From Oligoflexia bacterium (GTDB lineage: Bacteria > Bdellovibrionota > Bacteriovoracia > Bacteriovoracales > Bacteriovoracaceae), in contig JADGAN010000032.1 of assembly GCA_015231955.1 (NCBI GenBank), positions 1 through 59,663 on the forward strand: DNA of 59,663 nucleotides. Reading direction: 5' to 3'. The translations under genes and the position numbers were made by a program. Below, piece by piece: positions 1-59,663 of this stretch. The stretch's first letter is position 1. Every line of letters starts with the position of its first letter. A model generated the notes under the pieces. That model ran no database searches. It had not been told where the DNA came from and saw only the letters and a list, made by a program, of their open reading frames with translations.

Positions 1-26
1 TTAAAAGAGGCGAGTCCATTCCATTA

Positions 27-126
27 GCTCACACCCTTCAGCCATCTACCCTCTACCGGATGCTGAAAGTTGCTTAGCTAACAGCATTTGGTTGAGAGGT
101 GAAGGTTGAGGGGTGTGAGCAGTTAC
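27..126. mobile_element. MITE-like palindromic element, copy 1 (left tip degenerate)
   Basis: This 100 bp stretch is nearly identical to 3332-3431; I see a single substitution. Its right end, reading GGGTGTGAGCAGTTAC (111-126), is intact. The left tip starts only at GCTCACACCC, because the expected outer GTAACT is replaced by CCATTA. The two arms are imperfect inverted repeats around a central TTAGCTAA palindrome, so the whole unit can fold into one long hairpin. No reading frame lies inside. It ends 21 bp before the gmhB start, so it forms that gene's 5' region. I see no clear target duplication here. A non-mobile hairpin repeat is the alternative, but copy 2 argues for transposition. Confidence 0.75.
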
Positions 127-134
127 ATCATAAG
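106..134 (+). promoter_or_regulatory. possible outward promoter at the MITE right end
   Basis: TTGAGG (106-111) and CATAAG (129-134) lie 17 bp apart, each matching four of six sigma-70 consensus bases. The -35-like hexamer is inside the MITE terminus and the -10-like hexamer is just outside it, which would send transcription into gmhB 14 bp further on. The match is weak and could be chance. Confidence 0.2.
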
Positions 135-147
135 ATCATAAGAGGGT

Positions 148-759
148 ATGAGGAGTCCAAGTCCAGCAATTTTTTTTGATAAAGATGGAGTACTGGTTCC
201 AGATGAAGGCACACTTCTGCCACAAAGTGAGTTTGTGCTGGAGGAAATGGTGGAGTTGCTTTCTCGGTTAAGGTGTTCTGGGGTGTGGAAGCTTTTTGTG
301 GTTACCAACCAGGCGGTGATTGCTAGAGGTTTGATAACACCACAAGAGCTGCAGCAATATTTTACAAGATTACAAAGCACGATTTTAAAAAGAAGTGCAC
401 ACGCCTATTTTGATAAAATCTACTATTGTCCTCACCACCCTCACGCCAATCTTCCGGAGTATCGTGTGTTGTGTGAGTGTCGAAAACCCAAAGCGGGAAT
501 GCTAACGATGGCGGCAGAGGAGTTTAACCTTGATTTAAAGCGGAGTTATCTTTTAGGAGATAGAGTTTCTGATGTGGTCGCGGCCAACTTGGTTGGGTGC
601 AAGGCCATCTTGTGCCGTTTTGATTTTGGGACAAAGAGGGTAGTAAGTCCAGAAGAGTTGATGAAGATGGTGGTCACCGATTTAAGTGAGAGGGAAGAGA
701 AGGATAAGCGCGCTTTTGCAACGATTGAGACGCCCTTGCAGTTACTCAAATATTTATAA
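148..759 (+). CDS. gmhB: GmhB-like D,D-heptose 1,7-bisphosphate phosphatase (HAD-IIIA)
   Basis: A cytoplasmic HAD-superfamily phosphatase that would remove the C7 phosphate from D-glycero-D-manno-heptose 1,7-bisphosphate in nucleotide-heptose synthesis. The catalytic motif FFDKDGVL is at residues 9-16, giving nucleophile D11 and acid/base D13. Motif II is the VVTN near residue 50. A Cys/His cluster (YCPHHPHA, then CECRKPKAG) matches the structural zinc loop of GmhB, and the Mg-binding GDRVSD motif follows. The length of 203 aa is normal for the family. AGAGGG sits very close to the ATG, so spacing to the ribosome site is poor, but no better start is available. It leads a heptose cassette with the next two genes and lies just behind a MITE end. 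The alternative substrate is histidinol phosphate, but the neighbours favour heptose. Confidence 0.88.
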   Translation: MRSPSPAIFFDKDGVLVPDEGTLLPQSEFVLEEMVELLSRLRCSGVWKLFVVTNQAVIARGLITPQELQQYFTRLQSTILKRSAHAYFDKIYYCPHHPHANLPEYRVLCECRKPKAGMLTMAAEEFNLDLKRSYLLGDRVSDVVAANLVGCKAILCRFDFGTKRVVSPEELMKMVVTDLSEREEKDKRAFATIETPLQLLKYL

Positions 760-796
760 AAGTGAAGAGGAAGAGGAAGAAGGGGAGGAGGAATTG
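760..796 (+). repeat. purine-rich GAAGAG repeat carrying the hddC ribosome site
   Basis: The gap between gmhB and hddC is almost wholly purine, with repeated GAGGAA/GAAGAG units ending in GGGGAGGAGG. It contains the ribosome site of the next gene. Repeat-length changes here would alter the spacing or strength of that site. The same hexamer recurs inside the glycosyltransferase at about 56.93 kb, where it encodes a serine run. Confidence 0.5.
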
Positions 797-1579
797 ATGG
801 TTCCAGTCATGATCTTGTCGGCAGGAAAGGGTACACGGCTTGGAGATTTATGCCAAGATACTCCCAAGCCACTCTTGAAAGTTGCAGCACGGCCGATTTT
901 AGAGTGGAATTTGCGACATTTGGTATCCTTAGGTTTTAAGGATGTGATTATTAATTTAAATTACCTTGGAGAAAAAATTGTTGAGTATTTTGGGGATGGG
1001 CATAAGCTAGGACTCCGACTGCATATCCATTACTCTTTGGAGAAAGAGCGTGCTTTGGGTACTGCTGGAGGAGTAAAGCATGCGGAAGATATCATTGATC
1101 GCTTGTTAGTGCACTCTTTAACAAAACCGTTCTTTTTTGTTTTATATGGAGATATTCTTTGCAATTATGATTATCGGAAATTGTTACAACTGCAAGAGCA
1201 AAACTATCGCGTCTATGGAGCGGAGGGAACGATTTTATTGCATAAGCGGCAGCGCTCGAATAGCATTATTGTTATGGATGAGAAGGGAGAGATCGCTAAG
1301 TTCATGGAGAGGCCAAGGGAAGAAGAGGTTTTACAGCATCTTGCTTTAAAAGAGGAGACGTGGGTTAACTCTGGGCTTTACTGTTTTCATCAAAAGATCT
1401 TAAGCAGAATTGCTGATGGGGAGGCGTGTGACTTTCCTGCAAATATCTTTCCCCTGTTAATGCAAGAGAGGCGGTTGTTTGGAAAAGCTTTAGAGGGATA
1501 TCGAATTGCCATCGATTCCAAGGAAAGGTATTTACAAGCGCAAATGGATCTTAAAAAACAAGGAGTGTTTTGTGTATGA
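797..1579 (+). CDS. hddC: sugar-phosphate nucleotidyltransferase, HddC-like
   Basis: A 260 aa NTP_transferase-family enzyme. The signature is MILSAGKGTRLGD near the N-terminus followed by TPKPLL, then GTAGG and a metal-binding LYGD. In a GmhA/GmhB cassette the likely reaction is NTP plus heptose 1-phosphate to NDP-heptose; HddC uses GTP on the alpha anomer. I place the start at the ATG at 797 behind a strong GGGGAGGAG. A longer reading frame opening at 686 would run through gmhB and a purine-rich tract and lacks family similarity in its first 37 residues. The stop overlaps the next gene by 8 bp. The heptose 1-phosphate kinase usually paired with HddC (HddA, GHMP type) is not visible here. Sugar specificity is inferred from context; a hexose-1-phosphate enzyme is possible. 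Confidence 0.72.
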   Translation: MVPVMILSAGKGTRLGDLCQDTPKPLLKVAARPILEWNLRHLVSLGFKDVIINLNYLGEKIVEYFGDGHKLGLRLHIHYSLEKERALGTAGGVKHAEDIIDRLLVHSLTKPFFFVLYGDILCNYDYRKLLQLQEQNYRVYGAEGTILLHKRQRSNSIIVMDEKGEIAKFMERPREEEVLQHLALKEETWVNSGLYCFHQKILSRIADGEACDFPANIFPLLMQERRLFGKALEGYRIAIDSKERYLQAQMDLKKQGVFCV

Positions 1580-2231
1580 TTCCCCTCTGGAGTTTTCGAA
1601 AATTTATATGAAAAAGCTGCTTGCCATCTTGGAGCGCATTGGACATCAAGAAGTGGCCGTAGCGATTGCACTAATTGAACAGGCGGTTTTAGAGAGGAAG
1701 AAAATTTTTTTTCTAGGTAACGGGGGAAGTGTTGCCACTTGCTCGCATTTTGTATGTGATATGATAGGTATTAGTGCTCGTAGCGGAATCCATATCGATG
1801 CCATTAACCTTGCTGAAAATGCTTCGGCCATCACTGCCATTGCTAACGATTTTGGATATGAAAATATTTTTACCCACCAACTAAAACACCTCTTGGCACC
1901 AGGTGATGTTTTAGTTGCAATATCGGCCTCTGGAAATTCTCGAAATTTATTAAATGCGGTTGAATTTGCAAAATCCAAAGGCAATAGTTGCATAGGAATT
2001 ATTGGTTTTGATGGGGGACTACTTAAATGTTTATCTGATGTGGTGATTTTTGTAGAAAGCGCGCACGGTGAGTATGGTGCTGTCGAAGATGCTCACCTAG
2101 TGATAGCACATATTATTACCGATTATTTTAAAGGAAAATTGCTCCAGTTGTCTCAATTTGCAACATCCTTGCAATCAAAACAATCAAATGAAGTTGAGGT
2201 GCATGGGCGGGTTTCCTTGGGGAATAGATAG
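1572..2231 (+). CDS. gmhA: GmhA-like sedoheptulose 7-phosphate isomerase (SIS domain)
   Basis: A SIS-domain isomerase expected to turn sedoheptulose 7-phosphate into D-glycero-D-manno-heptose 7-phosphate, the first step of heptose synthesis. The phosphate-binding motifs are FLGNGGSVA, with S/H residues following, and ISASGNSRN. A late EDAHLVIAHI motif corresponds to the catalytic/zinc region of GmhA. I prefer the GTG at 1572, which overlaps hddC by 8 bp and has AGGAG 6 bp upstream, giving 219 aa; the ATG at 1608 is the alternative. The last residues run into the convergent radical SAM gene, a 48 bp tail-to-tail overlap. The tail after the SIS domain has no obvious family counterpart. Confidence is high for SIS/GmhA and moderate for the start. 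Confidence 0.85.
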   Translation: MYDSPLEFSKIYMKKLLAILERIGHQEVAVAIALIEQAVLERKKIFFLGNGGSVATCSHFVCDMIGISARSGIHIDAINLAENASAITAIANDFGYENIFTHQLKHLLAPGDVLVAISASGNSRNLLNAVEFAKSKGNSCIGIIGFDGGLLKCLSDVVIFVESAHGEYGAVEDAHLVIAHIITDYFKGKLLQLSQFATSLQSKQSNEVEVHGRVSLGNR

Positions 2232-3290
2232 TTCTATTTCACCCTTCTTGTAGCGATCGAGCACTTCATTGGTTTTGTGTTGTAGGCAGAGGCAGGCACA
2301 CATCGATTTGGCGTTGAAGTGAGGCGAGGCCAGTGTATTTATGATCTCCCAGTAACGATCGCTAAAAACCAAATCTTTAAATCTTTGCTCTACAAAATTC
2401 CCAATATGATACTGCTTGTATTTTTCATGGAAAAAAGATCCGCAAGGTGCAACTAGGCCAGAGCCAGAGATTTGCAGATGAAAGGGCACTCCATAGCACT
2501 GTTCGTAGCTGCGCTTGCCTTCGGCCTGGATTTTAGACCACTTCACACTTACCGTAAATTGAGAAGTGCTGAATGTTTCGGCCTCTTTTAGAGTAGGAAT
2601 AAGCTCTTGATACTTACTGTAATCGATACCGAGAGAGCCTTCCTCATCGTCAGTACAATGTTTGATTACAAGATAATCTGGGGATAATTTTTGTGCCAGT
2701 AGAGATAAGGGGATGATTTGATCTTTGTACTGAGGCAGCAGTACCATCTGCATGCCGATGGTTACAGTAAGGCCAAGCTGCTTTTTAATTGCTAGCGCCG
2801 TCTGAATATTCTCAATCACTTTATCAAAGTAGTGGGGAGGTACTCCATGAATTTGGGCATAACGGTTGCGTTCACCCGCAGAGATATTAAAACGGAGGTA
2901 GGTGATGGCGGGCAGGATTTTTTCTAAAAGATTACGATTTAAAAGTAGTCCATTGGAACCAAGAGCAAGCGCGATTCCTTGCTTATTTCCATAGGTGATG
3001 ATCTCTGCAAGGTAAGGGTTCATGGTGCTTTCACCATCGCTTACAAAACTAACTCCACGTACGCCCATCTCTGCACAGTCATCAAAAAAATTTCGCATCA
3101 CTTCGAAAGTTATTTTTTTTCGAGAATTTTCTTGAAGTTGTCCATAGCAATACTCGCATTTATAGTTACAATTGCGTGAGAGCGCCATATCGATGGTGAT
3201 CGGAGCAAAGCGCTCTCCTCGAATCCAGGCCTGCAGACGATCGTTATGCCATAAAATTTTAGAGCCATCTAAGATAAGTTTTTGAGTCAT
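2184..3290 (-). CDS. radical SAM protein with C-terminal Cys cluster
   Basis: The radical SAM motif CNYKCEYC is at residues 41-48, and GxGE-like glycine/Glu residues (SDGEST) follow. Late cysteines (CYGVPF, APCGSF, MCACLC) suggest a SPASM/twitch-like second cluster site. Substrate is unknown. It resembles the gene at 7458-8561: both end in HxNFI, share the CYGVPF/CYSVPF motif, and match in the central helices. The reading frame could open at 3350, but those 20 residues would be encoded by the MITE inserted upstream. The ATG at 3290 is therefore the original start (368 aa). It is the last gene of the aminotransferase - ThDP - SDR operon, which the MITE splits. Its tail overlaps gmhA by 48 bp. 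Confidence 0.82.
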   Translation of the reverse strand: MTQKLILDGSKILWHNDRLQAWIRGERFAPITIDMALSRNCNYKCEYCYGQLQENSRKKITFEVMRNFFDDCAEMGVRGVSFVSDGESTMNPYLAEIITYGNKQGIALALGSNGLLLNRNLLEKILPAITYLRFNISAGERNRYAQIHGVPPHYFDKVIENIQTALAIKKQLGLTVTIGMQMVLLPQYKDQIIPLSLLAQKLSPDYLVIKHCTDDEEGSLGIDYSKYQELIPTLKEAETFSTSQFTVSVKWSKIQAEGKRSYEQCYGVPFHLQISGSGLVAPCGSFFHEKYKQYHIGNFVEQRFKDLVFSDRYWEIINTLASPHFNAKSMCACLCLQHKTNEVLDRYKKGEIELSIPQGNPPMHLNFI

Positions 3291-3325
3291 AAACAAGAAA
3301 TTCCCAATATTAATAAAAGTATTAA

Positions 3326-3431
3326 GTAACTGCTCACACCCTTCAGCCATCTACTCTCTACCGGATGCTGAAAGTTGCTTAGCTAACAGCATTTGGTTGA
3401 GAGGTGAAGGTTGAGGGGTGTGAGCAGTTAC
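3326..3431. mobile_element. MITE, copy 2, with 8 bp target-site duplication
   Basis: A 106 bp element with perfect 16 bp terminal inverted repeats, GTAACTGCTCACACCC at the left and its reverse complement at the right. The repeats continue imperfectly inward for about 20 more bases, and the centre is TTAGCTAA. It is flanked by exact 8 bp direct repeats AGTATTAA at 3318-3325 and 3432-3439. GTAA tips plus an 8 bp duplication are what the IS66 family leaves. There is no coding capacity, so it would depend on a transposase in trans. It sits between the SDR stop and the radical SAM start; without it these genes would be about 38 bp apart. Confidence 0.9.
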
Positions 3432-3441
3432 AGTATTAATA

Positions 3442-4272
3442 TCAACCTTGATTGCGAATTACACCAGGCTCGTTAAACCATTGCTCTACTGATTCATAGG
3501 AGATCTTATTGGTCGCAAATTGTGAAGAGATAGCACTGAGAATAGGGCCAACCGATTCTTCTACAGTAAGTGACTCTTCATTATGCGCATTTTGGATATC
3601 AGAACTCCAGTGCATGGTGAAATCGGTATTGATGGAGCCAGGATTAACTAGAGTAAATACAATGCGATGAGCGGCGTACTCTTTTTGGAGCGCTTCTGAC
3701 ATTTTCTCGATGGTTCCTTTGGCCATGGTATAGACACTAAGTTTTGGTAGTGTGCGCTCACCAGAGCGAGAGGAGAGAAAAATAATATGAGCACGCTTTT
3801 TATCAATGCCGGCAAGCTCATTTTTTTTCATATAAGGCAGCAGTTCTCTTAGCCAAAAAATGGGGGCACGAGCATTAACGTCAAAGATGTTTTCAATATC
3901 TTGGTAGTTCATATTTTCAAAAGTGGTATAAAGGTGTGAACCACCAGCAGAGTTAATAAAGAGGTCGATTTGATCTTTGTCGCGCTCATAAATATTTCGA
4001 ACTGTCTCTTGCATCTTTGCAAAATTTCTAATATCAAAACTATGAGATTCAATTTTAGTTTCCAGGAGGTTTTTTTCTCCCTGTTTTCTTCTGCTATTTA
4101 GTTCAGCATACAACTCATCTCTTGTGTATTGTAGCGAGTGATCTCGATCACGCGCAATCATAGTGATTTTTCTACAGGTACCCATAAGACGTTTGCAAAT
4201 TTCTTTGCCAATACCACTAGAAGCACCGGTGACTAGCATGTGTTTGTTTTGGGCCCAGTTATGATCAGACAT
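3442..4272 (-). CDS. short-chain dehydrogenase/reductase
   Basis: A classical SDR of 276 aa. The cofactor motif TGASSGIG is close to the N-terminus, followed by NSAGG, and the active-site Ser and YTMAK (Tyr-x3-Lys) come later, with LVNPGSINTDF after that. It should reduce a carbonyl or oxidise an alcohol with NAD(P). I chose the ATG at 4272 because GGAGGT precedes it by about 5 bases; frames opening at 4314 or 4284 would add a short tail unrelated to SDRs. It follows the ThDP enzyme in the same operon, so its substrate may be the aldehyde or ketone made there. The MITE is inserted just after its stop. Confidence 0.87.
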   Translation of the reverse strand: MSDHNWAQNKHMLVTGASSGIGKEICKRLMGTCRKITMIARDRDHSLQYTRDELYAELNSRRKQGEKNLLETKIESHSFDIRNFAKMQETVRNIYERDKDQIDLFINSAGGSHLYTTFENMNYQDIENIFDVNARAPIFWLRELLPYMKKNELAGIDKKRAHIIFLSSRSGERTLPKLSVYTMAKGTIEKMSEALQKEYAAHRIVFTLVNPGSINTDFTMHWSSDIQNAHNEESLTVEESVGPILSAISSQFATNKISYESVEQWFNEPGVIRNQG

Positions 4273-4320
4273 TGTAACCTCCATGTTAAGTTCCCCCTGA
4301 AGTTCATTATACATGAATCA

Positions 4321-6132
4321 TTAATCGTGCCAAACATCTATGAGCATGTTTTGTGCCAACTCTTCTCGATCTAAAAATGGAAACATATCTTCAAGTGGTG
4401 ATTGCGACATTTGGCCATTGGCATTTAACCTAGACGCAAGCCTTGGTATTATGGGCTGATTAGCAGGCATAACCACCTCGCAGAGAAAGCTGTGCTCGTT
4501 AGCGATAATCTGTTCAAGTTTATTTTTAGCATCGCTTATAGATGAGATTTTTTCAGTATGAAATCCGTAGGCCTTGGCAATAGCAAGAATATCGGGAAGG
4601 ATTACACCACTGTCTTTGCTGGAGCCAACATAGCGGCCCTTGAAATTATTATCTTGCATACTGCGAATGGCGAGATAGCCATCATTATTATAGACAAAAA
4701 TTTTAATAGGAAGTTTTTGGGCAATGATGGTCTGTAACTCTTGCAAGGACATTTGAATACCACCATCACCCGCTAGGCAAATGACTCGTTGGTTATTATT
4801 GGCAATACAGGCACCGATAGCACCCGGGAGACCAAAACCCATGCCGGCCATGCCACCAGATGTGATAAGACGTTGGCCTTGTTTTACTTTAAAAGTTTGA
4901 AAGGTGCAGGTAAAGCTGGTTCCCATATCAGTGACCACTACATCATCTTTTGTTAGCACTTGTGAGAGAATATCGATAAAGGCGTAGGAGTTGATTGCTG
5001 ATGGATTTTCTTGATAATACTCTGGAAGAACTACAGGATAGTTTTTTTTCCAATTTTGAGTAGTGGTGATCCAATGGCCCCAAGAGGGTTTTGCAATATT
5101 TTGAGTTTGTAAATGAGTCGTAAATTCTTGAATAAATGCTTTTGCATCTGCATGCACTCCAAGCGCTGTCGGCAGGCGAGGTTTTGCTACTACTTGAGGA
5201 TCGATGTCTACAATAATTAATTTTCCCGATCTAGCAAAAGCTTTGAAATTGTAACCAGTTTGTGGGATGGAAAAGCTTGTGCCGATAGCGATAATCGCGT
5301 CTGCGTTTTGAATGGCAAAGTTTGCGGCCCTTTGACCAAAGAGACCACCTCTCCCAACATAGAGAGGATGCTCTTCATCGATGAGATCGGCAGATCCCCA
5401 AGTAGTGACTAAAGGGATAGAAAGTGTCTCTATAAGGTTAAAAAATTGTTCCTGACTAGTTCCAGAAATACGTACACCATTGCCGATAAAGAGGAGAGGA
5501 CGTTTGGAATTTTTTAAAATTTCCATCACTTGCATAATCTGTGCTTGCTCAATTGCTGGAGTTGCTGCTGTTGCGGGTGGTGGATCAAAGGGAAGTAGCT
5601 TTGACTCATCGATCATGGCACCTTGAATATTAAGAGGAATGTCTAGCCAGACAGGGCCTGGGCGACCACTAGTTGCAAGGTATATTGCTTTCTCTAGGTG
5701 CATGCGAATGGTGTTAGGGTCGGTAACCATTGCTGCATACTTAGTAATGGGTTTAACGATGTCGATAATGTTGATCTCTTGTAGACCAATTTGTCTTAGT
5801 CCTGTATCCAAAATCGTATCGGCAACATTGACTTGGCCTGAGATGAAAAGGCAGGGGAGCGAATCAACCCAGGCGTTGGCGACTCCAGTGACTGCATTGG
5901 TTCCACTCGGTCCAGTGGTAAGCACACAGACACCCATTTGGTTTGTATAGCGAGCGTATCCCTCTACCGCCATGGAGAGGTTTAATTCATTAAGACAGCA
6001 AACGTATTGTAGCTTTGGATTTCTTCCAAGAGCATCTGCAAGGTGCATGTTTCCTCCGCCTACAATAAAGAAGATGTGCTTTTGTCCAATGGATGTTAGA
6101 TGAGAAAAAAGATATTCGGATAATTTAATCAT
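4321..6132 (-). CDS. thiamine-diphosphate enzyme, acetolactate synthase-like
   Basis: A 603 aa ThDP enzyme with the three-domain order of acetolactate synthase and 2-oxo acid decarboxylases. The cofactor-activating Glu is E49 in CLNELN. The Mg/ThDP motif begins GDGG at residue 455 and ends NN at 482-483. A glycine-rich GGMAGMGFG lies before it. It would decarboxylate a 2-oxo acid and release the aldehyde or ligate it to a second carbonyl. Its ATG overlaps the aminotransferase stop in ATGA, so the two are translationally coupled. No small IlvH-like regulatory subunit gene is nearby, and the island context argues against branched-chain amino acid synthesis. The donor acid cannot be read from sequence. 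Confidence 0.85.
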   Translation of the reverse strand: MIKLSEYLFSHLTSIGQKHIFFIVGGGNMHLADALGRNPKLQYVCCLNELNLSMAVEGYARYTNQMGVCVLTTGPSGTNAVTGVANAWVDSLPCLFISGQVNVADTILDTGLRQIGLQEINIIDIVKPITKYAAMVTDPNTIRMHLEKAIYLATSGRPGPVWLDIPLNIQGAMIDESKLLPFDPPPATAATPAIEQAQIMQVMEILKNSKRPLLFIGNGVRISGTSQEQFFNLIETLSIPLVTTWGSADLIDEEHPLYVGRGGLFGQRAANFAIQNADAIIAIGTSFSIPQTGYNFKAFARSGKLIIVDIDPQVVAKPRLPTALGVHADAKAFIQEFTTHLQTQNIAKPSWGHWITTTQNWKKNYPVVLPEYYQENPSAINSYAFIDILSQVLTKDDVVVTDMGTSFTCTFQTFKVKQGQRLITSGGMAGMGFGLPGAIGACIANNNQRVICLAGDGGIQMSLQELQTIIAQKLPIKIFVYNNDGYLAIRSMQDNNFKGRYVGSSKDSGVILPDILAIAKAYGFHTEKISSISDAKNKLEQIIANEHSFLCEVVMPANQPIIPRLASRLNANGQMSQSPLEDMFPFLDREELAQNMLIDVWHD

Positions 6133-7307
6133 TGTCGAACCTCATAGGAGTTGATGAAGTTAAGAATGCGCTGGATACCATCTTTTAGAAGGGGAAGATT
6201 TGCGGTTAGTGCAATTCGAATGTATGCATCGGAAGTTGGGCCAAAAGTTGCTCCAGGGGCAACTGCTACACATGCTTCTTCTAGCAATCGATCCGCTACT
6301 TGATTGGAGTTAAGAGAGGTATTGGTGATATTTATTAAAATATAGAATGCTCCTTGAGGCCTATATTTTATTTTTCCTTTTAATAATCCTAATGCCAAGT
6401 CAAATTTACTACTATATTGCTGTTGTAAATTTTGTACGATATTTGTTTCGAGATTTAGTGCCTCAATGGCAGCAATTTGTGAGATAGCGGGAGCGCAAGA
6501 GATGTACATCTCTTGTGCTTTTAACATCGATTCGCAAAAGCGTGTGTGGTTAGAGATAACATATCCAACCCTAAAACCGGTCATATTGTAACTTTTTGAA
6601 AAACTATAGACAGCAATAATTTTTTTATAATCAGAAAGTGCTATAGGAGAATAATGGATGCTATTGCCAAAAATATAGTGTTCATACACCTCATCGGATA
6701 AAATCCAAAGATTATGCTTTTTAGCAAGCTGGGTAAGTTCAATGATTTTTTCACGAGAGAGCACGGCCCCGGTGGGGTTTGAAGGGGAATTAATAATCAG
6801 CACTTTAGTTTTTGAAGTAATCAGCTGCTCTAGTCGATGGCAATCAATTGAAAAACCATCTTCTTCTGAAAGTTGATAGTGAACAGGAGTGCCAGCAAAA
6901 TGCGCAACGCTGGTGCTGAAGTTAGGATAACCAGGATCGGGGACTAAAACTTCATCCCCATGATTTAAGAGAACACCCAAAACGATAGAGATCCCATAGG
7001 TGGCACCGGGAACAACAAAAATATGTTCAGGATTAACCAGAGAGGTGGGATAGAGATTTTTTTCTCTAAGTTTTTTTGCGATCGCCTGGCGAAGTTCAAG
7101 TAGACCCAGATTAGGAGTGTATTTTGTATAACCATGAAGTGCTGCAAAGGCGGCCTTTTCACAAATAGCGGGATGAGTTTCTTCATTTGGCATCCCAACT
7201 TCTAGGTGAATGATCTGCTTTCGATCCGGATCTTTTGCTAAGGCAAGATCCATTATTCGACGAATTCCTGATCGAGGAATAGACTCAATGGTGCTATTTA
7301 TTTCCAC
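6129..7307 (-). CDS. PLP aminotransferase, class I/II
   Basis: A fold-type I aminotransferase of 392 aa. The PLP lysine is K238 in SFSKSYNMTG. SPSNPTG (N177) and SDEVYEHY (D205, Y208) contact the cofactor, and GFRVGY follows. It would exchange an amino group between an amino acid and a 2-oxo acid, and so could feed the ThDP enzyme next to it. The start is a GTG at 7307 with AAGGAG about 6 bp upstream. It is first of a four-gene minus-strand operon. Aspartate/alanine-type specificity is possible but unproven. Confidence 0.88.
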   Translation of the reverse strand: MEINSTIESIPRSGIRRIMDLALAKDPDRKQIIHLEVGMPNEETHPAICEKAAFAALHGYTKYTPNLGLLELRQAIAKKLREKNLYPTSLVNPEHIFVVPGATYGISIVLGVLLNHGDEVLVPDPGYPNFSTSVAHFAGTPVHYQLSEEDGFSIDCHRLEQLITSKTKVLIINSPSNPTGAVLSREKIIELTQLAKKHNLWILSDEVYEHYIFGNSIHYSPIALSDYKKIIAVYSFSKSYNMTGFRVGYVISNHTRFCESMLKAQEMYISCAPAISQIAAIEALNLETNIVQNLQQQYSSKFDLALGLLKGKIKYRPQGAFYILINITNTSLNSNQVADRLLEEACVAVAPGATFGPTSDAYIRIALTANLPLLKDGIQRILNFINSYEVRQ

Positions 7308-7348
7308 AAGAGCTCCTTCCGAATTTTAATAATCGGCCAGTTCTTGAA

Positions 7349-7354
7349 ATTATA
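7349..7354 (-). promoter_or_regulatory. possible -10 box of the aminotransferase operon
   Basis: On the minus strand this reads TATAAT, about 42 bp before the GTG start, within the 150 bp AT-rich divergent region 7308-7457. I found no good -35 at 16-18 bp, so only the -10 is supported. Confidence 0.3.
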
Positions 7355-7457
7355 TATTACCGTCTTAACAAAGTTATGCGAAAATTTATCTAAATAATAC
7401 TTTTTTATTATTTTTCGAGCGTTTGAGATTGAAAATTGGATCATTAGGACAATAAAA

Positions 7458-8561
7458 ATGGGAAAGCATGAAGATAAATATAGAATTGATCATCATAAAT
7501 TAATCTACCATCCCTGTAGAGTAATGGAGTGGATGGATGCTTTTGGTGAGTGGGAAAAAGAAAAAAGTTGTTACCCTATTTATATGGAAGTTTCTCCTGT
7601 TGGTTATTGTAACCACCATTGTAAATTTTGTGCACTCGATTTTTTAACAGGAAAAAAAATATTATTAGAAAAAGAGCTTTTATTAAAACGCTTGCAGGAA
7701 TTTTCTCTGCTTGGGGTTAAAAGTCTTATGTTTGCGGGGGAAGGGGAGCCAACACTACATCCAGATATAGCAGAGATACTTGATTTTTGCACTCAGGTGA
7801 AGCTTGATACCTCTTTGACGACAAATTTTGATTTTTCAGGGGAAGAAAAACTTCAAAGTATTATGAGGAACTGTAAATGGATTAAAGTGAGTATGAATGG
7901 CCTTGATCCAGAAAATTATGCGCTTATCCATCAAAGCTCAAAAAATTCTTTTAATCGGGTCATTAATAACATTGAGAAAGCATTGGAAATAAGAGGTACC
8001 CTTCAGCAAAAATGCACGATCGGGGTACAATTGCTCTTGCTTCCTGAAAATGCGAGTGGAGTGGCGGTACTTGCAAAAAAAGTAAAGGAGATAGGTGTTG
8101 ACTATTTTGTGGTTAAGCCTTACTCGCATCACCCTGAAACAATTGGAGATACCTATAAAGATCTTGATTATGGCCAATATGCCTCTTTGGAAGAGGAGTT
8201 ATCAGAGCTAAATAGCAGTAGCTTTAAAACAGTTTTTAGATTTTCAGCTTTGAATAAAATTCAAAATAATTTACGATATTATGATCAATGCTATTCTGTG
8301 CCGTTTTTTTGGGCCTATCTCAAATCTACAGGAGATGTTTTTGGTTGTAGTTGCTTTCTGACCAATAAAAATTTTTGCTATGGTAATATTAATAAACAAA
8401 CTTTCAGAGAAGTTTGGGAGAGTGAAGAGAGAAGAGCATGCATTCAATATGTTCGAAATCATCTTAATGCGATTGAGTGCCGATTGGCCTGTAGAATGGA
8501 TGAGATCAATAGATATCTATGGGATTTAAAGCATCCGAATGAGCATGTTAATTTCATTTAG
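7458..8561 (+). CDS. radical SAM protein, paralogue of the one at 2184-3290
   Basis: A radical SAM enzyme of 367 aa with CNHHCKFC at residues 51-58 and GEGEP in the position of the GGEP motif. Additional cysteines in the C-terminal third (QCYSVPF, GCSC, CRLAC) suggest a second Fe-S cluster. It shares the HxNFI C-terminus and the CYxVPF motif with 2184-3290, so the pair arose by duplication and may act on related substrates. It is transcribed away from the aminotransferase operon and starts a plus-strand run that continues to 11877. AGGAC precedes the ATG by about 8 bp. Reaction unknown; sugar or amino-sugar modification is only a guess from context. Confidence 0.82.
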   Translation: MGKHEDKYRIDHHKLIYHPCRVMEWMDAFGEWEKEKSCYPIYMEVSPVGYCNHHCKFCALDFLTGKKILLEKELLLKRLQEFSLLGVKSLMFAGEGEPTLHPDIAEILDFCTQVKLDTSLTTNFDFSGEEKLQSIMRNCKWIKVSMNGLDPENYALIHQSSKNSFNRVINNIEKALEIRGTLQQKCTIGVQLLLLPENASGVAVLAKKVKEIGVDYFVVKPYSHHPETIGDTYKDLDYGQYASLEEELSELNSSSFKTVFRFSALNKIQNNLRYYDQCYSVPFFWAYLKSTGDVFGCSCFLTNKNFCYGNINKQTFREVWESEERRACIQYVRNHLNAIECRLACRMDEINRYLWDLKHPNEHVNFI

Positions 8562-8579
8562 ATATGGGGATTAATTGCA

Positions 8580-10112
8580 TTGAGTATCGATAAAAAAATT
8601 ATTGAAAATTTTGAAGATTTGCAACTTGCTTGTAAAAAATTAAGAAGTGAAGGCAAAAGTTTTTCTTTATGCCAAGGTCATTTTAACGTTATTCATCCCG
8701 GGCATTTGCGATTTTTAGAGAGTTCTAAAAAGGAAGCAGATGTTTTGTTTGTAGCATTACATGATGAGACGTTGGTGGATGAAAGTGTACGGGAGCGATT
8801 TTATAATAGTGGAGAAAGAGCAAGAGGTGTCGCCTCGCTTGCTTGTGTCGATCATGTGGTTATTGTTTCAAAAAAAAATTTCAATAAAGTCGTGAGTTAT
8901 ATCTCTCCTGGAATTTATGTTTTAGGCAATGAATTCAAGGGTAGTCGCTGTCCGCGGATTCAAAAATCGATCGATATTGTTAATCGCAATAACGGAAAAA
9001 TTATCTACAGTTCTGGGGTGATTCAATATAGCAATACCGAAATTTTTAAAAAAAATGTTGGACGCATAAGAAATGAGAGAATTGATCTTTTCCATAAAGC
9101 GCTTAAAAAGCAACATGTAGAAGTTGCAGAATTAAAAAATTTATTAGCACGCTTTAAGAACACGCGTATTTTAGTTGTTGGAGATTTAATTGTCGATCAA
9201 TATTGCGCTTGTGATCCCCTAGGCGTGAGTTCTGAGGCCCCTGTTTTGGTATTAAAAGAGTTAAAACGTAGAAATTTCACTGGTGGAGCAGGGATTGTTG
9301 CAAGGAATATCTCTTCTTTAGGTGCTAAGTGTTCATATATCACCATTACCGGAAAAGATTTATTTGGGGAGTCTGCCATTAAATCGCTTGAAAAAGAAAA
9401 TGTGGTGGTCAAAGCATTTTTAGATGTGGATAGGCCTACGACTCTTAAAATACGTTATTTGGTAGGAGTGCAGAAAGTTTTAAGAGTTTCTCGCCTTGAA
9501 GATAAAATTATTTCCGATGAGTTAGAAGAAAAAATTATTACAGAAATTGATAGAGTTGCTGAATTTGTTGATGGCATTGTCTTAAGTGATTTCAGTTATG
9601 GATTAGTTACTAGCAATATCATCAAGAAGGTTAAAGAGGTTTCAGAGGAATTTGGGATTAAAATATTTGCCGATTCTCAGTCTAGCAGTCAGATGGGTAA
9701 TATCTTGAAATTTAGAGATTTTTTTCTTCTATCTCCTAATGAAAAAGAGGCGCGATTAGCACTAGCTGATAAATATAGTGGACTGGAATTGATTGGTAAG
9801 AAATTGTTACTAAAATCTAATGTCAATAATGTTATCTTGAAATTGGGTGCTGATGGGCTTATCATCTTTTCACTAAAGGATAACGATTCTTTTGTGGCCA
9901 CCGAGCACTTTCCTGCATTAAACCCTTATCCTGTTGATGTTATGGGAGCAGGTGATGCTCTGTTATCTACAATGGCCTTGTCAACTTGTTCGGGGGCAAA
10001 TATTTTTGAAGCAACCGCCATGGCCTCTATTATTGCGGCGATTTCTGTAAGTAAACTTGGAAATGTTCCTGTCAAAATTCATGAAGTTGAAGATTGGCTA
10101 AATAAGATATAA
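8580..10112 (+). CDS. nucleotidyltransferase - PfkB kinase fusion, HldE with domains swapped
   Basis: Residues 1 to about 165 form an RfaE2-like nucleotidyltransferase, with CQGHFNVIHPGH holding the HxGH motif at 39-42. Residues from about 170 to 510 form an RfaE1-like PfkB sugar kinase, with GGAGIVARN near the substrate site and GAGD at 456-459 giving catalytic D459. HldE makes ADP-heptose with the kinase first and the transferase second; here the order is reversed. One expected activity is phosphorylation of heptose 7-phosphate at C1 followed by nucleotidyl transfer. Translation starts at TTG 8580 behind GGGGA; an ATG at 8564 is out of frame and stops quickly. The DNA looks more AT-rich than the genes right of 40 kb. 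The sugar could be something other than heptose. Confidence 0.78.
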   Translation: MSIDKKIIENFEDLQLACKKLRSEGKSFSLCQGHFNVIHPGHLRFLESSKKEADVLFVALHDETLVDESVRERFYNSGERARGVASLACVDHVVIVSKKNFNKVVSYISPGIYVLGNEFKGSRCPRIQKSIDIVNRNNGKIIYSSGVIQYSNTEIFKKNVGRIRNERIDLFHKALKKQHVEVAELKNLLARFKNTRILVVGDLIVDQYCACDPLGVSSEAPVLVLKELKRRNFTGGAGIVARNISSLGAKCSYITITGKDLFGESAIKSLEKENVVVKAFLDVDRPTTLKIRYLVGVQKVLRVSRLEDKIISDELEEKIITEIDRVAEFVDGIVLSDFSYGLVTSNIIKKVKEVSEEFGIKIFADSQSSSQMGNILKFRDFFLLSPNEKEARLALADKYSGLELIGKKLLLKSNVNNVILKLGADGLIIFSLKDNDSFVATEHFPALNPYPVDVMGAGDALLSTMALSTCSGANIFEATAMASIIAAISVSKLGNVPVKIHEVEDWLNKI

Positions 10113-10142
10113 AAAAATAATTCCAATATTTGAGAGTGTAAT

Positions 10143-10940
10143 ATGTATAATCCTAAATTAATTCCCTCTGTTTCTGTGATCATTCCTGCGCTAAATGAAG
10201 AAAAAAATATTCGAGAAGCGATAGAGTCAGTGCTGAGATCATTTGAGAAATTAAATATTGATGGTGAGGTGATTGCAGTAGATGACGGGAGTAGTGATAA
10301 TACAGGCAAAATCATGAATGAAATGGTAGCGATTTATGCGAATGTCAAAAAAATTGCTCATAGAACCCCTCATGGAATTGGCGGGGCCTTTTGGTCTGGA
10401 GTTACACTTGCTAGTAAAGAGATTGTCACTGTTTCTCCTGGTGATAATGAAAACGACCCAGAGCAAATTTTGTCCTATCTTGGACTTACAAGTGAGGTAG
10501 ATATTATTGTTCCCTTTGTTTATAATGTAGATATTCGAGCAAAAGGCAGAAGACTCATCTCCTCTTTATATCGACTTATTATCAATATGTCTTTTGGCAC
10601 CAATCTTAACTATACCAATGGTACTGTGTTGTATCGAAGAGCAATTTTAAAGGACGTAGCACTTAGGAGTAGAGGATTTTTTTATCAAGCGGAGTTATTA
10701 ATTAAATTAATTAGACTTGGTTACTTATTTGCCGAAGTTCCTTGCTTCCTGTCAAAAAGAACTTCAGGCAAATCAAAGGCAACAACAATTCGTTCTTTTA
10801 TAAGAATAATTCAAAGTTATTGCAAATTGGTCTTGGAAATTCATGTTTTACGAATGTCTGCAGGGACTCAAGCAATACTAAATACAGGAACACAAACACA
10901 TAAGAAGATGATGATCCAAAAAGAGTTAGTGGTGCAATGA
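10143..10940 (+). CDS. family 2 glycosyltransferase, polyprenyl-phosphate type (DPM-like)
   Basis: A GT-A fold glycosyltransferase of 265 aa. It opens with SVIIPALNEE and has VDDGSSDNT for the nucleotide-sugar and a DxD-like stretch further on. Length and the late GFFYQAELL and KRTSGKSK motifs resemble dolichol/undecaprenyl-phosphate sugar transferases. It would load a sugar onto a lipid phosphate at the inner membrane. There is no C-terminal transmembrane pair of its own. The stop overlaps the next gene by 4 bp, and that gene and its follower are small membrane proteins which may supply the membrane part. Confidence 0.8.
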   Translation: MYNPKLIPSVSVIIPALNEEKNIREAIESVLRSFEKLNIDGEVIAVDDGSSDNTGKIMNEMVAIYANVKKIAHRTPHGIGGAFWSGVTLASKEIVTVSPGDNENDPEQILSYLGLTSEVDIIVPFVYNVDIRAKGRRLISSLYRLIINMSFGTNLNYTNGTVLYRRAILKDVALRSRGFFYQAELLIKLIRLGYLFAEVPCFLSKRTSGKSKATTIRSFIRIIQSYCKLVLEIHVLRMSAGTQAILNTGTQTHKKMMIQKELVVQ

Positions 10941-11431
10941 ATTCAATCGTAATCACAGGGATAGCAATATTTTTTGCTATCTTGTTGATACACATTGTAG
11001 TGTGGAATATCTTGAGGCCAAAGAGTGAAATTACTGCACTCTTTGCTTTGTTTATCATCTTTCCTGCTATGATGTTTATACCCATGGCGATTTTTGCATC
11101 CACAGCTGGCGTGGTGGAAATTACACTGCTTTATTACGCTTTGGCCGCTGCTTACATACAAAGTTATCCAGGATTTAAAATCACCATACCCTCTTTTAAA
11201 ATTTTGCAGATCATCTATGAACAGAGGAGAAGTGGCGCTAAGAAGGAGGAGATTGCTGAGAAATTTGATCGCCATGAATTGATTGATGATAGGCTGAACC
11301 TGCTGGTTGTTGATCGCTTAGCGATTAGGGAAGGGCCTATATGGGTTCTTACATGGAGAGGAAAAGTATTAGTTTATTTTTTCATCTTTTTTAGAAAAAA
11401 AATTTATGGAATGGAGTTAGGAGAGGGATGA
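10937..11431 (+). CDS. small membrane protein with basic cytoplasmic tail, unknown
   Basis: A 164 aa protein I do not recognise. Three hydrophobic segments fill roughly the first 85 residues. A charged region follows, with a helix-rich stretch (RRSGAKKEEIAEKF) that could be a small winged-helix-like module, then a last hydrophobic patch. It overlaps the glycosyltransferase upstream (4 bp) and the next membrane protein (4 bp), so the three are probably made together. A role as accessory subunit of lipid-linked sugar synthesis or transport is inference from position. Confidence 0.7.
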   Translation: MNSIVITGIAIFFAILLIHIVVWNILRPKSEITALFALFIIFPAMMFIPMAIFASTAGVVEITLLYYALAAAYIQSYPGFKITIPSFKILQIIYEQRRSGAKKEEIAEKFDRHELIDDRLNLLVVDRLAIREGPIWVLTWRGKVLVYFFIFFRKKIYGMELGEG

Positions 11432-11877
11432 TATTAATAGCACTTTTTGCCTTTGGGGCCGTCATTTGTATCCACGTGCTTTTTGTACGTTTACTTATAA
11501 AAGCTAAGGCAAGTTTTTCACCACAAATTTGGCTACTCTACTCTTTGTGTATTGTAAATGTGATTTCTGTCGTTATAGTTAGTAGAAGCGATTTACTCTA
11601 TCATTTGCTTGTGCTTAATGCTCTTACTTACTCTTATTTTCATCTCTTTAATATGTCAGATACTGCAAGAAGGATTAAGCTTTTAATTTTAATCCATAGA
11701 GGAAAGAATATTACTAATGATAATTACAGTATCGAATCCATGATTGAGGTTCGTTTACAACGCCTGCATAAAATGCGGCAAATTTATCAAGATGCAGATA
11801 GTTATTATTTGCGTAGCTACTTCTTGTTAGGGATCTCTTTTCTTTTTGAGGGATGGAAAAAAATTTTAGCTAGGTAA
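11428..11877 (+). CDS. small membrane protein, partner of the preceding gene
   Basis: A 149 aa protein with about three hydrophobic helices in the first 80 residues, then a charged tail and a final hydrophobic stretch. The layout mirrors its upstream neighbour: membrane block, then a charged segment with RxKLLxLIHRGK-like spacing, then a hydrophobic end. I suspect an ancient duplication, though identity is low. ATG overlaps the previous stop (ATGA-type). Function unknown; co-translation suggests a complex. Confidence 0.68.
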   Translation: MILIALFAFGAVICIHVLFVRLLIKAKASFSPQIWLLYSLCIVNVISVVIVSRSDLLYHLLVLNALTYSYFHLFNMSDTARRIKLLILIHRGKNITNDNYSIESMIEVRLQRLHKMRQIYQDADSYYLRSYFLLGISFLFEGWKKILAR

Positions 11878-11898
11878 ATAGATTAACCATCTATTTAC
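11874..11898. terminator. symmetrical hairpin between convergent genes
   Basis: A perfect 10 bp stem GTAAATAGAT / ATCTATTTAC with a 5 base loop holds the stop codons of both convergent genes. The stem is AT-rich and T runs are short, so it would be a weak bidirectional terminator at best. Confidence 0.4.
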
Positions 11899-12604
11899 TC
11901 ATAAGCTTTTTATAAAGGCGAGAAGGAATAAATTTAGTCATATAGGTCAAGAGTGTTTGTAATTTGGGAAGATAGTAGCATCGATTGGATCTGTTATAAT
12001 TGCAAATAATATGCGCTATTTTTTTTGAAGCTTTTTGATAATTGATGCCAATAAGAGCGTGCTTGCGATGATGAAGACGGCCAAAATTGACTGTTGTAAA
12101 TTTTATATTAGAACAAAAATACTGCATTCTTAAGTTTTCAAGAATTTTATTTGTTGCAAGTTTAGAAGAGGAGTAGCCAATCCGTTGACGATGATTTTCA
12201 CGAATAGCACTAAGACTGGAAATATAAATAAAGTGGCCACGCTTTTCTTTGAGATAAAGAGGTAGGAAAAAATCGATTGTTTTTAAGAAACCGAAGCAGT
12301 TAAGCTCAAAATTCTTATGCAATTGCGGTAGTAGTAAGTTTTGATTTTTGGCATCCTCAGTAATATCATCAAACGCTCTCCCTGCGCAGTAGACGATAAC
12401 TTCTGGCATTGGTATGAGTTGTTGAAACGAGAAATATGCTTGTGCCCTATTGGTAATATCACATTGGAGATAGTGAAAGGGAAAAGGAGAGGGAGATGCA
12501 GGGGAGGTACGCCCCATCCCCCAGACCTGATGCCCTTGTTGATGCAGGAGTAGTGCTAGTGTATTGCCTAAACCACGAGAGGCACCAATCACTAAAATAT
12601 TCAT
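11891..12604 (-). CDS. short-chain dehydrogenase/reductase
   Basis: A 237 aa SDR with the cofactor motif GASRGLG at the N-terminus, a VYCAGRA stretch in place of NNAG, and the active site SSLSA...YSSSK. The C-terminal substrate loop is short. It follows the radical SAM gene with no gap at all (TAG then ATG), so it is the last gene of the minus-strand operon that starts at 16224. It probably handles a sugar or lipid carbonyl made by the radical SAM enzymes; that link is inferred. Confidence 0.85.
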   Translation of the reverse strand: MNILVIGASRGLGNTLALLLHQQGHQVWGMGRTSPASPSPFPFHYLQCDITNRAQAYFSFQQLIPMPEVIVYCAGRAFDDITEDAKNQNLLLPQLHKNFELNCFGFLKTIDFFLPLYLKEKRGHFIYISSLSAIRENHRQRIGYSSSKLATNKILENLRMQYFCSNIKFTTVNFGRLHHRKHALIGINYQKASKKIAHIICNYNRSNRCYYLPKLQTLLTYMTKFIPSRLYKKLMSK

Positions 12605-13672
12605 CTACATTCTCCCGAAATTTCCAAAAATTTGTTTTATTTGAGTGACTGCTTGGTTGAAATATTGTCCTAGATTTGCACCAAGCAAGAGATTCCAGTC
12701 ATTTTGTGTCAGGTAGTAGCATGCCTCGCAACGATTATGTTTTAAAATATGCTCGTAAGCGCGCTTTACTCCCACCTCTTTAACATTTAAGGCCTGAAAA
12801 TGTTGGTTAAGAGAGGAGCAAGGAAAAGCAAATCCGTTAGCATCGATGGAGAGTTTTAATTTTCCATAGTGACAGGGAATTAAATTATCATAATTAGCAA
12901 ACTCTTCCTTCATGACATAAGGATGCTCATATTTAAGTGGCCAGTTGAGCGCATTTTTCAAGACACGTTCAGAAGTATAAATAGGATAACCCTGCTGTTT
13001 AAGCGAGATAATTTCGCTGACAGCAGTTTTGATCTCTTCATCAGTCAAGTGCAGGTGTGATAAATTTTCAGTAAAGGGTTTGAGCGGTAAGCTAAACTGT
13101 TGAAGATAGCCAATCTCCTTGGCCATAGTTGCAAGATGAAGGATATCGTTTTTGTTTTTTTGAGTAATTGCTGCGTGAACTGCAAATTTGATTTGATGCT
13201 CTTTTGCTACTGTGATTGCTTCCATGGCCGCACGATAACTGCCTTTACCGCGAACAAAATCGTGATTTTCCTCTTTTCCATCAAGACTGATGCAGATGCC
13301 ATCGGCCAATTTTGCAATATGCATGCGCTCAGGAAGCAAAATACCATTGGTTACAATACTAACAAACATGCCTTTTTTCTTTAAGTATCTGACTAGTAAT
13401 TCTGTGTCATCGCGTAAGAAGATCTCTCCTCCGTGGATATTAAAATAACAGGCACCAAGTTCTGCACACTCATCAATGATCTTTAATAATTCTGCTGTAG
13501 TATAATCGATGATTTTCCTTGCAGACCAGTGCCCTTTGCAATATTGGCAACTTAAATTGCAACGGTCGGTAACATAGAGAAGTACAACTAAGGGACGCTT
13601 GATTTTTAATAATTTATAGTAAAAGATTTTAGCGGGAAGATGAGTAGTGCGTAGGAGTTGTTTTATTTTCAT
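12605..13672 (-). CDS. radical SAM / SPASM-like protein
   Basis: A 355 aa enzyme with CNLSCQYC at residues 38-45 and NIHGGEI as the GGE motif. A later Cys pair (PCSS, then RCEACY) suggests an auxiliary cluster as in SPASM proteins. It is a tandem paralogue of the gene at 15151-16224: both have the same ALxxxxxGxKxAxEHI block before the C-terminal CxxCY. ATG overlaps the stop of the upstream B12-radical SAM gene in ATGA. Substrate unknown. Similar proteins act on lipids, sugars or peptides; no peptide substrate gene is visible here. Confidence 0.83.
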   Translation of the reverse strand: MKIKQLLRTTHLPAKIFYYKLLKIKRPLVVLLYVTDRCNLSCQYCKGHWSARKIIDYTTAELLKIIDECAELGACYFNIHGGEIFLRDDTELLVRYLKKKGMFVSIVTNGILLPERMHIAKLADGICISLDGKEENHDFVRGKGSYRAAMEAITVAKEHQIKFAVHAAITQKNKNDILHLATMAKEIGYLQQFSLPLKPFTENLSHLHLTDEEIKTAVSEIISLKQQGYPIYTSERVLKNALNWPLKYEHPYVMKEEFANYDNLIPCHYGKLKLSIDANGFAFPCSSLNQHFQALNVKEVGVKRAYEHILKHNRCEACYYLTQNDWNLLLGANLGQYFNQAVTQIKQIFGNFGRM

Positions 13673-15105
13673 GTTTGTTTCTCAAGGAGTTTACTTGAAA
13701 ATAGTTTCCAAATGAGCATAAAACCGTTTGCTAATTTTTTGATATCTTCAAGTGTATTGATTTTTATTAGGTTTCTTAAGATGGTCAGTGGATTGAGATA
13801 AAATTTAATGTAGGCCTTTCGCTGTGCTTGAGTTAAATCAGAAACACTCATGCCTTTAGGGATAAAAGGAGGGGTATCGGATAAATAATTAATTTTATCA
13901 TAATCACTTTTATCAAAATATCCATGTTCATCACAAATATCCCACATCGGAGTTCCGGGAAAGGGAGTTAAAAAATTGATGGCCGCATAGTGAATCGGTA
14001 GCTTTTGCATAAAGTGGGTTGTCTCTTTTAGTGTTGCTTTAGTCTCGCCAGGAAGACCAAAAATAAAGTACCCTTTAACATAAAGTCCATGTTTATAAGC
14101 AAGGGCACAGGCCGCCTCTACTTTTTTTAGATCAATTTTCTTATTGCAGTTGTTTAAAATCTCTTGGTTTCCAGACTCAATTCCATATTGAATCAGCCAG
14201 CAGCCGGCACGCTTCATAAGCTTTAAGAGTGGGCCGTTAACATTGTTGACTCGAGCATTACAAGACCAGGAGAAATTCAATTTTTTACGAATCATCTCTT
14301 CACAAATAGCAACAGCTCTGGCCTCATGAACAAGAAAAGTGTCATCGAAGATGATCAATTCCCGGATAGCATGATTTTGCTTAAGATAGCTCATCTCTTC
14401 GATAACGTATTGAGAAGAGTGTAGGCGTAAAGGGTAATCTCCCTTGCCGCTTTGGCAAAAAACACAACGATTAGAACAGCCTCGTGCAGTCAACATGCCG
14501 GTTGCAGGGAGTTTTTTATAGGCCAGTAAGCTCGGGCGATAGTGAGAGAGATTACCAAAAAGTTCCCGTGCAGGCATTTTAAGTTTATCCAAATTTTTTA
14601 CCATGGCCATGTCACCATAGCAAATTTTGCCAAGATTGCGATAGATAAGTCCAGGAATTTGACTTAAGTGTAGATGGTCATTGGAAAAAATATTTTTCAG
14701 CAAAAGAGGTAAAGACTCTTCGGCCTCTCCTCGGAAGGCATAATCGATCCATGGAAAGGGAGCAAGAGATTCTGGAAGTGCAGTTACATGAGGTCCACCT
14801 ACAAGAATAAAAATTTTATGATTGCTCTCCTTAATCAGCTTTGCAATTCTCATAACACAATTAAACGATTCCGAAAGCGCATAAAAGCCTATCACATGAG
14901 GACGTTCATTTAAGAGTTTAATCGCAATGGACGCAATATCCTTCCCATTGGTGACATTGCTAGAAATCTTAACCTCATACTCCTGCTGGCCCAGTGCTGC
15001 TGCTAGATAACCTAATCCTAAATTGGGTAATGAATAGTAGTGTTTGGTTAAGATGTAATCTTGTTGGATAGCAAGGGAGCAAAGAAGGATACATGGTTTA
15101 TTCAT
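13669..15105 (-). CDS. B12-binding radical SAM protein
   Basis: A 478 aa protein with an N-terminal cobalamin-binding fold (residues about 1-140, including LVGGPHVTALP) followed by a radical SAM domain with CSNRCVFC at 210-217. GIESGNQE and FGLPGET further on are typical of the class B methyltransferase/BchE-like group. It may methylate an unactivated carbon, or rearrange or cyclise, using methylcobalamin and SAM. It lies between two other radical SAM genes in one operon. The DxHxxG cobalamin motif is not evident, as in several members of this group. Substrate unknown. Confidence 0.85.
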   Translation of the reverse strand: MNKPCILLCSLAIQQDYILTKHYYSLPNLGLGYLAAALGQQEYEVKISSNVTNGKDIASIAIKLLNERPHVIGFYALSESFNCVMRIAKLIKESNHKIFILVGGPHVTALPESLAPFPWIDYAFRGEAEESLPLLLKNIFSNDHLHLSQIPGLIYRNLGKICYGDMAMVKNLDKLKMPARELFGNLSHYRPSLLAYKKLPATGMLTARGCSNRCVFCQSGKGDYPLRLHSSQYVIEEMSYLKQNHAIRELIIFDDTFLVHEARAVAICEEMIRKKLNFSWSCNARVNNVNGPLLKLMKRAGCWLIQYGIESGNQEILNNCNKKIDLKKVEAACALAYKHGLYVKGYFIFGLPGETKATLKETTHFMQKLPIHYAAINFLTPFPGTPMWDICDEHGYFDKSDYDKINYLSDTPPFIPKGMSVSDLTQAQRKAYIKFYLNPLTILRNLIKINTLEDIKKLANGFMLIWKLFSSKLLEKQT

Positions 15106-15150
15106 GGGTATTTCTCAAAATGCTTTAAGCATTTAGGATCAATTGATTAA

Positions 15151-16224
15151 TTAGTGTCTAAAAAAATTTTTGGCATTATTCCAGATAACACTTGCATTTA
15201 AGTCAAAAAGTAAATTGTATTCACTAAAACAGGTATTATAACAGGTCATGCATTTTTTATTTTGTTCAATATGTTCCCATGCTTTCTTGATTCCATGCTT
15301 TCTGAAATCGAGTGCTTCAAACTGTCCAATGTGTTCACCGCAAGGATAGACAAGCCCATCACCATCAATGAAGCACATATATTTTCCCATATAGCAGGGA
15401 TTTTGTATTGCCATGTCATTGGCGGCAAGTGGAGCATGGTCAGATAAGATTTTTTTTACATCAAAGGAGAAAGGCCAATCTAAAATTTTTTGATAAGAGT
15501 TAAAGGAGTAAAAGATGGGGTAACCATTGCTTTTCATCTCCATCAATTTTTTTACAGCATTGCGTATTTTTTCCTCTTGCACTTTTAAGGCGGCATCATT
15601 GCGGTCTGTTGTTGCAGATTTTTCATAAAGAAAATTAAATTGCGCTCCATATTGATACTTTTTTGCTAAGGAGGCAATATGTTCAATTGCCCCATTATCA
15701 ATGTTGTGGCCTGTGAGCACACTACTCGTTGCAATGGGGATGCCATTTGCTTTTGCGACTTCAATAGCATGAATGATCTTTTTATAAGTGCCTGGCCCTC
15801 GATTTTTATCATTGGAAAACTCTTCACCATCTAAACTAATACAAAGAGAGTCAATCTCTTTTAGTTCTTTAACTTTTTTAGGCAGCAGTAATCCATTGCT
15901 GTTCATTCGGCAGATCATATTTTGTTTTTTTATAAAGTGAATGAGCTCTCCAATATCCTCTCGTATAAGCGGTTCACCTCCTTCGAGGTGAATGAGTCTT
16001 GTTCCCATTTTTTTGAGATCCATGATAAGCTTTAAAAGTTCTTCTTTGGAGAAATCTTTAGTGTCACGATCATAATATTGCCCATAACAATAGATGCATT
16101 TGAGGTTACACCTATTGGTGGTGGTAATACTCACAATTAAGGGGACATGCTTTTTAAGAAGGCGATTGATAAAAAGAGAGGACATAAATAAGGAGTGATG
16201 CTTAAGCGCAGATAAATTAATCAC
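15151..16224 (-). CDS. radical SAM / SPASM-like protein
   Basis: A 357 aa radical SAM enzyme with CNLKCIYC at residues 39-46, HLEGGEP next, and SLDGEE in the barrel. Late cysteines (NPCYMG, YPCGEH, KCMTCYNTC) would hold an auxiliary cluster. The start is GTG at 16224 with GGGAGGG 6 bp upstream. It is first in a four-gene operon: radical SAM, B12-radical SAM, radical SAM, SDR. It is a paralogue of 12605-13672. A good sigma-70 promoter lies upstream. Confidence 0.84.
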   Translation of the reverse strand: MINLSALKHHSLFMSSLFINRLLKKHVPLIVSITTTNRCNLKCIYCYGQYYDRDTKDFSKEELLKLIMDLKKMGTRLIHLEGGEPLIREDIGELIHFIKKQNMICRMNSNGLLLPKKVKELKEIDSLCISLDGEEFSNDKNRGPGTYKKIIHAIEVAKANGIPIATSSVLTGHNIDNGAIEHIASLAKKYQYGAQFNFLYEKSATTDRNDAALKVQEEKIRNAVKKLMEMKSNGYPIFYSFNSYQKILDWPFSFDVKKILSDHAPLAANDMAIQNPCYMGKYMCFIDGDGLVYPCGEHIGQFEALDFRKHGIKKAWEHIEQNKKCMTCYNTCFSEYNLLFDLNASVIWNNAKNFFRH

Positions 16225-16275
16225 GAATAACCCTCCCTGAGATTTTGCATGAGTAAAGAGATCGCTAATTTAAAA

Positions 16276-16305
16276 ATTTTATCGCGCTGTCGGAAATATT
16301 GTCAA
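16276..16305 (-). promoter_or_regulatory. sigma-70 type promoter of the radical SAM operon
   Basis: On the minus strand TTGACA (16300-16305) is followed after 18 bp by TAAAAT (16276-16281). Start of transcription would be near 16268, leaving an untranslated leader of about 44 bases before the GTG. It is the best consensus promoter I saw in the window. Confidence 0.6.
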
Positions 16306-16351
16306 AACAAAATCTAGGACTAAGACTATTTGATCTATTTATTTAATTAAT

Positions 16352-16636
16352 CTATCTGATTACGAAATCACTAAGTAGAGTAGTTGCCTTATCTTTTTCC
16401 ATCGAGATCTCATCGACTCTTGCAAGTTGAGGGCCATGCAGGCAATACTCGTAGAGTTTTTGGAGTTCCGTTTGATCTCCTTGAGCTAACACTTCTACTC
16501 GGCCATCGCTACAATTACGAACGTACCCTGTAACCGTATTAAGATTGTTATTAACAAAACGGAGAACTCCATAGCGAAAGCCAACACCTTGGACGCGACC
16601 AGAGATCAAAAAATGCCACTCCTCAATTGTATTCAT
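16352..16636 (-). CDS. acyP: acylphosphatase
   Basis: A 94 aa acylphosphatase that hydrolyses acyl phosphates such as carbamoyl phosphate. Catalytic Arg is in GRVQGVGFRYG and catalytic Asn in GYVRNCSDGRVE, both in their usual places, and the length is normal. It follows the coiled-coil gene by 26 bp in the same direction. It is housekeeping-like and marks the edge of the radical SAM island. Confidence 0.93.
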   Translation of the reverse strand: MNTIEEWHFLISGRVQGVGFRYGVLRFVNNNLNTVTGYVRNCSDGRVEVLAQGDQTELQKLYEYCLHGPQLARVDEISMEKDKATTLLSDFVIR

Positions 16637-16662
16637 AAAATTGTTCCTCTCTGTGCTTCGGG

Positions 16663-17859
16663 TTATGCTTTAGGGACCGTGAAGATGATTAAACCGTTTT
16701 TATAATCCTTTTTTATCTTGCGATCGTCAACCACGCTGGGCAAAGGAACTAACTTGGCCATGCTTTCATACTTGCTATACTTGCTATTGCTACCATCTTC
16801 CAAACTCACCTCATTTTCAAAATTGCGTCCATAAGTTATGCGTACACCACGTCCTTTTCCACTCAGCTGCACAAGATCTTTTTCAAAATCAGGGATGGGA
16901 AAGGAGATGTAAAAATTGTTCTCATCCTCTTTTATTTTAGGAGTGATATTGATAGAACGGTAAAATGGATCTTGCTCTTTAACAGAAATTTTACTCTTTT
17001 CTTTGTCAAGTTTTGATTTGATCTCTTTAATGTTGTTATCTGCCTCAGTAACCAGTACTTGCATAGAATCTTGATGGTTCTTTGTAACCTCTTGGTATTT
17101 TTTTAAAAAATCTTTATGAGCATCTTCAAAGGTAAGTTTGAATTGCTCCATCTGCTTTTGTAATTCCATTTGCTGGCGCGCTGATTGTTCTTGCATTTTG
17201 CGAGTATGTTCATTTTCAGTATGGTCAAGCAATAGCTGATTTTCAAGTTGTTGCTTGTTAAGCAGAGAACGATTTTTTGTTTCATTAAAGGTCAATTGTT
17301 GATCAAAATCTGCAGATTGCTTTTTGATTTTAAATTTATGGGTATTGGAGATATCCCTGGTTTCATCGTGTTGGGCATGAACCAATTTCTTAATGCCCTC
17401 TTGTTGGTCGAAATTATAGCGTCCTACTGCCTCCTGTGACTGTTGATTTAGCTCATCAATAAATCTATTGTTCTGATCAAGTATTGAGGTGTAGCGATTT
17501 TGAAAATTTGTTCTTGCTTCTTCTGAGGTATCTCGATGTGTTTGGGAGAGCATAAGCTTTTCTTCTTCAATCTTATTTTTTACTTGATTGACAGAATTTG
17601 CCATTTTCTGGAGACGTTCTTCATTATCTTGTGAGACTTGGACTAACTGTTCATTATTTACTTTGTGTAACTCCTCTAGCCGTAGCTCTCCGGCCGTTTT
17701 AATTTGTGTGGCCCTTTCTTGATAAACACGATCAAGATCTTTTAATTTTTTTTCCATAGCTAGGCGTTTATTTTGTTCAAGTTGTGAAAGGTTGGATAGT
17801 TGCATCGTGCTGGATGTTGGTACTCTGTTGGCGGTTTGAGAATTATCATTTACTTTCAT
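16663..17859 (-). CDS. long coiled-coil protein with C-terminal alpha-crystallin-like domain
   Basis: A 398 aa protein. Residues about 20-300 are nearly all charged heptad-rich helix, with many Gln, Glu and Lys. Residues about 305-398 look like a small-heat-shock/CS beta sandwich: an NNFYISFPIPDF strand, then the closing KNGLIIFTVPKA, which resembles the Hsp20 signature strand. Usual Hsp20 proteins have only a short N-terminal arm, so a 280-residue coiled coil is odd. No signal peptide is seen, so it is probably cytoplasmic. It overlaps the upstream secreted-protein gene by 4 bp. It could be a filament-forming chaperone or a structural protein; function unknown. Confidence 0.72.
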   Translation of the reverse strand: MKVNDNSQTANRVPTSSTMQLSNLSQLEQNKRLAMEKKLKDLDRVYQERATQIKTAGELRLEELHKVNNEQLVQVSQDNEERLQKMANSVNQVKNKIEEEKLMLSQTHRDTSEEARTNFQNRYTSILDQNNRFIDELNQQSQEAVGRYNFDQQEGIKKLVHAQHDETRDISNTHKFKIKKQSADFDQQLTFNETKNRSLLNKQQLENQLLLDHTENEHTRKMQEQSARQQMELQKQMEQFKLTFEDAHKDFLKKYQEVTKNHQDSMQVLVTEADNNIKEIKSKLDKEKSKISVKEQDPFYRSINITPKIKEDENNFYISFPIPDFEKDLVQLSGKGRGVRITYGRNFENEVSLEDGSNSKYSKYESMAKLVPLPSVVDDRKIKKDYKNGLIIFTVPKA

Positions 17860-18194
17860 TTGGGCCCCTCTTTACTCTCGGTAGACGATTTGAATTTTAT
17901 AATTTGTTTATAAGGACTATCGCAATATCTTTTTTCGGAGGTAAATCCTGGGCACATCCAGGAGCGCAATAGTTGAATGTTTATACTAGAATTTCCTCCA
18001 TGATAGGCAAGATAGCTAACAGGGTCTAAGCTAGTGGTTACAATTGTTGGAACTGTGGTTGTAATACTGGGTTTTTGCGGGAGATTACTTACGTTTGAGT
18101 AGTCAACTGGAGTTACATAATATTGGTAGACTCGATATTCAGCGCAAGCAGTAAAACTCATAAAAAAAAGCCATAATAGAATTAAAATCTTCAT
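17856..18194 (-). CDS. small secreted protein, unknown
   Basis: A 112 aa protein with a hydrophobic signal (residues about 2-17). Cleavage could be after ACA, or at the Cys of FTAC if it is a lipoprotein; the lipobox is imperfect. The mature part has a proline/threonine-rich linker and a short C-terminal domain with two Cys (SWMCPG, RYCDS) that may pair in the periplasm. I do not recognise it. It overlaps the coiled-coil gene, so the pair is probably co-expressed. Confidence 0.65.
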   Translation of the reverse strand: MKILILLWLFFMSFTACAEYRVYQYYVTPVDYSNVSNLPQKPSITTTVPTIVTTSLDPVSYLAYHGGNSSINIQLLRSWMCPGFTSEKRYCDSPYKQIIKFKSSTESKEGPK

Positions 18195-18339
18195 AGATAA
18201 ACTTTTGGGTAAAAAGGGAAAATAAACCCAATTTGCTGTTAATGATGACCTATTTTAAAATTAAATAAAATCATACCCAAAGTCTTGCTGGTAAAAAGTA
18301 CCAGAGATTTTAATACCAAAGCCTAGCGAAGGAAAAAAA

Positions 18340-19362
18340 TTGAAAGCAAAAACCATTTACTATTGCCATCAGTGTAAAAAGATCGTCCATACCATTCGCG
18401 AGATTTTTTTTGTCGAACAAACTAGATATAGAGGATTTTGTTCTGAAGAGTGCATAACTCATTTTTTTTCGCCATTAATTGATTTTTTACGTAAAGAGGA
18501 GCAAGAGATCAGAAAAGAATTGGACATTAAAGAGGATTTGCCATTTTCCAATAAAGACTTTGAGAAAATTATTGAGCTTGCATTAAAAAACCCAACAGAG
18601 GTGTGGGTTGGTGGAGAAGAATTAAGTGAAGAAATGTGCTATATAATTTATAATTTCACTCCACAAGAATTAAGCACATCGAAATTAGATTCAGAAATAT
18701 TACCTGCAGGAGAAAATTTTTACTGTGTGGTAGTTACTTTGCTGTTTGAAAACACCCCATCCTTTATTTTAACGGAAATTGTGACTAGAGATGAACAACT
18801 TATTGACTATTATCGCAAAGGAAAAACTTTGGAGAATGCTTTTCAACATGGGATGACTTCCTCGTTGGACGAGCATCAGATGGTGATGAATTCTTCTGGT
18901 GGCAATGATGAAAACGCTGATCTTTTGGGCATGGATTCTGCTTTAGGGCATGGAGAGAGTGGTGCTGCAGGTGGTGAATTGTCTCCTGAGATGATGTCCA
19001 TCATTGACGAAAAACGTTCTGGATTAATTGCAGAGCTGCTTAAAGATAGAACTAAAGAGGACATCCCCATGGAGATGTTTCCACAATACGAGATTTTTTT
19101 ATCGGAGACACTGGAACGCCCCGATGAGATTTATCGTTATTTGGATCAATATAAAGATTCTATCTTTACCTATGTTCGTGCCTATTCGCAAGATGGGAAA
19201 TCTTTTTATTACATAGTTATTTGTATTCAGTATCAGGGTGATATGGATATGGATGAAGGTAACGGTTTAGTGATTCCCATACTTTCATTTCCTTCTGTTG
19301 ATGTGGATCTCTATCGAAAGTATAAAAAAGGAGAAAAAATAGGAGGTCCTCCAATAAACTAA
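18340..19362 (+). CDS. zinc-ribbon protein with a duplicated domain, unknown
   Basis: A 340 aa cytoplasmic protein starting at TTG behind AAGGA. The N-terminus holds CHQCK and CSEEC, a treble-clef-like zinc site. Two similar modules follow: one at about 70-170 (NPTEVW ... YYRKGKTL) and one at about 245-338 (RPDEIY ... YRKYKKGEKI). A Gly/Ser-rich linker joins them. Each module has an alternating strand pattern ending with a basic motif, recalling the small barnase/EndoU/RelE-like fold group, but I cannot confirm that. It is 21 bp before the next gene. Confidence 0.68.
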   Translation: MKAKTIYYCHQCKKIVHTIREIFFVEQTRYRGFCSEECITHFFSPLIDFLRKEEQEIRKELDIKEDLPFSNKDFEKIIELALKNPTEVWVGGEELSEEMCYIIYNFTPQELSTSKLDSEILPAGENFYCVVVTLLFENTPSFILTEIVTRDEQLIDYYRKGKTLENAFQHGMTSSLDEHQMVMNSSGGNDENADLLGMDSALGHGESGAAGGELSPEMMSIIDEKRSGLIAELLKDRTKEDIPMEMFPQYEIFLSETLERPDEIYRYLDQYKDSIFTYVRAYSQDGKSFYYIVICIQYQGDMDMDEGNGLVIPILSFPSVDVDLYRKYKKGEKIGGPPIN

Positions 19363-19383
19363 GCTAAAAAAAGGAGATGGAGG

Positions 19384-20739
19384 ATGAAAAAAATTTTATT
19401 TATTAGTTTCGGTATAGTGTGTTTTGCTGTTATTGCAGGGTTGGCAATATATTTTTATCCTTATGTTCTTTATTATAGAATCATCCAGGGAAAGTATGAT
19501 GGTGAATATTATAAGGTGAAAAATATTGAGCGCTATTTAAATCCTAATGCAAAAGATCTCTTGGTCGATCGAACACAGGTTTTAGGTGACTCAGATGAAG
19601 AGAATTATTGGAAGACATTTCATATAGGGCAATATAAATTGTTGTTGCCACTGTCTCACCCCCTAATAGGCATTTTTCCCATCGTCAATTTCAAGGAAGA
19701 TAAGAAAGAGGTAGAACTGGGAATAAAATTCATGACCTATCGGGGAGAAAAAATAACGGAAATAGCATTGGGACCAGAGGAGCGATTTGCTCATAAATTT
19801 AATGAACAGAAGTTGTTTGCGATTCCCATGATCTACCGCTATCTTGAACGGGTTTCTATTGAGGATCTATGGAGAGATATTTTCGAAAAAAGAATAATTC
19901 ATAGGTATGAGGAGGGAATTTCAGTAATAGATTGCGATAAAGATAAAGACAAAGATAAAGAATGTTCTTTTTTTAAGAAAAAAAAGCAGAAGGTTAAGAA
20001 AGTTTTCGGAGTTGTCTATGATCTTTTAACTCTTGATTTTTCTGAGATGATCTATAATCTCTATGTGATTCACATGAGAGAAAAATATTTTCCTGGGAAT
20101 TTCAATGATTTTTTTTATTATGCAGATAAAAATTATGGAGTTTTGATTTCGCGTGGTAAGGATTCTTATCGCAATCGAGTAACCTTTTACTCGTTAGGAC
20201 AGGGAGTAGTTCAAAGCTATGCTATGGAATTAGATCTGCAAGATCCACTTGCACATACTGTTTTTAAAAAAATGTTACAACACACTTTTTATGCTCCTAG
20301 TACCTTGGAAGAGTCCCAGAATATTTATCGGGAGTTTGTAGAGCTGCCCTATAAACAAAAAATCGATCAAGAGGGAATGATCTATCTTTTTTCGGCCTGG
20401 ACTAATGATGTTGAGAATAAAGAGTTCTTGTTTGAGGTGATTAAATTTTTAGAAAAAGGAGGGAACAATTTTGCTAGATTGCAACCCTTTTATGTATACG
20501 CTTCCAAGCGGTATGGAAATGGTGATGATGCCAATTCTGAGCGCCAGGAGGCGCAATTGAAAGAAAAGATTAAGAGCGAAGATCTTGCCAATATAGAACA
20601 GGCCGATCGAGATAATAGAAACAGTGTAGAGAGTGTGCCCACTTCGGCAGAAGAGCGATTTCGTTTTTATTTAAAAAAGGCCAATGAAGTGGAAAAAAGT
20701 GAGAAACCCAAAGCTGCCAATGAGGTTATTTTGGACTAA
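19384..20739 (+). CDS. membrane-anchored protein, unknown
   Basis: A 451 aa protein with a single N-terminal transmembrane segment (residues about 4-28) and a long soluble part. It contains a repeated acidic/basic DKDKDKDKE stretch followed by KKKKQK and a charged C-terminus. AGGAGATGGAGG precedes the ATG. It is probably an inner-membrane-anchored periplasmic protein co-transcribed with the zinc-ribbon protein. No family recognised. Confidence 0.65.
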   Translation: MKKILFISFGIVCFAVIAGLAIYFYPYVLYYRIIQGKYDGEYYKVKNIERYLNPNAKDLLVDRTQVLGDSDEENYWKTFHIGQYKLLLPLSHPLIGIFPIVNFKEDKKEVELGIKFMTYRGEKITEIALGPEERFAHKFNEQKLFAIPMIYRYLERVSIEDLWRDIFEKRIIHRYEEGISVIDCDKDKDKDKECSFFKKKKQKVKKVFGVVYDLLTLDFSEMIYNLYVIHMREKYFPGNFNDFFYYADKNYGVLISRGKDSYRNRVTFYSLGQGVVQSYAMELDLQDPLAHTVFKKMLQHTFYAPSTLEESQNIYREFVELPYKQKIDQEGMIYLFSAWTNDVENKEFLFEVIKFLEKGGNNFARLQPFYVYASKRYGNGDDANSERQEAQLKEKIKSEDLANIEQADRDNRNSVESVPTSAEERFRFYLKKANEVEKSEKPKAANEVILD

Positions 20740-20743
20740 GACT

Positions 20744-21574
20744 CTAGAATGAAAATTTTGCAAAAAGTTGCAATAAACCATCGGTAATATCATTTTGTAT
20801 CTTGTTAGTTATCTCCAGAGGGAGTAGTGCTTTTTGCTCTTCATCCATATAGATCGAGCGGTTAATTTCAATTTGAATAGCATTGGTTGTAAATTTGGCC
20901 GCAAATTTAGTGATATTACCACCAAAATAGGGATCATTCATTGCTGGTTTATGACCACGGCAAGAGAAGTGGGTGGTAATCATCTGGATATACTCTTTTT
21001 CGCAAGAGATTCCCTTGAGATCAGAGATGCAAAAATCTGCACGGTAACTCTTTTGATTAGGATTTAATTTTAAATGGTATGCAGTTGGTTTTGAAGGCAT
21101 ACTGTGGAGGTCGACAAAGGGAACACGCTTGCCAGCGTAGCTGTGCTCTAAGCTGCGAATAAGTGTGGTCAAGAGAGCATAGTAGGGGCGATAGTATCTA
21201 TGAATCACTTCCTCTTGTAATTTGGCCGTTGGTCTAGCACAAACCAATTTTACTCCTTGAGTATTTTCATTCCAATGAAGCAGCGTGGCCTCTTCGTCAC
21301 GGTTAAGTTCAATGGCGGCACGATGAACCTTGGCAATAACGATAGCAATACCGGCCTTTCTTAGTTTATCAATATGAATTAGGGAGGGCACTTTGTAGTC
21401 GATATCTTCATCAACTGCGCGCCGATCGGAAGTGAGAAAAGGTAAGCACTCTTTGGGGATAAGCTCACCAGAGTGAGGAATGGAGACAATGCCCTTAAGC
21501 GGAGAAGTAAGAGGGGCCAAGTAGTCGATGGTTTCGCTTAAGTGACAATCTTTAAGTTCAAAAGTTGTGTTCAT
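20744..21574 (-). CDS. N-formylglutamate amidohydrolase family protein
   Basis: A 276 aa zinc hydrolase of the HutG-like (FGase) family. SIPHSG near the N-terminus, DLHSMPS in the middle, NDPYFGGNIT and IQIEINRSIYMDE late are the family landmarks and include metal ligands. It would hydrolyse N-formylglutamate or a similar N-acyl amino acid. No other histidine-degradation gene is in the window, so the true substrate is uncertain. It stands alone on the minus strand, 4 bp from the convergent membrane protein gene. Confidence 0.85.
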   Translation of the reverse strand: MNTTFELKDCHLSETIDYLAPLTSPLKGIVSIPHSGELIPKECLPFLTSDRRAVDEDIDYKVPSLIHIDKLRKAGIAIVIAKVHRAAIELNRDEEATLLHWNENTQGVKLVCARPTAKLQEEVIHRYYRPYYALLTTLIRSLEHSYAGKRVPFVDLHSMPSKPTAYHLKLNPNQKSYRADFCISDLKGISCEKEYIQMITTHFSCRGHKPAMNDPYFGGNITKFAAKFTTNAIQIEINRSIYMDEEQKALLPLEITNKIQNDITDGLLQLFAKFSF

Positions 21575-21673
21575 GGGTATCTCCTTTTATGGAATATTTT
21601 TTTTAAATTGTGCTAACTTTAAGAAAGATAGCATATAGTAATCATCAATAGTAGCTATAGGGCACTGCATTTC

Positions 21674-21695
21674 AAGGGAAAGCATTTCCTTTTTT
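21674..21695 (+). terminator. short hairpin with T run before gsk
   Basis: AAGGGAAA, loop GCA, TTTCCTTT and three further T give an 8 bp stem (one G-U pair) followed by Ts, inside the 178 bp leader region of gsk. It could be a weak terminator or attenuator; the stem is too AT-rich to be sure. Confidence 0.25.
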
Positions 21696-21752
21696 GCAGG
21701 GAGTTTGCTAAATTTTCAAAAAAATTTTCTCAAGGTAGAAGGCAGGTAATGT

Positions 21753-23051
21753 ATGAAATTTCCCGGAAAACGCAAGAATAAGCACTATTTTCCAATTACT
21801 CAAAAAGGAAGAATTCCACTCACTGTTGATTTTACTCGGAAGAATGATGTTTACATTTGTGGCATCGACCAATTGTTAGTGGATATTGAGGCCTCAGTCG
21901 ATGAAGACTTTATTAAAAGGTATAATATCGAGAAAGGGCAGTCTGCTGTTTTTAACGATCAGTCAGCAGAAGAGCTGTATGCGTACTTGAAAAAAAATAG
22001 TTTGATTATAGGAGAGTATCCTGGAGGGGCAATTGGGAATACTCTTCATAATTATTCGGTGCTTTCAGATACACGCTCCATTCTTTTTGGTGTGATTAAT
22101 AACTCGATTACTGTTGGCGACTACGCTTATAAGTATATTTGTAATACCAGCTTCCTGGTTGATCTCTCTTATGTGCAACCTTGTGATGGGCAAATGGGGA
22201 AGGCAATTTGTTTTGTGACACCTGATGGAGAGCGTTCGTTTGTCATTAGCAAAGGGAAGATGAATGACCTTTATCCTGAGTATGTCAATGAATCGATTAT
22301 TGAGAATTCTGCTCTATTATTAATTTCGGCCTATCTCCTCCGTGATGAAACCACACCGATGTTTGCCGCCACAATGAAAGCAGCAGAGATAGCTCGTTCA
22401 AAAAAAATCCCCATTGTACTATCACTAGGAACGGCTTCGCTTATTCGTGACAAGCACGATTTTTTTATGGATTTTATTAAGAACTATGTCAATGTGCTTG
22501 CTATGAACGATTCAGAAGCACAGGCCCTTACTGGACGTAGCGACGCTTTGTTAGCAGCAGAGGTGTGCTTAGACATGGTTGATCTGGCCTTGATTACTGT
22601 GGGTCCTCACGGGCTCTATCTTTGTGGACATGTGGATAAGCAGTATGCGCGTGAAACCAAAGACCAGTTGCATACAAAATCGATTATCAACTACAATCGT
22701 TATGAGTATAGTCGAGGCATGCTAAAACACGATTGTGTTGATCCAGTAAAGATTTTTACCCATATCAACCCTTATATGGGGGGACCTGGTCAGGTTGCTA
22801 ACACCAATGGTGCTGGGGATGCAGCTTTAGCAGCACTACTTCATGACATTTCTTCAAATTGTTATCACAAGTTAATGGTACCAAACTCACCTAAGCATGC
22901 GGCCAATTTCTTAACCTACTCTTCACTAGCGCAAATTAGCAAATATGCTAACCGTGTAAGTTATGAGGTATTAGAGCAGAACTCTCCTCGGCTCATAAAG
23001 GGACTTCCGGAAAAAGAGGATAGTCTTGAGGAAAGTTATTGGGAGAGATAA
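21753..23051 (+). CDS. gsk: inosine-guanosine kinase
   Basis: A 432 aa PfkB-family kinase that phosphorylates inosine and guanosine for purine salvage. It matches my memory of E. coli Gsk (about 434 aa) nearly end to end: MKFPGKRKNKHYFP at the start, GGAIGNTLHNYSVL in the middle, YMGGPGQ with NTNGAGDAALAALLHD at the catalytic base, and PEKEDSLEESYWER at the end. Gsk of this type is mainly found in gammaproteobacteria, so the gene may have been acquired. It overlaps or nearly touches the receiver-kinase gene downstream. Confidence 0.95.
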   Translation: MKFPGKRKNKHYFPITQKGRIPLTVDFTRKNDVYICGIDQLLVDIEASVDEDFIKRYNIEKGQSAVFNDQSAEELYAYLKKNSLIIGEYPGGAIGNTLHNYSVLSDTRSILFGVINNSITVGDYAYKYICNTSFLVDLSYVQPCDGQMGKAICFVTPDGERSFVISKGKMNDLYPEYVNESIIENSALLLISAYLLRDETTPMFAATMKAAEIARSKKIPIVLSLGTASLIRDKHDFFMDFIKNYVNVLAMNDSEAQALTGRSDALLAAEVCLDMVDLALITVGPHGLYLCGHVDKQYARETKDQLHTKSIINYNRYEYSRGMLKHDCVDPVKIFTHINPYMGGPGQVANTNGAGDAALAALLHDISSNCYHKLMVPNSPKHAANFLTYSSLAQISKYANRVSYEVLEQNSPRLIKGLPEKEDSLEESYWER

Positions 23052-23074
23052 AATACAACTATAAAAGAACTGCC

Positions 23075-24259
23075 ATGAACCGAGGAGAATCTCTTTTGGA
23101 GCATAGAAAACCACGAGTGTATATTGTTGATGATATGAAGGTTAACATTATGATCTTGGAAAAGGCCCTTGCTAAAGATCAATACGATGTCTTTTCCTTT
23201 ACTGATCCAGTTGAAGCACTCTCGATGATGGAGGAAATTCTTCCAGATGTTTTTCTTTTAGATGTAGAGATGGATAAGCTCAATGGGTTTGATTTTTGTA
23301 GCAGGATTAGACAACATCCTATACTTAAAGATGCACCTGTTATTTTTATCACCTCCCTTGATGATACGGAAAGCTTAGAACGGGCATTGGCAGTTGGAGG
23401 AACCGAATTTTTAAATAAGGACGTCAATCCTTATGAACTTAAGCTTCGAATAAATAATATTTTGCATCTATGTTTTTTAACCAAAGAATTAAAAGAGCAA
23501 AGTAATTTATTGGCACAAAAATCGGATAGCTATCGAGTGCTAGTGAGGCTTTTATGCCACGATATTGCCAATCCGCTAACGATGCAAAATTTGTATTTAG
23601 AAAAAATGATGAATACGCCTCACTATCATACAGAAGGATCTATTAAAAAAGCTATAGATTCCATCAATAAATCACAGATGCAGATTATAAGCATTATTGA
23701 GCATGTTCGGCAAATTAGTGCAATGGAAGATGGTAAGTTTGTTTTAAATTTATCACCGGTAAAGATAGCTGAAATCTTTGATGAAGTCGCGTTTACTTTT
23801 GAGAGTTCACTGCAAAATAAAAATGTAGAACTTAAATTTTCCAATCAATGTCCGCAAGATCTGTGTGTGATGGTAGAGAAAACTAGTTTTACACACCAGG
23901 TGATTGCTAATCTAATCTCCAATGCTCTTAAGTTTAGTTTCCCTGGTAGAAAAATTAACGTTGATTGCAGTCTTGGTAGCGGCAATAGCAATGAACAAAA
24001 GGATAGAGTCATCATTACTGTTGCAGATAGTGGCATTGGCATTCCTAAAAAGATGATTGAAGATCTTTTTAAGGCACATGTGAAGACCACTCGAGTGGGA
24101 ACAGGCAAGGAGAAAGGAACTGGATTTGGTCTGCCATTAGTGAAAAATTATTTGGAAAAATATGGTGGTACTATTCGTGTGGATTCTAAATCCCAAGAGG
24201 ATGGGTATGAAGAAAGTGTATGCGGAACTACTTTTACTCTAAGTCTCAAACGCGCTTGA
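23075..24259 (+). CDS. receiver - histidine kinase (cytoplasmic two-component protein)
   Basis: 394 aa. Residues about 13-130 are a receiver domain with phospho-acceptor D63 (FLLDVEMD). The kinase follows, with H162 in LCHDIANPL, the N box IANLISNAL, ADSGIGIP, and GTGFGLPLV. No membrane segment or sensor domain is seen, so its input would be phosphorylation of the receiver. A TTG at 23039, with GAGG upstream, would add 12 residues and overlap gsk; I chose the ATG. Its tail overlaps the convergent MCP by 14 bp. It lies beside the chemotaxis genes and may belong to that pathway. Confidence 0.88.
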   Translation: MNRGESLLEHRKPRVYIVDDMKVNIMILEKALAKDQYDVFSFTDPVEALSMMEEILPDVFLLDVEMDKLNGFDFCSRIRQHPILKDAPVIFITSLDDTESLERALAVGGTEFLNKDVNPYELKLRINNILHLCFLTKELKEQSNLLAQKSDSYRVLVRLLCHDIANPLTMQNLYLEKMMNTPHYHTEGSIKKAIDSINKSQMQIISIIEHVRQISAMEDGKFVLNLSPVKIAEIFDEVAFTFESSLQNKNVELKFSNQCPQDLCVMVEKTSFTHQVIANLISNALKFSFPGRKINVDCSLGSGNSNEQKDRVIITVADSGIGIPKKMIEDLFKAHVKTTRVGTGKEKGTGFGLPLVKNYLEKYGGTIRVDSKSQEDGYEESVCGTTFTLSLKRA

Positions 24260-26264
24260 TTTCAATTGTCCGCTTTTTTTTATGCTTTTTCAAGCTAGAA
24301 ATACCATAGACTAAGCTATCTAGAATGGTTGTCGCTTCACTCATCTTTTCATTTAAATTTTTAAGCTTGTGGGCATAGGTGGCGGTATTAGAGGAGAGCT
24401 TACTGTTATCTTGAGAGGTGCGGTCGAGCTGATGGAGTGCTATAGAGGTTTTGCGGATTCCATCGATTTCCTCTGTTCCTGCTTGAACAATACCCCTGAT
24501 GTGATCATTAATTTCGTTAATCTTTCCTGCAATTTCTTGAAAAATGCTGAGCGCTTTAGATGCCACCTCATGGCCTTCACCAATGATTGCACTGGTGTTA
24601 TGGACGATCTCTTCAACTTGTTTTTGACTGTTTTCTAAAAGAATTTTTATCTCATGAGCAGCATTCCCACTCGAAGTTGCAAGACGACTGACCTCTTCTG
24701 CAACTACTGCAAAACCTTTTCCATGTTGACCTGCTCGGGCAGCTTCAATAGAGGCATTAAAGGAGAGTATTTTAGTGTTAAATACAATCTCATTAATAAC
24801 ATTGGTTTTCTTTGAAATATCACTGATGATTTGTGAAATATTTTGTAGTTGCTTATTATTTTGATGAATCAACTCCATAGAGCAGGAGAGCTGAGACATG
24901 ATTTGATTCCCCTCTTCAGTCTTATCACGTACATTTTTAGTCATTTTCTGAGAGCTACTTGCAAAATCATTAGTTTGTATGATCATTGCCTCCATTTGAT
25001 TCATTGCCGCTACACTTTCAGTGGTCGAGCTTGCTTGTTCAGCGGCCGCGGAAGCTAGTTGAGTGCTAATGATAGAAAGAAATTGCGACAGTTTTTCGAG
25101 TTCCATACCTCTTTTGTAGAGTAAATCTGAGACAGTAAGAATGGGTTTGATAATAAAACGTCCAAAATAATTAATAGCTATGGCAATAATAATGAGGATG
25201 ATAAGAGTGACGAGGGAGGCAATTTTAGTAATTTTGTAAAGGGTAGCGTATATGGATTGATTATTGACACTGGAAAAAATGATCCAATTTGCTCCTTCAA
25301 TGGGGGTAAAAGAGTGGTAGGCCACTGTATAAATGCTATTGGCAATGTCTAAGCTAAAAACAGCGGAACTGTGTTTTTTGAGGGTGTTGATAAATGCTAT
25401 ACTGGAGATAATTGCTGTGTGTTTTTCCTTATCAGAAGAAGAGAACAGCAGTCGTTGCAGATCTTTACTTGCAATACTGGAGTTTTCCTGAATCATTAAC
25501 CAATGATCATTTAATAGATTAGAAATAAAAGTCACATCAATTTCAGCGATAATTACACCTGGAGTAGTGATAGTTTTGGTATCAATGGAGTTTTGTGAGT
25601 GAGGGTTGTTGATAGGCATACACAGTAGAGAAATATTTCTACCTAGAAAATCGGAATAAAGAGAATCGGTGAAATATAAATTCTTAAGCCCTTGGTGAAA
25701 ACACTTGGAAAAGATAGATTTATCAAGATAACCATTTTTTAAATTTTTCCCATTGAGAGTGTTTTTTTTGTTGTTTCCATGGATGCTGGAGAAAATAATT
25801 TGACCAAAATCTGTTGCAAAAGCGATTCCTGCAAAATTATGGGATTTGATGAATTTCTCTGGATTGTTAGCGTTGTGTTTTAAAGCAGAGTTATGATCTT
25901 CTGAATAGGTGGTATCTTGTTGAACTATTTTCCCATCTGGAAATGAGGAATGATAAAAATCTAGATAGATATCTGTGATGTAGCGGTTATTTGATAAGAA
26001 TGTGAGATTGTTTTTTGTAGTGGCGTAAAATTCCTCAATAATTTTTGCTTTATTTTTGAGGATGTATTGCAATTGCATGTTAGCTTCTTTGGTTAATATG
26101 TTTTGCAAAACCAAATAACTGGCAAGCATTACGGAAACAATCCCTGAGAAAGTAACAAAGATAATAACAAAAATAAATTTATACTTAAAATCAAGATGAC
26201 TCAGGAAAAATATGGGATTAAAATTTTTAATTTGAAAAAAAGTGGAGGTTTTTTTAAAGATCAT
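24246..26264 (-). CDS. methyl-accepting chemotaxis protein
   Basis: A 672 aa transducer. The first membrane helix is at about 30-55, a large periplasmic sensor domain spans about 55-335 (Cache-like size), a second helix lies near 345-370, then comes the signalling coiled coil. The conserved tip reads IVFNTKILSFNASIEAARAG followed by GKGFAVVAEEV, which binds CheA/CheW. No clear CheR-docking pentapeptide is at the C-terminus; it ends basic. It is divergent from cheA across a 150 bp region. The ligand cannot be predicted. Confidence 0.9.
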   Translation of the reverse strand: MIFKKTSTFFQIKNFNPIFFLSHLDFKYKFIFVIIFVTFSGIVSVMLASYLVLQNILTKEANMQLQYILKNKAKIIEEFYATTKNNLTFLSNNRYITDIYLDFYHSSFPDGKIVQQDTTYSEDHNSALKHNANNPEKFIKSHNFAGIAFATDFGQIIFSSIHGNNKKNTLNGKNLKNGYLDKSIFSKCFHQGLKNLYFTDSLYSDFLGRNISLLCMPINNPHSQNSIDTKTITTPGVIIAEIDVTFISNLLNDHWLMIQENSSIASKDLQRLLFSSSDKEKHTAIISSIAFINTLKKHSSAVFSLDIANSIYTVAYHSFTPIEGANWIIFSSVNNQSIYATLYKITKIASLVTLIILIIIAIAINYFGRFIIKPILTVSDLLYKRGMELEKLSQFLSIISTQLASAAAEQASSTTESVAAMNQMEAMIIQTNDFASSSQKMTKNVRDKTEEGNQIMSQLSCSMELIHQNNKQLQNISQIISDISKKTNVINEIVFNTKILSFNASIEAARAGQHGKGFAVVAEEVSRLATSSGNAAHEIKILLENSQKQVEEIVHNTSAIIGEGHEVASKALSIFQEIAGKINEINDHIRGIVQAGTEEIDGIRKTSIALHQLDRTSQDNSKLSSNTATYAHKLKNLNEKMSEATTILDSLVYGISSLKKHKKKRTIEIKRV

Positions 26265-26341
26265 ATGATCAACCTTGTAAACTGCTCTGTCAATACAGAT
26301 AAGGATATCATATTTTTTGCTGTAGGTATTAAAAAATCGTT

Positions 26342-26347
26342 TATAAT
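26342..26347 (+). promoter_or_regulatory. possible -10 box of the cheA operon
   Basis: TATAAT in the 150 bp MCP/cheA divergent region, 68 bp before the cheA start. No good -35 at 17 bp, so support is partial. Confidence 0.3.
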
Positions 26348-26414
26348 TAGAAGGGATTGCCTGAGTAATGAATTGCTTAAAGCTAGAAGGTCTAAGTTTT
26401 CAAGGAAAAATTTC

Positions 26415-28202
26415 ATGGGACAAGAAAATAAATTAGATCCGAACATAGTTGCTTGTTTTATTAGTGAGTCACTGGAGTTACTTGATAAATTTGAAAGATT
26501 GATGCTTGATTATGAAAAAAATATCTCACGAATTGAGCTTGTTGATAAAATGTTTCAGATCGTTCATAATATAAAAGGTTCTGCGAAATCTACAGGCTTT
26601 CCCGCTATTAATCAGCTCGCTCATAGTATAGAAAATGTTTTACACAGTATTAGAAATAAAAAAATCATTGCAAATCAATTAGTTATTAGTGTGCTGTTAA
26701 AATCTGCTGATTTTTTGAAATCATATATTGTTGGTCTGAAAACCGATGTTGATTTTTTTGCAGATATTACACTTTTTGAGAAGGAGTTGAAATTTATCAA
26801 TACCGGCAATGTTATTGATAAAACAGAGGAAGAAAGATTAAAAAGCGAGATTTTACAGCAACAAGGGCCGGCTCAGCGGCCAAACGTGGCCGCTGAGCCG
26901 GTAAACTTACCTGCTCAACAGGTAAGTTCTCCTGCTCAGCAGGAAAACTCTCTCGAAACGATGCTGGCGGTTGCTAAAAATTCAGCAAAACCGGATGAGC
27001 AGATTAGGGTAGCGCTTTGGCGTTTGGATTCTCTGATTAACTTCATTGGGGAATTAATTATATACCAGTCGATGATTCAAGAACGGTGCATGCTGACGGG
27101 AGTACAAGATGGAGCACTAGCAGATGCGGTATCGTATATGGGAAAAGTAGTTCGTGAAGTTCAAGATGTTTCTCTCGGGCTTAGGATGATTCCTCTGCGA
27201 ACGATTTTCACTAAAATTAAACGTGCAGCGAGAACAACCTCTGAAATGCTTAATAAAAAAGTAAATTTTATACAAGAAGGGGAAGATGTTGAGTTAGACA
27301 AAATTGTTGTCGACATGATTGGTGATCCTCTGATTCATTTAATTCGGAATGCTTTAGATCATGGAATAGAGACACCAATGGAACGAGAAATGAAAGGCAA
27401 GAAAGAGGAGGGTTATTTACTTTTGCGAGCAGAACAAAAAGAGGGCAATGTACATATTACCGTGAAAGATGATGGTGCAGGCATTAATCGAGAGAAGGTG
27501 ATTGCAAAGGCCATTGAGAAAAAAATATTACCTCTTAATCGGGTAAAAAACCTAAGTAATGAAGAATTGTTTTCAATAATGACACATCCAGGGTTTTCCA
27601 CAAAGGAAGAGGTTAATGAAATATCTGGTCGTGGCGTGGGGTTAGATGTTGTTCAAAGTGCAATTGAGGATTTGAAAGGAAATTGTCGCTTAGAAAGTGT
27701 TTGGGGAGAGGGTACAACCTTTTACATCACCATACCGCTTACTTTGTCGATTATTGAGGGGATGGTGATCTATTTGGATGATATTAAGTATGTGGTACCC
27801 ATGGGACAGTTAGTAGAGACTATTAATAATAGCAAATTTGTTGTTGTAACTTCTACAGGCAAAGGAAAAATGATTAACTTAAGAGGTGAGGTGATTCCCG
27901 TGATTGATCTTTCAAGAGCGGTACACGGCAGTGCTCACAATCAAGATACAAAGGTGAATCGTGATTTTTCCGGATTGGTAATTTCTTATGGAGGACATAA
28001 AGTTTCGCTAGAGGTAAGTAGCATCGTTTCTCAGCAACAAGTGGTGATAAAAGAGTTAGGCAAGGAGTTACGAGATATCCCTGGGATCGTTGGTGGATTT
28101 ATCTTAGGAGATGGTGAGCCTGGAATTATTTTAAATTTGCCAGAAATTGTTAAATACAATGGGCATCTTATTGAGAAAAAGAAAGAGATTAGTAGTAAAT
28201 AA
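26415..28202 (+). CDS. cheA: chemotaxis histidine kinase CheA
   Basis: 595 aa from the ATG at 26415, which has AAGGA 8 bp upstream; a frame opening at 26196 would overlap the divergent MCP start and lacks similarity. Domains: Hpt about 8-125 with H51 in VHNIKGSAK; a Pro/Ala/Gln linker about 150-180; dimerisation about 195-260; ATPase about 290-460 with RNALDHG, DDGAGI and GRGVGLDV; CheW-like end. It phosphorylates CheB/CheY partners on signal from MCPs. I see no obvious CheY-binding P2 domain; the short linker replaces it. The linker DNA is three palindromes in a row. Confidence 0.94.
   Translation: MGQENKLDPNIVACFISESLELLDKFERLMLDYEKNISRIELVDKMFQIVHNIKGSAKSTGFPAINQLAHSIENVLHSIRNKKIIANQLVISVLLKSADFLKSYIVGLKTDVDFFADITLFEKELKFINTGNVIDKTEEERLKSEILQQQGPAQRPNVAAEPVNLPAQQVSSPAQQENSLETMLAVAKNSAKPDEQIRVALWRLDSLINFIGELIIYQSMIQERCMLTGVQDGALADAVSYMGKVVREVQDVSLGLRMIPLRTIFTKIKRAARTTSEMLNKKVNFIQEGEDVELDKIVVDMIGDPLIHLIRNALDHGIETPMEREMKGKKEEGYLLLRAEQKEGNVHITVKDDGAGINREKVIAKAIEKKILPLNRVKNLSNEELFSIMTHPGFSTKEEVNEISGRGVGLDVVQSAIEDLKGNCRLESVWGEGTTFYITIPLTLSIIEGMVIYLDDIKYVVPMGQLVETINNSKFVVVTSTGKGKMINLRGEVIPVIDLSRAVHGSAHNQDTKVNRDFSGLVISYGGHKVSLEVSSIVSQQQVVIKELGKELRDIPGIVGGFILGDGEPGIILNLPEIVKYNGHLIEKKKEISSK
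26868..26944. repeat. three consecutive perfect palindromes inside cheA
   Basis: Stem 1 is CCGGCTCAGCGGCC (26868-26881), 6 base loop, and its exact complement at 26888-26901. Stem 2 is AACTTACCTG (26904-26913), 5 base loop, complement 26919-26928. Stem 3 is TCCTGCT (26930-26936), one base, complement 26938-26944. The cores resemble each other (C-GCTCA-C-GG), and the frame encodes a repeating PAQ(Q) linker. Confidence 0.9.
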
Positions 28203-28217
28203 ATCAGGAGGTTTTAA

Positions 28218-28706
28218 ATGTCTGATATAGAAAATGGTGGCGTAGATAATGAATGGAAATATTTAATTTATCGTCTGGGGGGTGAACTTTATGGTTCTCC
28301 TCTGCTATCTATAAAAGAGGTTTTAAAAGTAAGTAAGATCAAACCAGTTCCTTATACAGTACCACATTATCGAGGAATTATCAGTTTACGAGGTAATATC
28401 ATTGGCGTTGTTGATCTTAGAATAAAATTTGGATTGGATCCACAAGAAGGAAGGTATGGTAGCAGTGTGCTGATAGTTGAGAATGAACAAATTATAATAG
28501 GTGCCTTAGTTGATGATGTTGATTCGGTAGTTTCTTTGAGCCGTGATAATGTAGATTTGAATCCAGCAATAGAAACTAAGATTGATCCACGCTTCTTTAT
28601 CGGCGTAGCTAAGTTGAATGATGATCTTGTTAATTTAATTGATATTGCAGGAACTCTTTCCAATGAAGATCTTAAATTGTTATCTCGAACTAGAGGGGTT
28701 TTGTAA
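28218..28706 (+). CDS. cheW: chemotaxis coupling protein CheW
   Basis: A 162 aa CheW that joins MCPs to CheA. The two SH3-like barrels are visible: LIYRLGGELYGSPL and IKEVLKV, then YRGIISLRGNIIGVVDLR, and a VDSVVSLSRDNV strand late. GGAG precedes the ATG by about 7 bp, 15 bp after cheA. Length is normal. Confidence 0.93.
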   Translation: MSDIENGGVDNEWKYLIYRLGGELYGSPLLSIKEVLKVSKIKPVPYTVPHYRGIISLRGNIIGVVDLRIKFGLDPQEGRYGSSVLIVENEQIIIGALVDDVDSVVSLSRDNVDLNPAIETKIDPRFFIGVAKLNDDLVNLIDIAGTLSNEDLKLLSRTRGVL

Positions 28707-28709
28707 AGG

Positions 28710-30077
28710 ATGAAAAGTTCTTATAAAATTAAGATTGCCACATCAATTATCATAATGCTGTGTTTTTTGAGTATGCTTGTTGTCGATGTGTCTGTGCATG
28801 AAAAATGGGTGAGCACTGAGATGTGTGTGGCGGGAGGATTGCTGGCACTGCTTTTATATATGTGGGTGGCTTTTTTGCGTCCTGTATGGCGATTGGATAC
28901 ACTTGTTGTTAAGGATTTAATGGGAACAATTAGCAAAATACAAATTAAATATGCAGAGGTTGATAAAAAATGTGAAGAATTTATACAAGAGGGCAATAAC
29001 CAATTTGCGATAATCAGCGACCATGAGCAATGGATAACGGAGATAGAGAGTGCTATCCATAAAGCGCTTGGAAGTGCTGAAGAATCTAGGGGGCATATAA
29101 GAAAAAATAATATGCTAAATGATGAAACCAGAGAAGTGGTTGCAAATTTAAGAAGTGCTATGAATGCAATTTCTGGGGCGGCCACCTCTTTGGAAGGCAT
29201 TGTTACAATGATTGGTGAGATTAATAAAAAAACTGATATAATAAATGATATTGTCTTTGAAACGAAACTTTTATCATTTAATGCTTCCATAGAAGCGGCA
29301 CGGGCCGGGCAGTATGGGAAGGGATTTGCGGTTGTTGCACAAGAAATTGGAAGTTTAGCGGTAATGAGTGGGAAGGCTTCCTTGAGTATTAGTTCCTTGC
29401 TTGAAAGTAATACTATTCAGGTAAAAGAGTTGGTTAGTTATATTCATGATCGTATAAAAGAAGGAGAAGATGCCACAGAAGCTTGTAATCGGGTTTTTGC
29501 CCGGATTACGGAGGGAGGTACACATGTGGCATCAACTATTGAAAATATAGTGGGGTTTATAAAATCACAGCAAAATGAGGTTAGAAATCTGGATAAGAAG
29601 ATGAATAACTTGTTTAATGCCATTAATAATAATAAAGGCCATTTTAATTGCATTCATGACAATATCCAAGAGTTTATTAAAGATGTCAAAAAAATAGAAG
29701 AACCATTGTCAGCAATGCAATTAATAGTCGATGATGGTTTGCAAATTAGCATTGAAACTGATGATGAAACTGACATTAAAACAGATATTGAAACTGATAT
29801 TGCCATGGAGAGAGGGATTTTTGATGATACAGAGAAGGAAGGCAATGAAAATACAATAGCTAGAGGCAGAAGTATAGATAAAAACGAAGAGGAAACGAGT
29901 GCTGCGTTGTTGTCTGATCTTCATAAAACGGTATTGCTTTCCCCTGATGAAAGGGCCAAAGAGATTGTAAAAAGTTATAACCGAGCTATCAAGAAAAGTC
30001 AGGAGGAGAATGCACGCGAAGAAAATATTGAAGTTGATGACCAGCGCTTTGTTGATAAAAATAATACAGGGACATAG
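28710..30077 (+). CDS. minimal MCP without periplasmic sensor domain
   Basis: 455 aa. Two hydrophobic helices (about 8-27 and 33-52) are joined by only a few residues, so there is no external ligand domain. The signalling hairpin tip IVFETKLLSFNASIEAARAG, then GKGFAVVAQEI, is intact. The tail has a DETDIKTDIETDI acidic repeat and a basic end. It starts 3 bp after cheW and 6 bp before the CheR-CheB gene, so it is a dedicated member of this array. It may sense membrane or internal state. Confidence 0.85.
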   Translation: MKSSYKIKIATSIIIMLCFLSMLVVDVSVHEKWVSTEMCVAGGLLALLLYMWVAFLRPVWRLDTLVVKDLMGTISKIQIKYAEVDKKCEEFIQEGNNQFAIISDHEQWITEIESAIHKALGSAEESRGHIRKNNMLNDETREVVANLRSAMNAISGAATSLEGIVTMIGEINKKTDIINDIVFETKLLSFNASIEAARAGQYGKGFAVVAQEIGSLAVMSGKASLSISSLLESNTIQVKELVSYIHDRIKEGEDATEACNRVFARITEGGTHVASTIENIVGFIKSQQNEVRNLDKKMNNLFNAINNNKGHFNCIHDNIQEFIKDVKKIEEPLSAMQLIVDDGLQISIETDDETDIKTDIETDIAMERGIFDDTEKEGNENTIARGRSIDKNEEETSAALLSDLHKTVLLSPDERAKEIVKSYNRAIKKSQEENAREENIEVDDQRFVDKNNTGT

Positions 30078-30083
30078 TCAGAG

Positions 30084-32075
30084 ATGAAAGAGTATGATTT
30101 TTTATTTTTTCAAGAATTAATTAAATTATTAACTGGAATCACCATAGGATCTGATCAAAGTAAAATAGTTGAGACTCGCATCGAGCAACGCATGGGAATA
30201 TTGCGGATGAACTCTATTCGGGAGTATGTCGATTATTTACAAAATTATCCTGGATTGGAAATACCTTATTTGATTTCGGTGATGACTACACATACAACTC
30301 ATTTTTTTCGGGAGGAAGAGCATTTTGAATATTTAAAAAAAATATTTTTACCTGAATGGATCAAAGAAAAGCGTACAGATTTAAATTTTAATTGTTGGTC
30401 AGCCGCTTGCTCTTCAGGAGAGGAGGTGTATAGTATCGCTATGACTGTAGATGATTTTTTTAGAAATCATCACCCAAACATCAATGTTAAAATTATTGGC
30501 AGTGATATTGATATTAAAATGATTGAAAAAAGCGAGAAAGGAATCTATAAGAGTGAGCAAATAAAAGAGATCCAATCCGATTGGCAAGAGAGATATTTTT
30601 CTTGGGGAACTGGTGAGATTGCAAATTTTATTAAAATTAAAAATGAGATTAAGAAAACAGTTAAATTTGTACGATTAAACCTACTCTCGCCTCCTTATTT
30701 TGAGAGCAACGAAAACAAATTATTTGATGTATTATTCCTCCGCAACGTTTTTATTTATTTTGATAAAGCTACGGTAAAAAAAATCATTGATGCAGTGGCC
30801 ATGCATCTAAAACCACAAGGGATACTGATCTTAGGACATGTTGAGAATTTAATCGATGTTGATTCTCCCTTCACCTTGATCTCTAATTCTATCTATAAAT
30901 TTAAAGATAAAGTTCATGCAATGAATGCGAAATTAAGCAATGTGAGTATAAGTAGTAAAGAAGAAAAAAAAGAGGGATTTAAGCAAAAATATCGAATTTT
31001 AATTGTCGATGATTCATCAGCAGTAAGATTAGCACTAAAGAAAATATTATCCATTGAGTATGGATTTGTTGTGGTGGGGGAAGCAGAAAGTCCCATTGAA
31101 GCTGATCTGATTTTAAAAAAAGAGAAAGTGGATGTGATTACTTTGGATATCAATATGGATAAGAAAGATGGGATAACTTATCTAGAGGAGTTAACTAGAA
31201 AAGCTCATCCCCCCATCATTATGATCAGTTCCATCTCTAAAGAAGATGCTTTAAGTACACTGAGGGCCTTTGAATATGGAGCATTTGACTATATAGAAAA
31301 ACCAGATATGAATCAGCTTTACGATATTCAAGATCATATCCGACAAGTTATTACAGAGGCAGGCCAACGTGGCATAATGCCTGCGCGGGATGGGTTTGAG
31401 ATACCAAAACGGGTTTCCTTCTCTCCGATTACTGGAGAACAACATACTAATTCTGAAAAAATGTTGATCTTTAATCCCTTCTCCATGGAGAAAAAGATCA
31501 TTGTGATTGGCGCTTCCACTGGGGGAATTGTTGCCATCAAAAGTATTTTGGAGCGATTAAGGCCACCTACTCCACCCATTTTAATTGTTCAACACATTCC
31601 GCCAATCTTTTCTATGGTGTTTGCAGAGCGCCTACAGGGAACGTGTAAGATTAGAGTAAAAGAGGCAAATGATGGAGAGGAGATTGCGGCTTCTACTGCT
31701 TACATTGCACCAGGTGGCAGCCAGATGCGAGTGGTACAACGATCACACAAATATGTGATTAATATTACCAGTGATCCACCAGTCAATAAACTCCGCCCAT
31801 CAGTGGATTACCTGATGTTTTCTATTGTGGACTGTATGATCAAGGATAAGGATTTTGGGCAAGTGGTAGGAGTGATTTTAACAGGAATGGGCGCTGATGG
31901 TGCCAAGGGAATGTTGGCACTTCGAGAGAGTGGGGCCACAACTTTAGGACAAGATGAGGCGACCGCTGTCGTGTATGGAATGCCGAAGGCGGCAAAAGCA
32001 ATAGGAGCAGTTGCATTGGAAACCTCACTCTATGAGATCCCGGAGGCCATTGTGCGTGCATGCGATGGAAATTAG
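30084..32075 (+). CDS. CheR-CheB fusion: MCP methyltransferase plus methylesterase
   Basis: 663 aa in one open frame. Residues about 1-280 are CheR, with FREEEHFEYL, the SAM site WSAACSSGEE and LFLRNVFIYF. A Lys/Glu-rich linker follows. Residues about 305-425 are a receiver domain (IVDDSSAVR; acceptor Asp in LDINMD). Residues about 470-660 are the CheB esterase, with Ser in GASTGG, His in VQHIPP and Asp in GMGADG. So the opposing adaptation enzymes are one protein here, in the order CheR-REC-CheB. It is last of the cheA operon. No separate cheR, cheB or cheY is in the window. Confidence 0.92.
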   Translation: MKEYDFLFFQELIKLLTGITIGSDQSKIVETRIEQRMGILRMNSIREYVDYLQNYPGLEIPYLISVMTTHTTHFFREEEHFEYLKKIFLPEWIKEKRTDLNFNCWSAACSSGEEVYSIAMTVDDFFRNHHPNINVKIIGSDIDIKMIEKSEKGIYKSEQIKEIQSDWQERYFSWGTGEIANFIKIKNEIKKTVKFVRLNLLSPPYFESNENKLFDVLFLRNVFIYFDKATVKKIIDAVAMHLKPQGILILGHVENLIDVDSPFTLISNSIYKFKDKVHAMNAKLSNVSISSKEEKKEGFKQKYRILIVDDSSAVRLALKKILSIEYGFVVVGEAESPIEADLILKKEKVDVITLDINMDKKDGITYLEELTRKAHPPIIMISSISKEDALSTLRAFEYGAFDYIEKPDMNQLYDIQDHIRQVITEAGQRGIMPARDGFEIPKRVSFSPITGEQHTNSEKMLIFNPFSMEKKIIVIGASTGGIVAIKSILERLRPPTPPILIVQHIPPIFSMVFAERLQGTCKIRVKEANDGEEIAASTAYIAPGGSQMRVVQRSHKYVINITSDPPVNKLRPSVDYLMFSIVDCMIKDKDFGQVVGVILTGMGADGAKGMLALRESGATTLGQDEATAVVYGMPKAAKAIGAVALETSLYEIPEAIVRACDGN

Positions 32076-32149
32076 TTTTGAAAAAGAGAAAAAGATATTA
32101 TATACCAGATATCAGTTATAACCTTTTAACTCGCAGCAGAGATTGAAGT

Positions 32150-32695
32150 ATGGGAGCATCACTAAAAGACGCATTACTCAAAGCGGGCCTAAAGCCTAAA
32201 GAGTTTCCTAATGCCAAGGGCACAAAGGGCAGCACGAGTAACAGCAATAGCAGTAGTAGTAGTAGCAGCAGCAGTCGTCGTAGTCATAGCGATAAGGAAG
32301 TTAGGGTTCGCCCACGTTCTGAGCAGCGTCCTGACTTTGGTGGAGGAGGGGCACAAAAAGCACCACGACCATCGCAATCGCAGCAACAAGAGACGCGCTC
32401 GCCTGCGCCTGCGCACACGCACACGCATTCTCATTCACAATCAACAGAGGCGCGCTCACAGGAGAATAAACCTCCTCGTAGAAGCAGCAACTTTTGTGAC
32501 TCTTGCAAGAAGACCTCTTCCGATGTGGAGTTGTACGAACACGATATCAAATGCCTTACAGGCAAATGGCTCTGCTGTATGTGTGCTGATAAATTAAAAA
32601 TACCAGATACCTGTCGGCAAACTAATCAGAGTGAGTTTGCGCGCAAGCGGATGTTCCGACGGGAGTATGGCGCCACTAAAAGATTTTTCAGTTAA
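32150..32695 (+). CDS. DUF2058/YaiL-like N-terminus, low-complexity linker, Cys-rich end
   Basis: 181 aa. The start, ASLKDALLKAGL, resembles the N-terminal helix of YaiL/DUF2058 proteins. A low-complexity centre follows with a run of nine or more Ser, Gly, Gln and an HTHTHSHS tract. The C-terminal part has CDSCKK and CLTG-WLCCMCADK, a likely zinc site. The DNA has matching trinucleotide repeats. Function unknown; the zinc end might bind nucleic acid. Confidence 0.62.
   Translation: MGASLKDALLKAGLKPKEFPNAKGTKGSTSNSNSSSSSSSSSRRSHSDKEVRVRPRSEQRPDFGGGGAQKAPRPSQSQQQETRSPAPAHTHTHSHSQSTEARSQENKPPRRSSNFCDSCKKTSSDVELYEHDIKCLTGKWLCCMCADKLKIPDTCRQTNQSEFARKRMFRREYGATKRFFS
32231..32290 (+). repeat. AGY trinucleotide microsatellite
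   Basis: Repeated AGT/AGC codons (AGTAGTAGTAGTAGCAGCAG core) encode the serine tract. Slippage in threes would keep the frame, so linker length may vary among strains. Confidence 0.75.
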
Positions 32696-32708
32696 TCCCA
32701 GGGTAGTT

Positions 32709-33986
32709 TTAGATGGAATCGAGTGTATCTTTAATGATACGGATGAGATCATCGGAATTTTCAAGACCAATAGAGAAACGAATCGTGGCATCGGTAATCT
32801 TAGCAATCTTGCGATCCTCCTCCGACACTTCAGAGTGAGTCATGGTTGCTGGATGCTCAACTAAACTTTCTACTCCACCTAAGCTTACTGCCAGTGAAAT
32901 AATGTTTTCTCTGCTAACTGTATCGAGAAATTGAAAAGCGTGTTCTCTTGTCGGATTTTTTAGATCGACAGTGATGATGGAGCCAGGACCTGAGCACTGC
33001 TTTTTATAGATGTGAAAGTCGGGATCACTCTCTGTTAAAAGAGTAGGATAACGAACTAAAGCAACTTTGGGATGCTTTGATAAAAAGTGTGCTACCCGCT
33101 GTGCTCGTGCTGCTTGTCCTCGCATACGAATAGTATAAGTTTTAATAGCATTTTCTAGTTCCCAACAAACATTAGGTGCAGCGATGGTACCAATGGTGGT
33201 TCTCCAGGTTTTTATGGCCGTCATCAACTCTTTGCGCTCACCTCGTACCAGAGCGACACCAGAAAGCAGGTGTGCGTGTCCACTCATAAATTTTGTGGCA
33301 GAGTAAACAATAACATCGACAGCGGTACTCACTTTAAAAGGGTGTTGGAAGATTCCCATAAATGTATTATCGACCATGACAGTGCAATCGGGAGCAAGTT
33401 TTTTAGCATAGCTTGCAAGGCCATCAATATCACTCATGGCCAGCGTAGGATTTGCAGGCGTTTCGATAAAGAGGATTCCTAGTTGCTCTCCAACACTATC
33501 GAGTACTTTTTTGGTCTTTTCACTATTGCAGGTTTCTACTGTGATCGATTCGTGTCCAAAATGCGCCAAACTTTGCTTGAAAAAAAAGTCGGTTCCCCCA
33601 TAGATAGGATTGCTATAAACAATTTTTTTTCCTCGAGGCAGGAGTGCAAGTACCGCTAGCACAGAGGTGGCAATGGCAGACATTCCAGTGCAAAAGACTG
33701 CGGCCGCACCGGCCCCGGGTTCGAATTGTACAAGTTTATCCTCTAAGATCTCTGCATTGGGGTGGTTTAAGCGAGAGTAGATGAGAGGAGCAGACTCTCC
33801 TTGCGTGGCACGCTCAGGAAAAAAGGCGATCTCAAAGGCGCGTGCGCCGGCCTTGGCCGAGGGAAAGACGTAGGTGGAATTGGGATAGATGGGAGAGATG
33901 ATCGATCCGACGGAAAGGTTGGGATCAAAACCTTGATGTAAAACTTTGGTTTCAGGAGATAGATTTTTGTTGTTGCCACTGCTCAT
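32709..33986 (-). CDS. Cys/Met metabolism PLP enzyme (cystathionine synthase / Met gamma-lyase family)
   Basis: 425 aa, fold-type I. PLP lysine is K232 in VYSATKFMSGH and D206 in VMVDNTF holds the pyridine; YSRLNHPN near 70 and SLGGVESL late bind cofactor and substrate. It does gamma- or beta-elimination/replacement on a sulfur amino acid. GGAGC lies 5 bp from the ATG. It follows the UbiA-like gene by 51 bp in the same direction, so it may share the transcript. Exact reaction (MetB, MetC, MegL or MetZ type) is not decidable. Confidence 0.87.
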   Translation of the reverse strand: MSSGNNKNLSPETKVLHQGFDPNLSVGSIISPIYPNSTYVFPSAKAGARAFEIAFFPERATQGESAPLIYSRLNHPNAEILEDKLVQFEPGAGAAAVFCTGMSAIATSVLAVLALLPRGKKIVYSNPIYGGTDFFFKQSLAHFGHESITVETCNSEKTKKVLDSVGEQLGILFIETPANPTLAMSDIDGLASYAKKLAPDCTVMVDNTFMGIFQHPFKVSTAVDVIVYSATKFMSGHAHLLSGVALVRGERKELMTAIKTWRTTIGTIAAPNVCWELENAIKTYTIRMRGQAARAQRVAHFLSKHPKVALVRYPTLLTESDPDFHIYKKQCSGPGSIITVDLKNPTREHAFQFLDTVSRENIISLAVSLGGVESLVEHPATMTHSEVSEEDRKIAKITDATIRFSIGLENSDDLIRIIKDTLDSI

Positions 33987-34037
33987 AGATGCTCCATTGT
34001 TGTGATCAAATAATACCAGGGTATCATGAGTGATAAA

Positions 34038-34976
34038 CTATTTGTAGAGAGTTATCAAGAACTCTAAGGCAATAAAGAGTTGTACAAAGATTGCTTGAAT
34101 CTCCGAGTAGACTCTGAGTGTTTCGTGTGTAGGAGAGAGGGTTTTAAGCGTACAGAGAAAGCGCAAATAAGGAAGCATCGTTAGTAGTGCCAGAGTTATA
34201 AAGAGGGCAATGGTTACTGCTAAAGAGTTTGTCAAATAAAGGTAATAGCTCACTCCAGAAAAAGTTATAAGCTGTGTGAGGAGGGCAGAAATTACCGCTA
34301 TTTTCGGCCCTAAAATTTTAGAGTATGTGGTATAGCTAGTTTCCAGTTGAGGTGGTTTGATTTTGCGAGAGAGCTCCCAGTTGGTAGAGAGGAAAGCAAG
34401 CGGAATCGCCATTAAGAAAGGGATGAAGCGCGCCTCTTGCGGCAAGATTCCTTGCTGGAGATTGATCCTAGAAAATTCAACAAAACCCAGAGAGAGATAG
34501 AGTAGGTAGCAATAGATGATAGGATGATGAGACAGTAATGCCAGGGGTAGGCTTTTTCTCATCCGCTCCTCAATAAAAAACCACTTGAGCATCAGCAGAG
34601 AATAAACAAGTACAAGTAGCATCCCCACGGCCAAGAGAGAACTCCAGGCATTGAGAAGAATCATGATAATAACAATGCACACGCCTAATAATTTTAAATC
34701 ACCATGCAAGACTCTGCCACTAGGAAGAGGGCGATTGGGAAAATTTTTTAAATCATCTTGATAATCTTTAAACTCATCCATAACACGAATGAGTAGCACA
34801 AAGAACAGTTGTGATATTGTAGCAAGAACAAGTGGCCAGTAGCTCATTCCTGCTATCAGCGTGTATCCATTTAATTTAGTCATCGCCATAAAAAAAACGA
34901 TAGACATGATAATGGGAGCGAGTGCATGTGCTGGAGGATACATCTCTTGAAGATAAATTAGAATTCTTTTTAACAT
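34038..34976 (-). CDS. UbiA-type prenyltransferase
   Basis: 312 aa with about eight transmembrane helices. The first Asp-rich motif is RVMDEFKDYQDD (near residue 65-75), followed by NRPLPSGRV, a UbiA hallmark. The second motif is weak: NWELSRKIKPP replaces the usual DxxxD. It would move an isoprenoid from a diphosphate onto an acceptor in the inner membrane. GGAG sits 8 bp from ATG. It is third in the operon behind the dikinase-like and CarS-like genes, with gaps of 30-36 bp. The acceptor is unknown; quinone or heme genes are absent here. Confidence 0.8.
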   Translation of the reverse strand: MLKRILIYLQEMYPPAHALAPIIMSIVFFMAMTKLNGYTLIAGMSYWPLVLATISQLFFVLLIRVMDEFKDYQDDLKNFPNRPLPSGRVLHGDLKLLGVCIVIIMILLNAWSSLLAVGMLLVLVYSLLMLKWFFIEERMRKSLPLALLSHHPIIYCYLLYLSLGFVEFSRINLQQGILPQEARFIPFLMAIPLAFLSTNWELSRKIKPPQLETSYTTYSKILGPKIAVISALLTQLITFSGVSYYLYLTNSLAVTIALFITLALLTMLPYLRFLCTLKTLSPTHETLRVYSEIQAIFVQLFIALEFLITLYK

Positions 34977-35006
34977 CGTGGTGACTCCGGTTGAATTGAT
35001 CTATTT

Positions 35007-35567
35007 TTAAAAAGGCTCTTTTCTTAATTTAAGCAAGAAGAGGAGAACATTAAAAAAGAGGTGGGTAAAGGTACCAATAAAAACAAAAATAAGAATGGAG
35101 ACAAGGGGAGGTTTTAAAAAAAGAACATAGGCCAAGATACACCCCACTCCTGAGTCTGCCTGGTCAATAATAGCGTGAATAATTTTTGCTTTAGTGGTGG
35201 AAGGCAGCTTTCCTTCAGCGATGCCGTGGCTTCGTTTATAGTAGGAATTAGGAAGTTCCGATAGTGTGTATCCAAGTCCAAGGGTCACTCCAAAAAGCAG
35301 TAATTCCCAAGAGGAGAGTGATGCAAAGGAGAGAGAAGTCTTGGCCATCATGGGTTCTAATTGCGCGGTGATGACAACACCCCACCAAGCAAAGAGGGAC
35401 ATGAGCATAATGCCTCGATAGGTTTTGTTCTTACCAAAATGCTTGGTGGAAATTGGAATTTTCAAACAAGAGAGCAAGTCTAAACGCACACAAATCATAT
35501 GCAAGACTCCTGCAATGATAAGCGGAATCAGCAGGATGAGAGACTCTATTACATTTGTCATGATCAT
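35007..35567 (-). CDS. CDP-archaeol synthase-like (CarS) cytidylyltransferase
   Basis: 186 aa, about five membrane helices. It has the CarS-type order: GKNKTYRG near 45-52, SELPNSYYKRSHGI in the middle loop, and IDQADSGVG as the D-Q-x-D motif. The archaeal family moves CMP from CTP to an unsaturated ether lipid phosphate; bacterial members exist whose substrates are largely uncharacterised. An in-frame ATG two codons later is equally possible. It is flanked by a UbiA prenyltransferase and a dikinase-like phosphotransferase. Confidence 0.75.
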   Translation of the reverse strand: MIMTNVIESLILLIPLIIAGVLHMICVRLDLLSCLKIPISTKHFGKNKTYRGIMLMSLFAWWGVVITAQLEPMMAKTSLSFASLSSWELLLFGVTLGLGYTLSELPNSYYKRSHGIAEGKLPSTTKAKIIHAIIDQADSGVGCILAYVLFLKPPLVSILIFVFIGTFTHLFFNVLLFLLKLRKEPF

Positions 35568-35593
35568 ATTAAGGGGTGTCCTTTCTTTTATTT

Positions 35594-35614
35594 GACTATT
35601 CGACTATTCGACTA
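35594..35614. repeat. octamer tandem repeat over the dikinase-like stop codon
   Basis: GACTATTC is repeated twice, then GACTA. It covers the stop codon and the first bases of the gap before the CarS-like gene. A duplicated gene end is the simplest view. Confidence 0.6.
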
Positions 35615-38246
35615 AGGTGACTTCACCTTTGTTCCCATCAATATGTATAATCTGTCCCGTTGTAAGGTGCTTGGTGATGCCTTTGATGTTAAGAACTGCC
35701 GGGATACCATATTCACGCCCAATAACCGCAGCATGAGATAAAACACCACCCACTTCAGTGACAACGGCAGAGACCAGCCCTAAAATAGCGGTCCATCCTG
35801 GATCAGTAAATTTAGTTACCAAAATTTCTCCAGGGCAAATTGTATTGGCCTCATTAAGAGAGAGGATGACTCGAACCTTGCCTGTATAAGTGCCAGGGCT
35901 ACAGCCAATACCTTTAAAGATAGTTTTATTGTCACTATTTTTTTGAATAAAGCTATCCTCTGTAAGGCCACGAATGCCTCTACCAAATTCGTTAGGGGCA
36001 TCCAAATTTTTAAGTCCTAAAAATATTTTTTTTCGGTAGACCAAAGCGGGTAATAGAAAATTAATACGCTCACAAAGAATCTCTTTAATCAGAGCATCGT
36101 CATCATTTTCCATGATCAAGCTGCTACTGTTATTGTTATCATAAGTTTGCTGTGGGGAGGTAGTGTTGCAGCGGCCACCACTTTGAAGTGCACAAGTACT
36201 AAGCATTCTTTCCCGTTTTACATCGATGATTTCAAGACTTAATTGCAAGAGTTCGCTTACTTCAAAAAAGAAGACATCATTTACCTCTGTAGTAAGCCCA
36301 AGGTTTTGAAGGCGCTTGCCAATTTCTAAAATATAGAGGCGTACAACATAATAACTACGAGTGGAGAATTCTCGCATCTTTTCTCGGTTGACTAAAAAGT
36401 AGCGCAGCCGAGAGATTAATTTCTTAAAGCGTTGCTTGTAGTAAAATTTCTTCAAGAAGAGTAGAGAGGAGTTATCAATACGCTTAAAGAGTGATTGTTG
36501 TGCTTCTGTATAACGTTTTTTTTGGGTTTGTTCACTTTGCCGTGGATTGTTTAAAGAGATCTCTTGCTCATTTTGCAAAAATACAGCAATCATCTCTTTG
36601 ATCATCTCTGGACGCTCACCCCAGCGTTCTGTCATTAGATCGAGCTCGCTTGGGCCATGATGATAGTGGATTTTTAAAAAATTTTGTAATTCATTTTGCC
36701 ACGGACTTGAATCAATACCATGCTCTTTGGCGATTATATAGAGAGCGTTAATCCCTTTTTGGATCTCTAAATGGGATACTTCAGAAAGCCCCGACATCAG
36801 ATCGATGAGAGAAGTCTCTCCCTTGGTCTCCTTATCCAATTTCCGCATGAAATCTTTAAATCCATTTTGAAAATTGGAATTGTTGTAGATGGTGCGGAAA
36901 TAGGAGCGTTCGGTGGTAAGATAGTAGTCACTAATAACATCAAAAAAGCTTTTAAAAAGTTCATATGTTGAAAGCGTGGAGAGGATGCCAGCGGAGATAA
37001 GATTTTTTTTATCAATTTCATCAAAATTTAACTTATACTCTTCCACCATATCAATGCAGCGATCATACTCACGGTTAATACCCCAGAGTGCTCGAAGCCC
37101 TGCGATTATGGTCTTAAAGTTGTTAGGGGCAACGAAGGCCCCCTTCGAACCATAATCTTTTTGAATTCCAATATCACGATCAAAAGACTCCTCATGAAAA
37201 CCTGGAACATTTTGCAGTGCTCGTTTGATGGCACCTGCATTCCAGTACACACGTGCATAGTAATAGGGCATTAGCTCTTGCGGGGAGACATCTAAAGGCA
37301 GATTGATGCGCTCAAAATAGGAGGACATGCTGGGAGCAAAGGAGAGCTCGTAGAGCGAGTACATCATGGGTGTGCAGGCCCTAGCAGAGACACCACCATC
37401 TTTTAAATCGGCATTGGTGAGTTCTTCAACGTCAATACGCCAATTAATAGTAGTAATCGGCCGAGTTTGTAGCACCCACAATTGATTTTCTTGATCGATG
37501 GCCCATTCGATGTCTTGGGGGTGTTGGAAGCGCGATTGAATATCCAAGATAGTAGCGGCCAAAGCGTAGACTTGCTGTTGGTTTAAGATAACTTGCTCAT
37601 CACCACTCTCATGAGAAATAACTTTTAAATTACGATAGTCGACCACATACTGAGTGGGGGTGGTATGTCCCGAAACCAACTTTTCTCCAAGACCATGACA
37701 GACCTCTAATAAGAAGTGCTCTTCTTGCCCAGTGAGTGGATTCATGGAAAAGGCCACGCCTGCATATTTAGCAGGAACCATTTTTTGAATCACCACGGAG
37801 AGCTTGGACTTTAGCTCTTGGGGATTAATATTAATCTTTTTATTATTAACATAGCTTAGGACACGCTCGCTTTCGGCCGAAAGAAAACAGTTATTGAGTG
37901 ATTGGATTAAGGTTTGTAGCGAGTCAACATCTAAAAAAGTCTCATAAAGCCCAGCAAAGCTAGCATTGGCCAAGTCTTCAAACTGTCCACTCGATCTTAC
38001 TGCAACTGGAAAGCCACCAATCTGGTCGATAATCTCCTGTAGAATCTCTTCTTGTGTTTCGGCCCTATTTTGCTGTAGTAATTGGAATTGCTCATAGGTT
38101 ATCACTTGCGCCTTTGGAACAGGATAACCATGATTGGTCAACAAGTGTAAGTTGTATGCTTTTTTTCCCAGCTTCTGCTCGAGTGAGGAACTAAGAGTAC
38201 CTCCTACAGCAATGCTATACAGTGATTGGCCATTATATGCGTTCAA
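35604..38246 (-). CDS. PEP-synthase-like phosphotransferase (ATP-grasp + His domain, no PEP barrel)
   Basis: 880 aa. Residues about 1-330 are the PPDK/PpsA-type ATP-grasp domain (AVRSSGQFED, AFSMNPLTG, then EWAID and LQTRPI). A long helical middle region follows (about 340-770). The swivelling His domain ends the protein, with predicted phospho-acceptor H838 in GGVLSHAAVIGREYG. The C-terminal TIM barrel that binds PEP is missing, as in rifampin phosphotransferase. So it should pass a phosphate from ATP via His to an unknown acceptor held by the middle domain. It starts at TTG 38246 behind AGGAGG. First gene of the CarS-UbiA operon, which hints at a lipid or prenyl acceptor. Confidence 0.83.
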   Translation of the reverse strand: MNAYNGQSLYSIAVGGTLSSSLEQKLGKKAYNLHLLTNHGYPVPKAQVITYEQFQLLQQNRAETQEEILQEIIDQIGGFPVAVRSSGQFEDLANASFAGLYETFLDVDSLQTLIQSLNNCFLSAESERVLSYVNNKKININPQELKSKLSVVIQKMVPAKYAGVAFSMNPLTGQEEHFLLEVCHGLGEKLVSGHTTPTQYVVDYRNLKVISHESGDEQVILNQQQVYALAATILDIQSRFQHPQDIEWAIDQENQLWVLQTRPITTINWRIDVEELTNADLKDGGVSARACTPMMYSLYELSFAPSMSSYFERINLPLDVSPQELMPYYYARVYWNAGAIKRALQNVPGFHEESFDRDIGIQKDYGSKGAFVAPNNFKTIIAGLRALWGINREYDRCIDMVEEYKLNFDEIDKKNLISAGILSTLSTYELFKSFFDVISDYYLTTERSYFRTIYNNSNFQNGFKDFMRKLDKETKGETSLIDLMSGLSEVSHLEIQKGINALYIIAKEHGIDSSPWQNELQNFLKIHYHHGPSELDLMTERWGERPEMIKEMIAVFLQNEQEISLNNPRQSEQTQKKRYTEAQQSLFKRIDNSSLLFLKKFYYKQRFKKLISRLRYFLVNREKMREFSTRSYYVVRLYILEIGKRLQNLGLTTEVNDVFFFEVSELLQLSLEIIDVKRERMLSTCALQSGGRCNTTSPQQTYDNNNSSSLIMENDDDALIKEILCERINFLLPALVYRKKIFLGLKNLDAPNEFGRGIRGLTEDSFIQKNSDNKTIFKGIGCSPGTYTGKVRVILSLNEANTICPGEILVTKFTDPGWTAILGLVSAVVTEVGGVLSHAAVIGREYGIPAVLNIKGITKHLTTGQIIHIDGNKGEVTLVE

Positions 38247-38311
38247 GATGCCTCCTCTTCTCTTTCCTTACGTGACTTGCCTTTTACTATTTTTTTTCTG
38301 TCAGGAATTCT

Positions 38312-38317
38312 ATTATA
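38312..38317 (-). promoter_or_regulatory. possible -10 box of the dikinase-CarS-UbiA operon
   Basis: Minus-strand TATAAT about 66 bp before the TTG start. A CTTACA is 19 bp further up, a poor spacing. The divergent region 38247-38525 is 279 bp, AT-rich, and otherwise shows nothing definite. Confidence 0.35.
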
Positions 38318-38525
38318 TTAAAACAGTTGGTTTTTATGTAAGCTTTTTTAAGGAAAAAGTGTATTTTTTTGAATTTCAGAGGCTTGGCCGGTTTCGTTAA
38401 TAGAAGGCCTGGCATAAAAAATAGACATTCTCTAGGGAAAGAAATGTTTACAATAGAAAATAGTGAGGAAGTGTAAGAAAATGGTGGGTATAAGCATTTT
38501 TATTTAGAGCACGGAAGGGGGAGAT

Positions 38526-39470
38526 ATGGAGTATACACCGATTAGGATTTCTACAGTTATGCCAAAAACCGCCATAACATTTGCACTGTACATCTATTTT
38601 AAAGATCAATTTATAAAATATTTGGACATGGGTAAAAGTTTAGATGAAGAGCTGCTATCAAAGCTAAAGAAACAAAAAATAGCGCGTTTTTATATTCGGG
38701 ACATTGAGGAGCTTAATTATCAAAAATACCTCGACGATGTTTTGGGTAAAACCATGGATGACCCGCAGGTGAATATGGTAGATAAAATCAACTTTGCGGA
38801 AGGAAGTGCCACCACCGCCGTTGAAGACATGCAAAAAGATCCTACCTCTAAACAATCGTATAATACCTCAAAGCGTGCAGCAAAAACCTTACGAAGATTA
38901 ATCTCTGAGAATCCCGATTCTCTTAAAAACTTTTATGGCCGGGCAGGCAACGAAAATGACATGCTCATTAAACATTGCCTCAATGTTTCGGCATTGGCCG
39001 TAGGCCTGGCCAAAGTCAATGCGATTTCGGAGGAGGATCAGGATACTCTTGCGCTAGCAGGGTTACTACACGATGTGGGAATCTCTCAGCTCAAAGAGTC
39101 GGAACAGGCGTTGTTTACGAAAGAGTATAAGCAGATGAGTGCTGAGGAGAAGGTAATCTATCATCAGCATCCAACGCTAGGTTCCGATGTCATCAAGAAG
39201 AATGAGCTAGTTACCCCAGATATTATAGAACTGGTGCTTTGCCATGAGGAGAAGATATCAGGGAATGGCTATCCCAATAAAAAATCAAAATTGACACTCG
39301 CTCAGGAGATACTCTCCCTTTGTAACAGTTATGATAAACGAGTTACTATTTTTAAAGTATCCGCCAAAGATGCACTAAAAGCGGTGCAAATGGATGAATT
39401 AGGGAATTACAATCTTGAGTTAATCAATAAGTTCAAAAAACAGCTCAAAGAGGATGGGATTGTGGTTTAG
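38526..39470 (+). CDS. HD-GYP-type domain protein
   Basis: 314 aa. Residues about 1-120 are a divergent N-terminal region (DUF3391-like in place). The HD domain has HCLNVS, LLHDVG, and later CHEEKISGNGYP, which keeps the GYP part of the c-di-GMP phosphodiesterase signature. AGGGGGAG precedes the ATG. It could cleave c-di-GMP; the match to the full metal set is incomplete by eye. It converges with wbuC and overlaps it by 26 bp. Confidence 0.82.
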   Translation: MEYTPIRISTVMPKTAITFALYIYFKDQFIKYLDMGKSLDEELLSKLKKQKIARFYIRDIEELNYQKYLDDVLGKTMDDPQVNMVDKINFAEGSATTAVEDMQKDPTSKQSYNTSKRAAKTLRRLISENPDSLKNFYGRAGNENDMLIKHCLNVSALAVGLAKVNAISEEDQDTLALAGLLHDVGISQLKESEQALFTKEYKQMSAEEKVIYHQHPTLGSDVIKKNELVTPDIIELVLCHEEKISGNGYPNKKSKLTLAQEILSLCNSYDKRVTIFKVSAKDALKAVQMDELGNYNLELINKFKKQLKEDGIVV

Positions 39471-39963
39471 GTAGATTAGCTATCGCAGCTACCACGTATA
39501 AATTCTCCAGGTAACCAGCTATTTGTTGCGGATCCCCCCCTTCACGTGGTGCCCATGGAGCAAAATCTTTATCACTCATAGGAACATAGGGGCCCTCTTT
39601 TACCTCTAACACCACACTTCCCTCCTCTAGAGCAATGATTGTGTGCCAGGTGCCTGCTTTGATATCAATGCCTAAATTTTGAGTTTTTACATCAAGAATA
39701 TAAGTGTCACTAACGGTTCCATCATCCTCGAAAAGAAGAATTGCTAGGCGTCCTCGGATGAGATAAAAGAGTTCATTTTTAGGAGGTGTAATATGGCGGT
39801 GGGGGCAAACGTAAGAGTTCTTATTAAAACAATTGAGCATTCTTTGTGCTAAATCTTCTAGTTGATGGAAGTTATGATTCAACCTACGCCGAGGAAGTGC
39901 TTGCGACTTTAAAATCAGCTCTTCAATAAGGTTTGTTGTAATTAGTTCACACTTTAATTCCAT
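39445..39963 (-). CDS. wbuC: WbuC-family cupin metalloprotein
   Basis: 172 aa. PRRRLNHNFHQ with SYVCPHRHITPP and NELFYLIRG reproduces the WbuC pattern: a short helical lead, then a cupin barrel with metal His/Glu. WbuC genes often sit in O-antigen loci, but the role is not known. Here it is away from the glycan islands. Confidence 0.82.
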   Translation of the reverse strand: MELKCELITTNLIEELILKSQALPRRRLNHNFHQLEDLAQRMLNCFNKNSYVCPHRHITPPKNELFYLIRGRLAILLFEDDGTVSDTYILDVKTQNLGIDIKAGTWHTIIALEEGSVVLEVKEGPYVPMSDKDFAPWAPREGGDPQQIAGYLENLYVVAAIANLPKPQSHPL

Positions 39964-40077
39964 AATTCCCTCCTTAGAAGATGAATAAATTTAATTGACT
40001 TGAAATCTTTGACGATAATAGTATACAAAAATATTTCCATTGCCCTTTAAAGGGTGATGCTCTCTTGGGACACTACT

Positions 40078-40788
40078 ATGAAACTAATGAAATTTTCAAT
40101 TTTGATTTTACTCTTCGAAGTAATTGTTGCTGAGCTTGCTTTGGCAGCAGCTCCTATCATCCCTAAAATCACCCCTCCCATCACCATCTTAAAATGTTTA
40201 GGAGTAGAAGAGGGGCTTATTCATGCCCAAAGAATTAGTGGACCTGTCTATCTTATCAATGCTGAGATTTTAAATGAGCTGACTGTTGAAGAGAGTATTC
40301 AAGTTAAGAATGAGTATCTTCAAAAGATCTGCTCTTTTAAAACCTTTACACCCTCTCTTTGGATCCTTAGAGATTTACTTCTTCGCGGAGAAAATATCTT
40401 TATTCTTACCGATGATGCCTTTGGAGGAAAAATTAATCCTGCTAAGGCCACTGTGGTACAAAACTTAATTGAGCGTGCACCAGAGTTGATGGTTGCTTAT
40501 ATCACAGCACTTCAGGCACTAACTCCACTTCCCGATTGCCTACGTAATAATATTCCCGAGCTACAGGAGTATCTCACAAAATACAATTACTATGAAAATG
40601 AGGCCGGTTCTGGGCAGGTACTCTATGATAAAAAATTGATCAATGCCATTTTTAACAAGCTTGAAAAATTTGATTCTATCTACGTCAAATGCCAAGCCGA
40701 TTCAGAACGCTTAAAAAAATTAGAGAAGAAGAGGCGCGCAGAGAAAGAGGCACGTGAAGCACGAGAGGCCCAACAGGGACCACTCTAA
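40078..40788 (+). CDS. secreted protein, unknown
   Basis: 236 aa. The signal peptide is about residues 1-22, with probable cleavage after ALA. The mature domain is alpha-helical with a few Cys (LKCLGV, KICSF, LPDCL) and ends in a charged KKRRAEKEAREAREA helix. The frame could open at a GTG at 40054, but the ATG at 40078 begins the signal peptide properly. It overlaps the map stop by 4 bp, tail to tail. No family recognised. Confidence 0.68.
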   Translation: MKLMKFSILILLFEVIVAELALAAAPIIPKITPPITILKCLGVEEGLIHAQRISGPVYLINAEILNELTVEESIQVKNEYLQKICSFKTFTPSLWILRDLLLRGENIFILTDDAFGGKINPAKATVVQNLIERAPELMVAYITALQALTPLPDCLRNNIPELQEYLTKYNYYENEAGSGQVLYDKKLINAIFNKLEKFDSIYVKCQADSERLKKLEKKRRAEKEAREAREAQQGPL

Positions 40789-41555
40789 AGGTTCAGCAGA
40801 TCAGAGGGCCACTCTGTGAGGATTTCATAACCTTTAGGAGTAACCACAATGGTGTGTTCAAATTGCGCTGATGGTAGTCCATCGCTGGTAATCACAGTCC
40901 AATCATCAGGGAGAAGTTTGCAGTGACGTTGGCCTAAGTTAATCATCGGCTCAACGGTAAAAGTCATTCCTGCTTTTAAGACGGTGCCAGTATTGCGTTT
41001 GCCGAAGTGGAGTACTTGGGGATCTTCGTGGAAATTTCTACCAATGCCATGGCCACAATACTCATGAACTACACTGAAGCCATGTTCGTGTGCTTTCTTT
41101 TCAATAGAGGCGCCGATATTTCCAAGGTGAGCACCAGGACGAATCTCTTTAAGACCAAGAGAGAGAGAGTCGAGGGCCACTTGTACTAGCTCGCGCACAC
41201 GCGGACTGACTTCGCCAATTAAAAAGGTGGCGCTGGTGTCGCCATGAAACCCATTTTTATACACAGTAACATCGATATTGATAATATCACCATTAGTAAG
41301 GATATCACTCTCATTAGGAATGCCGTGGCAAATAACGTGATTGCGAGAGGTGCAAATCGATTTGGGATATCCGTGATAATTTAAAGGAGAAGGCGTAGCA
41401 TGGTGATCAAGAATAAAAGTATGAAGCTTGTTATTAATTGCTTCTGTAGAAGTTCCTGGAGTGAGTAAAGTTTTGGCGTATGCTAATGCCTTGACGGCCA
41501 AGGAGCAACTCTCCCTAAGTAGCAAAACCTCTTCAGGCGTTTTAATGGGTATCAC
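40785..41555 (-). CDS. map: methionine aminopeptidase type I
   Basis: 256 aa enzyme removing N-terminal Met from new proteins. Metal ligands: Asp in NIDVTVY and GDTSATF, His in GHGIG, Glu in FTVEPMI and AQFEHTIVV. GTG start at 41555 with AAGGA 8 bp upstream. Normal length for type Ia. Stands 48 bp after the aat operon. Confidence 0.95.
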   Translation of the reverse strand: MIPIKTPEEVLLLRESCSLAVKALAYAKTLLTPGTSTEAINNKLHTFILDHHATPSPLNYHGYPKSICTSRNHVICHGIPNESDILTNGDIINIDVTVYKNGFHGDTSATFLIGEVSPRVRELVQVALDSLSLGLKEIRPGAHLGNIGASIEKKAHEHGFSVVHEYCGHGIGRNFHEDPQVLHFGKRNTGTVLKAGMTFTVEPMINLGQRHCKLLPDDWTVITSDGLPSAQFEHTIVVTPKGYEILTEWPSDLLNL

Positions 41556-41602
41556 GTCGTTTGTTCCTTCTAATTTAAAAGATAGCCAGAGTATATGATT
41601 TC

Positions 41603-42310
41603 CTATCGCAAAGTAAAGTGTTCTTTGGTTATCGCGTTTGTCAGTAGTGCTCTAAACTCCTCCCGGTCAATTTCACGCCCTCCTAAATGCTTTACTACTG
41701 GAGTGACCATTTGAGTATCAAGCCATGCTATGCCTTGTTTGGAAAGTTCATCGGCAAGAGCAAGCAGTGCAATTTTAGAAGCGTTAGTGTGTTTATAAAA
41801 CATCGATTCGCCCGAGTAGTAGTGGCCGATATTTACACCATAAACACCTCCGACCAGCATCTCTTTTGAAGTTTCATACACCTCTACTGAATAGGCAAGG
41901 CCAGCAAGGTGAAGGTTGATATAGGCGCTAATGATCTCTTCAGTGATCCAGGTAGCAAAGGAAGAGGTACTCATATCATCTCTCTCGATGCTTGGGCGAG
42001 TGGCCTTGGCACATTCACGAATAACAGAGGGGAAATCGCGGTTAAAGTAGACACGGTATTTTGACATCGATTTATTAATAAACTTTTGTAGAGAACGAGG
42101 GCGATGAATTTCGCTAAAGAAGAGCACACCTCGGGGATTGGGGGAAAACCATGTTAAAGGAAAATCGTCACCACAAGGCCAAGGAAAAATGCCATTGGTA
42201 TAGGCCTCCAGTAGCGTAGCAACTTCTAGATCCCCTCCTACCGCTAAGAGACCCTCTGATGAGGCGAGTTCTACCGGTGGAAATTTGATATTGGAAGTAA
42301 ACTCGATCAT
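41603..42310 (-). CDS. aat: leucyl/phenylalanyl-tRNA-protein transferase
   Basis: 235 aa enzyme of the N-degron pathway that adds Leu/Phe to proteins starting with Arg or Lys. Landmarks: LLAVGGDL, NGIFPW with TWFSPNPRGV, LVGGVYGVNIG, SGESMF and WLDTQ. Start at ATG 42310 with AGGAGGA 8 bp away; it overlaps the upstream ureohydrolase in ATGA. Longer frames have no family similarity. Confidence 0.94.
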   Translation of the reverse strand: MIEFTSNIKFPPVELASSEGLLAVGGDLEVATLLEAYTNGIFPWPCGDDFPLTWFSPNPRGVLFFSEIHRPRSLQKFINKSMSKYRVYFNRDFPSVIRECAKATRPSIERDDMSTSSFATWITEEIISAYINLHLAGLAYSVEVYETSKEMLVGGVYGVNIGHYYSGESMFYKHTNASKIALLALADELSKQGIAWLDTQMVTPVVKHLGGREIDREEFRALLTNAITKEHFTLR

Positions 42311-43446
42311 CGAGCGTTTCCTCCTAACTGAGAAAGGATTTCGTTTAAGATGGTTGTACACACCATAAGAGCGGAGTCAGGTTCTGGATTTAAAAAGACG
42401 CCTTTTGCCTCTGGGTCTAAAAAATCATTGACTAGCTTAGAGGCCACAAAGGGAGAAAACTCCACCACATCTGCTCCGACCAGCGGAAAGCTCTCTCCAA
42501 GAAGGCGTAGGCAGGAGATAAGCTCATGAGGAAAGAGGCCATCATTTTCTGGCGTGCCGACTAAAGGAAGATAGAGCGGATCGACAACATCGAGATCCAA
42601 GGTAATATAGAGTTCATCCACTCTTTTCTTTTGCAGATGGGAGACCACTTTGTTGATTACCTCTTCACATCCAGACGTATGCAGTTCTTTTACTCCGTAG
42701 CGTTTTATCTTGGGGGATTCTCCCTTAATCTTTAGGAAGGGAGAGCGCACTCCGATTTGTAGCAAGAGAGAGGGATCATCAAAATGGGAGAGCAGTTGGT
42801 GACACCAACTACGTGCACTGAGTGGAATGCCTTGCCGATGGGGATAGAGGTCGTGATGGGCATCGAAGTGGATGACGGCAAGTTTTCTTTTTTGTTGTCG
42901 CTTCAGACGTAAAAGTTCACTAATTGAAGCGTAGGCGAGGATGTGAGAGCCTCCGAGAATAAGACAACGGCGATCAGGAAAAGCACTATAAATACTCCCA
43001 ATAAGGTCGCTTAAGATGGATAACGGGGAGATTTTTAATTCAGAGCTCTCTAGTTGGTAGCAATGCTTTTTCAGAGCGCGAAGAAGTTTACTATCAAGGT
43101 ATTCATCAAGAACAAGCGAGGGAATGATATGAATATCACCAAGGTCAAAATAGTTTCTTTGCAGTGCTTTTCTTAAAAAGAGCGGCCCCCATTGCGTGTT
43201 ACCGACAATGCCTCCTCCTCCATCAAAACAGACGCCAATCACTAAAGGGGTGTGGTTGTCAGAGGAGAGAAATTTTTTTACTTTAGAAATGGATCTCTTT
43301 TGCTCATCATGGGTGTGACGTGCAGGGGGAATGGTGTGTCTTTTGGCAATGAGGTTGCTACTGAAATTTTCTTCAATGAAAACACCATGGCCACTGGACT
43401 TAGTGTAACACTCTATTTTGTGAAGGAGTGATGATAGACTACTCAT
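42307..43446 (-). CDS. ureohydrolase (arginase/agmatinase/formiminoglutamase family)
   Basis: 379 aa manganese hydrolase. GGSH, HFDAHHDLY and LDLDVVDP give the bimetal ligands, and EFSPF follows. N-terminal part of about 60 residues is longer than in typical arginase. Substrate could be arginine, agmatine or formiminoglutamate; the N-formylglutamate amidohydrolase-like gene at 20.7 kb makes formiminoglutamate worth noting. It overlaps both neighbours by 4 bp. Confidence 0.83.
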   Translation of the reverse strand: MSSLSSLLHKIECYTKSSGHGVFIEENFSSNLIAKRHTIPPARHTHDEQKRSISKVKKFLSSDNHTPLVIGVCFDGGGGIVGNTQWGPLFLRKALQRNYFDLGDIHIIPSLVLDEYLDSKLLRALKKHCYQLESSELKISPLSILSDLIGSIYSAFPDRRCLILGGSHILAYASISELLRLKRQQKRKLAVIHFDAHHDLYPHRQGIPLSARSWCHQLLSHFDDPSLLLQIGVRSPFLKIKGESPKIKRYGVKELHTSGCEEVINKVVSHLQKKRVDELYITLDLDVVDPLYLPLVGTPENDGLFPHELISCLRLLGESFPLVGADVVEFSPFVASKLVNDFLDPEAKGVFLNPEPDSALMVCTTILNEILSQLGGNAR

Positions 43447-43925
43447 AATCCTTCTCCGCAGTAACGAAGCTGTCGTAACACTTCAAAGGTAACGGCAGTT
43501 GCAGTGTTGGCCAAGTTGAGCGAGCGAATGTGCGGGGAAAAGGTTGGTAAAACATAGGAACGATCTGAAAACTCTTCTGTAATAGAAGTGGGAAGTCCTT
43601 TGGTCTCAGCTCCAAAAATCACGTAAGCTCCCTCGCAAAAGTTGGCCTTATAGTAGACAGTTTTTGCAAAACGAGAAAAGAAAAAAAGCTGCTCCCGCTT
43701 TGGAGCTTCTTGTTTCATAAAATCGTCAAAGTTTGCATACTCTTTTAATTGCACATGTTTCCAATAATCAAGCCCTGCACGCCTTACGGCCTTTTCGCTT
43801 AAATCAAAGCCTAGGGGATGAATGAGAATCAGCTCTACGCCTAAAGCGACCGCAGTTCGACCAATGCTTCCGGTGTTGCCAGGAATCTCAGGGTGGACTA
43901 AGACTATTTTAAATGGAGCGGACAT
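43443..43925 (-). CDS. trmL: tRNA (cytidine/uridine-34-2'-O)-methyltransferase TrmL
   Basis: 160 aa SPOUT methyltransferase for the wobble base of tRNA-Leu. LVHPEIPGNTGSIGRT, FGAETKGLP and RSLNLANTATAV are the three TrmL motifs, forming the SAM knot. It overlaps the pepA gene by 22 bp and the ureohydrolase by 4 bp. Confidence 0.93.
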   Translation of the reverse strand: MSAPFKIVLVHPEIPGNTGSIGRTAVALGVELILIHPLGFDLSEKAVRRAGLDYWKHVQLKEYANFDDFMKQEAPKREQLFFFSRFAKTVYYKANFCEGAYVIFGAETKGLPTSITEEFSDRSYVLPTFSPHIRSLNLANTATAVTFEVLRQLRYCGEGL

Positions 43926-45442
43926 AGTAGAAAGTGGGTAAGCGTTCTCACCATGGTTCCGGTGGCACTACCTTTAGGAGAGTAGTGGAGGTGAGTCGCA
44001 GAGTTAATACCGGCAATATCCAAGTGGGCCCACTTGATTTTATTTTTTCCTCCAGTATCGCGAATGAAGTGTTCTAAGAAGGCGGCGGCCTTTTGTGCTC
44101 CCGCAGAGGTGCCTCCAGTGGAGTTACGAAGGTCGGCAATGGTGGCCTTAATGTCATCACGGTACTCATCGATAATTGGCAGTTGCCACATGGGCTCCGC
44201 CTCTTCTTCGGAGGCCTTAAGCAACTCTTCAATTAAGGGGCGACTATTTCCCATGACTCCGACCACATGTCCAAGTGCACGCACACAAGCGCCAGTCAGA
44301 GTGGCTACGTCGATGATGATATCGGGTTTAAAGTCGCAAGCATAATCGAGAAGATCTGCAAGCACTAAGCGCCCTTCAGCATCGGTGCTCAAGATTTCTA
44401 CACTCTTTCCGGCGCGGCCCTTGATCACTGCATCGGGGAGGTTTGCGGCCGGCGAGATCAGGTTATCGGTCATTCCCAGAAAGCAGGAGATGGTGTGAGG
44501 AGACTCCTGGAGGACTGCATTTCGAAAAGCAGCATAAACCGTGGCCGCACCGGCCATATCGGTTTTCATCTCTGTGATGGAGTTCGAAGGTTTTAGAGAG
44601 TAGCCTCCGGAATCAAAGGTTAGCCCTTTGCCAACTAAGGCGATGTGCTTACTGCCTTGGGTGATTTTTTTAGGGCGATATTGCAGATGAACCAATTGTG
44701 GTTCATAGTCTGATCCTTGGTTGACTGCTAAGAAGAGACCCATCTTTTCTCTTGTAATCTCTTTGCGTCCTAAAAGTTTTAGGGTGATTTTACCCGTTTT
44801 GCTCTTAAGCGTTTTCTTGGCATCACTTAAAATCGTCTTTGCCAGTACTTCAGAGTTTTGAACATTAGGAACTTCATTGATGAGGTCTCTTGCAAAGTTT
44901 ACTCCACCGGCAATGATGTTCGCGGTTTCTATGGCATCACTTACTTCGGATTCAGAGATTGCTCCTTTGTTTTCAATAAAGAGTTTGATGGTTTTGTCAC
45001 CATTACTATTTTTCTTTTCAGAAAGATACTTATCAAAGCGATAATAAGTTAATGTTGCTGTTTCATAGAGCAAGGAGATGGTCTTACTAATATTTTCAAG
45101 CACATTGAAACTCTCCACTTGTGCCCACAGGGTAAGACCTTTGCTATCGGGAAATTGTTTATACGCTTGTGCAAGCGCTTGACGAATTTTTTCCTCACTG
45201 ATCTTTTCGCGATCACCTAATCCAATGGCCCACACCACTTGTTTGCCATCTGTAAGTGTAAAAGGAAAAACTTTTCCAGCATCTCCCGTAAAGAGTGCAG
45301 AGCTGCTATTGTCTTTAAAGGCGCTTTGATAGTCTTTCGGCCAATGAGAGAGATCGGCCTCGTTTTTGCTCTTTTTGCAAGCAGCAATCCAGATAATCCC
45401 ATTTGCAGGTCTTTTAAAAGTTAAAGCAGATTTTTTTCTCAT
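43904..45442 (-). CDS. pepA: leucyl aminopeptidase (M17)
   Basis: 512 aa metalloprotease. The M17 signature NTDAEGRL reads STDAEGRLVLADLL here, and the first metal/Lys site is VGKGLTFDSGG followed by KTDMAGAA. N-terminal domain is about 170 residues. Start 3 bp after the rodZ-like stop. Cytoplasmic peptide turnover; in some bacteria PepA also binds DNA. Confidence 0.94.
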   Translation of the reverse strand: MRKKSALTFKRPANGIIWIAACKKSKNEADLSHWPKDYQSAFKDNSSSALFTGDAGKVFPFTLTDGKQVVWAIGLGDREKISEEKIRQALAQAYKQFPDSKGLTLWAQVESFNVLENISKTISLLYETATLTYYRFDKYLSEKKNSNGDKTIKLFIENKGAISESEVSDAIETANIIAGGVNFARDLINEVPNVQNSEVLAKTILSDAKKTLKSKTGKITLKLLGRKEITREKMGLFLAVNQGSDYEPQLVHLQYRPKKITQGSKHIALVGKGLTFDSGGYSLKPSNSITEMKTDMAGAATVYAAFRNAVLQESPHTISCFLGMTDNLISPAANLPDAVIKGRAGKSVEILSTDAEGRLVLADLLDYACDFKPDIIIDVATLTGACVRALGHVVGVMGNSRPLIEELLKASEEEAEPMWQLPIIDEYRDDIKATIADLRNSTGGTSAGAQKAAAFLEHFIRDTGGKNKIKWAHLDIAGINSATHLHYSPKGSATGTMVRTLTHFLLCPLHLK

Positions 45443-45445
45443 CGA

Positions 45446-46894
45446 TTAATTCTCTTCTACAACACTTTCAGGGTTGTTTCTTTTGTACTCTTCAGAGGTA
45501 ATGATCTCTCCACTTTTGAGAGTAACAAAGAGTGGAATATGATACTTAGGAGCGTGTTCAGCTGGAAACACCAAATGACGTATTCCTTTATCTGATGAAG
45601 GCACAAGATCAAGTAGGTTATTATTATAGAAAACTTTAGTAGCGCTTACGTTTCCCATCAAAATACGGACATCTTTACCTTGGAGAAAGAGTGCACGCCC
45701 TTTTCGCAGCGGAAAACTTTGCACTGGCATACTATCTTTTTTATAAGTGACCCAAGAGTCTCCATCAGCGGCCTTGATATAAATATTTTGCAGCGTCGGA
45801 GTATAAGCATTTTTGATATGGTCAGGTAGATTTTCTTCAGATTTCTCTTGCTCTCCTCTGGGCATTTGCATTCCACGTATGGGGGGAGGGGTCTTTGGTT
45901 GTAGTTTTTCTTTTACGTTATAGGTTGGTACAGGCATTTTACGATAGCGAATTTTATCATCAGAGGTGGTAGTGGTCTCAGCGCTCAGACTTGCAGGGTC
46001 TCGTGGTGGTGTTGTCGGAATGGCGGTGGGCCTAGAGGGTACTGCGGGTGCGATGGGTGCTACAACAGCTGTTTTTTGGGTTGTAGCAGGGGCCGCGACT
46101 GCTGCAATTGGTGTCATCAAGGTTTCTGGAGTGGGTAATGTTGGTGCAGTAATGACCGCAACTGCTTTTTCTGGGGCAGTAACAACCTCTATTGCTTTTT
46201 GTTGATCCACTTGCTTCTTCTCTCGGACAGCGTTGGCATTGCTATCTTGTTGAACAGCATTGTAGATATAAAACACAGGAACTCCGATAAGAGCAGTAAA
46301 TATAATTAATCCAGTCACGACTTTTAGCGCAGTTCTAAACCACGGCCGTTGCATTAGAGGACGGTTACCAATCTCTGTGCGGTAGTTATGAGTAGTAGAC
46401 TCCTCTTTTAAGCGTTGTTTTCTTTTTTGCATGGAAGGGGCCATCTTATGGCCAGGATTGGTTTGCCCATCTTCATCAGGGTGATAGAGAAAATCGCTTT
46501 GGGCCTCTTTTTTCATTACTCGATGGGAAACTTGTTGCTCCTCCTCTTCGATTTTAAGGCGCTTGATCTTGTAGGTTTGATCTAAAATATCGAGTGCAAG
46601 CTGCTGATCGATGCCAATCTCACGTGCATAGGACTTAACAAAGCCACGCACATAAGTTTTGCCAGGTAGCTCTTCTAAATTATCTTTTTCAAGCTCTCGT
46701 AGGAGAGTGAAGAGGATTTTAGTTTTACGAGAAATCTCTTCGAGAGAGGTTCCGCGTTTTTCTCTGGTGGATTTAAAAAGTGCACCAATCGTCATACTTT
46801 CGGGAATTTTGTTGCCAGTGTCGCTAGCGTCGTTTGCGCTGTTTTGATTGCCTGTGCTGTTGATGGCGTCTGTATTGTTGCTCATATGTTGCAT
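45446..46894 (-). CDS. rodZ: RodZ-like protein: HTH, one TM helix, periplasmic domain
   Basis: 482 aa. Residues about 30-120 are the RodZ HTH (ALFKSTREKRGTSLEEIS, ELPGKTYVRGFVKSYA). One TM helix is near 195-220, then a long Pro/Ala/Thr linker, and a C-terminal DUF4115-like beta domain (DSWVTYKKD, FPLRKGRALFL). RodZ ties MreB to the wall machinery. It is longer than E. coli RodZ (about 337 aa), mainly in the linkers. Between a TPR lipoprotein and pepA. Confidence 0.88.
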   Translation of the reverse strand: MQHMSNNTDAINSTGNQNSANDASDTGNKIPESMTIGALFKSTREKRGTSLEEISRKTKILFTLLRELEKDNLEELPGKTYVRGFVKSYAREIGIDQQLALDILDQTYKIKRLKIEEEEQQVSHRVMKKEAQSDFLYHPDEDGQTNPGHKMAPSMQKRKQRLKEESTTHNYRTEIGNRPLMQRPWFRTALKVVTGLIIFTALIGVPVFYIYNAVQQDSNANAVREKKQVDQQKAIEVVTAPEKAVAVITAPTLPTPETLMTPIAAVAAPATTQKTAVVAPIAPAVPSRPTAIPTTPPRDPASLSAETTTTSDDKIRYRKMPVPTYNVKEKLQPKTPPPIRGMQMPRGEQEKSEENLPDHIKNAYTPTLQNIYIKAADGDSWVTYKKDSMPVQSFPLRKGRALFLQGKDVRILMGNVSATKVFYNNNLLDLVPSSDKGIRHLVFPAEHAPKYHIPLFVTLKSGEIITSEEYKRNNPESVVEEN

Positions 46895-46919
46895 CTTTGT
46901 TAAAAATCGTTAAAAGTCG

Positions 46920-47855
46920 TTAGAAATCATGATCCTCATTCATACTATTTTGATTTCCTTGGATAGAAAAAGCTTTATCTTTTTTATCTTTTTTTGTGAA
47001 GTTATTTATCTCTTTTTCATCATTATCATTACTACTCTCGTGTTTGGAATTGATCGTAACTAATTCTGGGGAATTGAGTTGCGTTTTTGCTTGGATTGCA
47101 TATTCTGTTTTAGGAAAACGAGTGATGATCTCTTCAAATTTTTCTTTGGCCTTCAGAACATTTCGCATTTTTAAGAGGGAGAGGCCTTGGTAGTATTGCG
47201 GTGCTGGTTCACTATAGCAGGCCCCTTTGGATGCAGCGTAAAAACTGTTATAGGCACTCTCATAGTTTCCTCGTTCAAACTCGATCTCTCCGATTGCAGA
47301 GTGAGCAGGGCAATAATCTTCTAGCTCTTTAATAGATTTCTGGAAATACTCGTGTGCTTTGCTGCGTTCCCCTTGTTTATTTTTGACCAATCCAAGATTG
47401 TAATAGGTGCGAAATTGGTGTTCGTAGGTGAGTTGATCCAATACTGCTAGGTACTCCTCTTCCGCCTTATCCAACTTGTTTTGAGTCACGTAAATTCCTG
47501 CTAGGTTGTTGCGGGCATCGGAGTTTTTAGGATCGAGATCAATCGATTCCTTGAGCATTGCGATTGCTTTTTCTACGCGCCCTTTGAAGTAGTAGGCCAT
47601 TCCAAGATTATTTTTTATTTTAGAATTCCCTGGATCAAGTTCATCGGCCTTAATTAAAGCATCTGCAGCGCGAGTATACTCTTTTTGCATCAGATAGGCA
47701 GTTCCCTGCGCATAAAAGATGGCGGGCTTTTTACTCTTGGGGTCATCTTCTGGGAGAGTAGAGGCGCATCCCGATAGCAGGATGAGAGTCAGTAATGTTT
47801 GTAAAATGAGCATTAGCAGTGGAAGTAGAATCGTCACGGTTTTTTGATGATACAT
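46920..47855 (-). CDS. TPR lipoprotein, PilF/PilW-like
   Basis: 311 aa with signal peptide and lipobox LLSGC near residue 30. About five TPR units run from 50 to 250 (LDPGNSKIKNNLGMAYYF, LDPKNSDARNNLAGIYV are two). Ends with a charged Asn/Asp/Lys tail. I chose ATG 47855 behind GGGGTG over 47876. PilF-like proteins pilot the type IV secretin and often sit beside rodZ or trmL-type genes. First gene of an operon running to aat. Confidence 0.83.
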   Translation of the reverse strand: MYHQKTVTILLPLLMLILQTLLTLILLSGCASTLPEDDPKSKKPAIFYAQGTAYLMQKEYTRAADALIKADELDPGNSKIKNNLGMAYYFKGRVEKAIAMLKESIDLDPKNSDARNNLAGIYVTQNKLDKAEEEYLAVLDQLTYEHQFRTYYNLGLVKNKQGERSKAHEYFQKSIKELEDYCPAHSAIGEIEFERGNYESAYNSFYAASKGACYSEPAPQYYQGLSLLKMRNVLKAKEKFEEIITRFPKTEYAIQAKTQLNSPELVTINSKHESSNDNDEKEINNFTKKDKKDKAFSIQGNQNSMNEDHDF

Positions 47856-48036
47856 AGACACCCCGTTTGATAACATAAGCCGTATCCCTTACCATTCTAT
47901 ATAAGTTGAGAAGATCCTTCTACGTAAAAAAAACTGTACTAAAACAATCCTATATAATAAGCATGAGAATAACTGCCTATTTTATTGTTCGAGAACTGTA
48001 TACTAAAAAAATCGGGCCTCAAATAGCAGAAGGTAT

Positions 48037-48042
48037 TATAAT
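48037..48042 (+). promoter_or_regulatory. possible -10 box of the ktrB operon
   Basis: TATAAT 43 bp before the ktrB ATG, inside the 208 bp divergent region. No clear -35. A 7 bp CTCAAAT/ATTTGAG pair surrounds it loosely. Confidence 0.3.
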
Positions 48043-48084
48043 TTGAGACGAAGGGTAGGTTTAACAGAGGTTTGAACAAATAAG

Positions 48085-49809
48085 ATGCTAGCGCTTCTCA
48101 AGAGGTTCTCTTTTGCTTTAGAATTTTTTTATAATGGCGGTTTCATCGCTTTATACTCCATTGTCAACTTTTCGTTGGTTGATTGGACACTGCTTGCGGC
48201 AAATACCAATTATGGGCCGCTTTTGCAGCGAATGGGTAAGGGAGTGCCCTTGGTGTTGATGCTGGTCGTAGTGATGAATTTCATACGCATGCCAGATATC
48301 GCACAATTTTTTCGTCGCTACATTTTCTCCCTGCTGATTTTAGCAGCAACGCTTATCTCTTGGGGCGATTTGGAGTTTTGTTTTTGGTTCACCTCGGTGC
48401 ATATTTTATCTTCGATTCTGACTCTCTTTGAAGAGGATATTCGCAAAATAAGGATTGAGCGTACAACGCTTACCAGTCTCTTTAAACTGCCACCGGCACA
48501 GATTGTGCTGATGAGTTTTGCTCTATGGATTGCCATAGGAACAGTTCTCTTCATGCTTCCTATCTCTGCAGCTCCCAATGTGACTATCTCCTTTGTCGAT
48601 GCACTCTTTATGGCCACCTCTGCTTCGTGCGTGACAGGGCTTGCAACCATGTCGATTGGTAATAGTCTTAGTCTCTTTGGACAGATGGTGCTTTTGGTGT
48701 TGGTGCAAATTGGTGGACTTGGTATCATGATTTTGTACGGTTCGATGGCGATTTTAGCAGGAAAATATATGCCACTTAAAGAGCGGGTGGTGATGCAAGA
48801 TTTGTTGGACGCATCCAATATGGATGAGATTATTGTGATGATTGTGGATATCGTCCGCTATACAATTTTGATAGAGCTTTGGGGTGCAATCATTTTGACG
48901 GTGGGCTTTACGCTCGAGGGGTTTGAGTTTGGGCGTTCACTGTACCTCGGCTTTTTTCACTCAATCATGGCCTTTTGTAATGCCGGTTTTGGCCTTTTTG
49001 ATAACTCGCTAGAGGATTTTGCCACTGTTCCTCTGGTTCATGGAACGATTGCAATCTTGATCATTTTAGGTGGAGTAGGCTTTGTGGTTCTAAAAGATTT
49101 ACGAGATAATCTGGTTTTGGGATTTAATCCCACACGCTTTCGCATGCATACCAAGGTAGTTCTATCAACCACGGGTATTTTACTTTTGGCGGGAACTTTG
49201 TTGGTCTTTTTTGGAGAGTTTTTAAGCGCACTCGATAACTACACTTTATGGGAAAAGTTACAAATCTCTTTTTTTCAATCGGTCACACTAAGGACTGCGG
49301 GGTTTGATTCGATTGCCATTGGAAGTTTGCAGCAGCATACAATTTATGTCATGGGAATTTTTATGTTTATTGGAGGAAGTTCGGGTTCAACGGCGGGAGG
49401 GATTAAAGTTACCACCTTTGCTATCTTATACCAGTCGATGAAATCGATTCTTTATAACCGTCCACGGGTAGAGGCCTTTGATCGCACCATTCCTGCTTAC
49501 GTCGTGGTAAAGTCCACCGCGCTGGTTTTTATCTCTATGGCCGTGGTAGCAGTGGCCATCTTTGTGATGATTAAAATTGAACCAAGTAAAGCGGTACTTT
49601 CTTTATACTTTGAGGTATTAAGTGCTTTTGGCACCGTCGGTCTTAGCACTGGGATTACCTCAGATTTGTCTTATGCAGGTAAGCTAGTGATTGCATTTAT
49701 AATGTATATTGGGAGGATTGGGCCGCTTACACTCATTTTGGCCGTTGGGCAGCATGCAGAGTCAAATCAGCTGGTAGAGTATCCCGAAGGCAGAGTGCTC
49801 ATTGGATAA
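48085..49809 (+). CDS. ktrB: KtrB/TrkH-type potassium channel subunit
   Basis: 574 aa membrane protein with four pore repeats. Selectivity-filter motifs are SCVTGL, CNAGFGLF, LRTAGFDS and FGTVGLS, one Gly each in the K+ path. GGSSGSTAGGIK is the intramembrane loop. About 130 extra N-terminal residues carry several helices. Works with the RCK protein encoded next. Confidence 0.92.
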   Translation: MLALLKRFSFALEFFYNGGFIALYSIVNFSLVDWTLLAANTNYGPLLQRMGKGVPLVLMLVVVMNFIRMPDIAQFFRRYIFSLLILAATLISWGDLEFCFWFTSVHILSSILTLFEEDIRKIRIERTTLTSLFKLPPAQIVLMSFALWIAIGTVLFMLPISAAPNVTISFVDALFMATSASCVTGLATMSIGNSLSLFGQMVLLVLVQIGGLGIMILYGSMAILAGKYMPLKERVVMQDLLDASNMDEIIVMIVDIVRYTILIELWGAIILTVGFTLEGFEFGRSLYLGFFHSIMAFCNAGFGLFDNSLEDFATVPLVHGTIAILIILGGVGFVVLKDLRDNLVLGFNPTRFRMHTKVVLSTTGILLLAGTLLVFFGEFLSALDNYTLWEKLQISFFQSVTLRTAGFDSIAIGSLQQHTIYVMGIFMFIGGSSGSTAGGIKVTTFAILYQSMKSILYNRPRVEAFDRTIPAYVVVKSTALVFISMAVVAVAIFVMIKIEPSKAVLSLYFEVLSAFGTVGLSTGITSDLSYAGKLVIAFIMYIGRIGPLTLILAVGQHAESNQLVEYPEGRVLIG

Positions 49810-49824
49810 GGATTAGGTTTATTT

Positions 49825-50520
49825 ATGATTGTTGCAGTAATTGGACTTGGAACCTTTGGTGCAAAAACGGCGATCAGGCTTTATGAAAAGGGCGCTGAGG
49901 TGATTGCCATCGATAGTGAACAGGAGACGGTGATCAAGATCAAAGATCGCGTTACTCATGCCATCTGTTTAGATGTAACCGATGAGCGCTCTTTACGTTC
50001 GGTGAATATTTCGGAAGTCGATGTGGCGGTGGTGGCAATTGGCGACAACATTGAGATGAGTATTCTTGCTGTGGCCATGCTTCGCAAATTGGGCGTTGGC
50101 CGTGTGATTGCCAGAGCGACCAGTCCTTTGCACGAGCATGTGTTAAAAGAGATCGGTGCCAGTGAAATTGTGAAGGTAGAAGAGGAGATGGGAGAGATCA
50201 TTGCGGCCAAGATTATTGCCCCTCATGTACTTCAACGCTACAACTTTGCCGCAGGTTATTCGCTGGTGGAGTTAAAACTGGGTAAGAAGTTTGCGGGAAA
50301 AACGATTGCAGAGACACAGCTACGGCAAGATTTCGCACTCAACATTGTGGCCATTTTAAAGCGCATTCCTATCATCAATGAAGAGGGTAAAGCTATTTAC
50401 AAGGTAAAGGTGAATGATAATCCACTACCGATGGATGTTATAGAAGAGGATGATGTTGTGGCCTTGATTGGCAGTGAACTTAATTTTAATCGTTTATTTT
50501 CAGAACTGGTTGAGGAGTAG
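49825..50520 (+). CDS. ktrA: KtrA/TrkA regulatory subunit (RCK domain)
   Basis: 231 aa. Rossmann GxGxxG at VIGLGTFG, VIAIDSE acidic end, then a C-terminal RCK_C domain (about 140-231, ending near VALIGS). Binds nucleotide to gate KtrB. 15 bp after ktrB. AGGAGTAG is repeated around its stop. Confidence 0.92.
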   Translation: MIVAVIGLGTFGAKTAIRLYEKGAEVIAIDSEQETVIKIKDRVTHAICLDVTDERSLRSVNISEVDVAVVAIGDNIEMSILAVAMLRKLGVGRVIARATSPLHEHVLKEIGASEIVKVEEEMGEIIAAKIIAPHVLQRYNFAAGYSLVELKLGKKFAGKTIAETQLRQDFALNIVAILKRIPIINEEGKAIYKVKVNDNPLPMDVIEEDDVVALIGSELNFNRLFSELVEE

Positions 50521-50540
50521 TTGATAAGGAGTAGTGGGTA

Positions 50541-51788
50541 ATGAATTTATCTCTCAAAAATCGCGTGGCGATTAGCTTTGTGCTGGCGAATGTGGTGATT
50601 GTTGTTTTAGGTCTTATGGTGTTTCACTATTTAGATGGACTCAATAAAAGTATTGAAAAGATCATGGTGGAGGCCAATCGGATTACGCTGCTTACCGATG
50701 AGATTAGAATTTCTGCCGTCTCTATCCTTAAGTACCAACGCAAACTTTCAGGGGGAAGAATTCAAGTCGATACTGCAGAGAGGATGATTGCTGTTTGTGA
50801 AAATTTTTTAGCACAGCTACAGACTTTAGAAACGCTTCCTCAAAATAATGATATCCGCCAGGTGATCAGTAAAATGATCGTGTATGTAGATGCCATGCAA
50901 GTGTTGTTAAAGAAATCGATTGCACTAGCACCAGCGGCAACCTCCTCTCTCGATCTTGCAACAGCGACTGGAGGAGGGACTCAAGTCAAGAGTGGGACGC
51001 TCTCTAGTGTGCTTACTGTGACCTCGATTGCCTCGGTAGGGGAGCTTGCCGATAAAATTTTGGAGTCCTTTTCAGAATTCCAAGATTTACAATATTTTCA
51101 AAGTGGTGAGCGTAATCAACAAATTAAAAAGATCATTCGCAAAACCAAGCGGAATATGATGTACACCCTTATCATTACCTTTGTGGGTACGATGCTGCTC
51201 GGATTGGTGATTCCAGGAAAGATTGCGCTGCCTTTTAAAAAAATCAGCGATGCCATTCGTGAACTACAAAGTTGTAACTTTGATGTCTCCATCTATTACG
51301 ATCGTGACGATGAGATTGGGGAGATGGCCAAAGAGATTAACAAGATGATTGTTAATTTAAAGCAGTTTGAAGAGTTGCGGGCAGAGAGAATTTTAATTGA
51401 GGGGAGAAAGTTTGATACCTTGGCCAATATGGTGAAAAAGCATATCTTGATTGCTAACGCCAAGGCCGAACTCATCTATCTTAACAATAACCTCTATTCG
51501 CTTTTGCAATTACAAAGTGATGATATCATCAATAAGGTTATGCGCGATACACGCATTCCAGTTGCCATCATTGAGTGTTATGAACTTGCCATTAAAAGAC
51601 GTTCAAAAATGGACAATATAGAGATTGCCATCCACCAGGAGAAGCATCCTGATGGGATGGATGACGCTGTTGCTAATAAAGGGGAGCAACTAATTTTCTC
51701 AGGATATGCCAACATTATCCCAATAAGGGGAAAAGAGAGTTCACTAGATTACTACCTTATGATACTTTCAGAAGAACTAATTGTTTGA
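50541..51788 (+). CDS. HAMP-containing membrane sensor without output domain
   Basis: 415 aa. TM helices near 10-30 and 205-228 frame a helical periplasmic domain with an Ala/Thr/Gly-rich insert. A HAMP domain follows (PFKKISDAIREL, DDEIGEMAKEINKM), then a coiled coil and a PAS-like fold. No kinase, GGDEF or MCP tip is seen. Follows ktrA by 20 bp. Possibly a scaffold that signals to K+ uptake or to another protein; unknown. Confidence 0.75.
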   Translation: MNLSLKNRVAISFVLANVVIVVLGLMVFHYLDGLNKSIEKIMVEANRITLLTDEIRISAVSILKYQRKLSGGRIQVDTAERMIAVCENFLAQLQTLETLPQNNDIRQVISKMIVYVDAMQVLLKKSIALAPAATSSLDLATATGGGTQVKSGTLSSVLTVTSIASVGELADKILESFSEFQDLQYFQSGERNQQIKKIIRKTKRNMMYTLIITFVGTMLLGLVIPGKIALPFKKISDAIRELQSCNFDVSIYYDRDDEIGEMAKEINKMIVNLKQFEELRAERILIEGRKFDTLANMVKKHILIANAKAELIYLNNNLYSLLQLQSDDIINKVMRDTRIPVAIIECYELAIKRRSKMDNIEIAIHQEKHPDGMDDAVANKGEQLIFSGYANIIPIRGKESSLDYYLMILSEELIV

Positions 51789-51821
51789 TTTAAAATCATT
51801 CTCAAATAAATAAAGAGTATT

Positions 51822-53633
51822 ATGACAGACACTTCTAAGATCAGAAATTTTTCCATTATTGCCCATATTGACCATGGCAAGTCCACACTGGCAGATCGCT
51901 TGATTGAGGCCACAGGCACGCTTACGAAGCGTGAGATGTGCGATCAATTTTTAGATAATATGGAGCTGGAAAAAGAGCGTGGGATCACCATTAAAGCACA
52001 AACAGTGCGCCTAAAATATCGGGGTAGCGATGGTATCGAGTATTGTTTTAATCTTATTGATACTCCGGGACATGTGGACTTTTCTTACGAGGTTGGACGT
52101 TCACTGGCAGCGTGCGATGGGGCCTTGCTCGTGGTGGATGCCTCTCAAGGTGTAGAAGCACAAACGTTAGCAAACGTGTACTTGGCCATGGATTACGATT
52201 TAGAGGTTATTCCCGTCATTAATAAGATCGATCTTCCTCACGCCGATGTTGATCACGCCAAGAGTGAGATCGAAGAGATTATTGGCATCGATGCGAAACA
52301 TGCCAATTTGGTTTCGGCAAAACTGGGACAAGGGATTCCCGAGCTTTTAGAGACGATCGTTCACGGTATTCCTGCACCGAGTGGCAAGAATAGCAACCCG
52401 CTGCAAGCGCTGATTTTTGACTCTTGGTTTGATGCCTATCAAGGGGTGATCATCATTGTTCGTGTCGTAGAAGGTGAGGTTAAACTTAAAGATAAAATTT
52501 TCTTAAAACATCCAGGGCAAGTGTATGAAGTTTTAAAGTTGGGAGTGAATTCCCCCTTCTTTACCGAGGTGACTTCACTGAGTGCGGGCGAAGTGGGACT
52601 GATCGTTTGTGGAATTAAAAATGTGCGAGATGTGCACATTGGAGATACCATCGTCCATGCTGCTCAAAAAGAGACTGGAGCACTTCCTGGCTTTAAAGAG
52701 ATGAAGCCGATGGTTTTTTGTGGGATCTTTCCAGTGGAAAATGTTGATTACGATAATTTAAAAGACTCTCTTCATAAGCTAGCGCTAAATGATGCCTCCT
52801 TTACCTTTGAGCCAGAGACTTCCGCCGCACTTGGTTTTGGTTTTCGCTGTGGATTTCTAGGACTCTTGCATATGAACATTGTACAGGAGCGTTTAGAGCG
52901 AGAGTTTGAGTTAAGTCTCATTTCTACGGCCCCTTCTTGCAAGTATGAGGTGTTGCTCACTAATGGTGATCGCTTAACCATTGAGAACCCTTCGTTACTG
53001 CCTAATCCCTCAATCATTGAAACCATCAGTGAACCGATGGTGGAAGTGAATGTCCATACTCCTAATGAGTACGTCGGAAGCATTATCAAGCTTTGTGAAG
53101 AGAGGCGAGGAATGCAAATGGAGATCAAGTACATCACCACAGATCGTGTGCAGCTGGTGTATGAACTGCCACTCATTGAGATGGTCTACGATTTTTACGA
53201 TCGTTTAAAAACCTTAAGTCGTGGCTATGCCAGTATGGATTATCAGTTGAAAGAGTATCGTGAGTCGGACCTGGTGAAGATGGATATTCTTTTAAATAGT
53301 GATTCTGTCGATGCCCTCTCCACTATTTGCCATAGAGCAACTGCTCAAATCAAAGGACGTCATTTGGTGCAGCGACTGCGTAAAGTGATCAGCAGACAGC
53401 AATTCGATGTTGCGATTCAAGCAGCAATTGGTGCAAAAGTGGTAGCGAGGGAGACGGTAAAGGCGCTTCGAAAAAACGTGCTGGCCAAATGTTATGGTGG
53501 TGATATTACCAGAAAACGAAAGCTCCTTGAGAAGCAAAAAGAGGGGAAGAAGCGTATGAAGATGGTCGGCAATGTGGAGGTCTCGCAAGAGGCATTTTTG
53601 GCCGTTCTCAGCACCGATGAGATTGATGATTAA
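51822..53633 (+). CDS. lepA: elongation factor 4 (LepA)
   Basis: 603 aa GTPase that acts on stalled or pre-translocation ribosomes. G1 [10 protein letters not shown]3 DTPGHVDF, G4 NKIDLPHAD; LepA-specific end [17 protein letters not shown]. Full family length (about 600). High confidence. Confidence 0.98.
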
Positions 53634-53641
53634 TGAAAAGC

Positions 53642-53674
53642 AGTAGATAGGAAAGTAGGAAAGTAGGATAGTAG
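53642..53674 (+). repeat. octamer tandem repeat before the next gene
   Basis: GAAAGTAG twice, then GATAGTAG, preceded by a related AGTAGATAG. GGGAGGG of the ribosome site follows directly. Similar TAG-rich repeats occur near other gene ends here. Confidence 0.65.
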
Positions 53675-53682
53675 GGAGGGAT

Positions 53683-54306
53683 ATGTTTTCTGAAATTAAG
53701 CAATACTTGGCAACAGTTTTAGCAGAGTATAGTGGTGGTGATGGATACGAAATTTTATTAAAGGCCAAGGATGAATATTTTGCGCTAACAGGAACCATTC
53801 ACGAAGAAAACGATGAGTATGAACATAAGATGAATTGTTTTAATGATTGGTTCTTGTTGCACTACTCGACCGAAAAAAACGGGGCATCAATTATTTGTGA
53901 CTATCTTTTTCGTAAAGAGGCCCCGAAAGAGATCATGGATGTTTTTAAGGCGCCCAATTATGCTCTCTTTGAGTTTAAGAAGACCAATTCTAAAAACCAA
54001 GTGGTGTTAAAAGATGTGCTTCATGATAAAACGATCTTATTGCCAGAGATGAAAATTGGATTGATTGAGGATGATCTTTTTATTGGAAGAACGCTTACTT
54101 TGGATACTGAGCGCAACTATCTTATGAAAGGAATTTGTGTGCTTCCTCAAGATGCAAAATCGGTTTGCGCTAAGCAGGCAAAACGGGTGAGAAAGTTGCA
54201 CGTACCGACTGAAGAGACCACCTTTCTTTTGACCTTAGAGTTTTTAAAGACCAAGTGGCTTCGCTATGGTCGACATATTGATGCTAAAAAGATTTTTGTA
54301 TTTTAA
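53683..54306 (+). CDS. conserved-looking cytoplasmic protein, unknown
   Basis: 207 aa, no signal or membrane segment. N-terminal helical part has YFALTGTIHEE and a DWFLLHYS motif; the C-terminal half is beta-rich. No family recognised. Behind a strong GGGAGGG. It lies between lepA and a glycosyltransferase-like gene, all on the plus strand. Confidence 0.7.
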   Translation: MFSEIKQYLATVLAEYSGGDGYEILLKAKDEYFALTGTIHEENDEYEHKMNCFNDWFLLHYSTEKNGASIICDYLFRKEAPKEIMDVFKAPNYALFEFKKTNSKNQVVLKDVLHDKTILLPEMKIGLIEDDLFIGRTLTLDTERNYLMKGICVLPQDAKSVCAKQAKRVRKLHVPTEETTFLLTLEFLKTKWLRYGRHIDAKKIFVF

Positions 54307-54320
54307 ATTTAAATTTAAGT

Positions 54321-55385
54321 ATGACTAAGCTATATGGATTTACCCTACTTCGTAATGGAGTAAAATACGATTACCCTTTCAAGGAGAGTTTCTCTTCTCT
54401 GGCACCTTTAGTGGAGAAGCTCTATGTGGCGTTGGGAGACTCTGAGGATGTATCCGAAGAGGCCCTGGCCGCGCTCCCGATTTTCCCAAAGATTAAGTTG
54501 ATTCGCACCATGTGGGATCTCTCTTTGCGTGAAGGTGGACTGATTATGTCGGAGCAAACCAATGTGGCCTTAAACACTCTAAGGAGGGAGGTAAAGGAGG
54601 AGGGCGCTTGGGGATTTTACATTCAAGCGGACGAAGTGATCCATGAGAGTGATTATGAGATCATAAAGCGTGATATTGAACGCGCCCACTCGCTTGGATA
54701 TGAGGCCGTACGCTTTCGTTATTTGCACTTTTGGCAAACTCACGCTCAAATTGCCATTAATAAAAAGTGGTATCCCAGTGAAATTCGCGCCATTCGTCTT
54801 TCAAAGAGCACGATTGAGAGTTGGGGAGATGCTCAAAGTTTTCGAGGTATCGATGCTGATAAAATCTACGATAGCGATGCCTATATCTTTCATTACGGGC
54901 ATGTTCGCGAGGGAGATTCGTATCGAAGTAAGAAAGCAGATATTTTAAAGCTCTACCACCGCGATGGAAGATTAAAAAAATATAAGCGAAGAGAGGCCAG
55001 GTATGATCGTCAAACCAAATGCATTGCTTTTTGTGGATTTCACCCGCAAGTGATGAAGGAGCGTATTTTGCGTTTGGGAGATGAGTGGGACTACCTTAAT
55101 GAACTTAATAAATCTACAACTTACTATGTGGTAGTGGAAGATGAGCATGAGGATGAGGAGAAACTGGATAAAGTAAAACCGTTGTGCTTAGAGATCATTC
55201 CTCGTGAAAAATTTTCAATCTTAAAATTTTGGAAAGAGAGAAAACGTGTCATTATTATGCACCCACGGATGCATGAGCGCCTGCTCTTTTGGGATTTTAT
55301 ACCGGAATCGATGCACTCTCCACTTGCTAGAAAGTGGGATGCAAAAATGCTTTTAAGGCTTAAATTATCATCCCGTCTGGGTTGA
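54321..55385 (+). CDS. glycosyltransferase-like protein (GT-A fold)
   Basis: 354 aa. Opens GFTLLRNGVKYDYPFKES, as in some family 2 glycosyltransferases, and FYIQADEVIHE holds the DxE in place of DxD. LRFRY-like sugar-binding residues follow. Likely adds a sugar to a surface glycan. Its tail overlaps the convergent membrane protein by 18 bp. Confidence 0.74.
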   Translation: MTKLYGFTLLRNGVKYDYPFKESFSSLAPLVEKLYVALGDSEDVSEEALAALPIFPKIKLIRTMWDLSLREGGLIMSEQTNVALNTLRREVKEEGAWGFYIQADEVIHESDYEIIKRDIERAHSLGYEAVRFRYLHFWQTHAQIAINKKWYPSEIRAIRLSKSTIESWGDAQSFRGIDADKIYDSDAYIFHYGHVREGDSYRSKKADILKLYHRDGRLKKYKRREARYDRQTKCIAFCGFHPQVMKERILRLGDEWDYLNELNKSTTYYVVVEDEHEDEEKLDKVKPLCLEIIPREKFSILKFWKERKRVIIMHPRMHERLLFWDFIPESMHSPLARKWDAKMLLRLKLSSRLG

Positions 55386-56411
55386 TCCTAGTTCGCTGGT
55401 ATCGTCGAGTGCCCCGTTTTCCATTTCCTTTTTGGCATCACTAAGTTCTCGGCGGTGAGTGAGGTAAGGAATGACTCCCATCAAGTTAACGATAATAGTA
55501 ACCATCAAGAAAAAATTAAAGAGAGATGCTCCATTGGTGACGCCATAATAGGAGAATAGGGTATTGAAGGCGAGGTGGCCAACACCAATGCCAGAGGGTG
55601 TGATCGGAATTGCAACCGCAACAAATCCTAGTGGAATAAAGGTGAGTCCATCAAGAATTGTAATACTTCTTGGTGCATTAGCGGCATACTCAAAAAAGGG
55701 GCTAGCGAGCGTCCAGAAGATCAAGTTGTTCATCATCTGAGTGAACATGCTTAAGAGGATTAAAAAGATAACATTTTTTTTATTTTTACCAATAATCCAG
55801 AATTGCGCTAAGGTTTTATTAAACTGTTTGCCAAGAAAAGGAATCTTGTTTCCAAGATTAAAGACCGATTGCTGAAAGCGCTGAGGAAGAAAGAGCGATA
55901 AGATAAAGAGCAACATTCCTGCAAAAATCATAAAATTGAGGTGAATAAGGTTGGCCAGTGCAGGAGAAATAGCAGTTAGCTCACTATATTTAATGATGCT
56001 GGCAATACCCATGAGAAAGAGTAGCCCAAAGAGGCCTAAAATGCGATCCATGAATACAGAGGTGAGAAGAAAGGTCTTCGAAAGGTTGGGATCGATTTTT
56101 CGGGCATAGATGAGTTTGACAAAATCCCCACTGACGGCGCCAGGAAGAACGGTGTTAAACAGGTTCCCAATCCAGGTGAGTCGCAAAATATCAAAGTAGT
56201 TGAATTTTTTGCTAGACTTTGCTTCGAGAATTTTTTTCCAACGAATGGCCACCAAGAACAGCGCCATGCAGGTGATGGCAAATGCAATGACCCAATGAGA
56301 TTTGTGCGCCACGAACGAATCTTGTAAGATGGAGAAATCGATCTTGCCACTTTGGAAGAGCCAGTAGACAAGGGCCACCGCAATTGAGAGCTTAATTAGA
56401 AACTTTATCAT
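55368..56411 (-). CDS. flippase-like membrane protein (LPG synthase TM domain family)
   Basis: 347 aa, about eight helices. GNLFNTVLPGAVSGDFVKLIY and VAIPITPSGIGVGH are the hallmarks of the UPF0104/AglD2 family. No C-terminal lysyl-transfer domain. Probably moves or modifies lipid-linked molecules. I chose ATG 56411 (GGAG 9 bp away) over a frame opening at 56447, which lies in the upstream gene. Overlaps the glycosyltransferase stop by 20 bp. Confidence 0.85.
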   Translation of the reverse strand: MIKFLIKLSIAVALVYWLFQSGKIDFSILQDSFVAHKSHWVIAFAITCMALFLVAIRWKKILEAKSSKKFNYFDILRLTWIGNLFNTVLPGAVSGDFVKLIYARKIDPNLSKTFLLTSVFMDRILGLFGLLFLMGIASIIKYSELTAISPALANLIHLNFMIFAGMLLFILSLFLPQRFQQSVFNLGNKIPFLGKQFNKTLAQFWIIGKNKKNVIFLILLSMFTQMMNNLIFWTLASPFFEYAANAPRSITILDGLTFIPLGFVAVAIPITPSGIGVGHLAFNTLFSYYGVTNGASLFNFFLMVTIIVNLMGVIPYLTHRRELSDAKKEMENGALDDTSELGSTQTG

Positions 56412-57246
56412 TGACCTGATCTCCATATAACTTCCTACTTGTAACAATCTCTATCCCAGATACCTCGGTATCGACATAGGAAAAGGCATATTTTAAAAAC
56501 ATTGAGTATGCGGCATTTATAGCAATAATAAAACCAAAGCGACCATCTAGGAAACCTAATTTTATAAAATAGCACTCAATAAACTTGAAAAAAGGCCGGA
56601 ACAGTAGAGAGTAGAAGCGAAGTTTGCGCCCATTTTGACGCTTGAGTAATTCTGCGGCACCAAGAGAGGCATAACGAATATTAGTCTGAACTTGTTGCAT
56701 AAGCGTTTTAAAGGTGTAGTGATGGAGATGACCTTGCAGTGTTCCTACCGTTCTTAAGGATTGTTCGGAACACTCTTTTTTAGTGGTCAGTTCTTCATGC
56801 ACATGAGGTGTAGTCCACTCGCAGTAATTTTTATGATAGAGGCGCACCTGCATGTCGGGATACCAGCCACCGTGAGTGATGGCCTTTCCGCAAAAGAAAT
56901 TTAAACGGTTTACCTTATAGAGGAGTGGTGAAGAGGAAGAGGAAGAGGTTGTGGTGTGTTCAAGGATGGAGTTCTTAAGTTCCTCAGAGATCTCCTCATC
57001 TGCGTCAATATTTAAAATCCATTCGTTGCGACAGAAAGTTGCAGCATAATTTTTTTGCTGACCAAAGCCCAAAAATTTTTGTGGAATAACCTTCGCTCCT
57101 AGATTAGTTGCGATAAGTACAGTATGATCAACACTTCCTGAGTCGACGACGATGATCTCATCTGCAAAGCTAGCAGAGCGAATAGCGCGTTCGATATTCG
57201 ACTCTTCGTTGAGTGTAATAATTGTTACCGATAAATTTTTTTTCAT
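56392..57246 (-). CDS. WaaE/LgtF-like family 2 glycosyltransferase
   Basis: 284 aa. LSVTIITLNEESNIERAI, VVDSGSVDHT and NIDADEEIS are the GT-2 motifs; HGGWYPDMQVRLY with HVHEEL is typical of the LPS core glucosyltransferase WaaE/KdtX. A serine run is encoded by GAAGAG repeats. Divergent from ugd by 21 bp. Confidence 0.87.
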   Translation of the reverse strand: MKKNLSVTIITLNEESNIERAIRSASFADEIIVVDSGSVDHTVLIATNLGAKVIPQKFLGFGQQKNYAATFCRNEWILNIDADEEISEELKNSILEHTTTSSSSSSPLLYKVNRLNFFCGKAITHGGWYPDMQVRLYHKNYCEWTTPHVHEELTTKKECSEQSLRTVGTLQGHLHHYTFKTLMQQVQTNIRYASLGAAELLKRQNGRKLRFYSLLFRPFFKFIECYFIKLGFLDGRFGFIIAINAAYSMFLKYAFSYVDTEVSGIEIVTSRKLYGDQVNDKVSN

Positions 57247-57267
57247 AATCAGGAGTGGGAGTATAGC

Positions 57268-58743
57268 ATGAAAGTATCGATGATTGGAACTGGCTATGTT
57301 GGACTTGTATCAGGAACTTGCTTTGCTGAGATGGGGCATGAAGTTACCTGCATCGATGTTGATGAAAGAAAGATTAAGATGTTAAAAGAGGGGAAATCCC
57401 CCATTTATGAGCCGGGCCTGACAGAGATGATTGTTCGCAATGCCCATGGTAAGCGCCTCTTGTTTGCCAGTAATTATGCTTCCGTGGGAGACTCTCCCGC
57501 TACTTTTTTGGCGGTAGGAACACCGGCCTCGGAAGATGGTAAGGCCGATTTAACTGCGCTCTTTTTGGCCGCCAAAGATGTGGCCATGCATATTAAGGAT
57601 GGTGCGATCATCGTGATTAAATCCACTGTTCCAGTGGGTACTGCTAAACGCCTTCGCGAATATGTTGCTAGCATCACCAATAAAAAATTCTCGATCGTCA
57701 ATAACCCAGAATTTTTAAAAGAGGGAAGTGCCATTAACGATTTCATGCGCCCTGATCGCGTGATCATCGGATACGACCGCTACAATGAGATGTACGCTGG
57801 TGAGATTATGGATGATCTTTACGCTCCCCTAGTGCTTCAAGGTAACCCGATTTATCATATGTCCAATTTATCGGCAGAGATGACAAAGTATGCCGCTAAT
57901 AGTTTTCTTGCAACCAAGATCTCCTTTATCAACGATATCGCTCGCCTCTGCGATTTAACGGGTGCCGATATCGAAGAGGTTAGGCGTGGCATCACCTCGG
58001 ATAAAAGAATTGGGCCACACTTTTTATACCCAGGCCCAGGATATGGTGGGAGCTGTTTTCCAAAAGATGTGCAAGCGCTGATGTCGACTGCTGCTGAATA
58101 TGATCACCCCATGAAGATTGTTCGTGCCGCCCATGATGTTAACAATGAACAAAAATTTTATCTCTTTAAAAAATTGATGAAACACTTTGGTGGCGATATC
58201 AAAGGTAAAGTTATCGCGATGTGGGGAGTGGCCTTTAAACCCAATACCGATGATATTCGTGAATCACCGGCGCTTACATTAGTTGGCGAAATTGTTAAGG
58301 CCGGAGGAATTGTTCGTTTTTACGATCCCATCGCTGCAGAAAATTTTATAAGTGAGATGCGAGAGGAGCTTAGTGGTGAGGATCAACTCACCTCGTACGA
58401 TAATAAATATGATTGCTTAAATGGGGCAGCGGCCCTGATGTTGGTGACTGAATGGCCAGAGTTTAGAGCTCCCGATTTTATGGAGATTAAACAGCGTTTG
58501 GCCACTCCAGTTTTAATTGATGGAAGAAATCTTTACCCTACATCACGTATCCACGATCATGGTATTCACTACTATGCTGTTGGAAAATATATTTCAAAAG
58601 ATCATCAAAAGTTAAAGAGTGAGCGTGATGTAAGTCGCGATAAGCACGATCACTATCATAGTTATCATCACGATGGAGGCATTGGTTCTGCTTATGAAAA
58701 TTGGCATACTACAACTGAACTCCCAACTGGATCCAAAAACTAA
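57268..58743 (+). CDS. ugd: UDP-glucose 6-dehydrogenase with His-rich tail
   Basis: 491 aa; makes UDP-glucuronate. GTGYVGLV binds NAD, KSTVPVGT follows, and the catalytic Cys is in YGGSCFPKD near residue 262. WGVAFKPNTDDIRESP is also present. The last about 55 residues add a tail with SRDKHDHYHSYHHDGG, not part of the usual enzyme (about 440 aa). The tail overlaps the next gene's start region. Metal binding by the tail is possible. Confidence 0.94.
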   Translation: MKVSMIGTGYVGLVSGTCFAEMGHEVTCIDVDERKIKMLKEGKSPIYEPGLTEMIVRNAHGKRLLFASNYASVGDSPATFLAVGTPASEDGKADLTALFLAAKDVAMHIKDGAIIVIKSTVPVGTAKRLREYVASITNKKFSIVNNPEFLKEGSAINDFMRPDRVIIGYDRYNEMYAGEIMDDLYAPLVLQGNPIYHMSNLSAEMTKYAANSFLATKISFINDIARLCDLTGADIEEVRRGITSDKRIGPHFLYPGPGYGGSCFPKDVQALMSTAAEYDHPMKIVRAAHDVNNEQKFYLFKKLMKHFGGDIKGKVIAMWGVAFKPNTDDIRESPALTLVGEIVKAGGIVRFYDPIAAENFISEMREELSGEDQLTSYDNKYDCLNGAAALMLVTEWPEFRAPDFMEIKQRLATPVLIDGRNLYPTSRIHDHGIHYYAVGKYISKDHQKLKSERDVSRDKHDHYHSYHHDGGIGSAYENWHTTTELPTGSKN

Positions 58744-59470
58744 CTTAGAGAAGATAAAAAGCTACGCTTCGAAGATAAAAAATGAAGGGGTGGTGGCGCT
58801 GTTTTTACCAGAGTATTTCTACTCTTTTTCCGCACAAGGTTCCACCCCCTTTGTCGATCCCCTTGAGGATATTTGCCAACTAGCACGCACGCTAGGGGTC
58901 TTTTTAGTAGGGGGCTCGGCGGTCACCAAAGTAGGGGATCGCCTCTATAATCGTGCTTATAATATCTCACCCAACGGTGAGCTCTTAAGTTATTACGATA
59001 AAATCAACCTCTTTGTTTGTAACCTTCAAAGCGCCTCTTACGATGAGAGCAAACACTATACGGGTGGTACCTCTCAAACCTTGCTGACCCTGGAGGGGCA
59101 TGAGGATTTTACTATTGGCATGAGTCTTTGCTTTGATCTTCGCTTTCCCGAGCATTTTCGCTCCATGAGTGGCCGGGGGGCCAATGTGCTCTCGATTGCC
59201 GCCGCCTTTACCGTGCCCACAGGACTTGCTCACTGGCATACTTTGGTTCGTGCACGTGCTATTGAAAATCAGGCGTATGTGATTGCCGCCGCTCAATGTG
59301 GGGTGGTCACTTGCAACTCTACTCGCAAAGAGACTTTTGGCCACTCGCTAGTAGTCGATCCTTGGGGGGAGGTCTTGATCGATGCTGGCGCAAGTGAGGA
59401 GGGGCCTTGGTTCTGCGATTTACAGCGCTCGCTTATCGATGATGTACGCTCACGCATGAAAGTCTTGTGA
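58694..59470 (+). CDS. carbon-nitrogen hydrolase (nitrilase superfamily, Nit-like)
   Basis: 258 aa. Catalytic triad E40 (FLPEYF), K103 (YYDKIN), C146 (GMSLCFDLRFPE). The C-terminal VVDPWGE is conserved in the Nit/NIT2-like branch, which removes the amide from omega-amides such as deaminated glutathione. I chose the ATG at 58694 where homology begins; 58673 would add seven residues. It overlaps ugd by 50 bp. The IS66-like end lies 15 bp after its stop. Confidence 0.88.
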   Translation: MKIGILQLNSQLDPKTNLEKIKSYASKIKNEGVVALFLPEYFYSFSAQGSTPFVDPLEDICQLARTLGVFLVGGSAVTKVGDRLYNRAYNISPNGELLSYYDKINLFVCNLQSASYDESKHYTGGTSQTLLTLEGHEDFTIGMSLCFDLRFPEHFRSMSGRGANVLSIAAAFTVPTGLAHWHTLVRARAIENQAYVIAAAQCGVVTCNSTRKETFGHSLVVDPWGEVLIDAGASEEGPWFCDLQRSLIDDVRSRMKVL

Positions 59471-59485
59471 ATTTCTTCCAAAAAT

Positions 59486-59663
59486 GTAACTGCTCACACC
59501 CCTCAACCATCAACTTTCATCCAGATGCTATCAGCGGAATAGCTGTCAGCTATTCCACTTCAGCTTCTTCGAAAAAAATTGATTTAGGCCTTGAAATTTA
59601 ACTGGGCCTCTTGATTAAAATAAGTAATACTGATCTTTATGAGCAAGGATTCGATACGAGATA
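59486..59663. mobile_element. left terminus of an IS66-like element, cut by the window edge
   Basis: It begins with GTAACTGCTCACACCC, identical to the 16 bp MITE end. The next about 35 bp follow the MITE right arm with a few changes, then the sequence departs. A 10 bp perfect palindrome GGAATAGCTG/CAGCTATTCC at 59536-59556 follows. GTAA tips fit IS66. Its other end and target duplication lie outside the window. Confidence 0.65.
59639..59663 (+). CDS. start of an open frame inside the IS66-like element (partial)
   Basis: ATG at 59639 opens MSKDSIRD before the window ends, about 150 bp inside the terminus, where a transposase or helper gene would begin. Only eight codons are visible, so identity is not shown. 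Confidence 0.35.

Follow-up and report, generated by a model that had tools for sequence, protein, structure and literature searches.

Described systems closest to the locus

Kinases of the rifampin phosphotransferase (RPH) type are known from antibiotic resistance. RPH consists of an ATP-grasp domain, a substrate domain and a C-terminal swivel domain with the histidine His825, and roles of its residues Arg666-Glu667 have been described (PMC4844700). The RPH of Listeria (5fbs/5hv1) and the two-component dikinase HpeHI share this order of domains and work without a PEP barrel (PMC4844700, PMC12167813). In the archaeal ether-lipid route the phosphate arrives with glycerol-1-phosphate and no kinase step is involved (PMC9385802). 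Bacterial ceramide synthesis is encoded by the operon genes spt, aca/CC_1154/yghO and epi (PMC9386255), with a serine palmitoyltransferase (SPT), an N-acyltransferase and an SDR. No published description of the gene combination reported here was found in the open-licence literature; a lipocone paper, in which UbiA, HMG-CoA reductase and CDP-alcohol phosphotransferase are mentioned, was rejected as a prior description because the operons differ.

Organization of the operon

The window is a stretch of 59,663 nucleotides from an Oligoflexia bacterium. An earlier note on this DNA had described one operon with three genes, and the minus strand indeed carries three ORFs at exactly the coordinates given below, encoding a dikinase, a CarS-like and a UbiA-like protein. 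The intergenic gaps measure 36 bp (dikinase/CarS-like) and 30 bp (CarS-like/UbiA-like). Promoter and terminator scans gave no signal above chance. A PLP gene downstream of the operon (33986-32709) showed no recurrence among the neighbors in relatives and was left out of the gene set.

38251..38258, minus strand: strong Shine-Dalgarno sequence AGAGGAGG, 4 bases 5' of the dikinase TTG start, from reading the sequence
35604..38246, minus strand: type-A RPH-like dikinase, 880 aa, TTG start; N-terminal ATP-grasp, helical substrate domain, C-terminal phosphohistidine swivel domain
36381..36386, minus strand: codons of Arg621-Glu622 in the substrate domain, invariant in type A; counterparts of RPH Arg666-Glu667
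35733..35735, minus strand: codon of His838, predicted phosphate-carrying histidine (GGVLSHAAVIGRE), invariant in the type-A alignment; aligns with the RPH swivel-domain histidine
35007..35567, minus strand: CarS-like CTP:lipid-phosphate cytidylyltransferase, 186 aa; NCBIfam PRK04032, 2.3e-10
35412..35438, minus strand: CarS motif FGKNKTYRG; F44, G45, N47, K48, T49 and G52 invariant in 24 aligned proteins
35232..35258, minus strand: CarS motif ELPNSYYKR; E104, L105, P106, N107, S108, K111 and R112 invariant; counterpart in ApCarS S(F)xKRR
35154..35165, minus strand: CarS motif DQAD; D135 and D138 invariant; DQLD in ApCarS
34038..34976, minus strand: UbiA-fold membrane protein, 312 aa; NCBIfam PRK13592/PRK05951 subfamily
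34716..34787, minus strand: first Asp-rich motif RVMDEFKDYQDDLKNFPNRPLPSG, kept; R64, D75 and G87 invariant, D67, K70, D71, P80 and R82 at least 90%
34308..34376, minus strand: second motif ELSRKIKPPQLETSYTTYSKILG, Asp replaced (ExxRK...E); E201, Y218 and G223 invariant, R204, K205 and E212 at least 90%

According to sequence profiles, and for the dikinase and the UbiA-like protein also predicted structures, the nearest families are RPH, archaeal CDP-archaeol synthase (CarS-like protein) and archaeal DGGGP synthase (UbiA-like protein). All three proteins are distant from these families, and alignments show that the catalytic residues of the dikinase, of CarS and of the first UbiA motif are retained.

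Characterization of the three proteins

The dikinase contains PF01326 (1.3e-49) and, at the C-terminus, PF00391 (2.3e-22, residues 805-874), and a Pfam profile search revealed no PEP/TIM-barrel domain in it, which confirms its earlier description as an ATP/His phosphotransferase without a PEP barrel. Its architecture is that of RPH and HpeHI. The type-A protein profile matched RPH 5fbs with 408 bits, the match covering both ends, and for the AF2 model (mean pLDDT 84.0) RPH 5hv1 was the best Foldseek match (E 9.7e-35). Arg621-Glu622 aligned with the RPH sequence REYPK ending at residue 670, and the Lys, Arg, Thr, RE and His positions of RPH are retained (PMC4844700, PMC12167813). The protein differs from RPH in its identity of only about 20% in the fold alignment and in its location in a CTP-lipid operon; the curated NCBIfam RPH model NF041857 yielded 226.5 bits, below its cut-off of 999. 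These data support a dikinase whose phosphate acceptor is a small molecule and not pyruvate. Phosphorylation is not the sole possible chemistry, because dikinases of the same shape (PigC/RedH) also ligate.

The designation of the second protein as a CTP:lipid-phosphate cytidylyltransferase was upheld by a match to the NCBIfam CDP-2,3-bis-(O-geranylgeranyl)-sn-glycerol synthase (2.3e-10; 40.6 bits vs. an equivalog cut-off of 148) and by motifs shared with Aeropyrum CarS (ApCarS, 5guf), which the family profile matched over the full length (6.4e-7). NKT, S-KR and DQxD residues are common to both, whereas the segment (G)DMAGS of archaeal CarS is replaced by ELPNS. Against PF01864 the protein reached 21.9 bits (2e-4) vs. 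a gathering cut-off of 22.0, and a Photorhabdus relative scored 31.7, over the cut-off. With the score of the window protein just under the cut-off, the gene escaped detection when the own genome was searched with PF01864, and family profiles alone therefore understate the CarS-like group. Searches of viral contigs found no CarS relative, and plasmids gave no match to the Photorhabdus CarS.

The UbiA-like protein scored below the cut-off for PF01040 (3.7e-5) and matched the NCBIfam prenyltransferase PRK13592 with 8.7e-36. Its AF2 model (mean pLDDT 92.7) has the UbiA fold, with DGGGP synthase 6m31 as the best match (Foldseek 2.2e-4; VIA-align Z 17.7, rmsd 4.0, 275 aligned). DGGGP synthase (6m31/7bpu) is also the top profile match and shares the first Asp motif and RPLPSG; where UbiA prenyltransferases have (N/D)DxxDxxxD, the window protein carries DExxDxxxD. 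The second motif ELSRKIKPPQLETSYTTYSKILG aligns with REIVKDFEDMEGD of DGGGP synthase but, unlike the latter, lacks the second Asp-rich motif of UbiA prenyltransferases and reads ExxRK...E, a pattern kept at 90% or more across 31 aligned proteins. Of the earlier assignment as a UbiA prenyltransferase, fold and first motif stand and the second motif does not. Prenyl transfer is therefore no more than putative, since no GGGP synthase exceeded the cut-off in the 15 genomes searched, no prenyl-diphosphate-synthase cluster recurs among the neighbors and the second Asp motif is lost.

Distribution of the gene set

We surveyed 82 CarS-like loci, most of them drawn from across the bacteria, and in 47 CarS was accompanied by both an RPH-like dikinase and a UbiA of the present kind. 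The co-conservation of the three families, expected in the earlier note, was also found in 211 genomes of the phylum and is not a chance effect: RPH-like dikinases were present in 16/16 genomes with CarS and in 60/195 others (Fisher p 2.6e-8, uncorrected for shared descent). In 14 of these CarS genomes a dikinase gene shares the contig with CarS and lies no more than about 6 kb away. Dikinase and UbiA were associated likewise (67/76 vs. 14/135, p 9e-31, again uncorrected for shared descent). Among the 16 CarS genomes, type A is absent from seven and UbiA from four, and in some relatives (e.g., G024) the three genes are scattered.

In other lineages the set is extended by genes encoding a CDP-alcohol phosphotransferase, a phosphatidylserine decarboxylase, a second dikinase (type B), a GNAT acyltransferase and an AMP-ligase. 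Recurrent adjacent pairs in the 82 loci, named in gene order, were CarS and dikinase-A (17), dikinase-A and phosphotransferase (15), phosphotransferase and decarboxylase (19), UbiA and dikinase-B (26) as well as dikinase-B and GNAT (31); in seven loci the phosphotransferase is fused to CarS. CarS-type enzyme, phosphotransferase and decarboxylase are encoded side by side in Clostridia, and CarS with the phosphotransferase in Gammaproteobacteria. The phosphotransferase motif DX2DGX2AR...GX3DX3D was found in 37/37 phosphotransferases of the relatives, and 28 of 29 decarboxylases carry GGST at the GGST/LGST-type self-cleaving site. For the Vagococcus phosphotransferase the NCBIfam top match was archaetidylserine synthase, with bacterial PssA a close second.

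Dikinase-A (38 loci) and an HMG-CoA-reductase::APH-kinase fusion (24 loci) never shared a locus (p 5e-9, uncorrected for descent). Each of the two arrangements was seen in Bdellovibrionota, Gammaproteobacteria, Deltaproteobacteria, Bacteroidota and Clostridia, which suggests that a single step beside CarS is carried out by either of two unrelated kinases; the dikinase therefore probably supplies the phosphate used by CarS. Culturable carriers include Butyrivibrio sp. XPD2006 and Clostridium lacusfryxellense DSM 14205, a Bacteriovorax for the dikinase and Thalassolituus marinus for CarS with HMGR::APH.

Further genes recurring near the loci encode P450, MMPL, ABC and LolA-like proteins, and close to UbiA lies an AAR-type reductase fusion similar to PigE.

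Proposed pathway

Many distantly related bacteria carry this gene set, which appears to phosphorylate a lipid (fatty) alcohol, to activate it with CTP and to add a phospholipid head group. In our view, held with a probability of about 0.62, the operon provides the activation half of an as yet undescribed phospholipid-type pathway of bacteria, together with one enzyme that helps to build the lipid. The type-A dikinase would use ATP to charge its C-terminal histidine, from which the phosphate would be transferred to a membrane lipid alcohol at its hydroxyl group. Judged by homology, motifs and fusions, the CarS-like enzyme would convert the lipid phosphate into a CDP-lipid, on which the CDP-alcohol phosphotransferase would replace CMP by serine, and a phosphatidylserine decarboxylase-type enzyme would yield the ethanolamine head group. 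UbiA, type-B dikinase, AMP-ligase and GNAT, which are linked in the genomes, may jointly make the lipid alcohol.

The earlier note had proposed a linear series of prenylation, phosphorylation and CDP activation. The order of the last two steps is retained here as probable, but UbiA travels mainly with dikinase-B, AMP-ligase and GNAT and is therefore placed in a lipid-building module outside one linear series. Nor is the operon more than a part of the proposed pathway, which in other lineages goes on with phosphotransferase, decarboxylase, second dikinase, GNAT and AMP-ligase. The own genome harbors a type-B dikinase homolog (contig C18) and an operon-type GNAT (C11) on contigs other than the operon's, decarboxylase-family genes on C58 and C11 and CDP-alcohol phosphotransferase homologs on C48 (PssA-like), C49 and C60. 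Phosphotransferase and decarboxylase, which share the operon in other lineages, are not adjacent to it here and may simply be housekeeping enzymes.

Archaeal and bacterial serine/ethanolamine phospholipid synthesis employs the enzyme types that are neighbors in the Clostridia operons (CarS or CdsA, archaetidyl/phosphatidylserine synthase, decarboxylase), and a linkage of phosphotransferase and CTP transferase was found in the relatives. The proposed pathway differs by a separate initial kinase step (RPH-like dikinase or APH domain) and by the dedicated UbiA/dikinase-B/AMP-ligase/GNAT module. More tentatively, and at somewhat less than even odds, the genes may define a widespread undescribed class of bacterial phospholipids with a backbone of its own in place of glycerol-phosphate. 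Its assembly would fall to a UbiA-fold enzyme without the second Asp motif, working with an RPH-like dikinase, an AMP-ligase and a GNAT. A second dikinase, or the HMGR-fusion APH domain, would then add the phosphate and CarS would carry out the activation, while the head group would vary with the lineage between serine, ethanolamine, phosphonate and homoserine types.

If the pathway proves true, CDP-lipid chemistry of the CarS type recurs as a pathway in bacteria, with carriers among gut and rumen Clostridia, Photorhabdus, marine Gammaproteobacteria and bacterial predators, and the presence of CarS in genomic or metagenomic data does not point to archaeal lipids. A function would be assigned to proteins annotated as phosphoenolpyruvate synthase, prenyltransferase and CDP-archaeol synthase in many genomes, and the dikinase would, to our knowledge, be the first known lipid kinase of the rifampin-phosphotransferase type.

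Alternative explanations

An unlikely alternative is a sphingolipid pathway that uses a ceramide or sphingoid base as its lipid alcohol. Type A would then represent a novel kind of ceramide kinase, CarS would form CDP-ceramide, and ceramide phosphoethanolamine would be the end product. Contig C19 of the own genome carries an SPT-like gene (best-family match, but below the cut-off) followed by GNAT and SDR, so that all three genes of the bacterial ceramide pathway are present and match the content of the ceramide operon (PMC9386255). The same set occurs in relative G024 (L168), and in genome G028 the cluster L039 combines a type-A dikinase with genes for an SPT-like enzyme, a lipid kinase and an SDR; as a single such case, this dikinase adjoins an SPT-like gene, without CarS. 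Although the operon GNAT is homologous to the SPT-linked GNATs and the own genome has both, the latter form their own clade (support 1.0), and no SPT-like gene was found among the recurring neighbors of the 82 loci. We also know of no part for UbiA in known ceramide synthesis.

It is rather improbable that the dikinases are PigC/RedH-like ligases of a secondary-metabolite cluster whose product is a small lipophilic molecule and no membrane lipid. The NCBIfam profiles of PigC (about 1e-82) and RedH (about 1e-75), the PigE-like fusion and the recurring P450, MMPL, ABC and LolA-like neighbors favor this reading, but the PigC scores lie far under the family cut-off and are similar to those of RPH. 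Moreover, no polyketide- or peptide-synthase core was found among the recurring neighbors, and the CarS::phosphotransferase fusion and the linkage to phosphatidylserine decarboxylase fit a phospholipid head group instead.

A horizontally acquired archaeal-type ether-lipid pathway, with UbiA as DGGGP synthase and CarS forming CDP-archaeol, is very improbable, although archaeal enzymes are the nearest solved relatives of both proteins. In 15 genomes that carry the operon or parts of it, no GGGP synthase (PF01884) exceeded the cut-off, while an archaeal control was positive; the simple archaeal reading was therefore rejected, and with it a host making G1P ether lipids with DGGGP as the CarS substrate. 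In addition, UbiA shows a very low structure-based identity of 13-15% with its archaeal counterparts, its second Asp motif is lost, no prenyl-diphosphate-synthase cluster recurs among the neighbors of the 82 loci, and the archaeal route has no kinase step. The likeness to archaeal ether-lipid synthesis drawn in the earlier note is accordingly not upheld in its straightforward form.

That UbiA serves quinone biosynthesis beside unrelated neighbors, which the earlier note had named as fatal to its proposal, agrees with the UbiA fold but is scarcely credible and was rejected, as no quinone UbiA/MenA family appeared among the NCBIfam matches and both the dikinase-UbiA association and the conserved operons contradict it.

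Gene Organization of the Window Operon

ORFs were called as longest non-overlapping frames. All three genes that an earlier note had combined into a lipid-activation operon were confirmed at their claimed positions:

38246-35604, minus strand: dikinase, 880 aa, TTG start
35567-35007, minus strand: CarS-like protein, 186 aa
34976-34038, minus strand: UbiA-like protein, 312 aa

The intergenic gaps amount to 36 bp (dikinase/CarS-like) and 30 bp (CarS-like/UbiA-like), and sequence inspection revealed the Shine-Dalgarno sequence AGAGGAGG (38258-38251) 4 bases upstream of the TTG start. Within its 5.6 Mb assembly the window makes up all of contig C40. A PLP enzyme of the methionine gamma-lyase/cystathionine gamma-synthase type is encoded 51 bp downstream of the UbiA-like gene (32709-33986) and is possibly co-transcribed with it; its adjacency to the operon is not kept in relatives.

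Conserved Gene Neighborhood of CarS

The CarS alignment was scanned against 84,980 species genomes, which yielded 528 confirmed relatives. The best 80 of these, the window and a further genome (G004) formed a sample of 82 loci, which is skewed towards window-like proteins. Clustering of all neighboring ORFs into graph communities disclosed a strongly recurrent gene set around CarS.

Gene families in the 82 loci (best 80 of 528 CarS relatives, window and G004)
CarS: 76/82
UbiA: 54/82
GNAT: 46/82
Type-B dikinase: 45/82
Type-A dikinase: 38/82
CDP-alcohol phosphotransferase: 37/82
Phosphatidylserine decarboxylase: 28/82
HMG-CoA reductase::APH-kinase fusion (HMGR::APH): 24/82
AMP-ligase: 22/82

The three families of the window operon do co-occur: CarS, dikinase and UbiA were found jointly in 47/82 loci, belonging to Bdellovibrionota, Gammaproteobacteria (Photorhabdus, Thalassolituus, Endozoicomonas), Clostridia and other Firmicutes (Butyrivibrio, Clostridium, Vagococcus), Deltaproteobacteria, Bacteroidales and Gemmatimonadetes. 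One operon from each of two groups reads as follows:

Clostridia: CarS - dikinase A - phosphotransferase - decarboxylase - UbiA - dikinase B - GNAT (- AMP-ligase)
Gammaproteobacteria: UbiA - HMGR::APH - dikinase B - GNAT - AMP-ligase - phosphotransferase - CarS

In seven of the 82 loci phosphotransferase and CarS are a single protein. The nearest families of the phosphotransferases are archaetidylserine synthase and bacterial PssA. With motifs as in PMC9246714, DX2DGX2AR...GX3DX3D is kept in 37/37 phosphotransferases and GGST in 28/29 decarboxylases of the loci. No prenyl-diphosphate-synthase cluster was detected among the recurring neighbors of the 82 loci, and no described pathway with this gene set was found in open-licence papers.

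Characteristics of the Encoded Proteins

As proposed, the window dikinase has no PEP barrel and consists of a PPDK_N and a C-terminal PEP-utilizers domain (Pfam, NCBIfam); it reaches no NCBIfam cut-off. The top solved-protein match of the type-A profile was rifampin phosphotransferase (RPH, 408 bits), which was also the first structural match (9.7e-35) of an AlphaFold2 model (pLDDT 84.0). The RE pair R621-E622 and the swivel histidine H838 align with R666-E667 and H825 of RPH, the roles of which are described in PMC4844700. In a tree of 90 dikinases, clade B (n = 45), clade A (n = 38), which includes the window protein, and a small group C (n = 7) were distinguished. Within the 82 loci type A adjoins CarS, and type B adjoins UbiA and GNAT. 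Type-B proteins are filed in NCBIfam as phosphoenolpyruvate synthase (PRK06241.2-3, PRK06241.2-4); judged by domain order this name is unsupported, since the His domain is C-terminal, as in RPH (PMC4844700).

The CarS-like window protein lies right at the threshold in Pfam, and its nearest relative among the best 80 of 528 derives from an Oligoflexia MAG, which makes it very probable that the host belongs to the Bdellovibrionota. Aeropyrum CarS was the sole match of the CarS profile (6.4e-7), and the alignment pairs the NKT, KR and DQxD motifs of both. The UbiA-like protein is sub-threshold in Pfam and matches NCBIfam PRK13592 (8.7e-36). DGGGP synthase was the first match of its profile (8.3e-8) and of its model (VIA-align Z 17.7, rmsd 4.0, 275 residues), a Z a few units above that of unrelated prenyl synthases (12-13). 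The first Asp motif is retained. A conserved ExxRK...E stands in for the second Asp motif of UbiA enzymes, and the protein may therefore handle its donor or metal differently from ordinary prenyltransferases.

Proposed Pathway and Possible Alternative Kinases

The following scheme builds on what was observed directly: the order and conservation of the genes, predicted catalytic residues that are intact, protein fusions and the mutual exclusivity described below. Dikinase A would phosphorylate a lipid alcohol through a phosphohistidine relay (ATP to AMP and Pi), CarS would convert the lipid phosphate into a CDP-lipid, the phosphotransferase would attach serine and the decarboxylase would convert the serine head to ethanolamine. 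The UbiA protein would work earlier, together with dikinase B. No GGGP synthase over cut-off was found in the 15 genomes searched.

Type A and HMGR::APH occur in 38 and 24 of the 82 loci, respectively, and never in the same locus (0/82; Fisher 5e-9, shared descent ignored). Both states are present in Bdellovibrionota, Gammaproteobacteria, Deltaproteobacteria, Bacteroidota and Clostridia. Most simply, this would make dikinase A and the APH kinase domain alternative kinases for the alcohol later activated by CarS. HMGR::APH is encoded in locus L118 (1292-3853) and 23 other loci, in gammaproteobacterial operons. HMG-binding-type DKK, GQDxA and the kinase motifs HxDFN and DWE are kept in most, which makes a mevalonate-like step possible.

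A Separate UbiA Module

Across 211 genomes of the phylum an RPH-like dikinase was present in 16/16 CarS genomes. Type A occurred in 9/16 CarS genomes vs 5/195 others (p 1e-8), dikinase and UbiA were associated (67/76 vs 14/135, p 9e-31), as were CarS and UbiA (12/16 vs 69/195, p 0.002); all p-values ignore phylogeny. Most examined CarS-less Bdellovibrionota loci carry a separate operon of UbiA, type-B dikinase and an OleC-like AMP-ligase, and genome G017 encodes a single 828-aa protein that joins AMP-ligase and UbiA (L125 7476-9962, contig C11). UbiA, dikinase B, AMP-ligase and GNAT are therefore a module in its own right. In L125 dikinase B adjoins the fusion, with GNAT at the opposite side.

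The head-group genes beside this module vary: the CarS set, PEP mutase with phosphonopyruvate decarboxylase (G011) or DUF3419 (two others). From this we infer that the module builds the lipid and the heads are exchangeable. The G011 locus (L043 8355-14634, C53), a possible phosphonolipid cluster, encodes UbiA-GNAT, then PEP mutase and phosphonopyruvate decarboxylase, together with an iron ADH of the phosphonate type and a ketosynthase-like gene. The DUF3419 (BtaA-like) genes (L131 8277-9398; L137 2028-3158), one with HMGR::APH, possibly point to a homoserine or betaine-type head group. AAR-type reductase fusions lie near UbiA or CarS genes in L129 (13249-15291; resembling PigE of prodigiosin synthesis) and L119 (4520-7360; including a class-III aminotransferase).

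Candidate Substrate in the Host of the Window

Further relevant genes are scattered over the same genome:

C18: type-B dikinase, ahead of a tgt-like gene
C11: operon-type GNAT; divergent decarboxylase
C37: second UbiA
C58: canonical decarboxylase
C48: PssA-like gene
C19 (L161 4671-8130): serine-palmitoyltransferase (SPT)-like/GNAT/SDR cluster

In gene content the C19 cluster corresponds to bacterial ceramide synthesis (PMC9386255). SPT-like genes lie next to a type-A dikinase in G028. A ceramide or long-chain base is thus the most concrete candidate substrate suggested by gene content in this host; SPT is absent from the conserved operons of other phyla. The same consecutive row occurs in G024 (C22, L168 6227-9846), and both rows are probable ceramide operons. 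Another CDP-alcohol pathway, in part common to G024, is clustered on C49 (L162 4061-9290: class-III aminotransferase, nucleotidyltransferase-like, CDP-alcohol phosphotransferase and flippase-like genes).

Other Clusters of the Window

A chemotaxis cluster includes a 663-aa fusion of CheR, receiver domain and CheB (30084-32075). An HldE-like cytidylyltransferase-PfkB protein with leading cytidylyltransferase domain (8580-10112) has HAD, nucleotidyltransferase and SIS-like ORFs nearby (148-2231; sugar-phosphate or heptose cluster). Within a putative biosynthetic cluster (2184-16224) several radical SAM-like ORFs, two of them Pfam-confirmed and one with a B12-binding domain, surround TPP-enzyme, aminotransferase-like and SDR genes.
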